Shown here in pieces: positions 1 to 64,000 of a stretch of DNA of 64,000 nucleotides. Location: contig NZ_CP162495.1 in NCBI RefSeq assembly GCF_040939125.1, positions 3,596,001 through 3,660,000 on the forward strand. Reading direction: 5' to 3'. The notes below the pieces were generated by a model. That model was not told the DNA's origin. It searched no databases and was given only the letters and a program-made list of their open reading frames with translations. A program made the position numbers and the translations under genes. Origin of the DNA: Clostridium sp. BJN0013 (GTDB lineage: Bacteria; Bacillota; Clostridia; Clostridiales; Clostridiaceae). The stretch's first letter is position 1. Each line of letters opens with the position of its first letter.

Positions 1-417
1 TTTCTTTACCTTTTCAAAGGATTCCCCATTACTTGCAGTTGTTATAATTTTAGCTTCAATAAATTGATCTAGAAAACTATAACATTGCCCTTGAGTTTTA
101 AACTGAACATATATTTTTTTAATATCAGATACATTCAAATTATTACTGACAAAGGAAAATTGAACCTGAATAACAAATTCATGTATTATGTATAAATTCA
201 CCTGTGAAAGTAAATCCAACGTAATCTGCACATATCCATCAAGAGTATTTTCAATAGGTACAATTCCTAATTCACATTCCTTGCCAATGGCATCAAAAAC
301 TTTTTTTATAGTAGGATAAAAAACTACTTTTATATTTTTATTAAATTTCTCAATGTATTTCTTTGCTGCGAATTCACTAAAAGTGCCTGATGGTCCAAGT
401 ACAGCAATTTCATTCAT
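1..417 (-). CDS. pheA: Prephenate dehydratase, N-terminal part (runs off window)
   Basis: The first 139 codons are present; the 3' end lies outside the window. The protein begins MNEIAVLGPSGTFSEFAA and contains GIVPIENTLDGYVQITLDLL around residues 50-70. Both match the periplasmic-binding-like catalytic fold of prephenate dehydratase, which converts prephenate to phenylpyruvate in phenylalanine synthesis. The start is supported by GGAGG about 10 nt upstream (near 425-430). The catalytic Thr-Arg-Phe motif and any ACT domain would lie in the missing part, so I cannot say whether the enzyme is complete. The reading is clear, without stops. Confidence 0.85.
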   Translation of the reverse strand, partial: MNEIAVLGPSGTFSEFAAKKYIEKFNKNIKVVFYPTIKKVFDAIGKECELGIVPIENTLDGYVQITLDLLSQVNLYIIHEFVIQVQFSFVSNNLNVSDIKKIYVQFKTQGQCYSFLDQFIEAKIITTASNGESFEKVKK

Positions 418-549
418 TTATTTAGCCTCCAGAACTTATTTCTTAAATATACGCTTATATTACCACACATCGCAATTTTATTGTATATTAAATATTTTAT
501 ATAAATTAATTATTCATACATCTTACAAAATGAGTTATATTTCATATTT

Positions 550-750
550 TCATTCCAGATGATATTCATGAGCAAACACATATGGAATCCATCCCAAATA
601 ATTTTCAGCAGAAGAATTAACCTGAATTAAAACATTACCAAATACATTAACTCCTTGTACACCATTCTGCCATCCTTTAGTCGTAGTATTTTCATCATCT
701 AATTGATAAACTGCGATATCACTATTGTATCATCATCATAATATAGACAT
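550..750 (-). pseudogene. Fragment of a DUF2268-type Zn-protease
   Basis: Minus-strand translation gives YYDDDTIVI, then after a frameshift near 720 AVYQLDDE, and further on NVFGNVLIQVNSSAEN and WIPYVFAHEYH before a stop. The last block is the HEYxH zinc-binding region typical of predicted Zn-dependent proteases of the DUF2268 family. There is no start codon or N-terminal domain in frame, so this is a decayed remnant. The segment YDDDTIVIA(V/I)Y is shared with the intact gene at 9495-10001, so the two may be relatives. The rest of 418-988 is AT-rich with no gene I can support. Confidence 0.6.
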
Positions 751-937
751 GAAATAATACATAAAGCAAACATATAAGTACTAGTTTAATCGTTTAATAT
801 GTCTTGTAAATATAAAGACCAGCTAGTAAAAGTCAATAGTTAATTTAAAAAATTTATTTACTAAATTTAAGAGCAAAAAAGAGCATGGCAAACAAACCAT
901 AAAAAAATACGAACTATGGCAAATTTTTACTAAAACT

Positions 938-962
938 AAATTGGAAATAATTTATCCAATTT
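938..962 (-). terminator. Possible terminator after IS110 transposase
   Basis: AAATTGGA and TCCAATTT form an 8-bp stem just beyond the stop of the minus-strand IS110 transposase. It is followed on that strand by an interrupted U run (TTTAGTTTTAG). The stem is AT-rich, so this is a weak call. Confidence 0.35.
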
Positions 963-988
963 GGACCATAATTAATTTGTCTAAGTGG

Positions 989-2287
989 TTAAGAAACTGA
1001 TCTTGAAAAATTAGTAACATACATTTGGTTGTGCAGTTTTGGTTCACGAATTTCATAAGGCTTTTGATCTCTAAGAACTGCAAATATGTACTTTACAAGT
1101 TTGTGCATAATTGCACAAAGAGCAACTTTCTTCTTCTTACCATTTAAGTTTTTATTGCGATACTGGTAAAGAACACTGTTAATTGGTTTACCAGTTTTGG
1201 ATTTTCTTATTGATGCAAGAGCAGCAGCATAAAGTGCTCTTCTACCAAAGCGTGTACCACGCTTGGACATTTTATTTTGGTCACTATTAAATTTCCCGGA
1301 TTGACTAACTGAAGGGTCAATTCCAAAGAAAGCAACCATTTCTTTTGGATGCTTGAACCTTGTAGGATCGCCTATTTCACTCATTATGGTTACAGCTGTA
1401 ATAAAGCCTATACCTTTGAAAGAAAGAAGCAATGCTATGTTGTTCTTAAATGAAGCAGGTGTTGAGTCATTTTTAACTGCTGATTCTATTTCATTTACTA
1501 GAGTTTCAATTTGTTCATTAATGATGTTTAAAAGCTTTATATTTATGCCTATAGTTACTTTAAAGGAATTATTGGTTATTCCTATTTGTACAGCACTTAG
1601 TGCAGCGTTTAAAAGTTTGTTATATGTGTTTGTACACCAGTCAATTGATTTACAAGAATTTTCCTTTAGTAAAGCAATTAAATCATCTTTTGGTGCATCA
1701 ACAATTGCTTTAGGGGATGAAAATTTACTTAAAACTGCTAATGAAGTAACACCAGCTACGTCAGAAAAAACATTATGATATCCAGGAAAAAACGTTCTAA
1801 GATCAGAAGATAACTTTTTCTTGAACTGGGAACGGTTATCTATAAGGCTGTAGTAATCACGACAAAGTGATCTTACAGCAAATATTGGGATATCTAAATA
1901 ATCAGACATTTTTATATTTTGAAATTTTGCTATGTTTGCAATAGTTAAGGCATCCATTTTATCATTTTTCACTTTTCTTATTCCTAAATTTTTGTTACTA
2001 TTAGTAATAAGAGGATTTATAACGAAAGTTTCTAATTCGTTATTCTTTAGGAAGTGGAAAAGAGTTAAATGGTAAACACCAGTTGATTCCATGAAAAGTG
2101 ATGGTTTCATGGAGAACTCTTTTTCCACTTTTCTCATTTCTTTGAGAAGATAAGAGAAACCATCAGAAGTGTGCATTATCTTGAAAGCCTTTCTATAAAC
2201 TGCTCCATCAGGGGCTAGTATTGCAACCATAGAATAATCAGCAGAAACATCGATACCTACTACAGGTAAATTAAAAAATTTTGACAT
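989..2287 (-). CDS. IS110-family transposase (copy type 1)
   Basis: 432 residues. The N-terminal DEDD (RuvC-like) domain starts PVVGIDVSADYSMVAILAPDG, and FMESTGVYH follows near residue 65. The C-terminal IS116/IS110/IS902 domain carries LLSFKGIGFITAVTIMSEIGD and the serine-containing block FFGIDPSVSQSGK...RGTRFGRRALY. This is the usual architecture and length for IS110 recombinases, which move elements as circles guided by a bridge RNA encoded next to the gene. The start has AAGGAGATATTTACA upstream (GGAG at about 2294). It is different from the second IS110 transposase at 17523-18794. I could not define the element ends, since IS110 lacks terminal inverted repeats. Confidence 0.9.
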   Translation of the reverse strand: MSKFFNLPVVGIDVSADYSMVAILAPDGAVYRKAFKIMHTSDGFSYLLKEMRKVEKEFSMKPSLFMESTGVYHLTLFHFLKNNELETFVINPLITNSNKNLGIRKVKNDKMDALTIANIAKFQNIKMSDYLDIPIFAVRSLCRDYYSLIDNRSQFKKKLSSDLRTFFPGYHNVFSDVAGVTSLAVLSKFSSPKAIVDAPKDDLIALLKENSCKSIDWCTNTYNKLLNAALSAVQIGITNNSFKVTIGINIKLLNIINEQIETLVNEIESAVKNDSTPASFKNNIALLLSFKGIGFITAVTIMSEIGDPTRFKHPKEMVAFFGIDPSVSQSGKFNSDQNKMSKRGTRFGRRALYAAALASIRKSKTGKPINSVLYQYRNKNLNGKKKKVALCAIMHKLVKYIFAVLRDQKPYEIREPKLHNQMYVTNFSRSVS

Positions 2288-2510
2288 TGTAAATATCTCC
2301 TTTTCATATATTTTTGAAGATAGAACAGAGTATCCATACCTAACAGTGAGCTAACAACCTCGTTTGTGACACGAGTAATTCTTCCGCAAGGGAAGAAACT
2401 CAACCAGCTAAACATCTAATCTCACTGATGGAATGATACGCTTTTTCACGGGTATAGGAACTCCGAAGGAGTCCTCCCAGGAGGAATACATCTAACCTCT
2501 ATTCAGAAGA
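2288..2510 (-). ncRNA. Candidate IS110 bridge RNA / structured leader
   Basis: The 220 nt between a promoter (2512-2539) and the transposase start hold a run of hairpins on the minus strand. They are TCCTCC-TG-GGAGGA, GGACTCC-TTC-GGAGTTCC, TTCTTCC-CTTGC-GGAAGAA and CTCGT-N7-ACGAG. Such a long, non-coding, hairpin-rich left end upstream of the gene is where IS110-group elements encode the bridge RNA that binds target and donor DNA. The RNA identity is inferred from position and structure only; I did not locate the guide loops. Confidence 0.55.
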
Positions 2511-2511
2511 T

Positions 2512-2539
2512 ATTATACAATGATTTAACTATTAATCAA
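2512..2539 (-). promoter_or_regulatory. Promoter for IS110 leader and transposase
   Basis: On the minus strand, TTGATT (2534-2539) and TATAAT (2512-2517) are separated by 16 nt, a good sigma-A promoter. It would start transcription about 220 nt upstream of the transposase, giving the structured leader. Confidence 0.6.
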
Positions 2540-2837
2540 GTTACCCTTGTGGAAGATACACTCTTATTATTTTTAGACTTACTAAAGGATATTGCAATTT
2601 CCAGAACGGAACTTGAGATGTACGAACAATAATTAATTTATATTTATAAATATCCGTTAGTAGAGATGATCTAATCTCTATTGATTGGTACAACTATATT
2701 ATACGAGAGAGGAATATTATACTCCTCTCTTTGCTATAGCTTGTTTATTTTATGTACTAATGTCCTTATTGATTTAAGCTGATTTAAATAATGTAAAAGT
2801 CTATCAATTTCAAAAATTTTTATCCCATATGACAATT

Positions 2838-3365
2838 TCATCTAGCTATATTATTTTTTCTAGATTTATATTCTATTAATGTTAACACTATCATTACAGT
2901 ATCAAAGATAGTCAATATCATAAGCCATATTGAATGATTAATCATATAATGATACACCTGATAAAAAATAAATAACAGAAGAGAAACAGCGGTAAGAGGA
3001 TAAGTCCAAGTTTTTCTTTTCCAAAGCATAGTAACAAAAAACATTTTTATTATTCCATGTGATATTAAATAAAAAATGCCAAAGTGTTGACTACTAACAG
3101 AAAAATTTAAGCCTAATTTTATAGCAAAATTTGCAACAACATCTTTAGGATCTTCTAATAATTCATGTTGTGTTAATAAAACAACTAATTTATTCAGTCT
3201 GCTAGGATTTAAAAATACTAATAGTATGCCACCCATTATTTCCAACACACCATCAATTCCTTTTACCAATATCCCAATCTTAAAACTTTTATGAAATATG
3301 TTATTTCCTTTGTGGAATATATTCATTCTTAATAAAGTATTATTAAATTTTTTATAAAATATCAT
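2838..3365 (-). CDS. DUF2127 family membrane protein
   Basis: 175 residues. FHKSFKIGILVKGIDGVLEIMGG, a predicted second membrane segment, and FGIFYLISHGIIKMF followed by two more hydrophobic stretches match the DUF2127 family of predicted four-helix membrane proteins. Function is unknown. The start has AAGGAG 8-10 nt upstream. It stands alone, between the IS110 element and a spore protein gene. The 300 nt upstream of the stop toward the IS110 promoter (2540-2837) hold no gene I can see. Confidence 0.75.
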   Translation of the reverse strand: MIFYKKFNNTLLRMNIFHKGNNIFHKSFKIGILVKGIDGVLEIMGGILLVFLNPSRLNKLVVLLTQHELLEDPKDVVANFAIKLGLNFSVSSQHFGIFYLISHGIIKMFFVTMLWKRKTWTYPLTAVSLLLFIFYQVYHYMINHSIWLMILTIFDTVMIVLTLIEYKSRKNNIAR

Positions 3366-3500
3366 TCGCTTTTCTCCTTAATATTAATATTGCAATATTT
3401 GAAGCTTTTGACTTTATTCTTTATTATTATATCATTTTAATATTTATACTTTATTAAATATCTATTAGAATTAAATAGTTCCTAATTTTTTAAATATAAA

Positions 3501-3533
3501 TAAAAAGCCTGCACCCCGATAAAGGTACAGACT
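3501..3533 (-). terminator. Terminator of the SASP gene
   Basis: On the minus strand AGTCTG pairs with CAGGCT (one G-U pair), with an inner CCT/GGG stem, followed by TTTTTA. It lies 15 nt beyond the SASP stop. Confidence 0.65.
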
Positions 3534-3547
3534 CTCTTATCACATCA

Positions 3548-3745
3548 TTATTTTAAGCCCTGCTCATAAGCTTCAATCATTTTCTTAACCATATTTCCAC
3601 CTATGGATCCAGCTTCTCTAGCAGTTAAATCTCCATTGTAGCTATTCTTTAAATTTACTCCAACTTCTTGAGCCGATTCCATTTTAAATCTATTGAAAGC
3701 TTCTCTAGCCTGTGGAACTACTAAATTATTACTGTTACGTGCCAT
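3548..3745 (-). CDS. Small acid-soluble spore protein, alpha/beta type
   Basis: 65 residues starting MARNSNNLVVPQAREAF. The conserved SASP blocks are present: the germination-protease site region FKMESAQEVGV, and GDLTAREAGSIGGNMVKKMIE. These proteins coat and protect DNA in the dormant spore and are degraded at germination. AAAGGAGTG ends 6 nt before this ATG, so I chose it over the GTG nine bases upstream, which would overlap the ribosome site. It is single-gene with its own terminator, as is usual for SASP genes, which are read by the forespore sigma factor G. Confidence 0.93.
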   Translation of the reverse strand: MARNSNNLVVPQAREAFNRFKMESAQEVGVNLKNSYNGDLTAREAGSIGGNMVKKMIEAYEQGLK

Positions 3746-3936
3746 AACTAACACTCCTTTACATAGTAATCTTTACTGCTTATACTTAAAGTTTGTACAT
3801 TTCTATAAAAAATACTCTAGGTAATTGGATGAATATGTGGAAGATAAATATAAAACATGGTAAATTGGGTATAATGATTAATGCTCATAATAATACTCAT
3901 GTTAGTTCCTTAATATTATCTTAATATGTTTTAATT

Positions 3937-3969
3937 AGTAAAAGCTCTGGCATTGCCGGGGCTTTTACT
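3937..3969 (+). terminator. GC-rich hairpin, possible terminator
   Basis: GTAAAAGC...GCTTTTAC with an inner GGC-ATT-GCC forms a strong stem-loop. There is no recognised gene in front of it on either strand, and the downstream U run is interrupted. The interval 3746-4088 holds no gene I can support; with the next hairpin this could bound a small RNA. Confidence 0.4.
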
Positions 3970-4088
3970 ATAAAAATTTTTATTTAAAGAATACCTTGCA
4001 TTTTAATTAAAATTGTTTTCTATATATTGTATGCAATTTAAAAATTTTGAATATACTATTAACTATAGTTATCCTTTCAAATTTTTTT

Positions 4089-4111
4089 AGCTGGCCTTTG
4101 GTCAGCTTTTT
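4089..4111 (+). terminator. Rho-independent terminator
   Basis: AGCTGGCC-TTT-GGTCAGCT (one G-U pair) is followed by a T run on the plus strand. There is no annotated plus-strand gene upstream; it may end a small transcript starting in 3780-4080. Confidence 0.55.
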
Positions 4112-4120
4112 ACGTGAAAT

Positions 4121-4156
4121 AAAAAAGAAACCTGTACCTCATCAGGATGCAGGTTT
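4121..4156 (-). terminator. Terminator of the 48-residue membrane peptide gene
   Basis: On the minus strand AAACCTG pairs with CAGGTTT, with inner CCT/AGG, then CTTTTTT. It lies about 35 nt beyond the small gene at 4190-4336. Confidence 0.7.
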
Positions 4157-4189
4157 TCATAATACTTTACTTTAGATTCTGTCCATAAT

Positions 4190-4336
4190 TCAATCATTCT
4201 CATTTTCGACAACTCTCTTTACAGCCTTACTGTACATTTTCTCGTGTTGTTCATCTGCTATAGAAGCAGCTTTACAAAGTTTCAAAATCACTAACATAAC
4301 ACAAAAATATACTATAGTTAATATAATTATCCACAT
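4190..4336 (-). CDS. Small single-pass membrane protein (48 aa), unknown
   Basis: A short gene that is easy to miss. The start has TTTTAGGAGAGTTTTT immediately upstream (AGGAGAG, good spacing) and the gene is followed by a strong terminator. The peptide begins MWIIILTIVYFCVMLVILK, one hydrophobic helix of about 18 residues. Then comes a charged, probably cytoplasmic tail (LCKAASIADEQHEKMYSKAV and further Lys/Arg/Glu). It is flanked by a SASP gene and signal peptidase I on the same strand. I do not recognise a family. The start, terminator and membrane helix together make it a credible gene. Confidence 0.6.
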   Translation of the reverse strand: MWIIILTIVYFCVMLVILKLCKAASIADEQHEKMYSKAVKRVVENEND

Positions 4337-4638
4337 AAAAACTCTCCTAAAATTTTACTTGTATAACACCATCATCCAAACGTTCTTTTTAATTAAACTT
4401 TTCTGTATTAAAATAATACTTGAGAATTATGGCTTTTATATGACATGGTAATGTGAACTTAATGTTATGAATCGTATAATAGATTAAAAAATATAAGTGG
4501 TCTGTTAAGAACATTAAAATTGCTTTATGCTGTTTTATTTACCACATCTACACTATCTATATTAGGGTCAAATCTCTATGATTTTAAATAGCGTGATATT
4601 CTTTATTTTTACTATCCCATTTTTGATTATCATTTAAG

Positions 4639-5169
4639 CTAAAATGTGCTAATATTTTTAAAAGGATATACCCTCAAAATTACATGCCCCTTTACATCTT
4701 TTATATTTATCAAACCAAGTATCCTGCTATCAGTACTATTTCCTCTATTATCTCCTAGCACAAAAATATATCCTTTAGGTACAACATATTCTGTAGTAGA
4801 AGAATTAGCTTCAGTAGTAGTACCTTGTGGAAGATAACTTTCCGCAAGTATTTGCCCGTTTAAATAGACTTTTCCGTCTTTTATATTAATTTTATCGCCA
4901 GCTATGCCTATTACCCTTTTTATATAGATATCATTATTTTCATTATTAGAATCAAAAATAATAATTTCCCCTCTATTTATATTTCCTATTTCGGTGCTAA
5001 TCTTCTCTACGAATAGTACATTCTTATCATTGAGTGTGGGTTGCATAGATGGTCCTGTCACAGTTACTCTGGCAAAAACATAATTATGAAATAAAAATGC
5101 AAATCCAACAACTAATGAAATAATTAACACGTATTTTTTTATCATCTTAAATATTGTCCTATTATGCAA
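4639..5169 (-). CDS. lepB: Signal peptidase I
   Basis: 176 residues, the short Gram-positive form. One N-terminal membrane helix (residues 11-30) is followed by VTGPSMQPTL with catalytic Ser41, YIKRVIG with the general-base Lys84, and GDNRGNSTDSR near residues 140-150. It cleaves signal peptides of exported proteins on the outer membrane face. The start is a TTG: GAGGAGG ends 7 nt before it and the next ATG lies eight codons in. It stands alone; the secreted peptide gene at 5314 lies just upstream on the same strand but has its own terminator. Confidence 0.92.
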   Translation of the reverse strand: MHNRTIFKMIKKYVLIISLVVGFAFLFHNYVFARVTVTGPSMQPTLNDKNVLFVEKISTEIGNINRGEIIIFDSNNENNDIYIKRVIGIAGDKINIKDGKVYLNGQILAESYLPQGTTTEANSSTTEYVVPKGYIFVLGDNRGNSTDSRILGLINIKDVKGHVILRVYPFKNISTF

Positions 5170-5260
5170 TTGTTATCCTCCTCTCTTATTTAACAAACTT
5201 ACCCTATTAATTTATAATGAGATTTCTCCATAAAAATTTTATATATTTGCTCAATTTTAT

Positions 5261-5298
5261 AAAAATAAGCCTACCGAGAAAATCCCAATAGGCTTATT
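5261..5298 (-). terminator. Terminator of the secreted basic peptide gene
   Basis: AATAAGCCTA and TAGGCTTATT form a 10-bp stem followed by TTTTTAT on the minus strand, 16 nt beyond the stop of the gene at 5314-5559. Confidence 0.75.
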
Positions 5299-5313
5299 CA
5301 CATTGTAATACTA

Positions 5314-5559
5314 CTATCTATGAGCATTTACTGCTGAATGTACTACTTTTGGTGCTGGTTTAGCTTGTGGTGCCTTAACTTTATGCTTGTTTACTACCTT
5401 TTGTACTGGTCTGGCAGGTGCTTTGTATTTAGATTTACAAACTACACCTGGTTTGTTATTGGGAGAACATGCGCTAACTGTCGTAGCAATTCCCGTATTA
5501 AGTAACAATGGTGTTGCAAGCATTACAGCTGAGAGTACCTTATATTTCATTTTTAACAT
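5314..5559 (-). CDS. Secreted Lys/Pro/Ala-rich small protein, unknown
   Basis: 81 residues. The N-terminus MLKMKYKVLSAVMLATPLLL is a signal peptide, with a likely cleavage after VSA near residue 30. The mature part of about 50 residues is rich in Lys, Pro, Ala and Val and contains two cysteines (SACSP, VVCKSK). AGGAGG lies 8 nt before the ATG and there is a strong terminator. I do not recognise a family. The composition resembles small basic proteins that bind the cell wall or nucleic acid, but that is only a guess. Confidence 0.65.
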   Translation of the reverse strand: MLKMKYKVLSAVMLATPLLLNTGIATTVSACSPNNKPGVVCKSKYKAPARPVQKVVNKHKVKAPQAKPAPKVVHSAVNAHR

Positions 5560-5723
5560 TTTTATTACCTCCTGAATTTTTAAATTATTTATTGCAGCTG
5601 CTATATTTAATATTCTAGTTATCCTTTATGACAATTTAATGCAACACCCATGTTATTCCAATGTTATCTTAATGTTTTTCTATGTGAAATATTAAGAGAT
5701 ATTGAATATTTCTTGAACTGTTG

Positions 5724-5997
5724 CTACTCAGTTTGAGCAATAGAAGTATCCTGTGTTGTTTTATCTTCCGCATTTACAACAACTGTAGAGATATTCGTAT
5801 TCTGCACAACATCAGTTGGTCTTTCCCAGTTCTTCTGGAGTTCTGCTACTGTCTGAAAAATTAGTTCGTCATATACCATCTCTTTATAATCTCCAACTTT
5901 TAAATATCCATATTGAACTAATTTCTGTTGCAACCATAAAACTAATAGTATAATTATAATATTAAGTATGCAAGAAAGAGGCTTATTTAAAGAAGTT
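5724..5997 (-). pseudogene. 3' part of a membrane protein cut by an ISL3 remnant
   Basis: The open frame from about 5997 to 5724 encodes a hydrophobic helix (LNIIIILLVLWLQQ), then a polar region with GDYKEMVYDELIFQTVAELQ. The end is Thr/Val/Asp-rich. No ribosome site is found at a start codon in frame. The frame continues upstream only as the antisense of the ISL3 transposase fragment, so the true 5' end seems lost to that insertion. I do not recognise the family. Confidence 0.45.
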
Positions 5998-6002
5998 TTC
6001 AG

Positions 6003-6350
6003 GATTTGCCTATACAAGGAAAGAGGGTAAAAATAATTATTAGAAACAGAAAGACGTTTTGCAATAACCCTGAGTGTAGCCATACAACTTTTGCTGAAAG
6101 ATTTGATTGGCTTGCCAATAAATCCAAAAAAACCAAGCGCCTTGAAGATGAGATAGTGCATATGTCGCTTAACTGTAGTTCTACAGCTGCAGCAAATTTT
6201 TTAAGTAAAAATACAGCTGCTGTCGGTAAAAATACCATCTGTAATCCTTTAAAAAAAGGAAAATTGATAATAAATAAGGATGAAGTTACTGCTGTATGTA
6301 TAGATGATTTTGTGGTCGTGAAAATAATTATGTGTATTCTTTCTCTTTAG
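6003..6350 (+). pseudogene. ISL3-family transposase, N-terminal fragment
   Basis: The translation PIQGKRVKIIIRNRKTFCNN, then ECSHTTFAERFDWL, NKSKKTKRLEDEI and CIDDF, matches the N-terminal zinc-ribbon/helix-turn-helix region of ISL3 transposases, up to the first catalytic Asp block. Both the first cysteine pair and the whole C-terminal DDE domain are missing. After CIDDF the frame ends in unrelated sequence at a stop. It lies on the plus strand, inside what was a minus-strand gene. Confidence 0.7.
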
Positions 6351-6372
6351 ACAAATAATTATTTTCACGGCC
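6314..6372. repeat. 18-bp inverted repeat at the broken end of the ISL3 fragment
   Basis: GGTCGTGAAAATAATTAT (6314-6331) is complementary, apart from one G-T, to ATAATTATTTTCACGGCC (6355-6372), with a 23-nt loop. It starts where the ISL3 reading frame degenerates and lies just beyond the acetyltransferase gene. It may serve as that gene's transcript end or mark the breakpoint. Confidence 0.4.
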
Positions 6373-6393
6373 AAATAAGAATATTCCGTAGCA

Positions 6394-6945
6394 TTAAATA
6401 TTTTTAATAATCCTGCATGGATTTCCAGCCGCAATTACATTATCAGGTATATCTTTAGTCACGACACTACCTGCTCCTATGATTACGTTATCTCCAATTT
6501 TTACTCCTGGACATATTATTGCTCCACCACCAATCCAGACATTATTTCCTATAGCAATTGGCTTAGCAAACTCTTTACCATTGAGTCTTTCAATAGGGTC
6601 AATAGGGTGAGTAGCGGTATAGATTTGAACATTTGGTGCTAAAAGTACATTATCTCCGATTCTAACCTTATTCACGTCGAGTATTATGCAACTATAATTA
6701 GCATAAAAATTTTCACCAACTTCAATGTTATAACCATAATCACAATTAAAGGGTGCTTCAATATAAAAAGAGCCTTTAGCATTAATCAATTGCTTTATAA
6801 TTTCCCTTCTTTTATCTTTTTCACTTGGTCTTGTATGATTAAACTCAAAAACTAAGTTTCTTGCGTATTCTCTTTCTTTGCTCAACTCTTCATCACCAGC
6901 GTTATAATAAACACCTGCTAACATTTTTTCCTTTTCGCTTTTCAT
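6394..6945 (-). CDS. Sugar O-acetyltransferase (maltose/galactoside type)
   Basis: 183 residues from MKSEKEKMLAGVYYNAGDEE. The N-terminal Maa/NodL cap domain and the left-handed beta-helix of hexapeptide repeats (VRIGDNVLLAPNV, IGNNVWIGGGAIICPGVKIG) are complete. The catalytic His113 sits in TATHPIDP, and the C-terminal IIGAGSVVTKDIP is present. The enzyme transfers acetyl from acetyl-CoA to the 6-hydroxyl of sugars. AGGAGA 7-8 nt before this ATG decides the start against an upstream in-frame ATG. It stands alone. Confidence 0.85.
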   Translation of the reverse strand: MKSEKEKMLAGVYYNAGDEELSKEREYARNLVFEFNHTRPSEKDKRREIIKQLINAKGSFYIEAPFNCDYGYNIEVGENFYANYSCIILDVNKVRIGDNVLLAPNVQIYTATHPIDPIERLNGKEFAKPIAIGNNVWIGGGAIICPGVKIGDNVIIGAGSVVTKDIPDNVIAAGNPCRIIKNI

Positions 6946-7169
6946 AATCTTTTCTCCTATCTTCAGTTCAATGATAATATTATCTTTACCCAAAAACATA
7001 AATTAAGACATAATAAATTACACTCGTGACGTAAATTAAAAAGATTACGAATAAGTAACATTAATGTTTCTTATTAATTATGTGATTTGGATAATTACTC
7101 TTGAGCCCCTAAACCAGTTTAGAGGCTTAAGGAATATTAATCTTCACTTAGATTACTATTTACTATTTT

Positions 7170-7318
7170 TTATCCGAAGGCTACCATTGCTAATACCCTC
7201 ATCTTCTTCAAAGTGGGTGATAAGCACTGCTACGCTCCTGGATAAGTTCTTCTAAGGTTCAGATGGAGAAAAGTACTCCTCATAAGCAAATTCCACCTGA
7301 ACCTAAGAATCACTTGAT
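7170..7318 (-). repeat. Structured 149-nt dispersed repeat, copy A
   Basis: Read on the minus strand it begins ATCAAGTGATTCTTAGGTTC and ends with TTCGGATAA. A long hairpin pairs TTAGGTTCAGGTGGA with its partner TCCATCTGAACCTTA; then ACTTATCC pairs over ~85 nt with GGATAA at the end. The copy starts inside the last codons of the disrupted metallopeptidase gene, whose TGA stop is part of AAGTGATTC. Full-length copy B (49775-49923) has exactly the same length. It contains no open reading frame. Confidence 0.7.
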
Positions 7319-7382
7319 TTCAATACTACTATACGATTTGTAAAAATCATTTCCATTGTTTATATCATCTATTAATTGTAAT
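7310..7382 (-). pseudogene. Severed C-terminus of the metallopeptidase
   Basis: Joining this segment to the gene at 8764-9447 across the IS3-family element (removing one TAAT copy) restores an open frame ...VGQKGLLQLIDDINNGNDFY and on to a TGA at 7310-7312. It adds about 22 residues. The stop overlaps the start of repeat copy A. Confidence 0.75.
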
Positions 7383-7457
7383 CTCTTAAGCCCCTAAATA
7401 GGTTTGGACGATTACATCTATATTTATTATAATGTAGAAAGTGATTGGAGGTAAACT

Positions 7458-7781
7458 ATGAAAGGAAAAAGTTATACGAAAGAATTAAAAGAAGAGGTAT
7501 TAAGAGAAGTGAAAGAAGTAGGAAATGTTTCACTGGTATCAAGAAGACATGGGATCTCAAAATCAACTATATTTACGTGGATAAAGAATTCTAAGGATGA
7601 GATTAAAGTTAAGCCTGGTAGAAAAGCTTTAGTTGAGGGAGAAAAAGAACTTGAAAATGAGTTAACAGAGGTAACAAAAGAGAATGATCAGCTAAAAAAA
7701 TTGTTAGGAGAAAAAGATTTAGAAATAGCAATTCTTAGAGACTTAATAAAAAAATCAAACCCTCAATTAAAGAAAAAGTAG
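7458..7781 (+). CDS. IS3-family transposase OrfA
   Basis: 107 residues. The N-terminal helix-turn-helix (TKELKEEVLREVKEVGNVSL then SRRHGISKSTIFTWIK) binds the terminal repeats, and residues 60-98 form a leucine-zipper coiled coil (ELENELTEVTKENDQLKKLL). GGAGGT lies 6-7 nt before the ATG. Near its end, A_AAA_AAA at 7748-7754 in the zero frame is a canonical -1 slippery heptamer, allowing an OrfAB fusion of about 416 residues. Confidence 0.9.
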   Translation: MKGKSYTKELKEEVLREVKEVGNVSLVSRRHGISKSTIFTWIKNSKDEIKVKPGRKALVEGEKELENELTEVTKENDQLKKLLGEKDLEIAILRDLIKKSNPQLKKK

Positions 7782-8707
7782 AAATAGCCAAAAAGTATAT
7801 AGATCAAGGATATAATTCGGTATTTGTACTTAAAGTAGTTAAACTTGGAAGGTCAACATATTACTATAATTTAAGCGTAGAAGGCAGAGAAAAGGCTAGA
7901 CCTAAGGGTGGAAAGCCAAAAGGATACAGCATAAACGGAGATGGTGAAAAAGTATGCGATGATCAGATTAAGGAATTTATTCTGGAGGCCATTGACGGGG
8001 ATGCTATTAACTATGGATATAGAAAAATAACTTATCATTTAAAAAAATATTATAATCTTGTGATTAATCATAAGAAGGTTTATCGGCTTTGCAAGGAGCT
8101 TAGAATACTTAAAGACCAGAGAATAATTAAAGCTAAAATAAAGAGAAATATTGCGGTTAACAGAACTATAACAGGCTCAAATCAACTATGGGAAATGGAT
8201 ATAAAATATGGCTACATAGAAGGTGAAGATAAATTCTTCTACTTACTAAATTTAATTGATATCTTTGATAGGAGCATTATAGATTACCACATGGGTTTAC
8301 ACTGTGAGGCTAAAAATGCTACAGCACTACTTAGAAAGTGCTTAATAAAAAGAAACTTGTTTGAGGAAGGCTCTAAAAAGCCAGTAATAAGAACAGACAA
8401 CGGACCTCAGTTTATAAGTCATAAATTTGATGAATGCTGTGAAGAACTTAAAATTGAACATGAGAGAATACCAGTGAAGACGCCAAATAAAAACGCACAT
8501 GTAGAATCATTTCACAGAATACTTGAGGATGAGTGTTTAAAAATTAATGAATTTCAAAGCTATGTGAAAGCATACAAAATAGTAAATGAATTTATGGAAT
8601 TCTACAATAATAGGAGATTACATTCAAGTTTAAGATTTATGGCTCCACATGAATTTTATAACCTTTATTTTGGAGAAAACCTAACAAATATTCAAATAAG
8701 GGCCTAA
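7754..8707 (+). CDS. IS3-family transposase OrfB (DDE integrase)
   Basis: 317 codons in the -1 frame, entered after the A_AAA_AAA slippage. The reading starts IKPSIKEKVEIAKKYIDQGY, an HTH_21-like region. The rve core follows with the three acidic residues: Asp in LWEMDIKYGY, Asp in IRTDNGPQF and Glu in HVESFHRILEDE. It cuts and joins DNA as the OrfAB fusion. An internal ATG at 8060 gives only the catalytic part and is probably not the true start. Confidence 0.88.
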   Translation: MKPSIKEKVEIAKKYIDQGYNSVFVLKVVKLGRSTYYYNLSVEGREKARPKGGKPKGYSINGDGEKVCDDQIKEFILEAIDGDAINYGYRKITYHLKKYYNLVINHKKVYRLCKELRILKDQRIIKAKIKRNIAVNRTITGSNQLWEMDIKYGYIEGEDKFFYLLNLIDIFDRSIIDYHMGLHCEAKNATALLRKCLIKRNLFEEGSKKPVIRTDNGPQFISHKFDECCEELKIEHERIPVKTPNKNAHVESFHRILEDECLKINEFQSYVKAYKIVNEFMEFYNNRRLHSSLRFMAPHEFYNLYFGENLTNIQIRA

Positions 8708-8730
8708 ATTTAAGAGAAATGAAGAATTTA

Positions 8731-9447
8731 TTAGATTCTGTCCAAAACGAAGGGGTTAATCCGTAATAAACCTTTCTGACCTACAGTAGATAGCCATTTA
8801 TGTACTTCATGTTTTGCTAAGGTATAATTTAACACTCTTATATCTAAATCATTTGCATAGAATTGCGTATATGAATCTAATTCAGTCATATTAGGTACTT
8901 TCACACCATTCTCAGTTTTCCTTATCCACTGCTCTTCAGAATATTGGGGTCTATTATCTACTTGCATTGCCATTCCCTCATCAAACCACACTGGAATCTT
9001 TGAACATTTGATCTTATCAATTCTATATGCTAATTCGCTGTGAGTAAGTTCATGGGAAATTACGTTAGTATTTAACCCGTCTGGTCCTAAAATTATATAA
9101 GTTTCTACTATAGTTTTTTGTGTAGCACTTGTCCTATTTTCAACGCCAAATTTTTTTAGAGCTGTTGTATCTTTACTAATTATAAAGATAGGGTTAGCAT
9201 TAAAGCTTCCATATAATTGAGCCACAATATCTTTAGATTTAGAAATATCATTCAATATATTACTTATATCTCCATCAGTAATATCACGTTGTATATAAAT
9301 ATTTTTAGTTACCTCCTTAAAATTTGACAAACTTACCGTATAACAGTTTAATGCATAGACAACTGATCGATTTGATAATATAAAAAATAGAGAAAGAATT
9401 GTCATAAGCACTATAGAACTCATAATAACAATTTTCCTCTTTTTCAC
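8731..9447 (-). pseudogene. Membrane-anchored gluzincin-type metallopeptidase, cut by IS
   Basis: The N-terminus is a single membrane anchor or signal (KIVIMSSIVLMTILSLFFIL). Near residue 135 is SHELTHSE, the HExxH zinc site, and about 25 residues on is VWFDEGMAM with the third ligand Glu, the layout of gluzincin (MA clan) peptidases. The genuine frame ends at 8764, where the IS3-family copy begins; the last residues NPFVLDRI are encoded by the IS end. The lost 22 codons lie at 7310-7382. The active site is intact, so a slightly altered protein could still be made. GGAGG is placed upstream of the ATG. Confidence 0.75.
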
Positions 9448-9494
9448 AAGTAAGTACCTCCCTATAGTTTATTTTAACCATATTCTACTATTTA

Positions 9495-10001
9495 CTAAAA
9501 ATAGTTAACAAAAATGTTCTCTTTAAATTTACCCCTTTGATTACTATATAAAACATTTATAGTGATCAAATTTGCTGGTATTCCACCTCTAACTCCCCAA
9601 TTTTCTAAAGGTGGTTCGTTAATAACTATTGATATAGCATTGCCATCTATGCAGCGGTTTATTTTCAAATTATTTACGATTTCCTTTAATGGGTAAATTG
9701 CAATTACTATTGTATCATCGTCATAATTAGGAAGTACATTCAATGCCCTTATAAATTCACCTTTAATTATATTAAGATTTATTTCTTTCATTAACTTAAT
9801 TTGCTGTTTCAATTTACCTGTATCCTTCATTGGTTTTGGTTTTCGGTCAGACATATCAAATGATGCCCATTGACTAATTTTCTCCCAGTAAGGCTGAATA
9901 GCATATTTATCCCATAATACCTCATAATCTGCACGTTTTTTTTCCATTTCTAAAATATAGCCCTCCAAATTTTCATAAACTGCTATTATTTCTAACTCCA
10001 T
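9495..10001 (-). CDS. Hypothetical protein, possibly DUF2268-related without the zinc site
   Basis: 168 residues. The N-terminal half is charged and helical (ILEMEKKRADYEVLWDKYAI), followed by ALNVLPNYDDDTIVIAIYPL and PPLENWGVRGGIPANLITIN. The YDDDTIVIA(I)Y block is also found in the decayed Zn-protease fragment at 550-750. This gene stops at KENIFVNYF, before any HExxH motif could occur, so it is either a truncated relative or a non-enzymatic one. AAGGAG precedes the ATG. It lies directly upstream of the disrupted metallopeptidase gene on the same strand, 48 nt apart. Confidence 0.5.
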   Translation of the reverse strand: MELEIIAVYENLEGYILEMEKKRADYEVLWDKYAIQPYWEKISQWASFDMSDRKPKPMKDTGKLKQQIKLMKEINLNIIKGEFIRALNVLPNYDDDTIVIAIYPLKEIVNNLKINRCIDGNAISIVINEPPLENWGVRGGIPANLITINVLYSNQRGKFKENIFVNYF

Positions 10002-10539
10002 TCTTTTCTCCTTCTAATAAATTTATAATTAGTTCGCGATTACTTACAACTGTATCTTGTTCTATATTCAAATACTATTAAACACCCTAGACTTATCACT
10101 AGTATCTATAACAAGTTCCACATGTTACTATAATAACGCTATATGTCTACATAATGCCACAAATACCTTAATTGCTATTAACTACATGGTATATAATTAT
10201 ATGTATTAAGTAAGGCACTAAAAATACCTTGAAACTATTTTAGATAGATCTGCGTTTTAATATATTTATATCAACTTCATGTTTTCCTGTTATTTCCTTT
10301 AAAACTTCTATACTTTCGCCAATATTCTCTGTATCCTTTGAAACAATTGATATTATATATTATTATTTTATTTCTAACAATTATTTTTAAAGCCATAATC
10401 TTTTGGTTTAAAATTATTAAATAAAAATATTTTTACTCTAATTACCAATATGTGAATCAACATATACTTGTTTTACCAGCTTTCATAATATATTAGTTCT
10501 TGAGGTATATTCATCATATATATGATATATGAAAATTGT
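10002..10539. other. 538-bp gap with a possible gene remnant
   Basis: Mostly AT-rich. On the minus strand 10240-10350 reads SKDTENIGESIEVLKEITGK and on to NILKRRSI and a stop, which looks like the C-terminus of a protein without its beginning; I cannot assign a family. Nothing else is visible. Confidence 0.3.
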
Positions 10540-11811
10540 TTATCTACATCTATTATGTAAGTTATTTCTGTAATTTTTTATTACTTTATTAATAATAACT
10601 CCGGTAAGAATTATCACTGGATATAATATAGCCCAACCTGAAAAAATAAATATAAAAGCTGTTGTAACTAATGAAATAAGACTAATCATAAATTTTTTCT
10701 TGTTATCTTTAAATAATGCAACTCCAGCAGCACATCCAGTTAGATATGTCAATATGAAAGTTGCATTAGGAATCTGTATTAGTTGAGTAAATGATACAAT
10801 CTTAAAATAGTATAGTGTGATTACTACAACAAAACATAGAAATAAAAATACAAGTCCACCTATTGGTGTGTGATACTTTTTTGAAACATATCCAAGAATT
10901 TCAGGTGCATCTTTATTTTTAGATAATGAAAAAGCTAATCTTGATGCAGTCCCAATATAAGATATTACGGTGGCAATACATATAAGTAAACTTGTAATTC
11001 CTATTATGATAGCTCCAGATGAACCAAAAATTTTGCGTGTTACAATAACTAAAGATGCTTGTGTTTCAATCCCGTAGCTATCAGTCCCTACAGTAACTAG
11101 AGACGTCATAAAATAGAGAACCCCTATAATTATAGCAGAAATCACAGTTGCTTTAATAATATCTTTCTCAGGATTGATAAATTCTTCAGACAAATGAGAA
11201 ACTGCTTCCCAACCAATGAAGCACCAAAATAAAATTGGAGATGCTTTTCCAATACCTGCAATACCATTAGGCATAAAAGGGGTAAAATTTACTGCTTTTA
11301 TATTTGGAATAGAACCAATTATGGCAAGAATAAGAATAGATATAATACTTATTACAACCGCCACTTGAATTCTTCCGGCTATATTCATACCCATGACATT
11401 AATAACTAGAGCGAAAATAAGGATTATGCAGGCAACAATGATTCTTGAATTTTGTGGCAAACCAAGAGCAAAACCTAAATAACCTCCGCCAGTTAAAGCT
11501 GCTACTGGAGCTCCTATAGGCACGGACATAAGAAAAAACCAACCAATAATTGTTCCTAATTTATCTCCAAATGCTTTAGTTACAAAATAAGACACACCAC
11601 CTACATTTGGATACTTTTGTGATAAAAAAGCCATACAAAGTGCAAGTGGAAGTACTAAAATCATCATTACTCCCCAATCTAATATAGATGCTGGGCCTGC
11701 AATCTCTGCTGCAATACCAGGGACTATAAGTACACCGGCCCCTAATACTGCTCCTATATAAAGTGCTATTGCTTGAGGCAGATTTATAGTTGCTTTAAAA
11801 TTGCTATTCAT
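10540..11811 (-). CDS. APC-family amino acid permease (YjeH-like exporter)
   Basis: 423 residues and about 12 membrane segments. The first helix carries the APC signature LYIGAVLGAGVLIVPGIAA, and FWCFIGWEAVSHLSEEFINP near residue 200 is the typical consensus after helix 5. The closest family I recognise is YjeH, an exporter of methionine and branched-chain amino acids, so the substrate is probably a neutral amino acid. The gene lies downstream of a MarR gene on the same strand. The 57-nt gap between them contains a near-perfect copy of the operator found in front of the MarR gene, so it is very likely controlled by that repressor. Confidence 0.82.
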   Translation of the reverse strand: MNSNFKATINLPQAIALYIGAVLGAGVLIVPGIAAEIAGPASILDWGVMMILVLPLALCMAFLSQKYPNVGGVSYFVTKAFGDKLGTIIGWFFLMSVPIGAPVAALTGGGYLGFALGLPQNSRIIVACIILIFALVINVMGMNIAGRIQVAVVISIISILILAIIGSIPNIKAVNFTPFMPNGIAGIGKASPILFWCFIGWEAVSHLSEEFINPEKDIIKATVISAIIIGVLYFMTSLVTVGTDSYGIETQASLVIVTRKIFGSSGAIIIGITSLLICIATVISYIGTASRLAFSLSKNKDAPEILGYVSKKYHTPIGGLVFLFLCFVVVITLYYFKIVSFTQLIQIPNATFILTYLTGCAAGVALFKDNKKKFMISLISLVTTAFIFIFSGWAILYPVIILTGVIINKVIKNYRNNLHNRCR

Positions 11812-11835
11812 ATAAAAACCTCTTTTTCCTGACTC

Positions 11836-11859
11836 AAATAGTTCGCCATCGAACTATTT
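11836..11859. promoter_or_regulatory. MarR operator upstream of the permease
   Basis: AAATAGTTCG-CCAT-CGAACTATTT is a perfect 10-bp inverted repeat, 25 nt before the permease start. Its core TAGTTC(G/A)CCATCGAACTA recurs at 12347-12364 before the MarR gene, with one base difference. Confidence 0.75.
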
Positions 11860-11868
11860 TTGCAAAAA

Positions 11869-12303
11869 TTATTGGGTAAAATTGTGTATTACCCGATCTA
11901 ATAATAAAAGTAATATTTCAACTTCCTCTTCAGTAAAATTTTTAAAAAATTCTTTAATTACATTTTGTGAAATATCTTTGAAGTCTTTTTTTATATTTAA
12001 TCCCTTTTCAGTTAAATCTATATAAGAGTATCTTTTATCTTCTAAATTTGATTCTTTAGTAACATATCCAGCTTTTAATAATCTGTCCACTAATTTAGTA
12101 ACTGTAGACTTTGAACGATCAATTCCTTCACTTATTTCTTTCATAGTTAATTTCCCATTGTTCTCATAGAGTATATCTAATATATTACCATGTGATACCA
12201 TAAGCCCTTCAATACCACGTTTTTTTAGTTCGCACTCAATATAATTAGAAACCTCATTTCTTATCTTTGAGATTTTAGATATGGCTAAATATTTATTCAT
12301 CAT
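11869..12303 (-). CDS. MarR-family transcriptional regulator (first)
   Basis: About 144 residues. The winged helix is clear: GKLTMKEISEGIDRSKSTVT as the helix-turn-helix, and KAGYVTKESNLEDKRYSYID as the wing with the conserved Asp-Lys-Arg. I placed the start at the ATG at 12303, which has AAGG 8 nt upstream. Two matching palindromes, one ahead of this gene and one ahead of the permease, suggest it represses both itself and the amino acid exporter until an effector binds. Confidence 0.82.
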   Translation of the reverse strand: MMNKYLAISKISKIRNEVSNYIECELKKRGIEGLMVSHGNILDILYENNGKLTMKEISEGIDRSKSTVTKLVDRLLKAGYVTKESNLEDKRYSYIDLTEKGLNIKKDFKDISQNVIKEFFKNFTEEEVEILLLLLDRVIHNFTQ

Positions 12304-12346
12304 AAACAATACCTTCACTTTTGTAATTTAATTGTTACTATAAATA

Positions 12347-12364
12347 TAGTTCACCATCGAACTA
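12347..12364. promoter_or_regulatory. MarR operator upstream of marR
   Basis: TAGTTCACCATCGAACTA, the same site as at 11839-11856 except for one base. It lies 44 nt before the MarR start and is the probable autoregulatory site. Confidence 0.7.
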
Positions 12365-12569
12365 TTGTCAAGTTACTTCCTTATTTTTTTAAAATTTTTT
12401 AAAAAATCATAATTTATTTAATATTACTGCAATACAAAAAGTTCCATTCGATTTATTTGTTAAAGGCATTAATTCATCAAGCTTTTTTTATTATTAATTT
12501 CATTACGAAAAAGCGTATATGAAACCTCGTTCGGCTCGCCTCCACCACTCAAATCCACAATACATATAA

Positions 12570-12706
12570 CCGTACTGAAACCCGAGGCCACTGAAAAAGT
12601 ATTAATTTCTTAAAAATCACATCCTTCAAACCCGCATTGCTACGTTGTGATTTTGTTGAAAAAAGGACTTTTTCAGTGGCCTCCTGAAACCCAGTACGGT
12701 TTTTTA
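12570..12706. terminator. Terminator hairpin split by a MITE
   Basis: CCGTACT (12570-12576) and AGTACGG followed by TTTTTTA (12693-12706) are the arms of one stem-loop with loop GAAACCC. They are now separated by a 100-bp inserted element and one copy of its 9-bp target duplication. The U run is on the plus strand; on the minus strand it lies beyond the end of the DHA2 transporter gene. Confidence 0.65.
12584..12683. mobile_element. 100-bp MITE with 17-bp perfect terminal repeats
   Basis: GAGGCCACTGAAAAAGT (12584-12600) is exactly repeated in inverted form at 12667-12683. The flanks show a 9-bp target duplication CTGAAACCC (12575-12583 and 12684-12692). There is no coding capacity. The parent transposase is not in the window; the ends resemble those of some larger transposons, but I cannot name the family with confidence. 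Confidence 0.85.
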
Positions 12707-12833
12707 CTTTTTTATAATAAAATGAAGATATGATTACCAAACATGGTGGCAGTGTAAATCTACCAAATTAATACTTTGCCTAATAAGAATGTTCCGACGT
12801 AACTGTTATTCTAAATCAATTTCATTATATATA

Positions 12834-14270
12834 TTAAAAATACTCTTCATCTAACCCTTTATCTGTCATAGAATGAGGAAGTAAAAATACAAGAACAAGT
12901 GCCACTACTAAAATAAGAATTCCAAAATAATAAGTATCCCTCTGTGCAAGGAGGTAAATACTCTTCACACCCAGATGTGTGTTTTTATTATAAACTAACT
13001 GACGAGATGTTAAGATAACGCTACTAGATGCAACTCCCATTGTTTGTCCAAAATTACGCATGGTTGCTAGCATTCCGGAAGCGACACCAGCATGTTTCCT
13101 AGGGGCTGAATTTAAAATAGCTGTATTAATGGAAGAAACACTTAGGCCATTTCCAATTCCCATAGCAATCAATGTAAGAATCACCATAGCATAATTGGAG
13201 GATTCTTTTAATGAACTCATAATTAGACAACTGGCACAGATGAAAATCAATCCAATACCCGATGGTAAACGTGTTCCATGTTTATCAGTCATACTTCCTC
13301 CAACAGGAGACATTACCATCATAGCAATTGGTGATGACAACATTATTAATCCTGACTCATCCGATTGTAATGATAGTATATTTATTAAATAGAATGGCAC
13401 CAAGTAGGTAATTAATTGTTGTACTAGATACGAAAGCATACAAACCACATTTGCCATAGAAAATGTTTTGTTTTCAAACAACTTCAAAGACATCAACGGT
13501 GATTCTATACGTTTTTCACGCATGATGAATGCATTCAATCCTGACATGCTTAAAAGCATACATCCTAAAAAATAAACTGATTTCCATCCCCAGTTATTGC
13601 TAAAATTAAGTCCTACTGAAAAAGCACCTACTGATATTGCAAATAAATCCGCACCAAGCCAGTCCATACTTTTACCTTCAGAAGTCTCCGTGCTGTCATC
13701 TGACATAACAAAACAGGTTGAAACAAAGCCAAAAATACAGAATGGTACATTAAAATAGAAAATGGCATGCCACGAAAAATGAGTTAACAAAAAGCCGCCA
13801 ATTGTAGGCCCTGCAGCCAACCCTATGGAAATAAATACAGAATTCATACCGAGAGCTTTACCGCGTTCCCTTGAATCAAAAGTTCGACTAACAATTGCCT
13901 GTGTAATAGAAACCATAATGCTATACCCAACTCCCTGTAAACATCTAAAAAAAATCAATACTCCTAAATTTACTGACAATAATGGTGCTGCAATACACAC
14001 TACTCCAAAAAATAAAAAACCAGTTTTAAACTGTCGTTTGTATCCATAAAGTTCTGCCGTGCGCCCCAAAATCAGCAGGGTACAGCATGGTATCAATGAG
14101 TATACTAGTGCTAGCCAGCTGACGTTGTTCTGACTCACACCAAATTCTTTTGCCAATGTTGGAAGCGCAAGATTCAAACTGTTTATAGAAAATGATACAA
14201 CTAGATTGGCCATGCCAGTCACTGCAAAGATCATCCATCTTTTATATTTGTTTTCATGAGTTTCATTCAT
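12834..14270 (-). CDS. MFS drug efflux transporter, DHA2 (14-helix) type
   Basis: 478 residues and about 14 membrane segments. It shows the MFS motifs of the QacA/EmrB group: the SWLALVYSLIPCCTLLILGR region, RCLQGVGYSIMVSITQAIVS (motif C-like), and SRTFDSRERGKALGM. Such pumps export cationic or hydrophobic compounds by proton exchange. AGGAG about 10 nt before this ATG sets the start. It is divergent from a LysR-type gene at 14402, the usual layout for a locally regulated pump, but that regulator is now interrupted by an IS. Confidence 0.85.
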   Translation of the reverse strand: MNETHENKYKRWMIFAVTGMANLVVSFSINSLNLALPTLAKEFGVSQNNVSWLALVYSLIPCCTLLILGRTAELYGYKRQFKTGFLFFGVVCIAAPLLSVNLGVLIFFRCLQGVGYSIMVSITQAIVSRTFDSRERGKALGMNSVFISIGLAAGPTIGGFLLTHFSWHAIFYFNVPFCIFGFVSTCFVMSDDSTETSEGKSMDWLGADLFAISVGAFSVGLNFSNNWGWKSVYFLGCMLLSMSGLNAFIMREKRIESPLMSLKLFENKTFSMANVVCMLSYLVQQLITYLVPFYLINILSLQSDESGLIMLSSPIAMMVMSPVGGSMTDKHGTRLPSGIGLIFICASCLIMSSLKESSNYAMVILTLIAMGIGNGLSVSSINTAILNSAPRKHAGVASGMLATMRNFGQTMGVASSSVILTSRQLVYNKNTHLGVKSIYLLAQRDTYYFGILILVVALVLVFLLPHSMTDKGLDEEYF

Positions 14271-14366
14271 TTCAACACATCTCCTTTCACTCTGTTTCCC
14301 TGGCACTATCTTGACTTATTATAATACGTGTGTTAGTATTTGTTAAATGAATTTTATAAATACTAT

Positions 14367-14386
14367 TAATTCGTTTATCGAATAAT
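14367..14386. promoter_or_regulatory. Palindrome in the LysR/DHA2 divergent region
   Basis: ATTCG-TTTAT-CGAAT (14369-14383) with flanking TTA/TAA is a 15-bp T-N11-A type dyad, the form bound by LysR regulators. It lies 18 nt before the LysR start and ~100 nt from the efflux gene start. Confidence 0.5.
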
Positions 14387-14401
14387 AAAAGGAGTTTTAA
14401 A

Positions 14402-14802
14402 ATGAACACACAGAACTTAAAGACTTTTCTTATACTCTCAAAGTTAAGAAATTTTTCACTTACAGCCGAAAAATTATTTGTAGCACAATCAACTGTCACA
14501 AACCGCATTGCCGAATTAGAAAAAGAAATAGGTAAGAAATTATTCATTCGAGATAAAAAACATATAAAACTGACTTCCGAAGGTATTCTATTCAAAAAAT
14601 ATGCAAAAAGAATTCTGGAATTAGAGAAAAACGCCATACAAGAAATGACTCAAGCAGATTTTTATAAAAACACACTTCGAATTGGAAGTACCAATACTAT
14701 TTATGAATGTCATTTATATCCCATTATCCATTCTTTTCTACTCTCTAGTCGCGACACATCAGTCAAAGTAATACTTGATCATTCGCAGGACCTACTGCAA
14801 AT
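14402..14802 (+). pseudogene. LysR-family regulator, N-terminal part (IS-disrupted)
   Basis: The first 133 codons. The helix-turn-helix is intact: MNTQNLKTFLILSKLRNFSL, then AEKLFVAQSTVTNRIAELEK. The reading continues into the effector domain (LRIGSTNTIYECHLYPII) until LDHSQDLLQ, where the IS3-family copy 2 interrupts it. Removing the element and one AAAT gives DLLQ-MLEDQLLDVV with no loss of frame. AAAGGAG precedes the ATG. It would have controlled the divergent DHA2 pump. The present product is a DNA-binding half followed by IS-encoded residues. Confidence 0.85.
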
Positions 14803-14858
14803 CGGATTAACCCCTTCGTTTTGGACAGAATCTAATAAATTCTTCATTTCTCTTAAAT

Positions 14859-15812
14859 TTAGGCCCTTATTTGAATATTTGTTAGGTTTTCTCCAAAATA
14901 AAGGTTATAAAATTCATGTGGAGCCATAAATCTTAAACTTGAATGTAATCTCCTATTATTGTAGAATTCCATAAATTCATTTACTATTTTGTATGCTTTC
15001 ACATAGCTTTGAAATTCATTAATTTTTAAACACTCATCCTCAAGTATTCTGTGAAATGATTCTACATGTGCGTTTTTATTTGGCGTCTTCACTGGTATTC
15101 TCTCATGTTCAATTTTAAGTTCTTCACAGCATTCATCAAATTTATGACTTATAAACTGAGGTCCGTTGTCTGTTCTTATTACTGGCTTTTTAGAGCCTTC
15201 CTCAAACAAGTTTCTTTTTATTAAGCACTTTCTAAGTAGTGCTGTAGCATTTTTAGCCTCACAGTGTAAACCCATGTGGTAATCTATAATGCTCCTATCA
15301 AAGATATCAATTAAATTTAGTAAGTAGAAGAATTTATCTTCACCTTCTATGTAGCCATATTTTATATCCATTTCCCATAGTTGATTTGAGCCTGTTATAG
15401 TTCTGTTAACCGCAATATTTCTCTTTATTTTAGCTTTAATTATTCTCTGGTCTTTAAGTATTCTAAGCTCCTTGCAAAGCCGATAAACCTTCTTATGATT
15501 AATCACAAGATTATAATATTTTTTTAAATGATAAGTTATTTTTCTATATCCATAGTTAATAGCATCCCCGTCAATGGCCTCCAGAATAAATTCCTTAATC
15601 TGATCATCGCATACTTTTTCACCATCTCCGTTTATGCTGTATCCTTTTGGCTTTCCACCCTTAGGTCTAGCCTTTTCTCTGCCTTCTACGCTTAAATTAT
15701 AGTAATATGTTGACCTTCCAAGTTTAACTACTTTAAGTACAAATACCGAATTATATCCTTGATCTATATACTTTTTGGCTATTTCTACTTTTTCTTTAAT
15801 TGAGGGTTTGAT
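14859..15812 (-). CDS. IS3-family transposase OrfB, copy 2
   Basis: Same sequence as the OrfB at 7754-8707, with the complete DDE triad (MDIKYG, RTDNGPQF, VESFHRILE). It is entered by -1 slippage at the A7 heptamer complementary to 15812-15818. Confidence 0.87.
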   Translation of the reverse strand: MKPSIKEKVEIAKKYIDQGYNSVFVLKVVKLGRSTYYYNLSVEGREKARPKGGKPKGYSINGDGEKVCDDQIKEFILEAIDGDAINYGYRKITYHLKKYYNLVINHKKVYRLCKELRILKDQRIIKAKIKRNIAVNRTITGSNQLWEMDIKYGYIEGEDKFFYLLNLIDIFDRSIIDYHMGLHCEAKNATALLRKCLIKRNLFEEGSKKPVIRTDNGPQFISHKFDECCEELKIEHERIPVKTPNKNAHVESFHRILEDECLKINEFQSYVKAYKIVNEFMEFYNNRRLHSSLRFMAPHEFYNLYFGENLTNIQIRA

Positions 15813-16108
15813 TTTTTTATTAAGTCTCTAAGAATTGCTATTTCTAAATCTTTTTCTCCTAACAATTTTTTTAGCTGATCATTCTCTTTTGTTACCTCTG
15901 TTAACTCATTTTCAAGTTCTTTTTCTCCCTCAACTAAAGCTTTTCTACCAGGCTTAACTTTAATCTCATCCTTAGAATTCTTTATCCACGTAAATATAGT
16001 TGATTTTGAGATCCCATGTCTTCTTGATACCAGTGAAACATTTCCTACTTCTTTCACTTCTCTTAATACCTCTTCTTTTAATTCTTTCGTATAACTTTTT
16101 CCTTTCAT
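15785..16108 (-). CDS. IS3-family transposase OrfA, copy 2
   Basis: 107 residues, identical to OrfA of copy 1, with the helix-turn-helix and coiled coil; GGAGGT ribosome site intact. Confidence 0.88.
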   Translation of the reverse strand: MKGKSYTKELKEEVLREVKEVGNVSLVSRRHGISKSTIFTWIKNSKDEIKVKPGRKALVEGEKELENELTEVTKENDQLKKLLGEKDLEIAILRDLIKKSNPQLKKK

Positions 16109-16187
16109 AGTTTACCTCCAATCACTTTCTACATTATAATAAATATAGATGTAATCGTCCAAACCTATTTAGGGGCTTAAGAGAAAT

Positions 16188-16641
16188 GTTAGAAGACCAA
16201 CTACTGGATGTAGTTTTTTCCTACATATTTTATAAAAAGGCTGGATATCAATGTATTCCTTTTGTTTCAGATAAGCTGCTTCTCGTTACCAGTCCTAAAA
16301 ATAATTCCTTTGTAAATGGCATCTATAAGAATGATTTGTTAAAAATAGATTATCTCATGTGTGATCTTATATTACAAGAAACAGGACAATTTATACGTAC
16401 ACTATTTCCACCTTATTATCAATTTCTATTTGAGATTGATAACAGCACAAAGCTCGTGCAGTATTTACTTGACGGTATAGGTTATAGTTTTTTGCCCAAA
16501 AGCATCGTTAAATCCCATATAGAAAATAATTCCCTGATTTACATACCCTTAATTGATTTTGACGCACCTCAAATAAACAGTTATTTTATTTATAGGACTA
16601 ATAACCACCCGGTACAAAAATTTTTATCTCAGCTTTGTTAG
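16188..16641 (+). pseudogene. LysR-family regulator, C-terminal effector domain
   Basis: 151 codons continuing the LysR gene beyond the IS3-family copy: LEDQLLDVVFSYIFYKKAGY and CIPFVSDKLLLVTSPKN, then LVQYLLDGIGYSFLPKSIV. These match the second half of a LysR substrate-binding domain. With the first part it would give a protein of about 285 residues, normal for the family. On its own it has no ribosome site or DNA-binding domain. Confidence 0.8.
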
Positions 16642-16715
16642 CACCTTTCAAAATATAAAATGAGACTGAATCATGTGGGTTCGTAACTTCACATAATTCT
16701 TATTTGAACTATAAT

Positions 16716-17222
16716 CTACTTTTCTTTATTCAATATTTTTTCATAGCAATAAAATGGTTTCTCCCTTTCTAAGAAGCTCATTTCTCCAACAAATTCATAA
16801 CCACATTTTTTGAACAGTGCATTCATTTTCATATTTATTGAATAGGTATCTGTTTTTAAATATCCTATATTATTCTCCAAAGCCAATTTATCAGCAAATT
16901 TCATTAATTTAGTACCAATTCCACTTCTTCTATAGATAGAATTAACCGCCATTCTATGAACAACTATACAATGTTTGTTTAATGACCAGTTTAATCCATT
17001 ATACTCAGCTGGTTCTACTTTATTAATACATATGAAACCAGCCAACTTTCCTTCTTGCTCTGTCACAAATAAGTCACCTCTTTGGATATCATTCATAAAG
17101 TCCTTTTCATGAGGGTAACTTTCATCCCATTGAGTGTTGTTATAGGTTGCCATTTCCACAATAGCTTGCTTTATTATTTCCATAATATCTCTTAAATCTT
17201 CCATAACTGCTTTTCTTACCAT
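16716..17222 (-). CDS. GNAT-family N-acetyltransferase
   Basis: 168 residues from MVRKAVMEDLRDIMEIIKQA. The acetyl-CoA binding motif is VHRMAVNSIYRRSGIGTKLM (R-x-x-G-x-G), followed by KTDTYSINMKMNALFKKCGY. The substrate is unknown. An ATG 12 nt further upstream (17234) is an alternative, since AAAGGA lies between 4 and 13 nt from either. The open frame reaches 17363, but those codons belong to the end of the neighbouring IS110 element, whose insertion has probably replaced the native promoter. Confidence 0.75.
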   Translation of the reverse strand: MVRKAVMEDLRDIMEIIKQAIVEMATYNNTQWDESYPHEKDFMNDIQRGDLFVTEQEGKLAGFICINKVEPAEYNGLNWSLNKHCIVVHRMAVNSIYRRSGIGTKLMKFADKLALENNIGYLKTDTYSINMKMNALFKKCGYEFVGEMSFLEREKPFYCYEKILNKEK

Positions 17223-17239
17223 AATAACATTCATTCCTT

Positions 17240-17510
17240 TCGCTGTGCTCAAGGCACAAAAATTAATGAAAGAGTGATTAAAATTACCAATTACTGTGAA
17301 TAATATAGACAAGTATACAGGTGTACTACAGAGCACGGCGGGGTGAGTGTGATTGCACTTCACTGTAATCCGTATAATAACATGTGCCGATTACTCTTTT
17401 AAGTACAAATAAGTGTGCCCTAGGGCACGTAAGTTAATCTTTGTTTAAACAAAGACCGTTTAAAAGTATGAGTATTCAGTCAACACCTGTGTACTTTATT
17501 TTTTTATTTG
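17240..17510 (+). ncRNA. Candidate IS110 bridge RNA region (copy type 2)
   Basis: The 280 nt in front of the second IS110 transposase contain no gene but several stems: GTGCCC-TA-GGGCAC, TCTTTGT-TTAA-ACAAAGA and a GC-rich stretch AGCACGGCGGGGTGAG. By position this is where an IS110-group element encodes its bridge RNA. I could not place its ends or guide loops. Confidence 0.4.
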
Positions 17511-17522
17511 TAGGTGATATAA

Positions 17523-18794
17523 ATGTTAAAAATCGTTTATCCTATTTGTTGCGGTATTGATGTTCACAAAAAATTTGTAGTTGCAACTGTAACATCAACC
17601 AATGAGAATAACATCACTACCTATGCAACCAAACAATTCAGTACTTACTCAAAGAATCTTTTCCATTTAAAAGAGTGGTTATCTGAGCATAACTGTAAAG
17701 AAGTTTGTATGGAAAGCACCGGAAAGTACTGGATACCTATCTATAACATACTTGAAGATTCCTGTAATATTACTCTGGCTAACCCAAAGTACGTTAAAAA
17801 CATTCCCGGCAAAAAAACTGATAAAAAAGATTCTCTATGGCTTGCAGACTTACATAAGCATGGATTAGTTAAAGGAAGTTTTATTCCTCCAAAGGCCATA
17901 AGAGAACTACGAGACCTTATGCGCTATCGCTTTAAACTTACAAATTTCCGTTCAAGTGAGAAAAACAGATTCCAAAATTCATTAACAGTTTCAAATATCA
18001 TGATTTCAAGCGTAGTATCAGATACCTTTGGTAAATCATCATCAGCTATAATTAAATATGCCATGGAGCATCCTGATAAATTAGATATAGACTATACTCA
18101 ATTTCTACACAAGAGTATGTTATCTAAGGCTGACGAAATTAAGATTGCTATGCAAGGAAGCATCTCTAAAAATCAAACAGCAAAGATGTCTGTATGCTTG
18201 AATCATTATGATTATATTAACAATTGTATTTCTCAACTTGATACTGCCATTTCATTAATTTCAAGTGAATTTAAGTCACAAATTGAGCTTATTGCTTCTG
18301 CCCCTGGGATAACTACACAATCTGCTACAACTATAATTTCTGAAATTGGAGTGGATATGTCAGTCTTTCCAGATGCTAAACATCTGTGTTCTTGGGCAGG
18401 TCTTACACCACAAAATAATGAAAGTGCTGGCAAAAAGAAAAGTGTTCGTATAAGCCGTGCCGGAGCTTATTTAAAGCCAATACTTATTCAGTGTGCTAAT
18501 GCAGCAATAAAAAACAAGTCCTGCCCATACTTTAAATATCGTTATGAAAGTATAAAGAAAAGACGTGGGCACAAAAGAGCAATTATTGCTATAGCAAGAA
18601 TGCTTTTAACCTGTATTTATAATATGCTTTTAAAAAATGAAGCCTTTGATAATTCTATTTATGAAAAATATCTAAAAAGAGAAAACACTTCTCGACATTT
18701 TCAACCTGATATAGATAGAATTATTTTATTTCTTCAAGCTCAAGGCTTTGAAGTAACAAAAGTAAGTCAAGAGATATCACCGAAAATAAGTTGA
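17523..18794 (+). CDS. IS110-family transposase (copy type 2)
   Basis: 423 residues. The DEDD domain begins YPICCGIDVHKKFVVATVTS, with CMESTGKYWIPIYNIL and KTDKKDSLWLADL. The C-terminal domain has IASAPGITTQSATTIISEIG and the conserved serine block WAGLTPQNNESAGKKKS and RAGAYLKPILIQCA. It is complete and of normal length but only distantly related to the transposase at 989-2287. The start is within TAGGTGATATAAATG. It lies back to back with the GNAT gene. Confidence 0.9.
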   Translation: MLKIVYPICCGIDVHKKFVVATVTSTNENNITTYATKQFSTYSKNLFHLKEWLSEHNCKEVCMESTGKYWIPIYNILEDSCNITLANPKYVKNIPGKKTDKKDSLWLADLHKHGLVKGSFIPPKAIRELRDLMRYRFKLTNFRSSEKNRFQNSLTVSNIMISSVVSDTFGKSSSAIIKYAMEHPDKLDIDYTQFLHKSMLSKADEIKIAMQGSISKNQTAKMSVCLNHYDYINNCISQLDTAISLISSEFKSQIELIASAPGITTQSATTIISEIGVDMSVFPDAKHLCSWAGLTPQNNESAGKKKSVRISRAGAYLKPILIQCANAAIKNKSCPYFKYRYESIKKRRGHKRAIIAIARMLLTCIYNMLLKNEAFDNSIYEKYLKRENTSRHFQPDIDRIILFLQAQGFEVTKVSQEISPKIS

Positions 18795-18894
18795 TTTTTA
18801 ATTATAAATAATATAAGTCTCTTTTTTTGACCTCATTTTAATAGGTCTTTTTGTCATGTTCAAAAACACCTGAATTTCTTTCAAGTTATCACCT

Positions 18895-19344
18895 CTAGAA
18901 ACTTTTTATTTCTTTCCAATCATTTTCAATATTCTTTCTCATTTTCTTAACTAATTTACTGACCAATTCCTTTTCCTCCACGCTGAAACTATTAAAACAA
19001 ACCTCAATATTTTTATTTTCTTCTTCAATAATAAATGTATATATCTCCAATGCTTTTTCCTTGGAATAAAGTCTCCACATTCTTTTATCAATATCATCTC
19101 TTTTTTTATATATATATCCTGCTTCAATAAGTTTTTGTATAGCCTTTGTGGTTGTGGTTTTGTCAACTTTTAAAAGGTTCGATAAATCAATTTGGTTAAT
19201 TCCTTGATTTTCACATATTCTTGTTAAAAATGTAAATTGACCTTTTTGCAGATTTAACTCTTTAAATTTAAGGTCACTTATAGAATGAATACAGCGTGAT
19301 AGAGTTCCTATTTCCCTTAATACATCGCTATCTAGAGTTTTCAT
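18895..19344 (-). CDS. MarR-family transcriptional regulator (second)
   Basis: 149 residues from MKTLDSDVLREIGTLSRCIH. The winged helix is QGINQIDLSNLLKVDKTTTT, with wing EAGYIYKKRDDIDKRMWRLY. AGGAGG 9 nt before this ATG decides against an upstream in-frame start. A sigma-A promoter just upstream (TTGAAC 19417-19422, TATTAT 19394-19399, 17-nt spacing) overlaps two copies of a palindrome, so autoregulation is likely. The flavoprotein gene at 19856 is upstream on the same strand but separated by a terminator. Confidence 0.82.
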   Translation of the reverse strand: MKTLDSDVLREIGTLSRCIHSISDLKFKELNLQKGQFTFLTRICENQGINQIDLSNLLKVDKTTTTKAIQKLIEAGYIYKKRDDIDKRMWRLYSKEKALEIYTFIIEEENKNIEVCFNSFSVEEKELVSKLVKKMRKNIENDWKEIKSF

Positions 19345-19364
19345 TAATCCTCGCCTCCTATAGA

Positions 19365-19424
19365 ATAGTTGAACTTTCAACTATATCATATTTATAATAG
19401 CATACATTGGTTGAAAGTTCAACC
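19365..19424 (-). promoter_or_regulatory. Promoter and paired operators of the second MarR gene
   Basis: ATAGTTGAA-CT-TTCAACTAT (19365-19384) lies at the transcription start. GGTTGAA-AG-TTCAACC (19409-19424) overlaps the -35 TTGAAC. The -10 TATTAT lies between them at 19394-19399. The shared half-site is GTTGAA. Confidence 0.75.
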
Positions 19425-19651
19425 TATATATGCTGTATCTTCTCACTAGAGATAAATAAGCAGTTTTAAAAATTTGTCCACCTAAATTAATTGCACATGT
19501 ATTAAATCAAATGTTCTCACAAACATGAAAGATATATATTTTCATATTTATGCCTGTGTAAAGTAATATAATTTTATATTCACTTATGTTGATTACACTA
19601 CATTTGTGACACAAATAATTCAAACTGTAAATTACTTATAGAACCGATATA

Positions 19652-19678
19652 GAAAAAGGACTGCCAAGCCGCAATCCT
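19652..19678 (-). terminator. Terminator after the flavodoxin-like gene
   Basis: AGGATTGC and GCAGTCCT form an 8-bp stem (one G-U) followed by TTTTTC on the minus strand, 180 nt past the gene at 19856-20500. Confidence 0.65.
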
Positions 19679-19855
19679 ATTTCTATTTTTTATTTTTCAA
19701 ATTTTATACTGTCGTTATTTTTTTCACGGGTTTCAAGCATAATTTTTATGCTTAATTTAAATCTATAAGTAAAACATTCGTAGCAATTTATTGATAGCAG
19801 TCTGTAATGTATATTATACTGCCTAATTTTTAAACCGTTTTCAAATGTCAATTAA

Positions 19856-20500
19856 TTATGATTTAATAAGTCTGACTCCTAAATCAAATGCTTTTTGCAA
19901 ATCCTCAGCTGATATTTTTTCGACACGATTAGATTTTTCTTCTTTATCCGGCATCAGATAAACGTACTTTGAATAATCATCAAATTGAACGGTATTTGTT
20001 AAAGTTAGTAGTTCACAACTACCCAATGTGCGGCCCATAATTCCCGCAAAACTAGTTAAAGTATCCTCAAACCCTCTTTCAACATAAATTTCATCACTGA
20101 CATTCATTGTTGCAATCAAAGCTGTTTTAAAGTTTTTTGGTTTAGGGCCTGTAGACGTACCACCATAATCAAGATATTGAAAAAGCAATCTATCTGTAAA
20201 TGAACGCATTTGCCCTGATAGATTTCCATAATAAATAGGCGAACCAAGCACAATAACATCTGACTCCTCAATACTTCCCAGTAAGGGTTTAAGATCATCA
20301 TCTACCACACAATGTCCATAAGATTTACTATTTTTCAATTTACAAGAACAACAACCGATACAGTCCTTATAATTTAAATCAAAGAGATTTATAAATTCAG
20401 TCTCAGCACCCACTGATTTTGCTCCTTCAATGACTTGGTGTAACATTTTTGAGGTATTGCCATGTTTTCTTGCACTACCACACACAGCTATGAGTTTCAT
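19856..20500 (-). CDS. Flavodoxin-family NAD(P)H-dependent oxidoreductase
   Basis: 214 residues. MKLIAVCGSARKHGNTSKML is the FMN phosphate-binding loop. The cysteine cluster CIGCCSCK near residue 48-55 is the type seen in iron-sulfur flavoproteins. VLGSPIYYGNLSGQMRSFTD is the second FMN-contact region. It probably reduces small quinones or disulfides, or serves as an electron carrier; the true substrate is unknown. AGAGGATAATTT precedes the ATG. It is monocistronic. Confidence 0.75.
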   Translation of the reverse strand: MKLIAVCGSARKHGNTSKMLHQVIEGAKSVGAETEFINLFDLNYKDCIGCCSCKLKNSKSYGHCVVDDDLKPLLGSIEESDVIVLGSPIYYGNLSGQMRSFTDRLLFQYLDYGGTSTGPKPKNFKTALIATMNVSDEIYVERGFEDTLTSFAGIMGRTLGSCELLTLTNTVQFDDYSKYVYLMPDKEEKSNRVEKISAEDLQKAFDLGVRLIKS

Positions 20501-20820
20501 AAATTATCCTCTTCTTTCTATCATTTAGTTGAAAATAATTTGTCAGCCAATCTTAAATTTACACATCTGCCCCATACATGCCAAATACCCTCGGCATCTT
20601 CCAATCTCATGTGGGAGAAGAATGGATACGCTATGCTTATGACCTCCCCGATACATCGGCCCCGTATTTCACCCCTTCCAATTAATTATACAATATCACA
20701 TTTATAAAGTATATAAAAATACATCTTAACTAAAAGTACTACTTAAAAATACCTATAAATAAACTATTTTTAATACTTCGAAGAGAATCCCAAAAACCAA
20801 CATTTATAGGACATTAATAA
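20501..20820. other. Gap with an unassigned reading fragment
   Basis: On the minus strand 20521-20697 is open and reads IGRGEIRGRCIGEVISIAYP and later WHVWGRCVNLRLADKLF before its stop. The base composition is protein-like and less AT-rich than the surroundings, but I see no start site and recognise no family. It may be the tail of a lost gene. Confidence 0.3.
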
Positions 20821-20853
20821 AAAATAGCAACAAGAGCTTTATCACTCTTGTTG
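20818..20853 (-). terminator. Terminator behind the CPBP remnant
   Basis: CAACAAGAG and CTCTTGTTG form a 9-bp stem, with CTATTTTTTATT following on the minus strand. Confidence 0.65.
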
Positions 20854-20936
20854 ATGAACAATAATTTACTCTTGTGACGCAAGCTAAGAAATATTCCGAA
20901 TTAACTTTAATGATGAATTATATTCTTCCTTTACAA

Positions 20937-21125
20937 TTACCTTCCAAAAATGTTCATAAAGCTATGTATTAATATTGTAGCATAACAATTCTTTAATTTA
21001 TAACGAATAAAACCGATAATAATACCAAAACAAAGACCTGTGATAACTTTCATAAACATTACAAAAGGCAATCCTGAATTACTTCCCATAAGTATTGTTT
21101 TAGATAAAATACTATCAAAAATCTA
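20937..21125 (-). pseudogene. CPBP-family intramembrane protease, C-terminal fragment
   Basis: The minus strand reads FDSILSKTILMGSNSGLPFV and MKVITGLCFGIIIGFIRYKL, then NCYATILIHSFMNIFGR and a stop. The last two blocks match the C-terminal membrane helices of CPBP (Abi/CAAX) proteases, including the conserved His region. The catalytic EExxxR helix and the N-terminus are missing. A terminator follows. Confidence 0.6.
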
Positions 21126-21254
21126 TAGTCATATAATCCCTATGGAAATTTCGACTTATATATGAAACAGAGAATACCTATTGACACATATACAATTATA
21201 AAAGTACAAAATCGTTGTTAGTTCAATTATAGTAACATTTGTATTTTTATCCAT

Positions 21255-21520
21255 CTATTTATAGATACTTTGCAGTTCTAGCAGCAATGCTGGTACTATC
21301 CCTTGTCTTGAAATACTATAAGTATCTAAATGATATCCAAGTTTTACGTAGACTATAACAGCCAATATGTTCTTTTATTCCAACTGCTTTAGAGGTCCCC
21401 TTTATTGTTTCTATAGCCATATAATGGGTGATTGGTCTATTTTGTCCCTCTCTGCTCTTAAAAATGTATTGTAAAATTTTTTAATTTTACTAGTTTTCTT
21501 TTCCTTAACATAAACATGAA
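21255..21520 (-). pseudogene. Tyrosine recombinase (integrase), decayed
   Basis: In three different minus-strand frames, pieces of an integrase catalytic domain appear in order: IHVYVKEKKTSKIKKFYNTF, then REGQNRPITHYMAIETIKGT with GIKEHIGCYSLRKT. The S-L-R-K-T block is the HxxR region. Last come fragments resembling the ...SSxxxTxxYL C-terminus. Frameshifts between them show it is non-functional. It marks an older integration event next to the IS91-type element. No gene is seen in 21126-21254. Confidence 0.6.
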
Positions 21521-21550
21521 TTTTAAAATACAATTTCACATTTTAAAATA

Positions 21551-21593
21551 TAAAAAACAGGTATAAAACCTTATATATCAAGGTTTCATACCT
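21551..21593 (-). terminator. Imperfect hairpin terminator
   Basis: AGGTATAAAACCTT (21559-21572) pairs with AAGGTTTCATACCT (21580-21593) with one mismatch; on the minus strand TGTTTTTTATATTTT follows. It lies upstream of the integrase remnant. The stretch 21594-21889 in front of the recombinase gene holds a second small dyad (CCACTATTAAGTGG, 21719-21732), possibly part of the IS91-type end. Confidence 0.5.
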
Positions 21594-21889
21594 ATCTTAT
21601 CAGTTCCACACAATATAAATTCTGTGGAATTGGTACTCTAATTATAATTTACCACTTAGTTAATATTATGGTATATCTTATATGTGTATTTATATCGTAA
21701 TTGTAAATAAGAACGAAACCACTATTAAGTGGTGGCTGCGTTGTAAGTAATTTAAACTTCTGTGGTAAAATCTAAAGATATGTATTTTAAAAGTGGTATT
21801 TATTTTTATCTAAATACCACTTTATTATCATGAACACTTCAATTATTATTATTTTAGGACAAAAATCAAAATAATTGAGGAGTGTTATC

Positions 21890-22738
21890 ATGTCAGAATT
21901 AAGAAAACAAATGAAAATCTATATGGATTTGAAAGGGTACAGTCCAATTACTACAAAATATTATATTAATCACGTTGGCAATTTTGCAAAATACCATAAA
22001 AAATCACCTAATTTATTGGGTGAAAAAGAAATACAAGAGTATTTACACTATTGTATCACAAAAAGATGTTTGACAGAAGGATCTGTAGGTTCAATTTATA
22101 CAGCCCTTAAAATTTTATATACAAAAGTTTTAAACCGGACCTGGGATATTAATAAAATCCCGAGAATAAAAGAACGTAGAAGGTTACCTGTTGTATTATC
22201 GCCTGAAGAGATAAAAGCTATTTTTGATGCTGCCCCAAATATTAAACACAAGGCAATTTTTATGACAATTTATTCTGCAGGATTAAGAGTAAGTGAGGTT
22301 TGCAATCTCAAAGTAACAGATATAGACAGTAAAAATATGCAAATATTTATAAGGCAGGGTAAATGTAAAAAAGATCGATATTCACTTTTATCAGAATTAA
22401 ATCTTCAAGTTCTAAGGGAGTACTGGAAAGAATATAAACCTAAAGAATATTTGTTTTCAGGAAGATATAGGACTGATGCCATAACACCACGCAGCGTTGA
22501 AAGGGTATTTCAGAAGTCAAAGGAAAAAGCAGAGATTACTAAACCTGCAACAGTACATACACTGAGACATAGTTTTGCAACACATCTTTTGGATACCGGA
22601 ACGGATATTTGCTATATTCAGAGACTTTTAGGACATACAAGGATAACTACTACCACCATATATCTACACCTCAGAAGAATGGATTTATTAAATATAAAGA
22701 GTCCACTGGATATACTTATAGGTATAGAAAATGATTGA
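21890..22738 (+). CDS. Tyrosine recombinase of the IS91-type element
   Basis: 282 residues. The N-terminal SAM-like core-binding domain is at residues 1-90 (YMDLKGYSPITTKYYINHVG). The catalytic domain follows with Arg in YSAGLRVSEVCNL, HTLRHSFATHLLDTG (H-x-x-R), LGHTRITTTTIYLHLRR (His and nucleophile Tyr) all in place. GAGGAG 8 nt before the ATG at 21890 fixes the start. It overlaps the HUH transposase gene by 8 nt, so the two are translated together. Some IS91 relatives are known to carry such an accessory recombinase. Confidence 0.88.
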   Translation: MSELRKQMKIYMDLKGYSPITTKYYINHVGNFAKYHKKSPNLLGEKEIQEYLHYCITKRCLTEGSVGSIYTALKILYTKVLNRTWDINKIPRIKERRRLPVVLSPEEIKAIFDAAPNIKHKAIFMTIYSAGLRVSEVCNLKVTDIDSKNMQIFIRQGKCKKDRYSLLSELNLQVLREYWKEYKPKEYLFSGRYRTDAITPRSVERVFQKSKEKAEITKPATVHTLRHSFATHLLDTGTDICYIQRLLGHTRITTTTIYLHLRRMDLLNIKSPLDILIGIEND

Positions 22739-23915
22739 GCTGCAGGATATTTTTATTAAGCATGGAGACGAGTATTGCCAAAAACATAAACTGCCATTCC
22801 ACATTAAAAAGGTAATTTGGAATATTATCTCATGCAGGACGTCAAAGTTAGGCGGTCACATGGATGAATGTGAAGAATGCGGACATATTAGAATTTCTTA
22901 TAATTCTTGTAGAGATAGACACTGTCCTAAATGCCAGACATTAAAAAAAGAAAAATGGATTGAAGATAGAAAAAATGACTTATTACCAGTACCATATTTT
23001 CATGTTGTATTTACTATACCTGAAGAACTAAATTTTTTGGTACTTACAAATCAGAAAGAGATGTATTCTATTTTGTTTAAGTCTGTATCAGAAACTCTTC
23101 TGGAACTTTCAAAGGATGCAAAGTATCTTGGTGCAGAAATAGGTTTTACAACAATACTGCATACTTGGGGACAAAATCTTATGAATCATCCCCATATTCA
23201 TTGTATAGTTACCGGTGGCGGAATATCTTTTGATGGGGTAAGGTGGATTAATTCCAAGGAAGATTTTTTTATACCTGTTAAGGTCCTGTCTGCAAAATTT
23301 CGCGGAAAATTTTTATACTATCTTAAAAAAGAATACTACAGCAATACCAAATTAAAATTTACTGTCGGTATTGAAGATTTAAAATACAAGGATGTTTTTC
23401 ACTGCTTTTTAGACAAGTTGTATAAAAAAGAATGGGTGGTTTATTGTAAAGCTCCATTTAAGAGCAGTGAACATGTATTTGAATATTTAGGAAGATATAC
23501 ACACAGGGTTGCAATTTCAAACAACAGAATTCTTGCTCTTGAAAATGGACTTGTGAGTTTTAAATGGAGAGATTACCGGGATAATAATAAAGAAAAAGTT
23601 ATGACAGTTACAGCTGAAGAATTCATACGTAGATTTTTAATGCATGTGCTGCCACCTAAATTTGTTAAGATAAGACATTATGGAATCTTAAGTAATCGCA
23701 ACCGTAGAACAAAACTTAAAAAATGTAAGATGATTCTTAAAGCTCCGGTGAGTGAAAGCAAAGCTAAATTAAATTTAACAACAGCAGAGTTTATTTTAAA
23801 AGTTGCAGGAATAGATATAAATAAATGTCCATGCTGTAGTGGCAAAATGGTAACCATGAGGAAAATAGAACCGAGGATTTCGGGACCACCAGATAAAAAT
23901 TCTAAAACGGCATAG
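22731..23915 (+). CDS. IS91-family HUH transposase
   Basis: 394 residues. An N-terminal zinc-binding domain (DECEECGHIRISYNSCRDRH then CPKCQ) is followed by the HUH motif in HPHIHCIVTGGGIS near residue 160. The catalytic tyrosine region is YLGRYTHRVAISNNR near residue 260. A final Cys pair CPCCSGKM is at the C-terminus. The enzyme nicks single strands for rolling-circle transposition. Its start overlaps the recombinase stop. The protein looks complete. I did not define the ori and ter ends. Confidence 0.9.
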   Translation: MIELQDIFIKHGDEYCQKHKLPFHIKKVIWNIISCRTSKLGGHMDECEECGHIRISYNSCRDRHCPKCQTLKKEKWIEDRKNDLLPVPYFHVVFTIPEELNFLVLTNQKEMYSILFKSVSETLLELSKDAKYLGAEIGFTTILHTWGQNLMNHPHIHCIVTGGGISFDGVRWINSKEDFFIPVKVLSAKFRGKFLYYLKKEYYSNTKLKFTVGIEDLKYKDVFHCFLDKLYKKEWVVYCKAPFKSSEHVFEYLGRYTHRVAISNNRILALENGLVSFKWRDYRDNNKEKVMTVTAEEFIRRFLMHVLPPKFVKIRHYGILSNRNRRTKLKKCKMILKAPVSESKAKLNLTTAEFILKVAGIDINKCPCCSGKMVTMRKIEPRISGPPDKNSKTA

Positions 23916-24144
23916 ATTATGGAAATTGTTATTAGTTTATTAACTATGGGGAGGGGGAAAGTATGTATGTGGTTAAGTGAAAATTCAACAATTGTAGGGG
24001 TATCTTACAGTTTTACTCTAAATTCTGTGCTAAAATATAAGAAAATATTAAACTTAAGGATATGTGAGGGATATTGAAACCCCATAGTAACTGCCCCGTG
24101 GCTTCGTCCTATAATTCGTTTCGGAAATTGAGCAACTTTAGCAT

Positions 24145-24186
24145 CTAACACCATTTAAGGTATACATTTTATGGTGTTAGTTTTTA
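24145..24186 (+). terminator. Terminator downstream of the IS91-type genes
   Basis: CTAACACCAT and ATGGTGTTAG form a 10-bp stem followed by TTTTTAT on the plus strand. The 230 nt between the transposase stop and this hairpin probably belong to the 3' end of the element; no gene is seen there. Confidence 0.75.
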
Positions 24187-24327
24187 TAAGCTCAAAATCC
24201 GAATACGAATCTATTCATTCCATGACATAAATACTGAAATAAAATAAACAACCAAACCATATATATTTAATTTCAAAAGTAAAATTTATTTTCTTATTTT
24301 ATACCTCTCATCTATTCTCATGTATAA

Positions 24328-24356
24328 AAATAAGTACTGGTTAACTACCAATACTT
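24328..24356 (-). terminator. Terminator overlapping the stop of the small membrane protein gene
   Basis: AAGTATTGGT and ACCAGTACTT pair around a short loop and are followed by ATTTTTATA on the minus strand; the hairpin begins at the stop codon. Confidence 0.6.
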
Positions 24357-24606
24357 ACATAAACATAAAAAATCCTATATAAATTATTCCCATTATAATT
24401 CCCAATACTCCAGCTGACCCTGTATCTCCTTTACAAGGTTTTACAAGACTTAAAACAGCAAAAACAATAGTATTGATAGGAATAACTATAAATATACTTC
24501 CTAAAACCGTATGCAATAATCCTGCAAAAGCAAATAAGGAAGTAGCTAATATTAAAGAAATTATAGCAAACTTATTCATTTTGTTTTGTCTTATGGCTTC
24601 TGGCAT
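24355..24606 (-). CDS. Small two-to-three-helix membrane protein (DUF4190-like)
   Basis: 83 residues. A short polar head (MPEAIRQNKMNK) is followed by hydrophobic segments FAIISLILATSLFAFAGLLH, IFIVIPINTIVFAVLSLV and GVLGIIMGIIYIGFFMFM. The pattern and the link VKPCKGDTGSAGVLGI resemble DUF4190 membrane proteins of Firmicutes. The role is unknown. A GGGGGT ribosome site lies 6-7 nt before the ATG; own terminator. Confidence 0.6.
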   Translation of the reverse strand: MPEAIRQNKMNKFAIISLILATSLFAFAGLLHTVLGSIFIVIPINTIVFAVLSLVKPCKGDTGSAGVLGIIMGIIYIGFFMFM

Positions 24607-24815
24607 AATTATTACCCCCTAAACTAATCTTATTAATTATAACATTTAGTTCATTCGTTATCAATATTTACCTTTTAATTAAATTATAATGTCCACGACA
24701 AATTAAATCCATATTTCATTAATAGTTACTGAACAATATTCATATGCTGACATGTACTGCAAAGTAAGCGTGATATGTTAAATCAAAAATATTGAAAAGT
24801 TCGAGTGAACACTTA

Positions 24816-24848
24816 CCGCAAACAAAGGTTTTTTGTTTGTGGTTTTTT
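24816..24848 (+). terminator. Hairpin with T run in front of a truncated transporter gene
   Basis: CCGCAAACAAA and TTTGTTTGTGG pair and are followed by TTTTTT. It lies only ~10 nt before the ribosome site of the EamA-like gene at 24866, so it could act as an attenuator or the platform of a regulatory leader. No known riboswitch core was recognised in 24607-24815. Confidence 0.55.
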
Positions 24849-24865
24849 ATTTTAGGAGGTATATT

Positions 24866-25036
24866 ATGATTGATTTATTTTGGCCTATTATAATTGTTGT
24901 AGCAGCAAATACTCTATATAATATCAGTGCGAAATTAACACCTAGTGAAGTACACCCTTGCGCATCACTTTCTATAACCTATTTTACAGCTGCTTTATTA
25001 TCTATACTATTATTTTTTATTACAAAGGTAAAATAA
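24866..25036 (+). pseudogene. EamA/DMT-type transporter, truncated
   Basis: 56 residues, MIDLFWPIIIVVAANTLYNI, then SAKLTPSEVHPCASLSITYF and a second helix. This is the first two helices of a drug/metabolite transporter. It ends at tandem stops; pieces such as SLAWVLSEMLAI (another frame, ~25055-25095) suggest that more of the gene follows out of frame. TAGGAGG precedes the ATG. Confidence 0.55.
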
Positions 25037-25207
25037 TAAGATATTATCTATTTTATTCCTTAGCCTGGGTTTTGTCGGAAATGTTGGCGATACCCCAATC
25101 ATACTGAATTTTAAATTAATGTTAAATAATTATTATAATTATTGATAACTAATATAATCTATCATATGATTATGAATAATTATATAAAAAAATTAGGAAG
25201 TGATATT

Positions 25208-25681
25208 GTGCAAAAGAAGGTATTGTTTTTATGTACTCAAAATTCTGCAAGAAGCCAAATGGCAGAGGCCATACTAAATGATAAGGGTAAAGACAAATTT
25301 ATTGCTTTTAGTGCAGGAAGTCAGCCAGCCGATGATATTAATATTTATGCTAAAATTGTTATGAAAGAAATGGGTATAGATATTAGTAATTACAAACCTA
25401 AGTCAATAGAGCAATTTTTAAATGAGGAGTTTGATTTTGTTATTACACTATGTGATAAGGCTAAAAATGAATGTCCTATTTTACCAAAGGATGCTATTTA
25501 TGTACACTGGGGAATAACTGACCCAAGAGACTTTAAAGGCAACGAGGAAGAAACAGTTACTCACTTTAAAAAAATAAGAAATGAGTTAAATACAAGAATT
25601 AATTTACTTATTGATCTACCAGTAGATAAATTAGACAAAGCAACTCTGAGGAAAAGATTAGATGAAATAATTTCAAAATAA
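25208..25681 (+). CDS. arsC: Arsenate reductase / arsenate-type LMW phosphatase
   Basis: 157 residues. KVLFLCTQNSARSQMAEAIL carries the CX5R nucleophile loop near residue 10. SAGSQPADDINIYA and the two resolving cysteines in ITLCDKAKNECPILP are those of thioredoxin-coupled arsenate reductases. WGITDPRDFKG is the conserved Asp-Pro loop. It reduces arsenate to arsenite, the substrate of the Acr3 pump encoded nearby. The start is taken as GTG, because AGGAAGTG lies 5-9 nt before it. It precedes the arsR operon and is separated from it by a strong palindrome. Confidence 0.88.
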   Translation: MQKKVLFLCTQNSARSQMAEAILNDKGKDKFIAFSAGSQPADDINIYAKIVMKEMGIDISNYKPKSIEQFLNEEFDFVITLCDKAKNECPILPKDAIYVHWGITDPRDFKGNEEETVTHFKKIRNELNTRINLLIDLPVDKLDKATLRKRLDEIISK

Positions 25682-25849
25682 TCTTTTAGTACATGGTTAT
25701 AATAAAAGATTAATGTACTTTATTTAAGAAATGTTCAGCTGATGATGTTCATGAACTCATGTAAAATGAGAAAAATGTTACAGTGATATTATCTTAAAGT
25801 TATTTATTAAAAATTGATAAATATAGGTAACAAATAAATATTCACTACA

Positions 25850-25891
25850 TAGACTATTATATATATAATAGTCTATTATTTTTTATTATTT
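25850..25891 (+). terminator. Perfect 26-bp palindrome with T run (end of arsC or operator)
   Basis: TAGACTATTATAT and ATATAATAGTCTA form a perfect dyad followed by TTATTTTTTATTATTT. It can end the arsC transcript. It also contains AATAGTCTA, which occurs in the ArsR operator 50 nt on (25919-25927), so it may bind the repressor too. Confidence 0.6.
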
Positions 25892-25902
25892 CAATAATTA
25901 TA

Positions 25903-25939
25903 TTGACACTATATAGATAATAGTCTATATTATCTATAT
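25903..25939 (+). promoter_or_regulatory. ars operon promoter with ArsR operator
   Basis: TTGACA (25903-25908) and TATATT (25926-25931) are 17 nt apart. The dyad ATATAGATAATA-GTCTA-TATTATCTATAT (25911-25939), a perfect 12-bp inverted repeat, covers the spacer and the -10. A repressor bound there would block RNA polymerase. The same geometry recurs at 29647-29678. Confidence 0.85.
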
Positions 25940-25952
25940 AAGGAGTGACTTT

Positions 25953-26291
25953 ATGAATTTGGATTATAAATTAAACGCAAAAATATTCAAGGCACTGTCT
26001 GATCAAAACAGGTTAAAAATTATTGATATACTTTCCTGTGGTGAAAAATGTGCATGTGATTTATTGGAAAATTTTAATTTTACACAGCCTACTCTATCCC
26101 ACCACATGAAGGTGTTGATGGATTGTAACCTTATTAAATGTAGAAAAGAAGGGATCTGGAATTACTATTCATTAGACAATGCTAATGCAAACAAGCTGAT
26201 GCTGTTCTTGATGAATATTATAACAGATACCGAAGAATGTATATGCAAAGGTCAGAGTACTGGTTTATGTAAAACTGATAATGAAAAATAA
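25953..26291 (+). CDS. arsR: ArsR-family arsenic-responsive repressor
   Basis: 112 residues. KIFKALSDQNRLKIIDILSC is the first part of the winged helix; GEKCACDLLENFNFTQPTLS holds the ELCVCDL-type metal site, here KCACDL with two cysteines, and the recognition helix; HHMKVLMDCNLIKCRKEG follows. Further cysteines at the C-terminus (ECICKGQSTGLC) could add ligands. AAGGAG 8 nt before the ATG. It is the first gene of the operon and lies 14 nt after its own operator, so autoregulation by arsenite or antimonite is expected. Confidence 0.92.
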   Translation: MNLDYKLNAKIFKALSDQNRLKIIDILSCGEKCACDLLENFNFTQPTLSHHMKVLMDCNLIKCRKEGIWNYYSLDNANANKLMLFLMNIITDTEECICKGQSTGLCKTDNEK

Positions 26292-26314
26292 ATTTATAAA
26301 CAGGAGGAATATAT

Positions 26315-27373
26315 ATGAAAGGTAAATCATCTAGATTATCGTTACTTGATCGTTATTTGACACTTTGGATATTTCTTGCCATGTTTATAGGAATTCTATT
26401 TGGGTGGGGAATACCAGGAATATCAAAAGGTTTATCTAATCTATCTATAGGTACTACATCCATACCTATAGCCATTGGACTTATTGTAATGATGTATCCA
26501 CCCCTTGCCAAAGTAAACTATAAAGAATTCCATAAGGTTTTTAGGAATCCTAAAGTTTTGGGGTTATCACTTTTACAAAACTGGATTATAGGACCAATTT
26601 TAATGTTTATACTTGCATTTGTTTTTTTAAAGTCATATCCAGCATTTATGACTGGACTTATATTAATTGGTCTTGCAAGATGTATTGCTATGGTTATCGT
26701 TTGGAATAGTTTAGCTGATGGTGATACAGAATATGCAGCTGCTCTTGTAGCTTTCAACTCAATTTTTCAAGTTATATTTTATTCAATGTATTGTTATATA
26801 TTTATAACTGTTTTACCAACATGGTTTGGACTTACCGGTTACAGGGTGGATATTTCTATAGTTAAAGTAGCAGAATCCGTAGCAATTTATCTTGGGATAC
26901 CATTTGCGGCTGGTTTATTTACAAGACTATTACTAGAACCTAAAATGGGAACAGAGTGGTATACAAAAAAATTCATACCTAAGGTAAGTCCACTGGCATT
27001 AATTGCTTTACTATTTACTATAATAATCATGTTTACTTATAAGGGAAAATATATAGTTGAACTTCCTTTTGATGTTATAAGAATAGCTGTTCCACTTTTA
27101 ATATACTTTGTAATAATGTTCTCAGTCTCATTCTTTATAAGTTATAAATCTGGAATAGATTATAAAAAAACAACTACACTGTCATTTACCGCAGCAAGTA
27201 ATAACTTTGAACTTGCAATAGCAGTTGCAGTTGCAGTATTTGGAATAGAATCAAAAGAAGCTTTTACAGCTGTTATAGGTCCATTAGTTGAAGTGCCCGT
27301 TATGATAGGTCTTGTAAATGTAGCACTACATTGGAGAAAAAAATATTTTAAGATACCTACAAAATTAGGTTAA
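26315..27373 (+). CDS. acr3: Acr3-family arsenite efflux permease
   Basis: 352 residues and 10 membrane segments. The N-terminus [20 protein letters not shown] and the conserved [19 protein letters not shown] (with the essential Cys of Acr3) identify it, together with [20 protein letters not shown] near the end. It exports arsenite using the proton-motive force. GGAGGAATATAT precedes the ATG, 23 nt after arsR. It is the second gene of the arsR operon. Confidence 0.93.
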
Positions 27374-27391
27374 ATATGGAGGAATACAATT

Positions 27392-27802
27392 ATGAAACCA
27401 AAGGTAGCATTTATATGCGTACACAATTCTTGTAGATCACAAATGGCAGAAGCTTTAGGAAAATTATTTGCAAATGATATATTTGAATCCTATTCTGCTG
27501 GGACAGAATTAAGACCAACTATAAATCAAGATGCAGTAAGAATTATAAAGGATTTATATAATATTGATATGAATAAAACACAGAAGTCAAAATTGCTAAA
27601 GGATCTTCTCAAAATTGATATAGTAGTAAAAATGGGATGTAATGTAGTATGTCCTTTCTTACCTTCAAAGTATACAGAGGATTGGGATTTGGAAGATCCT
27701 TCTGGGAAAAGTAATGATGAGTTTATAAAAACAGCTAAAGCCATTGAAGAAAAAATTAAAGACTTAGCTAAAAGAATTGAAAATAAAGAAATTAAATTAT
27801 AA
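27392..27802 (+). CDS. arsC: Arsenate reductase (second, operon copy)
   Basis: 136 residues, clearly different from the one at 25208. The nucleophile loop is FICVHNSCRSQMAEALGKLF (C-x5-R). SAGTELRPTINQDAV and GCNVVCPFLPSKYTEDWDLE follow, with cysteines placed for the redox relay. TGGAGG precedes the ATG and only 18 nt separate it from acr3. Its last 61 bp (27743-27803) are duplicated at 29515-29575, on the far side of hgcAB. Confidence 0.9.
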   Translation: MKPKVAFICVHNSCRSQMAEALGKLFANDIFESYSAGTELRPTINQDAVRIIKDLYNIDMNKTQKSKLLKDLLKIDIVVKMGCNVVCPFLPSKYTEDWDLEDPSGKSNDEFIKTAKAIEEKIKDLAKRIENKEIKL

Positions 27803-27803
27803 G
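27743..27803 (+). repeat. 61-bp direct repeat, left copy (3' end of arsC)
   Basis: The last 19 codons and stop of arsC. It recurs at 29515-29575 with three mismatches, so the two copies bracket the 1.7-kb segment carrying the thioredoxin-like remnant, hgcA and hgcB. Confidence 0.9.
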
Positions 27804-27820
27804 ATGTAACAAAGATAAAA

Positions 27821-27901
27821 TACTCTCTAAACTTGTTCAAATTTGGAGCATTGGAGAAGTCTGTGAAGGATATCAGTGAAAATACTGAGATTGATATGTA
27901 G
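27821..27901 (+). pseudogene. Thioredoxin-like (redox-active disulfide) remnant
   Basis: The open stretch reads YSLNLFKFGALEKSVKDISE and ends NTEIDM. It resembles the N-terminal strand and helix of the small Thioredoxin_3 proteins, in which GC-x-x-C precedes ALEKxVK; here the cysteines are lost (FKFGALEK). Such genes are common in arsenic operons. There is no start codon. The identification rests on a short match. Confidence 0.4.
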
Positions 27902-27990
27902 GAATTACTATAACAATCTAAAAAAATGCTCTAATGATTCTGAGTGCAAATAAGTTTTATAGGAAATTAGAGGTTTGGGAGGTTAGAAAA

Positions 27991-29199
27991 TTGGATAACA
28001 TTAATTGCTGTAATTCTGGAAAAAAGCTTGAGAAGAATACAAAAGTTAAAATAGTAAGAATAAAGCAAAAACCTACCGATGGATCTATTTCTTCTAAGTG
28101 TGAGACAACTCAAAATTCATATTGTTGTGGAAATGGAAGTAAGGAATCATGTGAACCCATTACTAAATATGATACAAAGCAGAAATGGATAATTGGAGAG
28201 ATAAGTACCTCACAAGGCTGTATACCACGTATTTCTACTAAATTGGCATTTACTGATACATTGGGTACATGGAAAGTACGCTTCGGAATAAACAGGATGA
28301 ATTATAAAATCAATCCAGGACTCTATGCAGTAGGAACACCTGATGACACAGCTCCTGTTCTGGTAACAGCAAACTATAAACTGACCTTTGATACTTTGAG
28401 AAAAGAGCTGGGTGGACTTAATGCATGGATAGTGGTGTTGGATACGAAAGGGATAAATGTATGGTGTGCAGCAGGTAAAGGAACATTTGGAACTAAGGAA
28501 CTTGTGAGCAGAATTTCAAAAGTAAGGCTTTCTCAAATTGTATCACACAAAACGTTGGTACTCCCTCAGCTTGGGGCACCTGGAATAAGTGCTCACGAGG
28601 TTACAAAGAAGTCTGGTTTTAAAGTGGTATATGGTCCTGTAAGAGCTGAAGATATAAAAAAGTTTTTAGAAGCAGAAATGAAAGCCACAGAAGAAATGCG
28701 TGAAGTGAGGTTTAATATAATTGACAGGGTGGTTCTGACACCAGTTGAATTTGTAAGTACTTTTAAAATTGCCATGTTAGTTTTTGGAGTAATGTTTCTT
28801 ATAAATTTATTTGCCGTTAATCCTTTTGGAGTAATTGATTTTTATGCATTTATAGGTGCATTGCTGGTAGGCTGTGTTATAACCCCTGTATTACTGCCAT
28901 GGATTCCAGTAAGGGCTTTTGCTGCAAAAGGCTGGATTATGGGACTTATTTGGGCAGTCACTGTAAATATACTTAATGGTTGGTCTGCAATACCGGAATA
29001 TGGTGTATTAAAAACTGTTGCATATTTATTGATTTTACCATCTATAGCCTCATATTATGCTATGAACTTTACAGGATCTTCTACTTATACATCTTTCTCA
29101 GGTGTAATAAAGGAGATGAAGATAGCAGTTCCTGCAATTGCTGTTTCAATAGGACTTGGGGTGGGGTTACTTTTGATAAACAGCCTTATTCATATTTAA
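27991..29199 (+). CDS. hgcA: HgcA, corrinoid protein for mercury methylation
   Basis: 402 residues. The N-terminal globular domain holds GLYAVGTPDDTAPVLVTANY and the family signature GINVWCAAGKGTFGT, with Cys159 in the cap helix that ligates the cobalt of the corrinoid. VSHKTLVLPQLGAPGISAHE and GFKVVYGPVRAEDI follow. The C-terminal third has five membrane segments (from IAMLVFGVMFLINLFAV on). In known HgcA this protein passes a methyl group to Hg(II), forming methylmercury. The start is a TTG, with GGGAGG 8 nt before it. An extra Cys-rich N-terminal stretch (NCCN, SKCE, SYCCGN) of ~60 residues is notable. It is followed by hgcB after 10 nt, and no terminator separates it from arsC. Confidence 0.93.
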   Translation: MDNINCCNSGKKLEKNTKVKIVRIKQKPTDGSISSKCETTQNSYCCGNGSKESCEPITKYDTKQKWIIGEISTSQGCIPRISTKLAFTDTLGTWKVRFGINRMNYKINPGLYAVGTPDDTAPVLVTANYKLTFDTLRKELGGLNAWIVVLDTKGINVWCAAGKGTFGTKELVSRISKVRLSQIVSHKTLVLPQLGAPGISAHEVTKKSGFKVVYGPVRAEDIKKFLEAEMKATEEMREVRFNIIDRVVLTPVEFVSTFKIAMLVFGVMFLINLFAVNPFGVIDFYAFIGALLVGCVITPVLLPWIPVRAFAAKGWIMGLIWAVTVNILNGWSAIPEYGVLKTVAYLLILPSIASYYAMNFTGSSTYTSFSGVIKEMKIAVPAIAVSIGLGVGLLLINSLIHI

Positions 29200-29209
29200 G
29201 GAGGGTGCT

Positions 29210-29509
29210 ATGAAAAATAAGTATTTGAAAAATGTCTGTACACTTGAGGTTGATTCAGATAAATGTGTTGGCTGTGGAAGATGTATTGAGGTTTGTCCAC
29301 ATAAAGTATTTAATCTAAATAAAGGTAAGGTTGAACTTATCAATAAGGATAGTTGTATGGAATGCGGCGCATGTGCAAAAAACTGTTCCTTTAATGCCAT
29401 TGAGGTAAAATCAGGTGTTGGATGTGCCTACGCAGTTATAATGGGATGGCTTTTAGGTACTGAGCCTACATGTGATTGTTCAAGTGATAATAGCAACGGG
29501 TGCTGTTAA
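29210..29509 (+). CDS. hgcB: HgcB, 2[4Fe-4S] ferredoxin partner of HgcA
   Basis: 99 residues. There are two cluster motifs: CVGCGRCIEVCP (Cys19, 22, 25, 29) and CMECGACAKNC (Cys49, 52, 55, 59). It also has the extra features that set HgcB apart from ordinary ferredoxins: an N-terminal Cys10, a Cys72 beyond the second cluster, and a C-terminal Cys pair (Cys98-Cys99). HgcB is thought to reduce the corrinoid of HgcA and to present Hg(II). AAGGAGGGTGCT precedes the ATG. Confidence 0.93.
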   Translation: MKNKYLKNVCTLEVDSDKCVGCGRCIEVCPHKVFNLNKGKVELINKDSCMECGACAKNCSFNAIEVKSGVGCAYAVIMGWLLGTEPTCDCSSDNSNGCC

Positions 29510-29514
29510 ATAAG

Positions 29515-29575
29515 ATTGAAGGAAAAATTAAAGACCTAGCTAAAAGAATTAAAAATAAAGAAATTAAATTATAAG
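29515..29575 (+). repeat. 61-bp direct repeat, right copy (arsC 3' end)
   Basis: ATTGAAGGAAAAATTAAAGA and onward to AAATTATAAG repeats 27743-27803 with three substitutions. It starts 5 nt after the hgcB stop and includes the arsC stop codon. A possible weak hairpin with GGCC arms (29576-29617) follows and could be the original operon end. Confidence 0.9.
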
Positions 29576-29646
29576 GGCCAATAAAAGTGAGTAAGATAGA
29601 AATTTTTATTTCGGCCATGTGCTATTGCTTTATTTTAATAATTTTA

Positions 29647-29678
29647 TTGATACCATATAGAATATGATCTATTCTATA
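29647..29678 (+). promoter_or_regulatory. Second ArsR-type promoter/operator
   Basis: TTGATA (29647-29652), a 17-nt spacer and TATTCT (29670-29675), covered by the perfect dyad TATAGAATA-TGATC-TATTCTATA (29656-29678). The arrangement and the start TTGAyACyATATAGA match the ars promoter at 25903, which suggests control by the same repressor. Confidence 0.7.
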
Positions 29679-29708
29679 ATAAAAAATATACAAATGAGAG
29701 GTGTTCCT

Positions 29709-29912
29709 ATGAGTATACAAATTTTTGAAGCATCTAAAGAAATACATGATAAGTTCAAAGAGAAATTTAAATACACTTGCTGTCGTGCACTTACTGAAGA
29801 TGTTGAATGGGGAAAATCAGAACATCACGAAAACTGTGAAAAATATGTTGTTTACACATCTGAAGTTACTGAAAATATATTAAAAATAATAGACAAAAGT
29901 ATATATATTTAA
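29709..29912 (+). CDS. Small Cys-containing protein, C_GCAxxG_C_C-like tail
   Basis: 67 residues from MSIQIFEASKEIHDKFKEKF. The block KYTCCRALTEDVEWGKSEHH and ENCEKYVVYTSEV resembles the C-terminal half of the C_GCAxxG_C_C redox proteins (pattern xxCCRxLT...H..C), but the first half with the GCAxxG motif is absent. GAGAGGTG precedes the ATG. It has its own ArsR-like operator, so it probably belongs to the arsenic/mercury response. I infer a redox or metal-binding role. Confidence 0.55.
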   Translation: MSIQIFEASKEIHDKFKEKFKYTCCRALTEDVEWGKSEHHENCEKYVVYTSEVTENILKIIDKSIYI

Positions 29913-30237
29913 CATAATAACTCTAAGCTTAAATTTTAAATTATTAAAAAAGGAAGAGTTGTTTTGGCTAACTTAATAATTGAATTAAGTGTATTAGTAC
30001 AATTAGGCATGAAAAACATAACTAGTTTAATATTCAAGCTATTGATTTTTCTATGATTAAATCATTCTGCGTAAGTACTGTTTAGAATAAAAACTATACT
30101 TTTTCAAGATCTTTTAAACCTCTTGTTTTTATAAATAAAAATAATTACGAGTTAACTTGGAATATACGTCCGCACTCCATTTTGTAACACCCTATATCCC
30201 TTCTCCCTATAACAAGTAAAGTATGATAAATCTCTAG
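29913..30237. other. 325-bp gap, no gene seen
   Basis: AT-rich sequence between the small Cys protein and a decayed hemN-like gene; no open frame, hairpin or repeat that I can support. Confidence 0.4.
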
Positions 30238-30546
30238 CTACCTCCCAAGGATGATTTAAAAGATGATTTTACTAATGCATTTGAATCAAGAGCAACTCAA
30301 GTTTCAACCTATCCTTTTATTGATTTTTCCTATGCCAACAACAAAAGTAAGCCTTTAGGGAAAAAGATAAAAAAGCTTTTTGAATATCTTGAGACAGTAG
30401 GTGAAGAACTTCAGTGTACTAGAACTGCTGTATGGACTTTTGGCAAGAAAGATGTTCCTAAATATTCTTCTGTTACAAGAGATAATTTTATAGGCTTTGG
30501 CCCAAGCGCTACTACTGTTTTAAGAGAACCTATAAATATCATTTAG
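30238..30546 (+). pseudogene. HemN-like radical SAM protein, internal fragment
   Basis: The frame reads LPPKDDLKDDFTNAFESRAT, VSTYPFIDFSYANN and later RTAVWTFGKKDVPKYSSVTR and DNFIGFGPSATT. The last blocks match the middle of coproporphyrinogen oxidase-like radical SAM enzymes (W-x-F...YSSVTRDNFIGFGPSA). The CxxxCxxC cluster site upstream and the C-terminal domain are missing. Confidence 0.6.
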
Positions 30547-30711
30547 TTGAACAGGCCTGTATTCATCAATACATAGATAAAACTTGATATTTAAACTCAA
30601 GAACTCATCTATGTCAATTGATTAGATTGTCATATTTAGGGAAATCAGTTCTATGCACAAAAATTATTGGACTCATCTCACAGAACTTAGATAATAAGGA
30701 GGTTGCCGTAA

Positions 30712-31359
30712 TTATAGTACCATATCAAATTTATCTATTGTTGTTTGAATGCTGTTAATCAACTTACTTACGTGATATCCATCAGCCACTGCATGTGATA
30801 TTGTCACAGAAAATGGCATTACCCATTTTCCATTTTCTTTATTGTACTTTCCATATGTTATAATGGGCATTAATGGTGGATTAGAATCACTAGTGTATGT
30901 TGAATATCCTGTAAAACTAAGCCATGGAACACAAGATATGCAGTAAAAATTTTCAGGCTGATTTGGCTTAGTCTTCATGCCTTTAGTATTTGAGTACTTT
31001 TGAATATCACATTTATAATTATCATAGAATTTGTAAAAGTCATCTGTATATTCTGACCAAATATCTGAGAAGGTATGATCATCTTCATGAAAAATTGTAT
31101 AATTAGGATGAACAATATCATATAAAATTAGCGTATTATTTTTTCTCCAACTCATTCGAAACTCTGGCATTAAGTTAATGTTATAAGTAACGCAATAAAT
31201 GAAGGAAGGATAAAATTTTAGATTATTATTTTTTAACGACTTTTTAAACAAAGTAACATCAATCTTTGCAGTAATACTATAACCACATTTAAGCTTTTCT
31301 GTATAATATTTAAAATGTTCTTTTCTTTCCCATTTTTCGAAATCAATTATATGAAACAT
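30712..31359 (-). CDS. cat: Chloramphenicol O-acetyltransferase (type A)
   Basis: 215 residues, the usual length. The N-terminus FEKWERKEHFKYYTEKLKCG, the substrate pocket region and the catalytic SHAVADGYHVSKLI (H-x-x-x-D-G) near residue 190 are complete. The trimeric enzyme acetylates chloramphenicol with acetyl-CoA; chromosomal relatives may act on other acceptors. GGGGGAC precedes the ATG. It is isolated between two decayed genes, in line with acquisition as a cargo gene. Confidence 0.88.
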   Translation of the reverse strand: MFHIIDFEKWERKEHFKYYTEKLKCGYSITAKIDVTLFKKSLKNNNLKFYPSFIYCVTYNINLMPEFRMSWRKNNTLILYDIVHPNYTIFHEDDHTFSDIWSEYTDDFYKFYDNYKCDIQKYSNTKGMKTKPNQPENFYCISCVPWLSFTGYSTYTSDSNPPLMPIITYGKYNKENGKWVMPFSVTISHAVADGYHVSKLINSIQTTIDKFDMVL

Positions 31360-31662
31360 AATCTAGGTCCCCCTTGATAATTGTATTTAATATAAGCTAT
31401 AAATTATCTATATGACTTATATCTTCTTTATTATGTTATACAATATTTTGAAACAACTTTTTAATTTATAAGAATTTAATCTATATAAATTAAAATCCCA
31501 AATACAATAATTAAAATTATTAAAATAAGTAAACATTTTAATCAGGAAATTTCTTGTTCATGGTCATTAAGCTAAGAAGAGTATATAAAAATACTACAAG
31601 GATTAAAATCACTAGAATTTTTCATATAATTCATATTATTTATATTATTTATACAAGTATAT
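31360..31662. other. 300-bp gap, no gene seen
   Basis: Very AT-rich; no coding or structural signal that I can support. Confidence 0.4.
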
Positions 31663-31839
31663 CTAACATTTTTTAGGATTATTAATTAATAATTTTATAA
31701 TTTGATAATTTTCGGTATCCTCATAGTTAACTTTTTTTATAGTATTATCCAACTCATAGATTATTGAATCTGGATAGGTCGTTACTATTGGAGAATGGGT
31801 AGCAATTATAAACTGAGAATCATTTTGAATTAAATCCAT
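31663..31839 (-). pseudogene. AAA-family ATPase, C-terminal fragment
   Basis: MDLIQNDSQFIIATHSPIVT, YPDSIIYELDN and KKVNYEDTENYQIIKLLINN match the end of predicted ABC-like AAA ATPases, where QFIIATHSPI is the switch-His segment after Walker B. The remainder of the gene is absent. Confidence 0.6.
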
Positions 31840-31953
31840 ATACTATGGCAATAGCTTCAAGTATTTATGAATCAAAATAACATAGCTTTTTAACTATTAT
31901 TTTTGTAGATTGCCGTAATTACTCCAGGACTTATTTAATACTACAACCGTAAA

Positions 31954-31988
31954 TAAAAAAACTTCAACTTAGAACTCTAAGTTGAAGT
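31954..31988 (-). terminator. Terminator of the M1 peptidase gene
   Basis: ACTTCAACTTAGA and its complement around 31961-31988 form an 11-bp or longer stem, followed by TTTTTTTA on the minus strand, about 50 nt past the stop. Confidence 0.8.
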
Positions 31989-32040
31989 CAAATTAAAATT
32001 TTTTATGTCTTCTTCTTTTTTAAATACTGACATATAATCT

Positions 32041-34140
32041 CTAAAATTTCCCGCTGAAAAATTGTTTGTTTTCTATAGATATTGTAAATTGAGAATTTGT
32101 AACTAAATTCAAATCTGTATAAAATGAATTATCTTTCGTCCAAAAAAATACTAACATTAATTTATCATCATTTTTAGGATTTTTAATAGTAAAAGCTCCA
32201 TTTATGTCCTCACTTTTAAAAGAAAAGCTGTTACAAGAAATAGTATGTTTAGTTACAAGTATTGGAAGATCATTTTTCATAGAATCAAAGACTTTATTGT
32301 TCCATGGGTTTCCAAGAAGTATTATATTATTATTTTTTATATCATTATCTGTTAAATCTTTATCTTCTTTTACTGATATATTGCTGTTAAGTGTCATAGT
32401 TTTTATAATACCATCTAAAGACTCTTTTTCATCTGTAGTTAAGTTAGATGGTTTTACTAATAGGGCTTTCTCACCATTTAGTACCCTAAGCTGAAGACTA
32501 CCAAGGATTAATCCGTTGTTTTTTTCCAAATTTTTAAGCATATTTTTATATTGTTCATTTGCCAGTTTTTCTATTTGTTCGTCTGTAAGCTTTAAGTTTT
32601 CCGCAGTGTAATTATCGGAATTCAGAGAAGCTTTAATGGTATCACTTACATTTTTACCTGCTTTTTTTTCAACGACACTTAAAAATCCTTCTATGGATGA
32701 ATTTTTAAATTTATATTCTTTGAAGTAAGTTTGCATTATATCTAAGAATACAGTATCTCCCACCCTTTTTCTTAAATCTTCAATTAAAAGAGGACCTTTG
32801 CCATATATAACCAGAACATATCCAGCTCCATTACTATCATCGTCAAATTTGTCTACCCCTGACCCTATACTTGGAAATTTATATTGGGATGAAAGTGTCC
32901 CCATATTTTCATTACTATATGTAGGTATCATATTCAATATACCATTTTGGGAATATTCACCTTCAGTTTTTTCAAAATAATAGGCTGTGGAAAAAGTAGC
33001 TAAGGATTCATCTAAAAAGGGTTCTTTAAATTCATTGTTGCCTACAGTTACATACCACCACTGATGACCTACTTCATGTACTGCAGCTTGTGATATAAAT
33101 GAATTTTCATATAAACCAGATATATATTGATCATTACTTTTAGAACTTAGTATTTTTTCAGGGTATATTGGCATTTGAATTATTTGAGGATATTCCATTG
33201 CTCCTCCAGATAAGTGACTTTCCATCAAATCTAACTCATCGTAGGGATATTTACCAAATTGCTGGCTGAAAAATTGAACTGCACTTACGGCCGAATCTAG
33301 GACATCCTGAGCTGTACTATTATCGTTATCATCTTCTTTAGTTAAATAATAAATGTTTACTTTTATTCCATCTATTTCTTTGGACAGAACCTTGTAATTA
33401 GGACTCATTATAATAACAAAATCTCTTACATTATTAGCGTTCAAGTTCATTATTTTACTATTCTCGTCAGAAGATTTTTCATTTTCCTCTCCAGTAGATG
33501 CCACTACATAATCTTTAGGAACTTTTAAGTTTACATTATAATCTGCTATATCGCTGTAATTGGATTCTCCTACTACATTGAAAGTATTTTCATCCCATTT
33601 ATTTTCTTTATTATCGTACATTGATAGTATAGGATACCAGTTGGTTAATGAATAATCATTATCCATATAGCCCAATCTTGAAGTTCCCATAGGTAATTTT
33701 AATTTAAAGCTAATGAAGATTTTTATATTTCCATTGCGTTTAAAAGCCTCATCTAAGCTGATTTTAAGGATTTGATCATCTTGAGTAAACTTCACATTTT
33801 TTTCATTTACAAGGACTTTATTTATATATATATCCCCTTTTTGTGCTTCAGTTAAGTCCTTAGTGCCGATGATACCAACTTGAGAAGGCATAGTTTCCTT
33901 TTTATTATAGGAGTCTGGATAAAGGTGAAATACTATATCCTTTAAGCTTGTACCAGTGCTGTTTTTAATAGTAACTTCTTCACTTCCTGTTAAAGTTTTG
34001 GTATTTGCATTAAAGTCTAGATCCATACTGTACTTTGCAGGAAGAGTTGAAGCCTTAACAATTCCAGTGTCAAATAAACACAGAGTAAGTAAACTTAGAA
34101 AAAAAATGAAAATAACATTCTTTGTTTTTTTTAAGTTCAT
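32041..34140 (-). CDS. M1-family zinc aminopeptidase, membrane anchored
   Basis: 699 residues. The N-terminal hydrophobic segment (NVIFIFFLSLLTLCLFDTGI) is a signal or anchor. A beta-sandwich domain precedes the catalytic domain with SGGAMEYPQI (the GAMEN-like loop) and AAVHEVGHQWWYVTVGN, then FLDESLATFSTAYY, giving HExxH-(18)-E. It trims peptides outside the cell. I start at the ATG at 34140, with AAAGGA 12 nt upstream, rather than at the ATG 36 nt earlier, which has no ribosome site. It is monocistronic. Confidence 0.85.
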   Translation of the reverse strand: MNLKKTKNVIFIFFLSLLTLCLFDTGIVKASTLPAKYSMDLDFNANTKTLTGSEEVTIKNSTGTSLKDIVFHLYPDSYNKKETMPSQVGIIGTKDLTEAQKGDIYINKVLVNEKNVKFTQDDQILKISLDEAFKRNGNIKIFISFKLKLPMGTSRLGYMDNDYSLTNWYPILSMYDNKENKWDENTFNVVGESNYSDIADYNVNLKVPKDYVVASTGEENEKSSDENSKIMNLNANNVRDFVIIMSPNYKVLSKEIDGIKVNIYYLTKEDDNDNSTAQDVLDSAVSAVQFFSQQFGKYPYDELDLMESHLSGGAMEYPQIIQMPIYPEKILSSKSNDQYISGLYENSFISQAAVHEVGHQWWYVTVGNNEFKEPFLDESLATFSTAYYFEKTEGEYSQNGILNMIPTYSNENMGTLSSQYKFPSIGSGVDKFDDDSNGAGYVLVIYGKGPLLIEDLRKRVGDTVFLDIMQTYFKEYKFKNSSIEGFLSVVEKKAGKNVSDTIKASLNSDNYTAENLKLTDEQIEKLANEQYKNMLKNLEKNNGLILGSLQLRVLNGEKALLVKPSNLTTDEKESLDGIIKTMTLNSNISVKEDKDLTDNDIKNNNIILLGNPWNNKVFDSMKNDLPILVTKHTISCNSFSFKSEDINGAFTIKNPKNDDKLMLVFFWTKDNSFYTDLNLVTNSQFTISIENKQFFSGKF

Positions 34141-34327
34141 TTTTATACCACATCCTTTACAATACATTTGTTCCATTCACTAAAATAATTATAACATATA
34201 TTTTAGGGGAAATTAATATGAAAAGGAAAGGGATGTCAAAAATGGTAAGTATGGAACTACCTACTGGCAAGTGGTAATTCCTCTTCTACTTTAGAAGTGA
34301 AAGTATCCTTCCTTGTCATTTACCATA

Positions 34328-34483
34328 TTAGAGCGTAAAACGGCTATTTTTACTCATAGTTGGATCAAGCCCTGTTGGAAAATCACCATCGGAAAGAATT
34401 AGCTTCGGTTTCTGTTGCTCCTTTTCCACAATCGGGTATGCTTCATTTTTATATGTACTAACCTTGGGTTTGCTATGCTTCAT
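34328..34483 (-). CDS. Short open frame after the CadC-type regulator, unknown
   Basis: 51 codons beginning MKHSKPKVSTYKNEAYPIVE, with LILSDGDFPTGLDP, 8 nt behind the regulator gene and with GGAG inside its last codons. Regulators of this type usually precede a metal transporter, so this could be the leftover start of one, but I do not recognise the sequence. 34177-34327 shows nothing else. Confidence 0.35.
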   Translation of the reverse strand: MKHSKPKVSTYKNEAYPIVEKEQQKPKLILSDGDFPTGLDPTMSKNSRFTL

Positions 34484-34491
34484 AGTATCAG

Positions 34492-34860
34492 TTATTTCTC
34501 CAATACATGTGCCAAGCCTTGTCTGAACAATGGCTCTATATGCTTGTCATCCAGGGAATAATAGACAATTTTGCCCTGGCGCCTATATTTAATGAGCTGA
34601 GTTTGACGCAGCACCTTCAAATGATGAGAAATGACGGGCTGATTCATATCCAGCAATGCAGTAATGTCACACACACACATTTCAGACAGAATTAGAGCAT
34701 TTACGATTTTGAGTCGGGTGGGGTCATTGAGAGCCTTAAAGAGTTCGGAAATTCTACATAGATAATAATCATCTGTCATTTTATCTTTAACTTTATTTAA
34801 TATGTCTTGGTGTATTATGGTACAACTGCAAAGAGCATCCTCTTCTGGTCTCACTGCCAT
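34492..34860 (-). CDS. ArsR/SmtB-family metal sensor (CadC-like)
   Basis: 122 residues from MAVRPEEDALCSCTIIHQDI. FKALNDPTRLKIVNALILSE leads into MCVCDITALLDMNQPVISHH, with the C-x-C pair in the metal-sensing helix and an N-terminal Cys pair (CSC). This is the four-cysteine layout of CadC, which senses Cd/Pb/Zn. GAGGAGG 8 nt before this ATG sets the start. A strong promoter lies upstream. No intact transporter follows, only a short frame at 34328. Confidence 0.85.
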   Translation of the reverse strand: MAVRPEEDALCSCTIIHQDILNKVKDKMTDDYYLCRISELFKALNDPTRLKIVNALILSEMCVCDITALLDMNQPVISHHLKVLRQTQLIKYRRQGKIVYYSLDDKHIEPLFRQGLAHVLEK

Positions 34861-34885
34861 ATTATTATCCTCCTCATAAGTAAAC

Positions 34886-34932
34886 ATATAAGCATTTGTT
34901 CATATTATAATGTGCCTATGTAATACTGTCAA
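34886..34932 (-). promoter_or_regulatory. Promoter and possible operator of the CadC-like gene
   Basis: TTGACA (34927-34932) and TATAAT (34903-34908) are spaced 17-18 nt. Just after the -10, ATATGAACA-AATGC-TTATAT resembles the imperfect dyads bound by CadC repressors. Confidence 0.65.
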
Positions 34933-35009
34933 GCAATCTGACTATGGGTCATAGTAAAACAATATTAAATATTAGACAAAAAACCTAGAATCTTGTCTAC
35001 ATTAAAATT

Positions 35010-35040
35010 TGAATAATAATTTTGTACTATGGTGATACTA
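35010..35040 (+). promoter_or_regulatory. Possible sigma-G promoter of tlp
   Basis: TGAATA and GATACTA are separated by 18 nt, close to the forespore sigma-G consensus (gnATR and CATnnTA). They lie 40 nt upstream of the spore gene tlp. Confidence 0.5.
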
Positions 35041-35081
35041 ATTTTTAATAGATATTAAATCAAAAAAGGAGATATAAAATT

Positions 35082-35309
35082 ATGGAAAACAAACCAGATG
35101 ATAGAAGAGATAATGTAGATAGAATTCAACATAATATTAATAATAATATTGAAAATATCGGGCATGCAGAAGAAATGATTGAAAAAACAGATGATGAAAA
35201 AATGAAAAAAACACTCATAGAAAAAAATAAAAGAAGAAAAGAATCTCTTAATGCTATGAGAACAGAAATTAAAGATGAGGCAATAGACAAACGGAACGGA
35301 TATAATTAA
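35082..35309 (+). CDS. tlp: Small acid-soluble spore protein Tlp
   Basis: 75 residues, hydrophilic and helical: MENKPDDRRDNVDRIQHNIN, then IENIGHAEEMIEKTDDEKMK and NKRRKESLNAMRTEIKDEA. This matches the Tlp family (IDNT..NM..AEE.I..T.D...K..L..KN.RR..AL..M..EI.DE) found in spores of Bacillus and Clostridium. AAGGAG lies 10 nt before the ATG. It is single-gene, preceded by a sigma-G-like promoter. Confidence 0.93.
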   Translation: MENKPDDRRDNVDRIQHNINNNIENIGHAEEMIEKTDDEKMKKTLIEKNKRRKESLNAMRTEIKDEAIDKRNGYN

Positions 35310-35375
35310 ATAAAAACTGCTTAAGGAAATATAAGATACTATTAATTCTATTTAAAAAATAGTAGATTTTATCCA

Positions 35376-35492
35376 CTATGCCTTTTCTATGTCAATCAAG
35401 CCTACAATGACCATAAAAGAATCTAACCCCAACTTGGTTTTAGCTGGGGTTTTAATATACAGTATTACTCCTCCAATTGCTGCAATAGTCAT
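35376..35492 (-). CDS. 38-residue hydrophobic open frame, doubtful
   Basis: MTIAAIGGVILYIKTPAKTK followed by FMVIVGLIDIEKA, with GAGGA 7 nt before the ATG. The upstream reading in the same frame also looks protein-like, so it may be the end of a lost membrane protein gene. The tlp terminator overlaps it on the other strand. Confidence 0.3.
   Translation of the reverse strand: MTIAAIGGVILYIKTPAKTKLGLDSFMVIVGLIDIEKA
35425..35456 (+). terminator. Terminator downstream of tlp
   Basis: AACCCCAACT and AGCTGGGGTT pair (one mismatch) and are followed by TTTAATA on the plus strand. The interval to the next gene (35457-35771) shows no other gene. Confidence 0.7.
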
Positions 35493-35771
35493 AAATATTC
35501 CTCATAATTTTCCTTTAATTCTAATGATACCCACCTAATATTAACTTATATAATGTTAAAAAGAATAGAATCCAAATAATTGATTGAAATACTTGGAATT
35601 AAGTGTTATATTTACAATAAATGTGCCCTAAAGAATGTTTTGGGTTAATATCTCCATATTCAAGGCGTATACAAATGAATCAATAAGAAAGAAAAAATTT
35701 TAAAAGAAAATCGTCTCTTATGAGCAAAACTTCATTTAAACATCCAAATTACTTAACAGGAGTTGGCTAAT

Positions 35772-36248
35772 ATGACCTATAAAATATTTGATCTGCTTCA
35801 AAGTCTTATTGACATTGAAGATATGTCATTAAAACTATACTTAAAAATAGAAGAAACCTTTAAAAACAAATCCCAGGAAATCAGTATACTTGCTAAAACT
35901 ATTGCAAAACAAGAACAGAAACACATTGAATATTATGAAAATCTATCATCTAGTTTAAAGGATAAATTAGATGATTCTATCGATTTTTACTTTTACGATA
36001 AAATTTCAGGACTTTTATTTGAATTTAAAAAAAATATCAAAGTACCTGAAGTAAATACTCCCAGAGAATTGATTGAATTTGCCGTAAAATTCGAAAAAAA
36101 CAACGTAGCACTTCTTTTAAACATTCAGGGTAGATTACTACAGAATATAAATGATATGAATAATAGAATTTATAAAGTTATATCCATTATCATAAAAGAA
36201 GAAGAAGAACATGAAAATATGTTCATAAAACTGCTAAATTATAAATAA
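35772..36248 (+). CDS. Ferritin-like (rubrerythrin-type) helical protein
   Basis: 158 residues from MTYKIFDLLQSLIDIEDMSL. Four helices carry carboxylate/His pairs placed as in ferritin-like di-iron proteins: Glu in DIEDMSLKLYLKIEE, E-x-x-H in KQEQKHIEYYENL, Glu in ELIEFAVKFEKNN and E-x-x-H in KEEEEHENMFIKL. It lacks a rubredoxin domain. AGGAG 9 nt before the ATG fixes the start. It lies upstream of the transglutaminase pair, so a spore or oxidative-stress role is possible but not shown. Confidence 0.65.
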   Translation: MTYKIFDLLQSLIDIEDMSLKLYLKIEETFKNKSQEISILAKTIAKQEQKHIEYYENLSSSLKDKLDDSIDFYFYDKISGLLFEFKKNIKVPEVNTPRELIEFAVKFEKNNVALLLNIQGRLLQNINDMNNRIYKVISIIIKEEEEHENMFIKLLNYK

Positions 36249-36378
36249 AGCAAAAATTTTTTAATTATATATAATCATTAAAAATAATTTCTAAAAAAAT
36301 TCATCACATAATAGTATAAATTGTATCTATAGAAATAAATATGTATGGATAGATATATTAAGGAGATATAGAATATCC

Positions 36379-37368
36379 ATGTATAATTTAGATCCAGATA
36401 CCTTAAGCTTTCTAGATAAAATTAGAATTGACAAGGGAATAGATGACTTAAAAAACTTTTTCTTTCAGCTATCTAAAAAAAATTTAAAAAAAGCACTAAA
36501 TTTTATTAACGATAAGCATTTACGGTTTAATATTTTATTTATTCTTAAAGAAATGCTTCAGCAAAACAACTTATTTAACAGTTTAACAGAAAAAAATAAA
36601 GTAGCACTATTGATCATCAAAGAAATACTAACAGATAAAAAATATGATTTGGCATCAGAACAAATATCTTTTGATTATATACAAATAATTCATTCAGTTT
36701 TAAAGTGGATATTGGAAACCGGGTCTCATGATGATGGTATAAATGATGAATATGATCAAGTTTTAGATATTACATCCATACTTCTAACAAAAGTTTATAG
36801 AGATACCACTCTGCTACCTATTATGGCAGATATGATTTTTGATAGATATAAAAAAGGATTTTTAATCCATGATTTAGTATGGGGTTTTTTTGAATCTGCA
36901 GATCCCAATAGTTTAAATATTATTGGAGAACACTTATTATCCTCCAATATAGAAGATGTTAAAATAGCATCCAGATTATTAAACTTTATACCGGAAATAG
37001 ATAAAGCTATTAGCAAAGAAAGAAAATATACAATCTTTTCAAATTGGATGAAAGAAAATAGTGCATTTTTAGAATATACTGGTGAAAGTTTTCAACAGAC
37101 TACGAATCCTAAACCCTATAGAATAGTTCTTGAAGGTAAATATTTATGTAAAAGCATTTGCCCTAATACCGGAAAAGCTTTATGCTCCCCATCAAAAAAA
37201 GAGCACAGCTTATTAAATGAATTTAAAAAGTTAGATTATAATAATAAAATACTGCTTGCAAATTTTTCATTTAGAATACATCATAAAAATATATATTTAT
37301 GGCATATATGGCGTGAATACTCCTTAGAAAAACAGATAAAAATTGCTAGAATAGGAGTATTACAATGA
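36379..37368 (+). CDS. Unknown protein, co-transcribed with spore transglutaminase
   Basis: 329 residues. The first 240 are alpha-helical with repeated Leu/Ile pairs (HEAT-like appearance: LLPIMADMIFDRYKKGFLIH and IASRLLNFIPEIDKAISKER). The last 90 contain KYLCKSICPNTGKALCSPSK with three cysteines, and WHIWREYSLEKQIKIARIG. AAGGAG precedes the ATG. It overlaps tgl by 4 nt (ATGA), so the two are translationally coupled. A spore-coat role is inferred from the partner; I recognise no family. Confidence 0.6.
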   Translation: MYNLDPDTLSFLDKIRIDKGIDDLKNFFFQLSKKNLKKALNFINDKHLRFNILFILKEMLQQNNLFNSLTEKNKVALLIIKEILTDKKYDLASEQISFDYIQIIHSVLKWILETGSHDDGINDEYDQVLDITSILLTKVYRDTTLLPIMADMIFDRYKKGFLIHDLVWGFFESADPNSLNIIGEHLLSSNIEDVKIASRLLNFIPEIDKAISKERKYTIFSNWMKENSAFLEYTGESFQQTTNPKPYRIVLEGKYLCKSICPNTGKALCSPSKKEHSLLNEFKKLDYNNKILLANFSFRIHHKNIYLWHIWREYSLEKQIKIARIGVLQ

Positions 37369-38153
37369 TTAAAATTTCAAATAGTAATTTTGATATAAAT
37401 TCAATAATAGCTCAATATAAAGATAACAGCATAGAAAAATACATTCTTAATGAACTTTCTTCAAGCAGCCAAACTTATTATTATAATTCTCTGGAAGAAT
37501 TGAAATTTGAACTAAATTTAAGAAAAAATATTGTAGATGCATCCATAAAATTAAGTATGAGTCAATTTCGTTTTCGTACTTTTCGTAAGTCCATGTGCAA
37601 CCCGGAATACTGGGAAAGAACAAAACAAGGTGGTTTTTTATTGAAGGAAGGTGTAAGGTCCTCTACTGCCATTAATGACATCTATAAAAACAGCAGCAAA
37701 TATGGTACAGAATGTGCTACAGCAATAGTCATAGTATATTACAAGGGCTGTCTTAGCTCTTTTCAAGAAAAAATTTTTGACTCTACTTTTAAAAAGATAT
37801 ATTTAATGGATTGGCAAAATATAGATGAAAATTTTTCTTTAAATGTTATTAGTGATATAGAAGATTATCTGCCGGGAGATTGCAGATACTTTAGAAATCC
37901 TGAAGTGAATCCTTTAACTCCGGAATGGCAAGGTGAAAATGTAATTGTATTGGGAAATGGAAAATATTATGGTCATGGAGTAGGTATAAGAACTGCAGAT
38001 GAAATAGTTGGAGCATTAAACAAACGTCGAATCATAGGAGCTACACAATCAGCATATTTATTAGATTCTGTTACAAGGCCAGATTTTAAACAATTATCAG
38101 ATATTTATTTTCATGCAACTTCAAGATTTGATAAGATATCCTTCATCAAATAA
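37365..38153 (+). CDS. tgl: Protein-glutamine gamma-glutamyltransferase of the spore coat
   Basis: 262 residues, as in Bacillus Tgl. CNPEYWERTKQGGFLLKEGV and YGTECATAIVIVYYKGCL contain the catalytic Cys, YLPGDCRYFRNPEVNPLTPE and QGENVIVLGNGKYYGHGVGI contain the His region, and GATQSAYLLD closes it. The enzyme cross-links coat proteins through Gln-Lys bonds in the mother cell. Start overlaps the preceding gene; terminator at 38183-38222. Confidence 0.92.
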   Translation: MIKISNSNFDINSIIAQYKDNSIEKYILNELSSSSQTYYYNSLEELKFELNLRKNIVDASIKLSMSQFRFRTFRKSMCNPEYWERTKQGGFLLKEGVRSSTAINDIYKNSSKYGTECATAIVIVYYKGCLSSFQEKIFDSTFKKIYLMDWQNIDENFSLNVISDIEDYLPGDCRYFRNPEVNPLTPEWQGENVIVLGNGKYYGHGVGIRTADEIVGALNKRRIIGATQSAYLLDSVTRPDFKQLSDIYFHATSRFDKISFIK

Positions 38154-38182
38154 AAAGTCAGAGATAATAAAACCATTTTACA

Positions 38183-38222
38183 AGAAAAAAGATTCCCATG
38201 ATAGCAGTCATAGGAATCTTTT
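38183..38222 (+). terminator. Terminator of the tgl operon
   Basis: AAAGATTCC-C-ATGA pairs with TCAT-A-GGAATCTTT around a 6-nt loop and is followed by TTTTA on the plus strand. Confidence 0.8.
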
Positions 38223-38268
38223 AATGTTGCAAAAAACCAATTAGACATTGAATCTAAGAAAAACTCAG

Positions 38269-38529
38269 CTATCCCTCAATTAAGTCCCCTTCTATATTTC
38301 TAATAATAGCAGTTTCATCTGGCAAATCTCCAATTTCAATTTTTATTTCTGTACAAATATCTATTAAATCTTCATTATAATTTTTAAGATATTCAAACAG
38401 ATTATTGGAATTAATACAACTGCGTTTATTTACAATAACAGACATACTATTTACTTTTGAAATTCTTTCTTTTTTGCAACATTCATCTAACCCTCTTGAT
38501 ATTTTACTCAATAACATGGTATCCTGCAT
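38269..38529 (-). CDS. Hypothetical protein, 86 aa
   Basis: Starts MQDTMLLSKISRGLDECCKK; the later part is DLIDICTEIKIEIGDLPDET. The alternation of one helix and several strands faintly recalls HypA-type nickel chaperones without the zinc site, but this is not a firm match. The GAGATGAGG stretch before this ATG is the better ribosome site; the ATG 21 nt upstream overlaps GGGGGAG. Directly upstream lies the truncated repeat copy D. Confidence 0.5.
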   Translation of the reverse strand: MQDTMLLSKISRGLDECCKKERISKVNSMSVIVNKRSCINSNNLFEYLKNYNEDLIDICTEIKIEIGDLPDETAIIRNIEGDLIEG

Positions 38530-38563
38530 AAAAATCCTCATCTCCCCCAATTAATTTTTTATT

Positions 38564-38600
38564 ATGAACAAACTCCACCTGAATCTAAGGATCACGTGAT
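38564..38600 (-). repeat. Structured dispersed repeat, copy D (first 37 nt only)
   Basis: On the minus strand ATCACGTGATCCTTAGATTC then AGGTGGAGTTTG matches the start of repeat copies A-C with three to four changes. The rest of the unit is missing; the hypothetical gene at 38529 begins shortly after. Confidence 0.6.
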
Positions 38601-38816
38601 ATTTGGCTAGTTTGCCACCTTCATACTTAATTTATAGTAGTTAATTCTCCATAAATCCAGCTTATAATTAATAATATATATTCGATATTATTTATATATT
38701 CAAATTTATTATATTTATGTATAATAAAAATTTATTGGAGAAATATTTTTAAGCAGTTAACCTTTTAATATATTACATGAAAAAATGTCCAATTAATTAG
38801 AGATTCCCTCACTTTT

Positions 38817-38903
38817 TTAATATTCATTAGCAATAACTTCCAATTTTCCTGTCTCGGGATCCATTATTAAACCATGAATTTTTATATCTCCTAGAATTAT
38901 TAG
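38817..38903 (-). pseudogene. Beta-carbonic anhydrase, C-terminal fragment
   Basis: ILGDIKIHGLIMDPETGKLE and VIANEY then a stop match the C-terminal strand of beta-carbonic anhydrases (V-x-(I/V)HG-x-(I/V)-x-D-x-x-TGKLE). An N-terminal fragment of the same family is at 49281-49480. The remainder of 38604-39159 shows no gene. Confidence 0.5.
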
Positions 38904-39159
38904 TAAAATATAGGCTTTTCTTTTAAAGATAGAAATAACTCTACAATAGGCTGTTAAAAACATTTGTGTTCTTATATTAGAATTTCCAATACACATACAC
39001 TCATTTTATAAATAACTAAATATTAAACTATGTATTACTTTAATAAGGATGAACAATTCTATGTCTAGTTAAGATATACACTAAAAAATAAAACTAAAGC
39101 ATTTTTTACTCTAGTTAATAAACAAGGTAAGGAAATTATAATCCAAGAAGCATATCAGA

Positions 39160-39741
39160 TTATACTTTATTACTTATTAGCTGTCGAGCAAATGATTTGG
39201 AATGCTCAATTTTATCATCCGTTATAAAGATAGATTTATACCCAAAATCTCTTTCAACAAGCATTCCAACATATTTTAATTGAGAGTGCTTACAATACCG
39301 TTTGATGCCTTCTTCAAATAAATCAGCTCCTTTTTCTGGTCTATACCCGCAGGTAGTTATGACAGCTAACTTTTTACCCTTCCAAAGAGAAGGACCTTTT
39401 TCATCACCATAATACTTATTCATTCCATACACCAAACGGTCCAACAGTGCTTTCATAGGCGGTGTACAGTACCATGAATAAATAGGTGTAGCTAAAATAA
39501 TGACATCACAATCATATACTTTATCAAAAATTTCCTGCATGTCATCGGAATATCCACATCCAAAAATTGTCCAGTCTTTTTGACAGTTCCGACAAGCAAT
39601 ACAAGGTTCAATATGTTTATCATAAAGCCAAATTAAATCATACTGAATTTGATGGAGTTCAAGTTCTTCAGTAAACGGCTTTAATAATTTAAATGTATTT
39701 CCATTTTTACGTGGGCTTCCCATAAGAATACAATACCTCAT
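39160..39741 (-). CDS. Flavodoxin-family NAD(P)H oxidoreductase
   Basis: 193 residues. CILMGSPRKNGNTFKLLKPF is the FMN phosphate loop. PCIACRNCQKDWTIFGC carries a Cys cluster (C-x2-C-x2-C) as in iron-sulfur flavoproteins. ILATPIYSWYCTPPMKALLD is the isoalloxazine contact. The substrate is unknown. TGGAGG precedes the ATG. It lies just beyond the left repeat of the Tn554-type module, so it could be cargo of that element or a resident gene. Confidence 0.75.
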   Translation of the reverse strand: MRYCILMGSPRKNGNTFKLLKPFTEELELHQIQYDLIWLYDKHIEPCIACRNCQKDWTIFGCGYSDDMQEIFDKVYDCDVIILATPIYSWYCTPPMKALLDRLVYGMNKYYGDEKGPSLWKGKKLAVITTCGYRPEKGADLFEEGIKRYCKHSQLKYVGMLVERDFGYKSIFITDDKIEHSKSFARQLISNKV

Positions 39742-39769
39742 TTTATTACCTCCAATATATATCTCGTGT

Positions 39770-39792
39770 ACAAGGTATTATAAGCCCCTTGT
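39770..39792. promoter_or_regulatory. Inverted repeat ahead of the flavoprotein gene
   Basis: ACAAGG (39770-39775) and CCTTGT (39787-39792) flank a TATAAT-like core on the minus strand, 28 nt or more from the start codon. This may be an operator for a regulator outside the window; the pattern alone does not identify it. Confidence 0.35.
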
Positions 39793-39812
39793 CATAGCTA
39801 TTTATATATTGA

Positions 39813-39826
39813 CTACATATAATTTA
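39813..39826 (+). repeat. 14-bp direct repeat at the left edge of the Tn554-type module
   Basis: CTACATATAATTTA, exactly repeated at 43315-43328 in the same orientation. It lies just beyond the tnpC stop. Confidence 0.55.
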
Positions 39827-39831
39827 TGTAG

Positions 39832-40206
39832 TCATACTTTTTCATATAATTTACCTCTTAATATTTCTAATTCCCTTTTTAATTTCTTATTTTCATATTC
39901 TAATTCTTTAATCTTTTTATCTTTTGCCATTATAATAATATCCTTTGATTTATCTGTCTTATCATATTTGAGTTTTTGTTTTATAGTTTTTTCAATTTGT
40001 TTATCTCTAAGTTCCTCAATCCTTCTTTTTACCTCTTCATTCTTATACATAAATGTCTTAGATACTCCACTTAAAGCTGATACACTATTAAAATTAATCT
40101 TTCTACCATTCAAGGAAAGTTCTCTAATAGCCTTATCTACTTTCTCTAAGGTTAATTGTGTTTTTTGCTTTGCATATTCTTTAAGTCCTTTAGTATGATC
40201 TGCCAT
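39832..40206 (-). CDS. tnpC: Tn554-type TnpC (DUF6262)
   Basis: 124 residues, equal to the length of TnpC in Tn554. MADHTKGLKEYAKQKTQLTL begins a helical region with a predicted helix-turn-helix (INFNSVSALSGVSKTFMYKN); the second half is a coiled coil (KDKKIKELEYENKKLKRELE). TnpC affects the orientation of insertion. GGAGG precedes the ATG, which overlaps the tnpB stop. Confidence 0.82.
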   Translation of the reverse strand: MADHTKGLKEYAKQKTQLTLEKVDKAIRELSLNGRKINFNSVSALSGVSKTFMYKNEEVKRRIEELRDKQIEKTIKQKLKYDKTDKSKDIIIMAKDKKIKELEYENKKLKRELEILRGKLYEKV

Positions 40207-42154
40207 TATATTTCCTCCCTTGACTTACCGTTTTTATGAACAATCTTCTGTTCTTTTATTTTTTCAAGTGTTCTTTCTAAAACATCTAAATACTGCTTAT
40301 TTTTCTCTGCCCATAATTCCCTACCACACCTATTACTTATCTCTATCTGAGATTTTACTTTCTGTATTTCTTCTTCATATTCAGATATATTTTCAGTAGT
40401 AGTACAAAAACTACCGCAATTCAAACAATGGTTCATTTGTTGTCTACATGGCGATTTAGTTGGTTTAAAACATATTCCAAAAGGAACCCTAACAGCATCT
40501 AAGTTCTTTTTAACATACTCATATCTGATTAAATTTTCTCCATCATCAGAATTTAAATTTACATGCTCAAGTTTATTAGTTTCAATATTAACCCTAAACA
40601 AATTTAAATTCTCTGTATTCTTCCATTTCTCGTAGAGAGTATTTTCTGTAACTGTTGCATAATGAACAGTCATTTGAAGACTCTGATGTCCTAATATTTG
40701 TTGTATTATACTAATTCCCATGCCTTGCTCAACATATTCTTTTGCTCTTGTATGACGTAGCGAATGTACTTTAAAATGATATAACTTACCATTAACATCC
40801 CTAATATCTTTTTGATTAATAAGCCTTTTTATAGTATTTAATAAAGTATGTTTTGGTAAAGAGCTTCCTTTTAACTTGCCTCCATAAGTATTAAACAAAT
40901 ATTTCTTTGGATTATTTTCTTCTGTACTCAATTTTTTAGCTTTATCGATAGCCTTTTGAACCATTTCAGCAACTTTATTTCTTATTGAAATTCTAAGTAA
41001 TGCTATATCCGTTTTAGTTATTTCACCACAAAGATAATAATTATATTTCTGTTCTTTACTGTTCCAAATTTGTTCTAAACAATTATGATATTTAAGATTT
41101 AATATATCAGTACCTCGCCATCCCGTTTCTCTAAGTAGAATGTAAATGGGTATATATTGTGGTCTATCTAAATCCATAATATTATTGTCTAATTGTTTTA
41201 AAATAGGTTCTGGAATAAATTTAGCAGTTTTGACCTGCGTAGTCATTGAATCTCTCTTAGGAATGTCATCTTGAAATATTAAAAATGATACTTCTTTTTC
41301 AGGTGATTTTTCATATTGAGCCATTTGGATATACTCTAAAAATGTCCTTATATATGAAACAAACTTGCTTCTGTAATGATTATTTTTATCTTTGTAGTCA
41401 TTATTTACCCAATATAAATAGTTTTCTATGTCTTGCCTTGATAGTTTTTTTATAAATCCATCACTATATCCATTGAAATAAAATATACTAAAAAAATAGT
41501 TTATATGTTTTAAAGTTTCATAGCAATGACTCCATGATTTTTTAGTTATAAATGTTTTAAAATACCTTTTAACTGTTTCATTATAATAAACAGGAATATT
41601 GCTAAAGTTTAGTGATGCTATACCGCCTTTAGCTCCACTTGCAGGAATTTTAGCACCTTTAATATTTTTTGAATACCATATATCTTTTTCTGTTTCTTCT
41701 CTGTCGTCATAAAAATCTTTGATAAAATCTGTTAAATAATTTGAAAACCAAAAATAACTTTTTTCATTTATATCAAATTTAATATTTTTGTTTATTAAAA
41801 ACATTTTCCACTTTTGAAATGTTTTTTCTCTATCTAACTCTAACAAAGACTTTCCATTATAAAATTCAGAAAAATGTTTTAATGGAGCATTTAGTCTTAT
41901 TAATCCTTTATTTGTTAGTAATTTTTCTTTAAATTTATATAGAAAAAATACTTAATTTCATTTTTTAGAACATCATTTTTAATATAAGAGAAGTCAATGT
42001 ATCTACATCCATTTACAACTTTTCCTATAAAAAACTCCTTAGTTAAATCCCATATATCATTTTCCAACCAATATCCATCGTCTTGTTTTAAATATTCAAT
42101 AATTTCATCATATTTATTTTGTTGATTATCTTTTATCAGTTGTAAATTATCCAC
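40206..42154 (-). pseudogene. tnpB: Tn554-type TnpB tyrosine recombinase, one frameshift
   Basis: The gene starts at a GTG (42154) overlapping the tnpA stop and reads MDNLQLIKDNQQNKYDEIIE. After NEIKYFF the frame fails at a run of six A (plus strand 41943-41948). The other frame continues YKFKEKLLTNKGLIRLNAPL and on to the end. The catalytic domain is intact: LLRETGWRGTDILNLK, KVHSLRHTRAKEYVEQGMG, LGHQSLQMTVHYATVTE. A Cys cluster CLNCGSFC follows. An internal start could yield a catalytic protein of up to 546 residues. A missing base in the homopolymer could be real or a sequencing error. Confidence 0.8.
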
Positions 42155-43294
42155 TTACTTTTCCCCCTCATCATATATAGCTAAATCCAAATTAGGTTGA
42201 GTTCTTTCAAACTCTTTTGTTATATCTTCTTCTGAGGGGTGAATATAAGTATTCATAGTTGCATAAATATTTTTATGTCCTGCTCTTACTCTAAGCAATT
42301 CAGGCTTCCATCCTGCCACTCTAAGTACTGTTAGAGAACTATGTCTAAACATATATGGTGTTACATATATACCTGTTTTCTTTTTAAAACTTCTAAATAG
42401 ATTATCTACATCTACATAGTCCATTGCTTTGTATTTGTTATTACCACTTATCTTTATGAAAATATGATTTGTTTCTACTTCTTCTGTATGATATTCAGCT
42501 ATATATTCCATAAACATATCAGCTAAATTCTGTGATATATCTATTCTACGAGGACTTGATACAGTTTTAATCTCTGCATTATTTTCAAGTTGCCCTCTAT
42601 CTTGTAAATCAATAGCCATACCACTTATATCAATATCTTCAACCCATAGTGATAATACTTCACCTATTCTCATTCCTGTTTCATATAGCAATGACAATAA
42701 AAATTTATCTCTTAGATTATTGCAAGCTTTGACAAGTATTTCTATTTCATTCTTAGAAAGTGTCTTAGGTTTATTCTTAGGTACTTTTAATTTAAGAATG
42801 TTACTGGTTACTTTTTTCTTATCATAAGCTATTCCATACAAAAATCCTTTAAAATTTCTGCTTGGAGCAGATACAAACTTTTTAAGTCTATCTGATATAT
42901 TATTGCTATACTCTTCATGCCTTAAAATATAATCATAGAACATCAATACTGTATTAACTATAATATTTACTGTTCTTGGACTTCTTGCTATTTCTACTTG
43001 ATGTACAGGTGTCACTTTTAAACTCTTATATGGATTCTGTAACCAATTAACAAATAATGATAAATCATCAATAGTAACCTTCTGAAAATCTAATCTTCTC
43101 TGCTCCAAATACTCAAAATATAGTTTTAAATGTTGACAATACATCCTTAACGTATTTCTTGCATAATTAGTATTATCCTTAAATTTAATAAACTTTAATA
43201 TTGATTCTACAGGCAGCCCATTGTCATCTGCAACATAATATCTTTCTTTATTATCTTCTGTTTTTACCTTCACCACTTCCATACACATACACAC
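42155..43294 (-). CDS. tnpA: Tn554-type TnpA tyrosine recombinase
   Basis: 379 residues. A SAM-like N-terminal domain is followed by the catalytic domain with Arg in YETGMRIGEVLSLWVED, TPYMFRHSSLTVLRVAG, RAGHKNIYATMNTYIHPSEE (His and nucleophile Tyr). The first position of the H-x-x-R box is Tyr here (Y-M-F-R) instead of the usual His, which might lower activity. The order tnpA-tnpB-tnpC with overlapping ends is that of Tn554, which inserts site-specifically without terminal inverted repeats. Start near GGAGTGTGT; the second or third ATG is also possible. Confidence 0.85.
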   Translation of the reverse strand: MCMCMEVVKVKTEDNKERYYVADDNGLPVESILKFIKFKDNTNYARNTLRMYCQHLKLYFEYLEQRRLDFQKVTIDDLSLFVNWLQNPYKSLKVTPVHQVEIARSPRTVNIIVNTVLMFYDYILRHEEYSNNISDRLKKFVSAPSRNFKGFLYGIAYDKKKVTSNILKLKVPKNKPKTLSKNEIEILVKACNNLRDKFLLSLLYETGMRIGEVLSLWVEDIDISGMAIDLQDRGQLENNAEIKTVSSPRRIDISQNLADMFMEYIAEYHTEEVETNHIFIKISGNNKYKAMDYVDVDNLFRSFKKKTGIYVTPYMFRHSSLTVLRVAGWKPELLRVRAGHKNIYATMNTYIHPSEEDITKEFERTQPNLDLAIYDEGEK

Positions 43295-43314
43295 TCCTAC
43301 AGTTCGATTATCTT

Positions 43315-43328
43315 CTACATATAATTTA
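43315..43328 (+). repeat. 14-bp direct repeat at the right edge of the Tn554-type module
   Basis: CTACATATAATTTA, the same as at 39813-39826. It lies 20 nt upstream of tnpA. The two copies enclose 3.5 kb with the three recombinase genes. The following 217 nt to the azlD stop contain no gene. Confidence 0.55.
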
Positions 43329-43545
43329 CTATATAGACTATAATATTACAAACTATATTTTTAGTAATCACTGTGTAATATCTATATAAAAGCAGTACAT
43401 AAAATACTATAATTACTATTTAATTATCTACACTATATTTCATTCGTTTATAAATACTCATGTAAAATGTATCCCTCTTAAAATAAAACAATACATTAAA
43501 AATAAGAAGAATACGTCTTAATTTAGAGAGTTTTTTAATCAATTC

Positions 43546-43881
43546 TTAAATAAAAACAGCTTGAACAAGCACCATGTAGATAACCGTACCTACCCCAATA
43601 CTTAAAAGTGTATTACCTTTCCAATAATGAAGCACAGTAATGCAAATGATAGCTACTGCCTCCGGAATCCCATATGTAGGATTTTTAAAATTAACGCTTT
43701 TAAGACAATATACCACCAACAGACCTATAGCAGAATAGGGTAAAACTTTGCCAAGGTAACCGATATATGAATTATTTGATTTAGTATCTTGAAATAAAAT
43801 AAAAGGCAAAACCCTTGTTATAATTGTGCCAGCAGTTACCATGCAAATAATAATGAAAGTTTGAACAGGTACTAAAATCAT
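43546..43881 (-). CDS. azlD: AzlD, small subunit of branched-chain amino acid exporter
   Basis: 111 residues with four hydrophobic segments, and the family block GTIITRVLPFILF near residue 20. It works with AzlC to export leucine and other branched-chain amino acids. Its start overlaps the azlC stop by 4 nt, so it is coupled to it. It is the last gene of an lrp-azlC-azlD operon. Confidence 0.88.
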   Translation of the reverse strand: MILVPVQTFIIICMVTAGTIITRVLPFILFQDTKSNNSYIGYLGKVLPYSAIGLLVVYCLKSVNFKNPTYGIPEAVAIICITVLHYWKGNTLLSIGVGTVIYMVLVQAVFI

Positions 43882-44621
43882 TGTACGTCCTCCTCTGCAA
43901 GTTCTTTCTCCTCTAAATATTTTTTTCGAAATACTGTCAATACTATCAATATAACAATCATGGAAGGAATAATGAAATTATCTTGTCCAAAAACAATCAA
44001 ACAGATAACAGAACATAAAACTCCGATTATTGCAGGTTTATGCTTTTTCTGAGTCTTCCATTGTCCGACAAATATTACCACAAAAAGAGCAGTTAAAACA
44101 AAATCAAGACCCTTTGTATTAAATGAAACCATAGAACCCAGTATCCCGCCGAGAGCTGTGCCTAATACCCAATAGCTGTGATCAAGGAATGTAATAAAAA
44201 AATTAAACCAGTTTTGATTTACACCCTCTGGAGGCTCCGCCGAGCAGACAATAGAAAATGTTTCATCACACAAGCCAAAAATAAGATATGGTTTTAATTT
44301 ACCAGTATTTCCATATTTATCCAGCATTGATATTCCATAAAATAAATGACGAGCATTTACCATTAATGTCATTAACAATGCATAAATAGGATTAAAAACT
44401 GATGTAAGAAAAGTAATTGCTACATATTGTGCTGATCCTGCAAATGCCATAAAGCTCATCAAAACCGCCCAACCAACACCATAACCCTTACTGTTCATTA
44501 AGATGCCATAGGCAATACCCAAGAAAGTAAATCCAGTTAATACAGGGATAGTACAGGGGAAGGCGGCCTTTAATGCTCTAGTTTTTTCTTTCAAGTTTTT
44601 CACCTCACTAAACTTAATCAA
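43878..44621 (-). CDS. azlC: AzlC, branched-chain amino acid exporter subunit
   Basis: 247 residues. ALKAAFPCTIPVLTGFTFLG, SFMAFAGSAQYVAITFLTSV and LMVNARHLFYGISMLDKYGN are family signatures. ICDETFSI-type text appears as LIFGLCDETFSIVCSAEP. About seven membrane segments. It pairs with AzlD. The start overlaps the lrp stop by 8 nt. Confidence 0.9.
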   Translation of the reverse strand: MIKFSEVKNLKEKTRALKAAFPCTIPVLTGFTFLGIAYGILMNSKGYGVGWAVLMSFMAFAGSAQYVAITFLTSVFNPIYALLMTLMVNARHLFYGISMLDKYGNTGKLKPYLIFGLCDETFSIVCSAEPPEGVNQNWFNFFITFLDHSYWVLGTALGGILGSMVSFNTKGLDFVLTALFVVIFVGQWKTQKKHKPAIIGVLCSVICLIVFGQDNFIIPSMIVILIVLTVFRKKYLEEKELAEEDVQ

Positions 44622-45081
44622 TGGGTACGTTGACAGTTCTTTTTTCTATCCCCATAACCATACTCGTTTCAACACTGCTGATTGTAGTATTCTGCATTAA
44701 TGAATCAATTATAAAGTCTCTATAGCTCTCCATATCTTTTGCTATAATTTTAAGAAGATAATCGTGGCTTCCCGTAAGTGTGTAACACTCTTGAATCTGT
44801 GGAAATCTATTTACATCCTCTAAAAATGAATGTATTGTTTGTCTATTAAGAGGTGTTATATTGACGAGAACAAATGCAAGGACTTCCATTCCCAATTTTT
44901 TCTCGTCTATAATAGTAGCGAATTTTTTGATAGTACCAGTTTCTACTAAATTTTTTGTTCTTGCCAGGCAAGCTGATGGTGAAAGTCCAATTTTTTTTGA
45001 TAAATCTAAATTTGAGATTGAACCATCTTCCTGCAATTCTCTTAAGATTGCTTTATCGATATTATCAAGAATAACCTCCAT
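44614..45081 (-). CDS. azlB: Lrp/AsnC-family regulator of azlCD
   Basis: 155 residues. The N-terminal helix-turn-helix (ILRELQEDGSISNLDLSKKI then GLSPSACLARTKNLVETG) is followed by the RAM effector domain with QECYTLTGSHDYLLKIIAKD. In Bacillus the equivalent AzlB represses azlCD and is encoded at the head of the same operon, as here. AAAGGAG 8 nt before the ATG. Confidence 0.85.
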   Translation of the reverse strand: MEVILDNIDKAILRELQEDGSISNLDLSKKIGLSPSACLARTKNLVETGTIKKFATIIDEKKLGMEVLAFVLVNITPLNRQTIHSFLEDVNRFPQIQECYTLTGSHDYLLKIIAKDMESYRDFIIDSLMQNTTISSVETSMVMGIEKRTVNVPID

Positions 45082-45377
45082 ATTATATTCTCCTTTTAAT
45101 GCTTTTTAATAAATTATATTTTGTATATAAGATATATTACCACATTATATATGTAGCGTAAATAAAAAATTGTATTTAATACTTTAATATAAAGAAATAG
45201 AGAATGTACTTTACATTTATTACTTAATTGTATGTAAATAATGGATCATTGAAAATTGAATACTGCGATAGTTTAAAGAAAAATATCGATACTCAGGTGT
45301 TAAAATATGGTATAATTTCCGTATATAAAGAAACTGAATTGCAATCTACAAATTCATAATCGGTAGGAGGAAAAAGC

Positions 45378-46286
45378 ATGACAAGAAAATATAACTTATA
45401 TCAAATAGACTCATTCACTAAGGATAAATTTGTTGGAAATCCAGCTGGAGTTATAACAAATGCTGATGGATTAACTTCGGATGAAATGCAGAAAATAGCC
45501 AGGGAGCTTAATAATTCTGAAACAGCTTTTATCTTTTCTTCAAATAGTAATGAGTATGATGTTCATATAAGGTTCTTCACGCCAACAAATGAAGTGCCAA
45601 TTTGTGGACATGCTACTATTGCTGCGCACTATGCCCGCGCTATTGAAAATACGCTTAACACTTCAAGAGTTTATCATAAGACAGGTGCAGGGATTCTGCC
45701 TGTTGATATAGTGAAAGAAAATAAAGATTACAAAATTACTATGACGCAAGGGAAAATTGAATTTGGCGATATTATTGAAAGGATAAATAGAAAAAAGCTT
45801 TTATCAGCACTAAATATAAGTGATGACGACTTATTAGAAAGTTATCCAATTCAGATTGTTTCGACAGGCCATTCTAAGGTTATGATTGGTATAAAAAACA
45901 TTGCAACCTTAAATGAAATGAAGCCTAATTATGATACCCTTTCTAAATTGAGCCATATTATTAAATGTAATGGATATTACGTTTTTACAGTTGATTCTCA
46001 GGATAGTGATGTTTTGGTTCACGGTAGAATGTTTGCTCCTGCTATAGGTATTAATGAAGATCCTGTAACTGGTAATGCAAACGGTCCTTTGGGTGCATAT
46101 TTGGTTCACCATAAATTGATCAATCATAATAATTCTTTACTTAAATTTAAAGCTAAACAAGGCGAAGCTATAAAACGTTCAGGTACTATTGAGGTGGAAG
46201 TAGTTATAGAAAATAATAAACCTGTAGAAGTTAAAATTTCAGGAAATGCTGTAATAGCATTTAAATCCGAGTTGTTGTTGCAATAA
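45378..46286 (+). CDS. PhzF-family isomerase/epimerase-like protein
   Basis: 302 residues. The N-terminus YNLYQIDSFTKDKFVGNPAG, with ELNNSETAFIF (active Glu) and VPICGHATIAAHY, and DPVTGNANGPLGAYLVHH near residue 235, define the diaminopimelate epimerase-like PhzF fold. The biological substrate is not known for most members. AGGAGGAAAAAGC precedes the ATG. TATAAT at 45311-45316 may be its -10. The gap 46287-46772 behind it holds no gene I can support; a 30-codon open run near 46390-46490 is probably chance or decay. Confidence 0.82.
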   Translation: MTRKYNLYQIDSFTKDKFVGNPAGVITNADGLTSDEMQKIARELNNSETAFIFSSNSNEYDVHIRFFTPTNEVPICGHATIAAHYARAIENTLNTSRVYHKTGAGILPVDIVKENKDYKITMTQGKIEFGDIIERINRKKLLSALNISDDDLLESYPIQIVSTGHSKVMIGIKNIATLNEMKPNYDTLSKLSHIIKCNGYYVFTVDSQDSDVLVHGRMFAPAIGINEDPVTGNANGPLGAYLVHHKLINHNNSLLKFKAKQGEAIKRSGTIEVEVVIENNKPVEVKISGNAVIAFKSELLLQ

Positions 46287-46772
46287 TTATTCAAAGTGGA
46301 AGTCACAGTATTACTATTTGGGTTAGCTCACTATCTTCTTATTTAATGTCATCACTGAAAAGACGAACGATTTGCTAGAACATTGATGAAGAATTACAGG
46401 AGCCATTTGTGGGATATGGGGATATTATAAATGCACAGATGGAATTATATACAGAGAAATTTATATATGTGCTCTTAAAGATACTTTGAAGTCTATTGGA
46501 ATTATTGAAACTATAAAAAGATAAGTAGAATGTTTTCAATGGATATATGTGGTAATATTGTTTAGAAATGAATTACAACTGCAATTTGATGTGAAATAAC
46601 TATAAATACTGAAGAAAAAATTAAAACAAAATAATTAACATTTAAAACGCAATAGGAATTAAAATTATTTCTGAACTGGAATATTATTCACTTCCAACAC
46701 ACTACCTCTTATTATGTTATAAATCTTATTAATATACCTATCTACTATTCAATTATTTAATATTAAACTATA

Positions 46773-46825
46773 TTGACAAAAGAATTTGTGTGTAGTATAG
46801 TGTACTTATTGAATAAGTACACTAT
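46773..46825 (+). promoter_or_regulatory. Promoter and operator of the GntR-ABC operon
   Basis: TTGACA (46773-46778), 17 nt, TATAGT (46796-46801). A perfect 14-bp inverted repeat ATAGTGTACTTATT-G-AATAAGTACACTAT (46797-46825) starts in the -10 and covers the transcription start, fitting autorepression by the GntR protein. Confidence 0.85.
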
Positions 46826-46844
46826 AAATGATAGGAGGGTCACT

Positions 46845-47222
46845 TTGAATATTATAATAAGCAGCAATACAAGTAAGCCCATCTATGAACAGATTACCTC
46901 ACAAATGAAAGCTATGGTGATGAGTGGTGAATTAAAAACAGGAGACCAAATTCCATCTATGAGGGCTCTTGCAAAATCACTCCACGTGAGTGTGATAACT
47001 GTACAAAAGGCATATGAGGATTTACAGCGTGACGGGTTTATTGAGACAACAGTTGGACGCGGTAGCTTTATATCAGCTCAAAATAAGGATTTTGTTCAAG
47101 AGGAACAGCAACGAATAGCTGAAGAACATCTACAGGAAGCTGCTGATATCGGCCGTACCAACGGCATCAAACTCGAAAAACTTATTGAACTTTTAACAAT
47201 GTTTTATCAAGGAGAGGAATAG
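46845..47222 (+). CDS. GntR-family repressor (YtrA type)
   Basis: 125 residues from a TTG start; AGGAGGG lies 5 nt before it. IYEQITSQMKAMVMSGELKT and PSMRALAKSLHVSVITVQKA form the GntR winged helix; the short C-terminal helix (EEHLQEAADIGRTNGIKLEK) is the YtrA-type dimerisation region. Such regulators control the ABC transporter genes that follow, usually in response to cell-wall-active agents. A perfect palindrome lies in its promoter. Confidence 0.88.
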   Translation: MNIIISSNTSKPIYEQITSQMKAMVMSGELKTGDQIPSMRALAKSLHVSVITVQKAYEDLQRDGFIETTVGRGSFISAQNKDFVQEEQQRIAEEHLQEAADIGRTNGIKLEKLIELLTMFYQGEE

Positions 47223-47227
47223 GCACT

Positions 47228-48088
47228 ATGGATAGTATTTTACAAGTTAGAAACTTAACTAAACAGTATCCGGGTTTTAAACTTGACCATGTTTCATTTG
47301 ACATTTTCAAAGGAACGATAATGGGTCTAATTGGTGAAAATGGAGCTGGTAAAAGCACTACAATAAATGCAATTTTAGACTTAGTAAAAAAAGATGATGG
47401 CGAGGTGATCTTTTGGGGAAAGAAATTATCCGATGATCCCAAACATCTCAAAGAGGACATAGGTGTTGTTTTTGATGATATCAATTTTTATGAAACACTG
47501 ACACCTGCAAAAATAGAGAATATTTCTCGAGCTGCTTATATTAAATGGGATAGAAGAGTGTTTAATAAATATATAAGAAAATTCAATTTGCCACTTAACA
47601 AAGAAATTAAGACTTTTTCCAAAGGCATGAAAGTAAAACTTTGTATTGCGGCTGCCCTTTCCCATCATCCTAAGTTCCTTATTTTAGATGAAGCAACCAG
47701 TGGTCTTGATCCAATTATGCGGGATGACATGCTTGATGTGTTTTTAGATTTTGTTCAGAATGAAAATCATTCTATTCTCATTTCTTCTCACATTACCAGT
47801 GATTTAGAAAAGATTGCTGATTATATTGCTTTTATTCATCAAGGAAGACTTGTTTTTACTAAACCCAAAGATGAACTAATTTATAATTATGGCATTATCC
47901 GTTGCGATACTTCTACATTTGAAAAAATCGATAAATCTGAAATCCTTGCTTATCGAAAAAAAGACTACGAATGGGAGGTTCTAGTTTCCAATAAAAAAAA
48001 GGCGCAAGAGAAATATAAAAAATCGGTGATAGATAACGCCTCTATTGATGATATTTTGCTTCTTTTCATAAAGGGGGCGAAAAAATGA
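47228..48088 (+). CDS. ABC transporter ATP-binding protein
   Basis: 286 residues. Walker A is GLIGENGAGKSTTI, the signature region is KTFSKGMKVKLCIAAAL (FSKGM in place of LSGGQ, as in YtrB/bacitracin-type exporters), Walker B is HPKFLILDEATSGLDP, and switch His is ISSHITSDLEKI. It lies 5 nt after gntR and overlaps the permease gene by 4 nt. It drives export by the adjacent permease, with an unknown substrate. Confidence 0.9.
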   Translation: MDSILQVRNLTKQYPGFKLDHVSFDIFKGTIMGLIGENGAGKSTTINAILDLVKKDDGEVIFWGKKLSDDPKHLKEDIGVVFDDINFYETLTPAKIENISRAAYIKWDRRVFNKYIRKFNLPLNKEIKTFSKGMKVKLCIAAALSHHPKFLILDEATSGLDPIMRDDMLDVFLDFVQNENHSILISSHITSDLEKIADYIAFIHQGRLVFTKPKDELIYNYGIIRCDTSTFEKIDKSEILAYRKKDYEWEVLVSNKKKAQEKYKKSVIDNASIDDILLLFIKGAKK

Positions 48089-48735
48089 GAAGCTTAATCT
48101 TGAAAGATATTTATAACATCATGCACGGAGCAAAGTCCATGTTGTTACTAACAATTGTTTTAACCGTTGCAATTATTCCACTCGCTGGCTTGCCCTCTTA
48201 TGTTGTTGCCAATATTGTTATATACAGTATGATGGTAGTTACAACATTTGCTTTTGATGATAACTCAAAATGGACGAGATATGCTATGGTTATGCCCATT
48301 ACTAAAAAAGAAGTTGTGCGTAGTAAATTTTGCATGCTAATGATTTTTTGTTTGTTGGGAATTCTATCTGGTATCTGCTTTGGTATTGTGGGTGGAATCA
48401 TTACCCAAAAATTTAGTATCTCAAATACGGATAATATTAGTGATTTAATATTTTCGGGAATAATTGGAGTAATCATTTCAGCTATTTGTGGAAGCATAAA
48501 CATACCTCTTATTTTTAAATATGGCTCAGAATCAGCGCGTCAATTAATAATAGTTGCGTTTGTCATGCCTACAGCTTTAGCTTTTACCATTTATAAAATC
48601 GGTATGCTCTTGAACATTACTATTCCATCTGAAGTCGTTTCTATGTTAAAATATATCGCACCCATTTTAATCATGTTGTTTATGTATTTTATGTACAAGT
48701 TAAGTTGTAATATTTTTATAAATAAAGATCTTTAA
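48085..48735 (+). CDS. ABC-2 type permease
   Basis: 216 residues, with an N-terminal cytoplasmic start (MRSLILKDIYNIMHGAKSML) and six hydrophobic segments. The FDDNSKWTRYAMVMPITKKE loop is typical of ABC-2 permeases of the YtrC/ABC2_membrane_5 type. It pairs with the upstream ATPase. Overlap ATGA; GGGGGCG before the start. Confidence 0.85.
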   Translation: MRSLILKDIYNIMHGAKSMLLLTIVLTVAIIPLAGLPSYVVANIVIYSMMVVTTFAFDDNSKWTRYAMVMPITKKEVVRSKFCMLMIFCLLGILSGICFGIVGGIITQKFSISNTDNISDLIFSGIIGVIISAICGSINIPLIFKYGSESARQLIIVAFVMPTALAFTIYKIGMLLNITIPSEVVSMLKYIAPILIMLFMYFMYKLSCNIFINKDL

Positions 48736-48837
48736 AATTATATTTTAAAGTCATAGAGGTCGTTTAAGTTGTGTAAATTGAACTCTTCATCAAAATAATG
48801 TCCGTCACAGTAAAATATTATTAGGCAGAAAAAAAGG

Positions 48838-48874
48838 AAAGGCCGCCAGCAATTACCTAGCTGAAAGGCCTTTT
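48838..48874 (+). terminator. Terminator of the GntR-ABC operon
   Basis: AAAGGCC and GGCCTTT with an inner CAGC/GCTG stem, followed by TATT on the plus strand. Confidence 0.75.
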
Positions 48875-48936
48875 ATTCATACTAAAGACTTTTTATAATT
48901 AATTTTGAGAAAACAAATATAGAAAGGAGCTTTAGT

Positions 48937-49125
48937 ATGAATAATATAATTTTAAAGGAACAGTTAAAAGAATCTAAAAGAGCCATAAATGTTGAAGTGA
49001 AGGCACTTATAAAAGAACAGAAAAAGACCAGAAAATATAATGAAAATATGCAAAGCAGCATAATATATGGACAAGGCAAAGTTACAAGAACTAAACAAAT
49101 ATTAAAGGGTCTATCAGGTTTTTGA
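48937..49125 (+). CDS. Small Lys-rich protein (62 aa), unknown
   Basis: MNNIILKEQLKESKRAINVE, then VKALIKEQKKTRKYNENMQS and GQGKVTRTKQILKGLSGF. It is basic, mostly helical and has no membrane segment. AAAGGAG 7-8 nt before the ATG supports a real gene. It is not recognisable as a known family. Confidence 0.55.
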   Translation: MNNIILKEQLKESKRAINVEVKALIKEQKKTRKYNENMQSSIIYGQGKVTRTKQILKGLSGF

Positions 49126-49280
49126 TTTTATGTTAATGATATTACGATAAATTTTTAAAATGCATTATAAAATATAATAGATTATTTCTGTCCAAAATTA
49201 AAAAGGAAAAATATTGATGTTAAAGAAAAATTTGTGACATATAAAGTTTTACTGTCTCGTTTATTAATAGAATTCCTATT

Positions 49281-49480
49281 TTATAAGGGTTCAATTCTTA
49301 ATAAGTTTACATCTCCATTCTTAAGATTCAGAGCCTTTTGAAGAAGTTCTGTTAATCTAGTATCCATACATGACAAAATCACCAATTTTTTATCCGGGTG
49401 TTAGAGGTAACATATTTATTATACCTTTTATTCTCTACAAAACAACGATTATAATCCAATATTTGCTATAATTTATTCAT
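49281..49480 (-). pseudogene. Beta-carbonic anhydrase, N-terminal fragment
   Basis: A ribosome site GGAGG and ATG remain (49480), but codon 5 is a stop. The order FVENKRYNKYVTSNT and, after a frameshift, KLVILSCMDTRLTELLQKAL and NLKNGD matches the start of beta-carbonic anhydrase, with the zinc ligand Cys in SCMDTR. The frame ends soon after. The C-terminal end of a family member lies at 38817-38903. Confidence 0.65.
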
Positions 49481-49517
49481 AATATTCCTCCAAAATTTTT
49501 GAATAACTTCACATTTT

Positions 49518-49739
49518 CTATAATTTCATTTCATTTAATATATCCCTTAGTTTTTTTAATTCCTCATTGGTTAAAGTAATACCTTTACCCATTTTTGTAT
49601 GTTCAGGTGACCAATCTCTAATATCAAATTTAGGTGCATTATTATTCCAGCTCATTAGGTTTAATTCTTTTTTCCATCCCTTTGGTGATTCTGAAATGAT
49701 CCCTATAGTTTCCTTTATTTCATATTTTATATCCGCCAT
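49518..49739 (-). CDS. PC4/YdbC-like ssDNA-binding protein
   Basis: 73 residues from MADIKYEIKETIGIISESPK. GWKKELNLMSWNNNAPKFDI and RDWSPEHTKMGKGITLTNEE match the YdbC/PC4 (transcriptional coactivator p15) family, dimers that bind single-stranded DNA through a curved sheet. GGAAGG precedes this ATG. It stands alone. Confidence 0.82.
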   Translation of the reverse strand: MADIKYEIKETIGIISESPKGWKKELNLMSWNNNAPKFDIRDWSPEHTKMGKGITLTNEELKKLRDILNEMKL

Positions 49740-49774
49740 AATATACCTTCCTCTCATATTGATTAAATTAGATT

Positions 49775-49923
49775 ATCAAGTGATTCTTAGGTTCAGGTGG
49801 AGTTTGCTATAGAGAAATGCTTTTTTACATCTGAACCTTAGAAGAACTTATCCAAGCGCATATCAGTGCTTATCTGTCACTTTGAAAAAGATAGGAATAT
49901 TGTTAATTCCAGTGCTCGGATAA
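49775..49923 (+). repeat. Structured 149-nt dispersed repeat, copy B
   Basis: Begins ATCAAGTGATTCTTAGGTTC, has the long TTAGGTTCAGGTGGAG hairpin with partner ending CTGAACCTTAGAAGAACTT, and closes with CTCGGATAA. It is the same length as copy A, with about a quarter of the second-half bases changed. It lies between the divergent start of the PC4-like gene and the end of the lipase gene, on the opposite strand to both. Confidence 0.7.
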
Positions 49924-50041
49924 GTATATTATACTAAATATCAATATTCCAATACACTATATAAAAAATTCAGCTTAATCAAAATACATTTAAGCTGTAA
50001 TTTATGAAAAATTATTCTTTCAAATATATCTAAAAATTTCT

Positions 50042-50869
50042 CTAAATTCTTTCTTCAATCCATTGATGTATATCTTCTATAATACTTTCTTTTTCATCTT
50101 TTTCACTTAATATTTCATGATAACATTCAGGATATATTTCTATGGATTTATCTCTTGAACTTATGTTGTCAAACAACCATTTAGCTTCCTCTTTTTTAAC
50201 TATTTTATCCTTTTCTCCATTAAGTATAAGACATGGATACTCGTAACCTTTGATATTCTCACCAATCCATTTAGAACCTTTTATAAATGATTCTCCCAAA
50301 AGTTTTATATTGATTTCTCTTAGTACAAGAGGATCATTATTATAATCTTCAATCACTGCTGTATCTCTACACATAAATTTAACTAAAAGATTAGGAGATT
50401 TCTCTCTTGGATTTTTTTCAAAATAATTATTTTCTTTTAAACTTTTAAAAGCTGGAGGTTCTAAAACTGCAGCTCCTGACAGTATTTGACCTTTTAATTT
50501 ATCTCTATATTTTATTCCATAGCCTACGGTAATAAATCCTCCCATACTGTGGCCAAACATAAATACAGGTAAACCTTTATTTTCTTCCAGAGCCATATTC
50601 ACCACTCTATCCGTATCCTTGAAAAAATACTGAAAATCTTCCACATAGCCTCTTTCTCCTCCAGATTTTCCATGTCCTCTATTATCGAATCTATAAACTG
50701 TATATTTAAAATGATTTAACTGTTCTGTAAAATACTCATATCTACCTGAATGTTCACAAAGTCCATGTACTATTACAACTACTGCCCTGGCAGAATCTAC
50801 TATATCTTTAGTATAAAATAATTCAGTATCATCAAATGTATTGAATTTACCTTCTAAATGATTTAACAT
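50042..50869 (-). CDS. Alpha/beta hydrolase, monoacylglycerol lipase type
   Basis: 275 residues. The Hydrolase_4 fold shows the oxyanion region VVIVHGLCEHSGRYEYFTEQ, FDNRGHGKSGGERGYVEDF, nucleophile GHSMGGFITV, acid LNGEKDKIVKKEEA and His in YPECYHEILSEKDE. It likely hydrolyses monoacylglycerols or similar esters. AAGGAG precedes the ATG at 50869 by 10 nt; the GTG nine bases upstream overlaps the ribosome site. Confidence 0.85.
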   Translation of the reverse strand: MLNHLEGKFNTFDDTELFYTKDIVDSARAVVVIVHGLCEHSGRYEYFTEQLNHFKYTVYRFDNRGHGKSGGERGYVEDFQYFFKDTDRVVNMALEENKGLPVFMFGHSMGGFITVGYGIKYRDKLKGQILSGAAVLEPPAFKSLKENNYFEKNPREKSPNLLVKFMCRDTAVIEDYNNDPLVLREINIKLLGESFIKGSKWIGENIKGYEYPCLILNGEKDKIVKKEEAKWLFDNISSRDKSIEIYPECYHEILSEKDEKESIIEDIHQWIEERI

Positions 50870-50969
50870 ATACACCACTCTCCTTTATTAAATTATTCTA
50901 CAAAAGATTTGGTTTTCCTTCAAACTACTTTTGTGAACTACCATCACTTAGTTAAAGAAAATAACGCAA

Positions 50970-51020
50970 AATTTAACCCAGTAATTTTATTTATAAATCT
51001 ATAAATCACCGGGTTGAATT
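50970..51020 (-). terminator. Terminator of the oxoprolinase cluster
   Basis: AATTTAACCC and GGGTTGAATT are paired arms of a long AT-rich hairpin (one mismatch) just beyond the DUF1097 stop. The U run on the minus strand is short. Confidence 0.55.
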
Positions 51021-51034
51021 AAAAATTAATTTAA

Positions 51035-51541
51035 TCATTGTTTATCTTTAGCTGGCATAGTAAAAACTATACTTAAATATCCAAAAATAGGTCCTAATGC
51101 ATTACCAATTAATGCCCATACTAAAGCCATCAAAATATCATAACTCTGTACTCCCATCTTTGGGAAAAATCCTCCATAGAACACTGCAAAGGTTGTGGAA
51201 TAGGCATTAAATGCAGATAAAGAACAATTAGTATAGGGAATCCTTAAACAAATCATAAGTAGAAAAACAGTTATAAGTACTGCTATCATCATTGCCGGCA
51301 TTGATGGCATAATCTTTCCAAAGTCATTAATAAGGAATATGCAAAGTACTGCCAGCAAAGCCCCAGGTAACATTGAAGGATATATACTCTTCATAGTAGA
51401 AGGAGTTGCACCTAAAGCAAAATACCAGGCCCATCCTATAAACAGTGCCCATACTGGAAATCCTAGTCCAGGCAATGAAACTAAACAGGAAAGAGCAGCA
51501 AGTACAGCAACTACAATTTCTATAGGAATTTTTGCCTTCAT
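51035..51541 (-). CDS. DUF1097 membrane protein
   Basis: 168 residues and five to six membrane segments. The blocks LGFPVWALFIGWAWYFALGA and NCSLSAFNAYSTTFAVFYGG are family-like. Members are often next to lactam or amino-acid catabolic genes; here it closes the pxp/acc cluster 12 nt behind pxpA, so it may import the substrate. Transport is inferred from context. Confidence 0.75.
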   Translation of the reverse strand: MKAKIPIEIVVAVLAALSCLVSLPGLGFPVWALFIGWAWYFALGATPSTMKSIYPSMLPGALLAVLCIFLINDFGKIMPSMPAMMIAVLITVFLLMICLRIPYTNCSLSAFNAYSTTFAVFYGGFFPKMGVQSYDILMALVWALIGNALGPIFGYLSIVFTMPAKDKQ

Positions 51542-51553
51542 ATACTTCCTCCT

Positions 51554-52315
51554 TTAAACATATATATTTGATATACTACTTAATTCTACGCCATTTGATA
51601 TCAACACTTCTTTAATTTCCTTTACTACTTCAACAGCATTGGGAGAATCTCCGTGGACACATACTGTGATTGCATCAGCCTTTATAAGCTTGCCAGTTAC
51701 GGTTTCAATTTTCTTATCTTTAGCTACCATAAGTGCCCTCTCTGCAACTTCTTTAGGAGAGCGAGCTTTTTTGGTTCTCTCAAGTACCCAATTGCCAGAA
51801 TCATCATAATCTAAATCGACCAGCATTTCCGAAACCATTTTAAGTTCTTTTTGCTTTCCCCTCTCAAAGGCAATGGTATTTTCGGGAAGTACAACATAAA
51901 GCTCTGGATTATATTCTTTAACTGTATCTAAAAAACAATCCACATATATCTCATATTCAGAAACCATACGATACAATATTCCATGAGGCTTAATATGCTG
52001 CATCTTTAAATTATTTACTTTTAGAAAACCATCTAAAGCTCCAAGTTGGTAGATGACATCTGCCCTCAATTCTTCTGAAGTTAAATTAATTTCTCTTCTG
52101 CCAAAGCCCTGTTTGTCGTTAAGCCCCACATGTGCACCAATTGCAACATTATATTTTTTAGCAAATTGTATTGTCTTTTCCATTACTAAAGAATCTCCTG
52201 CATGAAATCCCGCAGCTATATTAGCAGAGGTTATATACTTCATGACTTCCTCATCATTGCCTAATGTGTATCTACCAAAACTTTCTCCCATGTCAACATT
52301 TATATCTATTTTCAT
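51554..52315 (-). CDS. pxpA: 5-oxoprolinase subunit A (LamB/YcsF family)
   Basis: 253 residues. IDINVDMGESFGRYTLGNDE, ANIAAGFHAGDSLVMEKTIQ, AIGAHVGLNDKQGFGRREIN and MQHIKPHGILYRM contain the conserved metal-binding Asp/His residues. With PxpB and PxpC it opens 5-oxoproline (pyroglutamate) to glutamate using ATP. GGAGGTG within the last codons of accC precedes the ATG. Confidence 0.88.
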   Translation of the reverse strand: MKIDINVDMGESFGRYTLGNDEEVMKYITSANIAAGFHAGDSLVMEKTIQFAKKYNVAIGAHVGLNDKQGFGRREINLTSEELRADVIYQLGALDGFLKVNNLKMQHIKPHGILYRMVSEYEIYVDCFLDTVKEYNPELYVVLPENTIAFERGKQKELKMVSEMLVDLDYDDSGNWVLERTKKARSPKEVAERALMVAKDKKIETVTGKLIKADAITVCVHGDSPNAVEVVKEIKEVLISNGVELSSISNIYV

Positions 52316-52317
52316 AA

Positions 52318-53682
52318 TCACACCTCCACCGTAGATTTAACCGCATTCATACTAAATATGAATGAAGTATCAAAATCACCTGAAATATACTTCTGATTTT
52401 TTAATATATTTAAATTTATAGATATATTTGTTTTAATACCTTTAATTTTAAAATCATTTAAAGCTTGTATCAATATTTTAATAGCCTCATCTCTATTTTG
52501 TCCCCATGAAATTACCTTAGCCAGCATTGGATCATAATAAGGTGGAACTACACTTCCTTTTTCAAGTGCATGCTCAATTCTTAAATACTTAGAATCAATA
52601 GTTGGAAAACTTATGTCCTGAATTGTTCCTGGAGAAGGTATAAATTTTACGGGATCTTCTGCATATACTCTACATTCAATAGAATGACCATTAAGCTTTA
52701 TATCATCTTGGGTAAAATCAATCCTTTCTCCACAGGCAATCCTGATTTGATTTTCTACTATATCCACCCCTGTTACAAATTCGCTTACAGGATGTTCTAC
52801 TTGAAGCCTTGCATTTACCTCAATAAAATAGAACTTTCCACTTTCATCCCTTATAAATTCCATTGTACCTGCGCCTTTGTATTGCATTTTAGATGCTAAT
52901 TTTTTAGTATAATCATATAGTCTTTCTCTATCTTCTTGTGTCACAACAGGCGAAGGAGATTCTTCAATAATTTTTTGATATCTTCTTTGAATAGAACATT
53001 CTCTTTCACCTAGACACACACACTTTCCAAATTGGTCCATGATAAATTGTATTTCAATATGCCTTGGATTTTTTATAGCTTTTTCTACATAACAGTCAGA
53101 AGATGCAAAGGCAAGAGTTCCAACTCGACAAAGACGTTCAAATATATTTTTTATGTCATTACCATTTTCAGCAATTTCTATTCCCTTTCCTCCGCCGCCC
53201 TTATCCAATTTTAAAAGAATAGGATACCCTATGGAATTTGCTATATCTAATATTTCATCAACGCTACTTACAAGCTTATCAGAACCTGGAACTACAGGTA
53301 CCCCCACATCATTGGCAATTTCTCTGCAATAACATTTGGATTCTATTTCTTCAAGTATTTTAGGAGATGGTCCAATCCAGCTTGCACCAAGTTCTGAAAT
53401 AACATTTGCAAAGGAACTGTTCTCAGACAGAAAACCATACCCGGGATGAACTGCATCTGCATTTGATATTTTCATCACTTTAACTATTTCATCAATATTT
53501 AGATAACTTTTCATTGGATTAGCCGGTCCAATATTATAAGCTTCATCTGCCCTCTTTATATACGTGGCATTTTTATCCGCTTCGGAATATATAACTACAG
53601 TTTTTATACCCATTTTTTCGCAAGTATTTATTATTCTATTTACAATTTCTCCTCTATTTGCTATAAGAAGTTTCTTAAACAT
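52318..53682 (-). CDS. accC: Biotin carboxylase of the pxp cluster
   Basis: 454 residues, full length. The N-terminal KLLIANRGEIVNRIINTCEK, the ATP-grasp loop GGGGKGIEIA, EIQFIMDQFGKCVCLGEREC, and FIEVNARLQVEHPVSEFVTG are complete. It carboxylates biotin on the neighbouring carrier. In this cluster, with a biotin-dependent carboxyltransferase-like pair, it probably serves a dedicated carboxylation or lactamase step rather than fatty acid synthesis. Confidence 0.9.
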   Translation of the reverse strand: MFKKLLIANRGEIVNRIINTCEKMGIKTVVIYSEADKNATYIKRADEAYNIGPANPMKSYLNIDEIVKVMKISNADAVHPGYGFLSENSSFANVISELGASWIGPSPKILEEIESKCYCREIANDVGVPVVPGSDKLVSSVDEILDIANSIGYPILLKLDKGGGGKGIEIAENGNDIKNIFERLCRVGTLAFASSDCYVEKAIKNPRHIEIQFIMDQFGKCVCLGERECSIQRRYQKIIEESPSPVVTQEDRERLYDYTKKLASKMQYKGAGTMEFIRDESGKFYFIEVNARLQVEHPVSEFVTGVDIVENQIRIACGERIDFTQDDIKLNGHSIECRVYAEDPVKFIPSPGTIQDISFPTIDSKYLRIEHALEKGSVVPPYYDPMLAKVISWGQNRDEAIKILIQALNDFKIKGIKTNISINLNILKNQKYISGDFDTSFIFSMNAVKSTVEV

Positions 53683-53695
53683 AAATCTCCCCCCA

Positions 53696-53914
53696 TTAAA
53701 CCTCCAATATGACCATAGGAGTTCCTATTTCCATTTCATCCCACTCTTTTGCCAGAATACTTTTTACTACACCATCATCATTGGCACATACAGGTATTTC
53801 TACTTTCATGCAATTTAACACGGCAACTTCCTGATTTTTTGTAACCTTATCTCCTTCATTAACCACTACACGGGCAACAAGTCCAGGCATATGTGCACAT
53901 ACTTTCTTTTCCAT
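53696..53914 (-). CDS. accB: Biotin carboxyl carrier protein (short form)
   Basis: 72 residues from MEKKVCAHMPGLVARVVVNE. The biotinyl domain has the modified lysine in AVLNCMKVEIPVCANDDGVV; the motif is CMKV, where AMKM is usual. GGAGGAATATAT precedes the ATG. It lies between pxpC and accC. Confidence 0.85.
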   Translation of the reverse strand: MEKKVCAHMPGLVARVVVNEGDKVTKNQEVAVLNCMKVEIPVCANDDGVVKSILAKEWDEMEIGTPMVILEV

Positions 53915-53948
53915 ATATATTCCTCCTAAAAACATCTATTTTTTTATT

Positions 53949-54932
53949 TTATAATAGTGAATCTTCTGTAAGCATCTTATTTCTGTCTATTCTTGCTTGC
54001 ACAGCTTCATCTCTAGTACAATAAACTAATTTTATGTAATCTCTAGATGGAGTGCCCTGTCCTATCTTCCACAAATCTGCATTAATTATATTTGCAACAC
54101 ATATATATCCTCCAAGGGTTGGACCATCTGCAATTAAAATAATTGGAGTATTTCCACATATGTTTATATCACCCCGCATATTATATCCATGATCAACAAT
54201 ATTTGAAGGATGACTTCCACCTTTTCCACCATCCTCTCTTGAGAAAAAGTAAGATGGTATCTCTGAAATTCTATATGCAGAACGATTCGAACTATAGGAA
54301 ATTTTAAATTCATTACTGAATAAATAGTTCATACCTTCTTCTGTTACATAATCCGGGACTGAATTCATTCCTGGAATAGCTCTTAATTCCCATGTTCTTG
54401 AATACTCTGGTATTATTTCTGATTTTAGCTTTCGTCCTTCCAGGCTGCTAAGTTCACCCAGTGGTTTTCCAACTTTAATTTTGTCCCCAGGGACTAGCCG
54501 TCTACCTTCAAAGCCTCCATAAGAACCAAAAACACAGGTAGATTTGCTTCCTAAATATTCTGGAACGTCAACTCCTCCGGCAACACATATATAACATCTG
54601 AATCCAAATTCTCCAAAGTGAGAAAATTTTAATACATCACCTTTATTTACTTTAAAAGATTCCCATAACTTAATTTTTTCATCATTTATAATAGGATTCA
54701 TATCCGTACCGGTAACAGCTATAACCATATCCTCTTCAAACTGCGCTTGAAAGTACCCTCCTGCAACTTCTATTCCTGCTTCACCTATTTTATTTCCCAC
54801 AATTAAATTTCCTAGTTGAAGTGCCAAATTATCCATAGCACCTGCCGCTGCCATTCCAAGTCCCATATAGCCTAATCTTCCCGGTCAATCCTCAACAATA
54901 GCTTCTATTCCTCCATTTTGTATTTTTATCAT
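53949..54932 (-). pseudogene. pxpC: 5-oxoprolinase subunit C with an in-frame TGA
   Basis: The gene begins at ATG 54932 after GAGGTG, reading MIKIQNGGIEAIVED. A TGA at 54885-54887 then interrupts it before PGRLGYMGLGMAAAGAMDNL. Relatives have Trp or Tyr here (VQDWPGR), so TGA most simply derives from TGG. The remaining 305 codons are intact, including the biotin-dependent carboxyltransferase signature region GGDINICG-like text (MRGDINICGNTPIILIADGP, TLGGYICVANIINAD). Restart at the ATG at 54866 would lose the first 22 residues. Readthrough or a true null are both possible. Confidence 0.8.
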
Positions 54933-54957
54933 TTTTACTCACCTCACTTTATAATAT

Positions 54958-55947
54958 TTAAAGCCTAGGGGCTTTTTTTGTACCTTCTTCTTGTTTCTTT
55001 TGAAATTCTTCAGTGCCTTTTACAACATCGTCTCTTTTTAAAAATTCAAGGTAATCCTTAACAATTATTTCACCATCTTCAATTTCGTATTTATAATCGG
55101 TTTTATCGTGGACGTGATCATATATGTTCAACAATTCTTTCTCTGTAATTTCATAAAATTTAATTCTGTCTCCCGAAGGCCTATATAAGAATGGACTTTC
55201 CTTAAATTGAGGATGCTTCATGCTGAGCTGAAATGTAGGTATAGTTCTTCCAAAGAGTTGATACCCTCCTCCAGTAGGAGTAGTATAGGTAAATACACAT
55301 GGTCCCCCAATTCCCACTGCTCCTTCCGGTGTCCAAATTCTAGGTGGGTTATACTTTGGAACTACAATGGCACACCTTGGATCCATGGGCCAGAAAAATC
55401 CACCTCCAGGCCAGAATCCGCAACCGCTGTTATACCAATAGGTGTTTAGTAATGTTTTCTTAATCTCATCCACTGAAATCCCATTACACATAGCCATGTA
55501 CTCAAGATTATAGCCATTAATTACATTTGGAGCTTTAGGTCTAACCTCCTTTTCATACTTTTCCACTGCTTTTTTTGTTTCACTATCCTCAAATGCAATA
55601 GGCAGGTGTATAATCCTTGAATCAATTACCATATCCTCTATACTTGTTATGGAATCCTCTGCATCTTTTATTTCATCGATTATTTTTTCCGCTGAAATTT
55701 CTACAGGATCAAAATGTATCATATTTGTTCTGATACCAGGAAGGGTTTCAATAAGCCCCTTTATATTTTTCTCTTTTATCAATTCATCTACAGCAAGCAT
55801 TCTAAAAGAATCCAATATATCTGCCCGTTGTTCCCTGCCGTATTCAATTTGGATAAAACCATCACCCGCCTGCCTAAAAAGTACCTCTACTCTATTTTTT
55901 GCCTCAGGCAGGGTGGATAAAATTACTTCATATTTACTTTTTGCCAT
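54958..55947 (-). CDS. pxpB: 5-oxoprolinase subunit B family protein (KipI-like, long form)
   Basis: 329 residues, longer than E. coli PxpB. It shows the cyclophilin-like carboxyltransferase domain with FDPVEISAEKIIDEIKDAED, GFWPGGGFFWPMDPRCAIVV and GAVGIGGPCVFTYTTPTGGG, YQLFGRTIPTF. The extra length is mainly C-terminal (EIIVKDYLEFLKRDDVVK and a charged tail). First gene of the cluster; AAAGGAGG precedes the ATG. An IS3-family copy inserted 72 bp upstream may have separated it from its promoter. Confidence 0.82.
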   Translation of the reverse strand: MAKSKYEVILSTLPEAKNRVEVLFRQAGDGFIQIEYGREQRADILDSFRMLAVDELIKEKNIKGLIETLPGIRTNMIHFDPVEISAEKIIDEIKDAEDSITSIEDMVIDSRIIHLPIAFEDSETKKAVEKYEKEVRPKAPNVINGYNLEYMAMCNGISVDEIKKTLLNTYWYNSGCGFWPGGGFFWPMDPRCAIVVPKYNPPRIWTPEGAVGIGGPCVFTYTTPTGGGYQLFGRTIPTFQLSMKHPQFKESPFLYRPSGDRIKFYEITEKELLNIYDHVHDKTDYKYEIEDGEIIVKDYLEFLKRDDVVKGTEEFQKKQEEGTKKAPRL

Positions 55948-56074
55948 TTGTTTATCCTCCTTTTACATAATTTTTTATAATTCTTTATGTACACATTTTA
56001 CGTTACGATCCGCAAAATCGGATTAACCCCTTCGTTTTGGACAGAATCTAATAAATTCTTCATTTCTCTTAAAT

Positions 56075-57028
56075 TTAGGCCCTTATTTGAATATTTGTTA
56101 GGTTTTCTCCAAAATAAAGGTTATAAAATTCATGTGGAGCCATAAATCTTAAACTTGAATGTAATCTCCTATTATTGTAGAATTCCATAAATTCATTTAC
56201 TATTTTGTATGCTTTCACATAGCTTTGAAATTCATTAATTTTTAAACACTCATCCTCAAGTATTCTGTGAAATGATTCTACATGTGCGTTTTTATTTGGC
56301 GTCTTCACTGGTATTCTCTCATGTTCAATTTTAAGTTCTTCACAGCATTCATCAAATTTATGACTTATAAACTGAGGTCCGTTGTCTGTTCTTATTACTG
56401 GCTTTTTAGAGCCTTCCTCAAACAAGTTTCTTTTTATTAAGCACTTTCTAAGTAGTGCTGTAGCATTTTTAGCCTCACAGTGTAAACCCATGTGGTAATC
56501 TATAATGCTCCTATCAAAGATATCAATTAAATTTAGTAAGTAGAAGAATTTATCTTCACCTTCTATGTAGCCATATTTTATATCCATTTCCCATAGTTGA
56601 TTTGAGCCTGTTATAGTTCTGTTAACTGCAATATTTCTCTTTATTTTAGCTTTAATTATTCTCTGGTCTTTAAGTATTCTAAGCTCCTTGCAGAGCCGAT
56701 AAACCTTCTTATGATTAATCACAAGATTATAATATTTTCTTAAATGATAAGTTATTTTTCTATATCCATAGTTAATAGCATCCCCGTCAATGGCCTCCAG
56801 AATAAATTCCTTAATCTGATCATCGCATACTTTTTCACCATCTCCGTTTATGCTGTATCCTTTTGGCTTTCCACCCTTAGGTCTAGCCTTTTCTCTGCCT
56901 TCTACGCTTAAATTATAGTAATATGTTGACCTTCCAAGTTTAACTACTTTAAGTACAAATACCGAATTATATCCTTGATCTATATACTTTTTGGCTATTT
57001 CTACTTTTTCTTTAATTGAGGGTTTGAT
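56075..57028 (-). CDS. IS3-family transposase OrfB, copy 3
   Basis: Same protein as the other copies with an intact DDE triad; the few base changes seen do not alter the catalytic blocks. Entered by -1 slippage at the heptamer in 57028-57034. Confidence 0.87.
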   Translation of the reverse strand: MKPSIKEKVEIAKKYIDQGYNSVFVLKVVKLGRSTYYYNLSVEGREKARPKGGKPKGYSINGDGEKVCDDQIKEFILEAIDGDAINYGYRKITYHLRKYYNLVINHKKVYRLCKELRILKDQRIIKAKIKRNIAVNRTITGSNQLWEMDIKYGYIEGEDKFFYLLNLIDIFDRSIIDYHMGLHCEAKNATALLRKCLIKRNLFEEGSKKPVIRTDNGPQFISHKFDECCEELKIEHERIPVKTPNKNAHVESFHRILEDECLKINEFQSYVKAYKIVNEFMEFYNNRRLHSSLRFMAPHEFYNLYFGENLTNIQIRA

Positions 57029-57324
57029 TTTTTTATTAAGTCTCTAAGAATTGCTATTTCTAAATCTTTTTCTCCTAACAATTTTTTTAGCTGATCATTC
57101 TCTTTTGTTACCTCTGTTAACTCATTTTCAAGTTCTTTTTCTCCCTCAACTAAAGCTTTTCTACCAGGCTTAACTTTAATCTCATCCTTAGAATTCTTTA
57201 TCCACGTAAATATAGTTGATTTTGAGATCCCATGTCTTCTTGATACCAGTGAAACATTTCCTACTTCTTTCACTTCTCTTAATACCTCTTCTTTTAATTC
57301 TTTCGTATAACTTTTTCCTTTCAT
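57001..57324 (-). CDS. IS3-family transposase OrfA, copy 3
   Basis: 107 residues, identical to the other OrfA proteins. The ribosome site has changed from GGAGG to GAAGG, which should lower its translation. Confidence 0.87.
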   Translation of the reverse strand: MKGKSYTKELKEEVLREVKEVGNVSLVSRRHGISKSTIFTWIKNSKDEIKVKPGRKALVEGEKELENELTEVTKENDQLKKLLGEKDLEIAILRDLIKKSNPQLKKK

Positions 57325-57399
57325 AGTTTACCTTCAATCACTTTCTACATTATAATAAATATAGATGTAATCGTCCAAACCTATTTAGGGGCTTAAGAG

Positions 57400-57668
57400 A
57401 TATAATATTATTAATATTACCACATCATAATTACTACTTTTGTTAATAATTATGTTATTTATTATTGATTTAATAATAAATTTAGATACATAATATCACA
57501 TTGTCAATTTAGTGTATATGTTCAAATTGAACAATTGTATGCGAATTTATTTATCCTATTATTACAAATGAGCATCCTAATTCATCCATTAATGCATCTT
57601 ATCCATTAAATATTGCATGTTAAAAGAAATCTATAGTTTTAATTTGGGTAATTCAATAAAATAAAATT
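57400..57668. other. 270-bp gap, no gene seen
   Basis: Very AT-rich sequence between IS copy 3 and repeat copy C; no open frame or hairpin that I can support. Confidence 0.4.
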
Positions 57669-57867
57669 ATCAAGTGATTCTTAGGTTCAGGTGGAGTTTG
57701 CTCATGAGGAATGCTTTTCTCTATCTAGACCTTATTAACAGTATTCTTAGTGTCTTTAGCACTTAGAATACGTTATCCTTTAGGGGAAGAACTTATCCAG
57801 ACGCGTAGCAGTGCTTATCACCCACTTTGAGGGAGCAGGGGTGTTAGCAATGGTAGCGTTCGGATAA
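57669..57867 (+). repeat. Structured dispersed repeat, copy C (with 50-nt insertion)
   Basis: It begins ATCAAGTGATTCTTAGGTTC and ends GCGTTCGGATAA like copies A and B, but is 199 nt long. About 50 nt are inserted between the first hairpin and AAGAACTTATCC, containing their own hairpin (GTATTCTTAGTG...GCACTTAGAATAC). The second half has CACCC...GGGGTG and GCGTAGCAGTGC...GCAATGGTAGCG. It ends 6 nt before the GGAGG of the flavoprotein operon, on the same strand. Confidence 0.7.
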
Positions 57868-57886
57868 AGAGCAGGAGGTGTTGTTT

Positions 57887-59263
57887 TTGAAGATAATTGT
57901 CTTAAATGGAAGTCCAAAATCACAAAAAAGCGTTACAATGCAATCAATGAAATATCTGGAACAGAATTATGAAAATCATCAATTTGAGTATATCCACACT
58001 ATAAAAGATATAAAAAAATGTGAGCAATCCAAGGAAGGATTAGAAACTTTATGTAAAAAAATTGGAGAAGCAGATGCTGTCATATGGGCTTTTCCACTAT
58101 ATTATGCCCTGGTACCTTCTCATTATAAAAGGTTTATTGAATTAATATTTGAAAATAATTTAACAGGTTATTTTTCAGCAAAATATACCAGTGTATTCTC
58201 TACTTCTATTCATTATGCAGATATTCATGCACATAATTACATGAGGGCAATATGTGAGGATCTGGGCATGAACTATGTAGAATATCTATCCCATGAAATG
58301 CAGGATTTAACAAAAGAAAATAGAAGGCAGGAACTTAAGTTATTCTTTGAAAATTTACTTATCTACGTTGATGAAGGTTTAATTACTAATAAGTTATTTA
58401 ACACCTTAAGTGAAAGCACATTTAAATATAATGCAGGAAAAACAGATAAGTTTATTCATACTACTAAAAAAATAATTATTTTAACAGACGCCCAAGAAAA
58501 AGACAGTAATCTTAATGAAATGATTAATAAATATAAAAGCTATTTACAAAATTCAGTAGAAGTATTTAATCTTTATCAAATAGATATAAAAGGTCCTTGT
58601 TTAGGCTGCTGCAACTGCGCCCAAGAAAATATATGTGTTTACCATAACAGGGATGGTTACCGAAAATTTTTAGATTATATTATTAAAAATGGAGATATAA
58701 TTATTTTTGCCGGCACTATAAAAGATAGATTTTTATCCTCACGCTTTAAACTCTATTATGACAGAAGTTTTTGTTACACCCATATTCCTTTCTTAAAAGG
58801 TAAACAAATAGGCTATATTATTTCAGGAAAATTAAGTGAGCACCAAAATTTAAGACAAATATTAGAGTTATATACTGGAGAAGACAGAAATTTAATCGGA
58901 TTTGTCACTGATGAAAGTGAAAACAATGATATTATAGATAAGCAAATATATACTTTTGCTAAAATTAGTGTAAACTATTGTGAAAAAAATTATTTTAAAT
59001 CCGAAACTTTTTTAGGCGTAGCTTCAAGAAAATTGTTTTCCGATGCCATAGAAGGGCACTTAGGAGCCATATTTACAGCTGATTATAAGTACTATAAGAA
59101 AAATGGACTGATAAAAAAAATATCCTTTAAGCAAAAAATGCAGGTGAAAGTTATGAGATACTTTATGGGAAAAGAAAAATTCAGAAAAGAAGTTCAGAGA
59201 AATATGGTTGATCATATGATTGCGGGCCATAAAAAAGTTCTTCAAAAAATAGGTACTAAGTAA
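57887..59263 (+). CDS. Tandem flavodoxin-like oxidoreductase
   Basis: 458 residues from a TTG start, with GGAGG 8 nt before it. Two flavodoxin-like halves: the first with KIIVLNGSPKSQKSVTMQSM and ADAVIWAFPLYYALVPSHYK, the second from about residue 195 with KIIILTDAQEKDSNLNEMIN and a cysteine-rich GPCLGCCNCAQENICVYHN like that of iron-sulfur flavoproteins. The C-terminus is basic (KQKMQVKVMRYFMGKEKFRK). It overlaps the next gene by one base. First gene of a four-gene operon ending with a LytTR regulator. Confidence 0.75.
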   Translation: MKIIVLNGSPKSQKSVTMQSMKYLEQNYENHQFEYIHTIKDIKKCEQSKEGLETLCKKIGEADAVIWAFPLYYALVPSHYKRFIELIFENNLTGYFSAKYTSVFSTSIHYADIHAHNYMRAICEDLGMNYVEYLSHEMQDLTKENRRQELKLFFENLLIYVDEGLITNKLFNTLSESTFKYNAGKTDKFIHTTKKIIILTDAQEKDSNLNEMINKYKSYLQNSVEVFNLYQIDIKGPCLGCCNCAQENICVYHNRDGYRKFLDYIIKNGDIIIFAGTIKDRFLSSRFKLYYDRSFCYTHIPFLKGKQIGYIISGKLSEHQNLRQILELYTGEDRNLIGFVTDESENNDIIDKQIYTFAKISVNYCEKNYFKSETFLGVASRKLFSDAIEGHLGAIFTADYKYYKKNGLIKKISFKQKMQVKVMRYFMGKEKFRKEVQRNMVDHMIAGHKKVLQKIGTK

Positions 59264-59793
59264 TGGTTAATAGTTTAAAAGCAAGTTTGAATGTAACACT
59301 GGGCTTTGTGCCTTTAATATTTCTCTGGAGCATCTCAAATAAACTAGGACTTATTTTAGGTTTAGGCTCTATTGTAATATTATTTATAAAAAATGTAATA
59401 AATAAGAATATGGGAATTATGTCTTGTGTGTTACTAGTATACTTTATCACATCTAATATATTATATTTTTATTTTCAAATGGACTTTATTGTTGAGTATA
59501 GATACTTAACTTCTTATATAACATTGGGTTTAATGGGATTTATTTCTACTATAATAAAAAAACCCTATACTATGTATAAAGCTAAAAGTGGATACAAAAA
59601 AGACTTTGGAGAATCTCCCTTATTTATAGAAGTTAATGTTTTGATAACAAAGATATGGACGACTATCTACTTAATCAATGCTATTATAGAATTAACAACT
59701 CATAATACTATTACTGTTATAGTTATAAATATATTAATAGTCTTGGGAATTGCATTGTCTATTATAATCCCGGGATTACTTCCAGAAGCTTAA
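59263..59793 (+). CDS. Integral membrane protein, unknown (VC0807-like)
   Basis: 176 residues and five to six hydrophobic segments, with a central polar loop KKPYTMYKAKSGYKKDFGES. The start ATG overlaps the preceding TAA (TAATG), so translation is coupled to the flavoprotein. The fold resembles the VC0807/intracellular septation-type membrane proteins, but I cannot give a function. Confidence 0.6.
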   Translation: MVNSLKASLNVTLGFVPLIFLWSISNKLGLILGLGSIVILFIKNVINKNMGIMSCVLLVYFITSNILYFYFQMDFIVEYRYLTSYITLGLMGFISTIIKKPYTMYKAKSGYKKDFGESPLFIEVNVLITKIWTTIYLINAIIELTTHNTITVIVINILIVLGIALSIIIPGLLPEA

Positions 59794-59811
59794 AATAGAA
59801 GAGGGTTTTAT

Positions 59812-60360
59812 ATGGAGATGGATTTAATTTGCTCAGAAAACATAAAAAGAATATTAGAGGAAGTTCTTACTAACCGAAAAATAACAATTAGTAAAGATGC
59901 CAGAGTGTGCATTATCGAAAAAGGATTTGATTTGGGACCAGGGAAAATAGGCATATATTTTGATATGAGCACCCTAAACCTTTTAATGGACTATTTAGAT
60001 CAGAGCACCGCCAGTAAGGAAGAAATTAAAAATATAATAACAGGAAAATGTGAAGAAGATGAACTTAAAGTACTCACTTATGATAGCATTTATTATTTTG
60101 AATCTGTAGGAAACAATGTATTTTGTAAGACAAAAGATAAAAAATATAAGGTAAAGGAAAAACTCTACGAATTGGAAAAAAAGTTGGAAAATAAGGAATT
60201 CATAAGAGTGAGCAAATGTTTTATTGTAAACATAGTGAAAGTAGATCGTATTATTTCATGGTTTAATAGTAAGCTTATATTAAGAATCATGGATATAGAT
60301 GAGGAGATTTATGTTACACGAAAATATTTAAATGATTTCAAAAAATTTCTTGGATTCTGA
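59812..60360 (+). CDS. LytTR-domain transcriptional regulator
   Basis: 182 residues. The N-terminal 90 residues do not match a receiver domain (no Asp phosphorylation site). The C-terminal LytTR domain is clear: YDSIYYFESVGNNVFCKTKD, YELEKKLENKEFIRVSKCFI, VNIVKVDRIISW and VTRKYLNDFKKFLGF. Such stand-alone LytTR proteins with a DUF3021 partner control their own operon in many Firmicutes. AGAGGG precedes the ATG. Confidence 0.85.
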   Translation: MEMDLICSENIKRILEEVLTNRKITISKDARVCIIEKGFDLGPGKIGIYFDMSTLNLLMDYLDQSTASKEEIKNIITGKCEEDELKVLTYDSIYYFESVGNNVFCKTKDKKYKVKEKLYELEKKLENKEFIRVSKCFIVNIVKVDRIISWFNSKLILRIMDIDEEIYVTRKYLNDFKKFLGF

Positions 60361-60372
60361 GGTGAGCTAAAC

Positions 60373-60807
60373 ATGAAAGGAAATTTAAAAGATTTTTTAT
60401 TTAATTTATCAATATCCATGTTTATAGGATTATTTGTAGGTATGGTTCAAGTAACCGCTGTAAACATAAACAGTGAAACTATAACTATATTAATTATATC
60501 TTCCATAATTGGGGGAGCTATTGGAACAATTTCTATGTTTGTTTTCATATATATATTTGCCATAAAACAAAAAGATGTAAAACTGGCATTTATATCAGTA
60601 TTTATAATAATAGGAGCTATTTCCTATATGCCATCTTTTTACTATTATTTAGCTTATAATAATACTATATCCATGATACAATTAATATCAATTTTAATAT
60701 CAGCAGAACTTCTTGGAATGAGTTTTTGTTACTATTCCTATAGAAAATGTTTGGATTTAAATTCAAAACTAAAAAATAAAAAACAGCAATTGAAAAGAAA
60801 ATCCTAA
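60373..60807 (+). CDS. DUF3021 family membrane protein
   Basis: 144 residues with four membrane segments (SISMFIGLFVGMVQVTAVNI, IISSIIGGAIGTISMFVFIY and two more) and a charged tail. It directly follows a LytTR gene, the standard arrangement for DUF3021, which is thought to act as a membrane partner or inhibitor of the regulator. GAGGTGAGC precedes the ATG. Confidence 0.85.
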   Translation: MKGNLKDFLFNLSISMFIGLFVGMVQVTAVNINSETITILIISSIIGGAIGTISMFVFIYIFAIKQKDVKLAFISVFIIIGAISYMPSFYYYLAYNNTISMIQLISILISAELLGMSFCYYSYRKCLDLNSKLKNKKQQLKRKS

Positions 60808-60847
60808 TTACATTAAAATTTTTTACTATATAAATATGTTACATATA

Positions 60848-60882
60848 AGGGGTATTTTTATTGTAATACCCCCTACTTTTTA
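60848..60882. terminator. Terminator between the DUF3021 and nitrogenase-like genes
   Basis: GGGGTATT and AATACCCC pair around TTTATTGT and are followed by CTACTTTTT on the plus strand. It ends the flavoprotein-LytTR operon and may also act on the convergent nitrogenase-like genes. Confidence 0.75.
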
Positions 60883-60936
60883 CACTATTTTTTATTTTCA
60901 ATTCACTTTATTTATACTCTCCATTTCTCATTTTTT

Positions 60937-62436
60937 TTAATCTTCTTTTATATAGGTAAATGGATCCTTATCATACCATTCTCTTCTATAAGGAAGTGAT
61001 CTATTTTTTGAAATATTTTTATTGAATTGATTGTTTTTGATTTTTCTATTGAGTCTACAGGCAATTTCAAATACACCTGCATATCCCATATAAATATTGG
61101 TGGGTCCAAACAGAGGCAATATAGGTAAGCCTTGTTTAGCAGTAATATTATTAACTCCACTATGAATTACAATTACATCTGGTTTTAGCTTATTCACAAT
61201 ATTTACCTGTTCAAAAGGTTGTTGAGTTGCTACATTAAATACAACATCATCTATATTTTCCAGGGCCTCAAAGATTGGCTCTATGAATTTATCTATATGA
61301 TGTCCTTTAAATCCTACAATCTCCATTCCCAAATCCTGTAATACTTCTGCAGTAGCAACTATTCTGATAGCCCCTCCCCCCAAATACACTCTTTTACCTT
61401 TAAGATTCTTTCTATATGGTTCAAGACTTTCATTAAGTAATTCATCTTCTTTTTTCAGAAAACCTTCTGCTTCTTTTTCTAGATTAAAGTACTCTGCAAT
61501 TTTTAAAACCCAACGTGCCGTATTCTTTCTTCCAATTGGAATTGTATCGATTATAAAAGGAATTCCATATTCTTGTTCTACATATTTAATATAATAATCA
61601 TCATGTGTTCCACAGATGCTTACATTTAGAGAACTTTCCAAAGAATATGCAAAATCTTTTGGCGCAGAGTAACAAGGCAGAAAAGTTACAGTTAACCCTA
61701 TGGCATTTAACAACCTTTCTAGTTCAAGTTCATCAGCTCTACTCATAGAGCCAACATTAAAAATATTAACATGTCTGGTAAGTAAATATTTTCTTTTTAT
61801 TTCTTCAAAATCATCTTGAACTGAATTTTCTTCCCTGACTATGTCTTTTAAAAGTTTTTTCATTATACCATTATAAGCTGCATCATATGCCGTAGCCATT
61901 ACTTTTGTTTTAAATCCTTCACAAGTAACAGGTATTAAAGCAGCGGCAACTTCTGATTGCAGATCAGAGATTATTCCATCTATATCATCTCCAATTAATG
62001 CCGGAACACATCCACTCACTGCAATAATCACTTCTGGTCTGAATTCCTTATCAGCATATATAATTGTATCTCTCAGCTTTTTTTCTCCTCCACTTATTAC
62101 ATCTGATTCATCCAGATTAGTACTCAGCCATATTGTTCCTTCAGCTTTAGGATCTCTTAAACGCTTAAAACTAGAACCTTGTCCTACAGAACTATTAGTA
62201 GAGGCTCCACATCCTAGTGGAGAATGCATTACAACAACAGCATTTCTTAATGTATTTAAAATCCCAAGACTTAACCCATGTTGGCATCCATAAGTTTGAG
62301 AAAAGCTGCGATTTGCATTATTTAAACATGCTTTATTCAAGCAATCTTTTAAATTGGCACATGTTCCTCCAAAAGCAATACCAGCTTTCAATCTTTCTTC
62401 ACGTGCTGGTGCAGTTGTACTTAATTCCATTTTCAT
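60937..62436 (-). CDS. Nitrogenase-like component 1 subunit (NifD/MarD-like)
   Basis: 499 residues. Cys51, Cys76 and Cys143 (FSQTYGCQHG, HSPLGCGAS, AVSGCVPALIGDD) are placed like the P-cluster ligands. Cys275 in NVSICGTHDDYYIKYVEQEY matches the active-site-cofactor Cys of NifD. The second cofactor ligand of NifD, a His near its end (HSWDYSGPYHG), has no counterpart here; the region reads ILPLFGPTNIYMGYAG. An extra Cys-rich N-terminus (TCANLKDCLNKAC) is present. This fits a nitrogenase-like reductase other than Mo-nitrogenase. AAGGAGGG precedes the ATG, 12 nt after the partner gene. Confidence 0.8.
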   Translation of the reverse strand: MKMELSTTAPAREERLKAGIAFGGTCANLKDCLNKACLNNANRSFSQTYGCQHGLSLGILNTLRNAVVVMHSPLGCGASTNSSVGQGSSFKRLRDPKAEGTIWLSTNLDESDVISGGEKKLRDTIIYADKEFRPEVIIAVSGCVPALIGDDIDGIISDLQSEVAAALIPVTCEGFKTKVMATAYDAAYNGIMKKLLKDIVREENSVQDDFEEIKRKYLLTRHVNIFNVGSMSRADELELERLLNAIGLTVTFLPCYSAPKDFAYSLESSLNVSICGTHDDYYIKYVEQEYGIPFIIDTIPIGRKNTARWVLKIAEYFNLEKEAEGFLKKEDELLNESLEPYRKNLKGKRVYLGGGAIRIVATAEVLQDLGMEIVGFKGHHIDKFIEPIFEALENIDDVVFNVATQQPFEQVNIVNKLKPDVIVIHSGVNNITAKQGLPILPLFGPTNIYMGYAGVFEIACRLNRKIKNNQFNKNISKNRSLPYRREWYDKDPFTYIKED

Positions 62437-62448
62437 ATATTACCCTCC

Positions 62449-63783
62449 TTATCTACCTGTAATCAATGAGCTCAGTATGTCTTCAGTAAGAGTTAATCCT
62501 CCATTAAATCCAACATAGGATCTATTAAGAACAATTCTGTTTGTAATGGGAAATGAAACTGTAACTAAAGGTACATTTATACTGGCTGCCAATTCCTTTT
62601 CAAATATACTTCCTATAACCACAAGAGGTACCATAGCCTCGTAATACCTTTGATTTTTGTTAGGCTCCCATACTTCTCGTAAATATCTTTTAATAGAACT
62701 TGTATCAGTATCAAATTTAACTGTTGTCTTCAATCCCGATTCAAATCCTTTAAATTGTTCTTCTACTTTATCTTTTTCATTTAATATATCAGTAATCACA
62801 GCAAGCTCTGGCAGCCATCCCAATTCATCCGATACAAAACGTGATAAAGAAGGTGCATAATTGGAATCTCCAACTACAAGAGCATATCTTTGCAAATCTG
62901 CATCAGTATAAATATCTAAAAATCTTTCAAAATAATCGTAATAAATATTTCTTTCCTTCTCCAGTGCTTTGTCTATTGTGCTTTCTGGTATATCAAAATA
63001 CCTTCCTACTTTTCTTATGAATTTTTCTGTTTGAATATATCCAATAGGAACTTGAGCTGTTATATATGGTATATTATGAGCTTCTTTATACTCTTCTGCT
63101 GTTTCCTTTCCAAATACTTTTGAAAGTACAATATTTAAGCTTGCATTAGCTGAATTTTTAATATCTTCAATATCTTCACCTTCCCCAAATAATGTATTAG
63201 CTTTTATACCTATAAGACCAAGAATACGTTTCATTTCTTTCAAATTACCTTTCCAAAATATATCTTGTCCAGGCACAATACCCAATATATTTACTTGTTT
63301 TTCAGTTTTTTTCTCCTTTGGTTCAACATATTGTTTCACCAAGCCCTGTAAAAGAAAATCATAACCATAATAGGAATTTCCTTTAAAGCTAGGTGTTGGA
63401 ACTGCTATAACTGGTTTTTCAGTACCAGTAAAATCTTTAACAACTGCTTCTATATCATCACCAATCATTTCTACCATACATCCTGTTACAACAACATATA
63501 TATCTCCATCCATTATCTCTAATGTACTTTTTATTTGTTCCTTCAATCTTTTTTCTCCACCAAAAACAATATCCCTTTCCGTCACATTTGTGCTAGGCAG
63601 GGATGTTGCTCCACAATAACCTCCTCCTAGATAAGCTGAACCAGAATTAGTTGCATTGTGTAAATTATAGCCACAACCTGAAGCTGCATGTATAATGGGT
63701 ATTGCTCTAGAAATAGCTCTTAATGTAGACAGTGCACCTCCTAGTGCACATGAGTATCGTGGTCTGTCAACAAACTTGCTCAT
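62449..63783 (-). CDS. Nitrogenase-like component 1 subunit (NifK/MarK-like)
   Basis: 444 residues, shorter than NifK. Cys12 (RPRYSCALGGAL), Cys37 (AASGCGYNL) and Cys102 (VVTGCMVEMIGDD) are placed as P-cluster ligands, with an additional Cys57. RDIVFGGEKRLKEQI is the usual block before the third Cys. It precedes and is coupled with the 60937-62436 gene, giving a two-subunit complex that would need a NifH-like reductase encoded beyond the window. TTGGAGG precedes the ATG. Confidence 0.8.
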   Translation of the reverse strand: MSKFVDRPRYSCALGGALSTLRAISRAIPIIHAASGCGYNLHNATNSGSAYLGGGYCGATSLPSTNVTERDIVFGGEKRLKEQIKSTLEIMDGDIYVVVTGCMVEMIGDDIEAVVKDFTGTEKPVIAVPTPSFKGNSYYGYDFLLQGLVKQYVEPKEKKTEKQVNILGIVPGQDIFWKGNLKEMKRILGLIGIKANTLFGEGEDIEDIKNSANASLNIVLSKVFGKETAEEYKEAHNIPYITAQVPIGYIQTEKFIRKVGRYFDIPESTIDKALEKERNIYYDYFERFLDIYTDADLQRYALVVGDSNYAPSLSRFVSDELGWLPELAVITDILNEKDKVEEQFKGFESGLKTTVKFDTDTSSIKRYLREVWEPNKNQRYYEAMVPLVVIGSIFEKELAASINVPLVTVSFPITNRIVLNRSYVGFNGGLTLTEDILSSLITGR

Positions 63784-63825
63784 CTTTCCTCCAATCTGCC
63801 ATCCGGCTGACTAATATTTTATAAT

Positions 63826-64000
63826 TTAAAATTGTATTTTATCTATTCTATCAAAGAGATCTGTAGACAGATATCTCTCTCCTGTATCAGGCAATAGAAC
63901 TACCACATTTTTTCCTTTAAATTCTAGACGTTTTGCAATTTGTGTGGCAGCAAAAGCTGCTGCACCTGACGAAAAACCTACTAATAACCCTTCTGTCCTA
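63826..64000 (-). CDS. cysK: Cysteine synthase, C-terminal end (runs off window)
   Basis: The last 57 codons read [20 protein letters not shown] and [20 protein letters not shown]. GxSSGAA is the pyridoxal-phosphate-phosphate contact, and [13 protein letters not shown] is the typical C-terminus of O-acetylserine sulfhydrylase. It makes cysteine from O-acetylser and sulfide. It lies 42 nt upstream of the nitrogenase-like genes on the same strand and is probably in the same transcript. Confidence 0.88.

Follow-up and report, generated by a model that had tools for sequence, protein, structure and literature searches.

Control of hgcAB expression decides the timing of methylmercury production, and the locus described here raises the question of what controls this gene pair when only a broken leftover of its usual regulator precedes it. 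The window, by which we mean the whole stretch of 64,000 nucleotides from Clostridium sp. BJN0013, carries arsR, acr3, arsC, hgcA and hgcB in a single run on the plus strand (25953-29509 in the ORF listing), the order already read in the preliminary description. Because hgcAB lie at the tail of the ars operon, behind that leftover, they appear to be now under arsenic control. The features of the locus are the following:

25838..25952, plus strand: putative ars promoter/operator region, with TTGACA-17-TATATT at 25903-25931
25953..26291, plus strand: arsR, CxCD-type ArsR/SmtB repressor (NF033788)
26315..27373, plus strand: acr3, arsenite efflux permease (TIGR00832)
27392..27802, plus strand: arsC, arsenate reductase of the low-molecular-weight-phosphatase type (PF01451)
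27743..27803, plus strand: arsC 3' end, first copy of direct repeat D1 (61 bp; repeat search)
27801..27953, plus strand: decayed 3' part of an arsR-like gene ("hgcR" here), by local alignment, ending with TAA at 27951-27953
27977..27982, plus strand: putative hgcA ribosome-binding site GGGAGG
27991..29199, plus strand: hgcA, probable TTG start, with a Cys-rich N-terminus, a corrinoid domain with NVWCAAGK and five membrane helices
29210..29509, plus strand: hgcB, 2[4Fe-4S] ferredoxin (NF040864)
29515..29575, plus strand: 3' end of a second arsC, repeat copy 2, lacking the 5' part (repeat search)
29576..29626, plus strand: arsD 5'-end relic, by alignment to arsC-arsD junctions
29694..29912, plus strand: C-terminal portion of a protein of the C_GCAxxG_C_C family (TIGR01909, PF09719)

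The identity of the two hgc products was assessed with curated profiles and a tree. HgcA scored 493.9 bits against NF040863 (cut-off 275) and 203.2 bits against the look-alike HgcAB-like fusion family NF043039, under the cut-off of 285 for that family, and HgcB scored 129.5 bits against NF040864 (cut-off 99). In the tree, 80 HgcA rows split with an SH-aLRT of 100 from four CFeSP rows, which had been verified as such with NF003195 (581-595 bits, cut-off 306), and the window HgcA formed one set, also at 100, with those of Clostridium liquoris DSM 100320 (locus L002) and of a related MAG contig that may be misbinned (locus L003). The nearest HgcA is that of C. liquoris, with 83% identity over 370 columns. 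The curated scores and the tree thus rule out the fusion family and CFeSP as identities. The hallmarks of HgcA are a cap helix with NVWCA(A/S)GK and, towards the C-terminus, about five membrane helices; numbering from the TTG at 27991, NVWCAAGK begins at residue 156, followed by five hydropathy peaks between residues 258 and 396, only some of which pass a stricter threshold. The HgcB translation contains two CxxCxxCxxxC motifs, Cys10, Cys72 and the C-terminal Cys pair. The preliminary description had recognized a true HgcA and HgcB by these same features and had proposed a profile search and a tree as the check; both place the window protein inside the HgcA clade and not with CFeSP. A literature search on the Cys-rich N-terminus of HgcA found nothing with the terms used.

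The new part of this locus is, by alignment, a molecular fossil, the decayed remnant of a regulator gene between arsC and hgcA. This gap matches the last ~40% of the arsR-like gene located before hgcAB in C. liquoris and the related MAG, with local alignment scores from position 27814 of 124 against L003 and 102 against L002, compared with means of 21-22 (sd about 3, maximum 36) in 1000 shuffles; the stretch 27801-27813 was included on visual inspection of the ungapped join. A plain spacer was rejected on the basis of this alignment. At its full length the hgcA ORF covers 27934-29199 on the plus strand, and the ATG at 27934 was rejected as the start because it sits inside the remnant of another gene and the relatives open at TTG. 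The start is probably the TTG at 27991, located 8 bases after GGGAGG, a motif found before the TTG start of L002 as well, and a corresponding TTG opens hgcA in both L002 and L003.

In a scan of positions 24000-32000, nothing resembling a terminator appeared between arsC and hgcA, in agreement with the preliminary description, which had also named a promoter or terminator within 27803-27990 as what would isolate hgcAB from the ars transcript; no promoter match lies entirely within those limits either. The RNA of the gap has a better fold than its shuffled versions (z -2.8; 2 of 200 shuffles did as well), with no T run after the fold. Since AT-rich DNA gives promoter-like matches by chance, a new weak promoter for hgcAB is possible, and hgcAB could be independent of ars if such a promoter had arisen in the remnant or in the arsC tail, in which case the effect of arsenite would be small. 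The 188-bp gap is large enough for a promoter and such matches are frequent (55 in the scanned region against a shuffle mean of 53, hence no excess), the nearest being TTGAAA-17-TAAGAT at 27777-27805 with 9/12 positions. However, it is outside the gap that this match begins, the corresponding 3' stretch of the gene in L002 and L003 runs directly into hgcA, and the palindrome-like stretches of these two loci are located upstream of the regulator gene, in such a way that we consider independent expression unlikely. As for terminators in other genomes, a terminator-like hairpin was found at the end of arsC in G001 and, some 120 bp past arsC, a weaker one in G003. We do not claim that the join removed a terminator, because the scanner found none in G010 and only one on the opposite strand in G002.

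The predicted operon upstream is intact in gene content and order. ArsR scored 93.8 bits against NF033788 (cut-off 55), Acr3 442.1 bits against TIGR00832 (cut-off 282.8) and ArsC 59 bits against PF01451 (LMWPc/ArsC-like, cut-off 23.2), the best NCBIfam arsenate-reductase score of the latter being 78.1, under the cut-off of 215. The TTGACA-17-TATATT site is the best plus-strand promoter match in 24000-32000 (11/12), a score equalled by a minus-strand site at 24664, and the region around it carries two mutually inverted copies of a ATAGTCTAT-type stretch (inverted repeat I4, 80% complementary). In a tree of 112 columns with many open forks, the window ArsR formed a set, at an SH-aLRT of 99, with 8 of the 10 ArsRs from ars operons of the genus and with that of locus L009, which belongs to another family than the window genome, apart from the hgcA-adjacent ArsRs of L002 and L003, which pair at 98. 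By this placement, the working ArsR is of the ars-operon type of the genus and not an hgcAB-type regulator. At the DNA level, 25802-26320 is 84% identical to G011 and 26345-27802 is 91% identical to G003, though the ArsR before acr3 in the G003 operon is only 33% identical; arsC adjoins acr3 in G001, G003, G010 and G012. These data bear on whether the five genes came ready-made as one unit, as the identical gene order in Desulfosporosinus acididurans (L020) might suggest. Such an origin is extremely improbable, given the identity of acr3-arsC to G003 DNA and the position of ArsR among those of the genus, and also that hgcA is nearest to C. liquoris while the HgcA of L020 occupies another part of the tree, and that the join carries a remnant of the C. 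liquoris/L003 kind.

The hgcAB pair lies between two copies of the arsC 3' end, identical in 58 of 61 bases. The sequence that follows the downstream copy resembles an arsC-arsD junction, with matches of 79% to G009 over 29515-29626 and of 81% to G007 over 29515-29623; the gene after arsC in G009 we take to be arsD by its place and sequence features. The next fragment, which covers positions 66-120 of the 120 of TIGR01909 (32.3 bits, under the cut-off of 47.4) and scores 34.1 bits against PF09719 (over the cut-off of 27), is probably outside the hgc unit. The arsR-like remnant, the repeated end of arsC, the relic of arsD and the evidence for horizontal gain had all escaped the preliminary description.

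The distribution of hgcA was also studied. Matches above the cut-off were found in 1 of 13 genomes of the genus and 14 of 206 of the family, and for the other 12 genus genomes the strongest DNA match in every case falls in the ars part of the region, those of G003 and G010 stopping at the arsC stop codon. Weak, CFeSP-like matches to the HgcA profile appeared in 6 of these 12, and in G000 there was none besides hgcA. The dS of hgcA to C. liquoris is 0.46, against 1.43 for gyrB, 1.94 for recA and 1.56 for dnaN, all housekeeping dS values (1.4-1.9) for C. liquoris and G185 being near saturation. For G003, a genome without an hgcA match, the values are 0.23 for gyrB, 0.39 for recA, 0.37 for dnaN and 0.40 for acr3. 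Such uneven divergence points to transfer, and hgcA was probably gained horizontally because its dS is far under those of the three housekeeping genes. The picture from hgcB (99 codons) is less clear, since its dS of 1.14 to C. liquoris (0.44 to L003) does not repeat the low hgcA value. Among 72,556 plasmid records, from which near own-genome records may have been omitted, neither the 4.15-kb region (megablast) nor 333 residues of HgcA (tblastn) had a match, so these searches do not support plasmid-borne transfer; they say nothing on other vectors.

The gene hgcA is under purifying selection, with dN/dS of 0.22-0.24 to L002 and L003; that of hgcB ranges from 0.05 to 0.26. This bears on the idea that hgcAB are a decaying passenger under the wrong promoter, unselected and heading for loss as in other family members, an idea that the adjacent relics of regulator, second arsC and arsD would favor, as would the internal stops in the hgcA matches of G084 and G174. 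Against it, both genes are fully open, with cap helix and Cys residues intact, and the dN/dS values are low, though they average over the time before the join; we therefore regard decay as quite unlikely. The genome also has a cbiD gene and two pterin-binding proteins, and no clear MerA was found in it, as the best match reached 354.7 bits with a cut-off of 454.45.

The account that we favor, with a probability of about 0.7 as a whole, is that hgcAB arrived intact by horizontal transfer within a C. liquoris-like unit (arsR-like regulator, hgcA, hgcB and arsC), which would then have fused with the resident arsR-acr3-arsC operon at its 3' end. This fusion would have deleted the promoter of hgcAB and roughly the first 60% of the regulator gene, leaving a 3' remnant to decay, and a further deletion may have taken most of the second arsC. 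With no recognizable promoter of their own, hgcAB would be expressed by read-through from the ars promoter, in such a way that ArsR would repress the whole operon without arsenite, and arsenite would free ArsR, raising efflux permease, arsenate reductase, HgcA and HgcB together. As hgcAB stand behind an intact operon and nothing isolating was found, arsenite-inducible expression, anticipated in the preliminary description, is the best prediction from the sequence. It is very unlikely that the selected role of HgcAB is a part in defence against arsenite or a comparable thiol-binding metalloid, methylation of mercury being a side activity, although under that reading the pair would be repeatedly rebuilt beside ars genes, and purifying selection would be kept despite loss of the regulator and control by an efflux operon.

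Under the favored account, the locus resembles a natural regulator swap in which the remains of the old regulator are still visible, so it can separate two ideas on hgcAB control: should the pair be active here and respond to arsenite, it would need no dedicated regulator, and its association with arsenic would be a functional one. By gene content, this strain is a likely methylator of Hg(II) in a genus in which 12 of 13 examined genomes had no HgcA match above the cut-off, and arsenic could increase methylmercury formation.

The general link between hgcAB and arsenic genes is already known. In the available text of McDaniel et al. 2020 (PMC7438021), hgcAB are flanked by acr3 and arsC with arsR-like genes nearby, supporting the statement of the preliminary description that such regulators occur near hgcAB in other bacteria; its intact upstream operon also stands, but not as the first such case, given those loci and that of D. 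acididurans. The loci of McDaniel et al., as there described, share with the window the physical linkage of hgcAB to ars efflux and reductase genes, but the flanking is at distances of a few ORFs and not by a complete upstream operon with a remnant at the join. In Desulfovibrio/Pseudodesulfovibrio, an arsR-like gene is reported, in papers that cite Goni-Urriza 2020 and Gionfriddo 2023, to be co-transcribed with hgcAB; for ND132, citing papers credit Gionfriddo et al. 2023 with control of hgcAB by an ArsR that responds to arsenic. Those genes, like the window pair, stand behind an ArsR-family regulator, with an arsenic response reported there; in the window, by contrast, the regulator is that of an efflux operon, acr3 and arsC lie between, and the hgcAB-type regulator is just a fragment. 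Literature searches for hgcA returned nothing with C. liquoris and, in the text accessible, nothing beyond a B12 review with Clostridium kluyveri.

Among 80 relatives, arsC or acr3 is directly upstream of hgcAB in 4 and directly downstream in 14. D. acididurans M1 (L020) has arsR-acr3-arsC-hgcA-hgcB on one strand like the window, but with another HgcA branch and another ArsR type, and only 22 bp separate its arsC from the called hgcA start, too few to hold such a remnant. Syntrophomonas sp. UBA5288 (L009) has a window-type ArsR followed by an arsC stretch, hgcA and hgcB; unlike the window, its arsC is broken by stops, no acr3 lies between and its HgcA is on another branch. C. liquoris (L002), with no Acr3 match within its 13-kb locus, differs in the intact arsR-like gene directly before hgcA and in an arsC broken by a stop, and shares with the window the closest HgcA, the corresponding TTG start and the place of arsC after hgcB, where the window keeps the 3' end of its second arsC.

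The preliminary description had set out hgcA and hgcB, the mercury methylation genes, as the last members of a row in the order arsR, acr3, arsC, hgcA, hgcB on one strand. This row was borne out by ORF calling:

25953-26291, plus strand, arsR
26315-27373, plus strand, acr3
27392-27802, plus strand, arsC
pair ending at 29509, plus strand, hgcA and hgcB

In profile searches, HgcA reached 493.9 bits (curated cut-off 275) and HgcB 129.5 bits (curated cut-off 99), and the HgcAB-like fusion family was rejected as the identity, at 203.2 bits and under its cut-off of 285. The hallmarks attributed to HgcA were recovered as the NVWCAAGK cap-helix motif itself and, for the five membrane helices, as five hydropathy peaks. 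A tree was built from 80 HgcA rows (L030, where hgcA is split, omitted) and four rows of the look-alike corrinoid protein CFeSP, all verified as such. The window protein lay inside HgcA, apart from CFeSP (SH-aLRT 100), and was grouped with those of Clostridium liquoris (L002) and a related MAG contig (L003), again with SH-aLRT 100. No other HgcA-profile match was detected in its genome. On the minus strand, at 30712-31359, there is a gene for a CatA-like acetyltransferase (245.7 bits; type A cut-off 270).

The hgcA of both L002 and L003 is immediately preceded by an arsR-like gene that is intact, here called hgcR. The arsC-hgcA gap of the window matches the 3' part of this gene from 27814, with scores of 102 (L002) and 124 (L003); 1000 dinucleotide shuffles for each averaged 20.8 and 21.9, with an sd of about 3, and never exceeded 36. 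By eye, the likeness extends ungapped as far back as the stop codon of arsC, where the window has TAAGATG and L003 has AAAGATG, and its 3' limit is the hgcR stop, TAA at 27951-27953. The in-frame reading is broken by a stop and by frame changes, and the first ~60% of hgcR, including the DNA-binding part, is missing at the join together with the DNA upstream of it. Judged by these alignments, the gap is a fossil of hgcR. An ATG at 27934 was discarded as the start of hgcA because it falls within this remnant of another gene; TTG 27991 is the counterpart of the TTG that opens hgcA in both L002 and L003, with 8 bases between a GGGAGG and this codon. The N-terminal extension that follows (27991-28230) is Cys-rich, with a CC close to its start and CCGNGSKESC farther on, and might serve as a metal-handling tail. 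Of 79 HgcA rows (window plus L002-L081, L030 and L063 left out), 54 have a CC ahead of the corrinoid domain, among them 13 of the 13 with ars genes downstream.

The 3' end of arsC occurs twice, once on either side of the hgcAB pair (27743-27803 and 29515-29575), with 58 of 61 bases identical. The DNA beyond the second copy matches the arsC-arsD junction of two genomes of the genus, G009 and G007, at 79-81%, so that 29576-29626 is taken for a relic of arsD. L002 has, after hgcB, an arsC that is itself broken. By these matches, the hgcAB locus is a place where two ars operons meet. In the simplest reading, hgcR-hgcA-hgcB-arsC would have been a former unit, whose joining to the resident arsC would have cut off its front; most of the unit's own arsC would have been deleted as well. 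Some 2 kb ahead of arsR, two genes in tandem (21875-23915) encode a tyrosine recombinase and an IS91-type transposase, elements of a kind able to move adjoining DNA. An insertion sequence is also present three times (7380-8766, 14802-16183 and 56018-57407), with ~95% identity to its counterparts in G003 and G004, and its copy at 7380-8766 codes for an HTH_Tnp_1 protein and an rve protein.

The regulator now in front was placed in an ArsR tree of 70 rows and 112 columns with many unresolved forks. It fell in one set, with SH-aLRT 99, with eight of the ten ArsRs included from the genus and that of Syntrophomonas sp. UBA5288 (L009), its highest identity being 89%, to G002. The remaining two genus rows were placed elsewhere, one of them the ArsR of the second ars locus of the window's genome. 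The hgcR proteins of L002 and L003 formed a separate pair (SH-aLRT 98), supporting that the present regulator is not of their kind. A search of the window's genome with L003 hgcR returned five ArsR relatives, two of them at 53% and 49% identity and the other three weaker; a close hgcR was not among them. Just upstream of arsR lies a second, separate arsC-type reductase (25142-25681); the stretch holding both genes (25107-26320) is unbroken in G002, with 82% DNA identity.

In line with the preliminary description, a sequence scan found no terminator-like site between arsC and hgcA. Since, in addition, arsR has the best promoter match on the plus strand and the DNA expected to hold the pair's own promoter is absent at the join, the best prediction is that hgcAB would be made by read-through transcription that begins at the ars promoter and is released by arsenite. 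The window's genome encodes CbiD and two pterin-binding proteins. Among the 12 other genus genomes, six gave weak CFeSP-like matches to the HgcA profile (two of the six verified as CFeSP); the window's genome gave none besides hgcA, so the methyl group would have to be supplied by another methyltransferase.

With the window's genome counted, hgcA scores above the cut-off in one of the 13 genomes compared from the genus and in 14 of the 206 from the family. The best match to a 4.15-kb query lay in the ars part in all 12 other genus genomes, stopping at the arsC stop in G003 and G010. The arsR-acr3-arsC row is unbroken, with a close ArsR, in G010 and G012; the upstream ArsR of G003 is only 33% identical to that of the window.

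Synonymous divergence of hgcA was 0.46 to L002 and 0.49 to L003, against 1.43-1.94 for housekeeping genes in G115 and G185, the genomes taken as theirs by contig coordinates (gyrB 1.43 and 1.43, recA 1.94 and 1.53, dnaN 1.56 and 1.80, respectively). This difference suggests that hgcA passed from one lineage to another. The value for acr3 to G003, 0.40, is near those of its housekeeping genes (gyrB 0.23, recA 0.39, dnaN 0.37) and fits vertical descent. Against the transfer reading counts hgcB (99 codons), with 1.14 to L002 and 0.44 to L003. By their dN/dS, 0.22-0.24 for hgcA and 0.05-0.26 for hgcB, both genes were under selection across the time compared. Two other family genomes contain hgcA matches with internal stops (L145 in G174, L144 in G084); hgcA may have been lost repeatedly, assembly errors being the alternative cause.

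Linkage was scored with locally built profiles, for same-strand genes within 400 bp, in the best 80 of at least 544 confirmed relatives. Among these 80, arsC or acr3 lies immediately upstream of hgcA in four (L020 of Desulfosporosinus acididurans M1, L035, L040 and L047) and directly downstream in 14, an arsR-like gene alone is in front in 29, and no ars or arsR-like neighbour was scored in 33, which counts against a general ars-hgcAB rule. The count is conservative, as some contigs end near hgcA and the ars genes of L056, L061 and L080 lie beyond 400 bp. On the HgcA tree the upstream ars state takes five changes for five members, window included, which suggests separate origins, with many forks open. 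In L009 (1387-3547) an ArsR of the window's type is followed by a stop-broken arsC, overlooked by the ORF step of the count, and then by hgcA and hgcB; this locus may be a parallel case. Acetivibrio mesophilus has two hgcAB loci (L021, L029), both preceded by an arsR-like gene and followed by arsC.

The portions available of McDaniel et al. 2020 (PMC7438021) describe acr3 and arsC as flanking genes of hgcAB, mention arsM and arsR-like genes in the vicinity, and infer hgcAB transfers. The available text of PMC10349881 gives ars genes on 4 of 35 hgcAB contigs and arsR on none; among 31 genomes of confirmed methylators it counts 14 with an arsR no more than three ORFs upstream of hgcA. The parts seen of PMC10349881 and of two later papers, PMC12953829 and PMC13362967, cite Gionfriddo et al. 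2023 for control of the ArsR type that responds to arsenic in ND132; PMC12953829, in its available part, places arsR away from hgcAB in its own genomes. Going by these excerpts, a general ars-hgcAB claim is thus not new. The earlier observation is confirmed and its interpretation partly supported: the ars operon carrying hgcAB as its tail stands on the gene row, the identity of both proteins and a scan that found no terminator, and the general link was already known (PMC7438021, as far as its available text goes). Among the papers met in a literature search, most of them judged by their listing alone, none gave an account of a regulator remnant at an ars-hgcAB join. As read from the sequence, what is new relative to the known association is that an hgcAB-type regulator has visibly been exchanged for the control of an ars operon.
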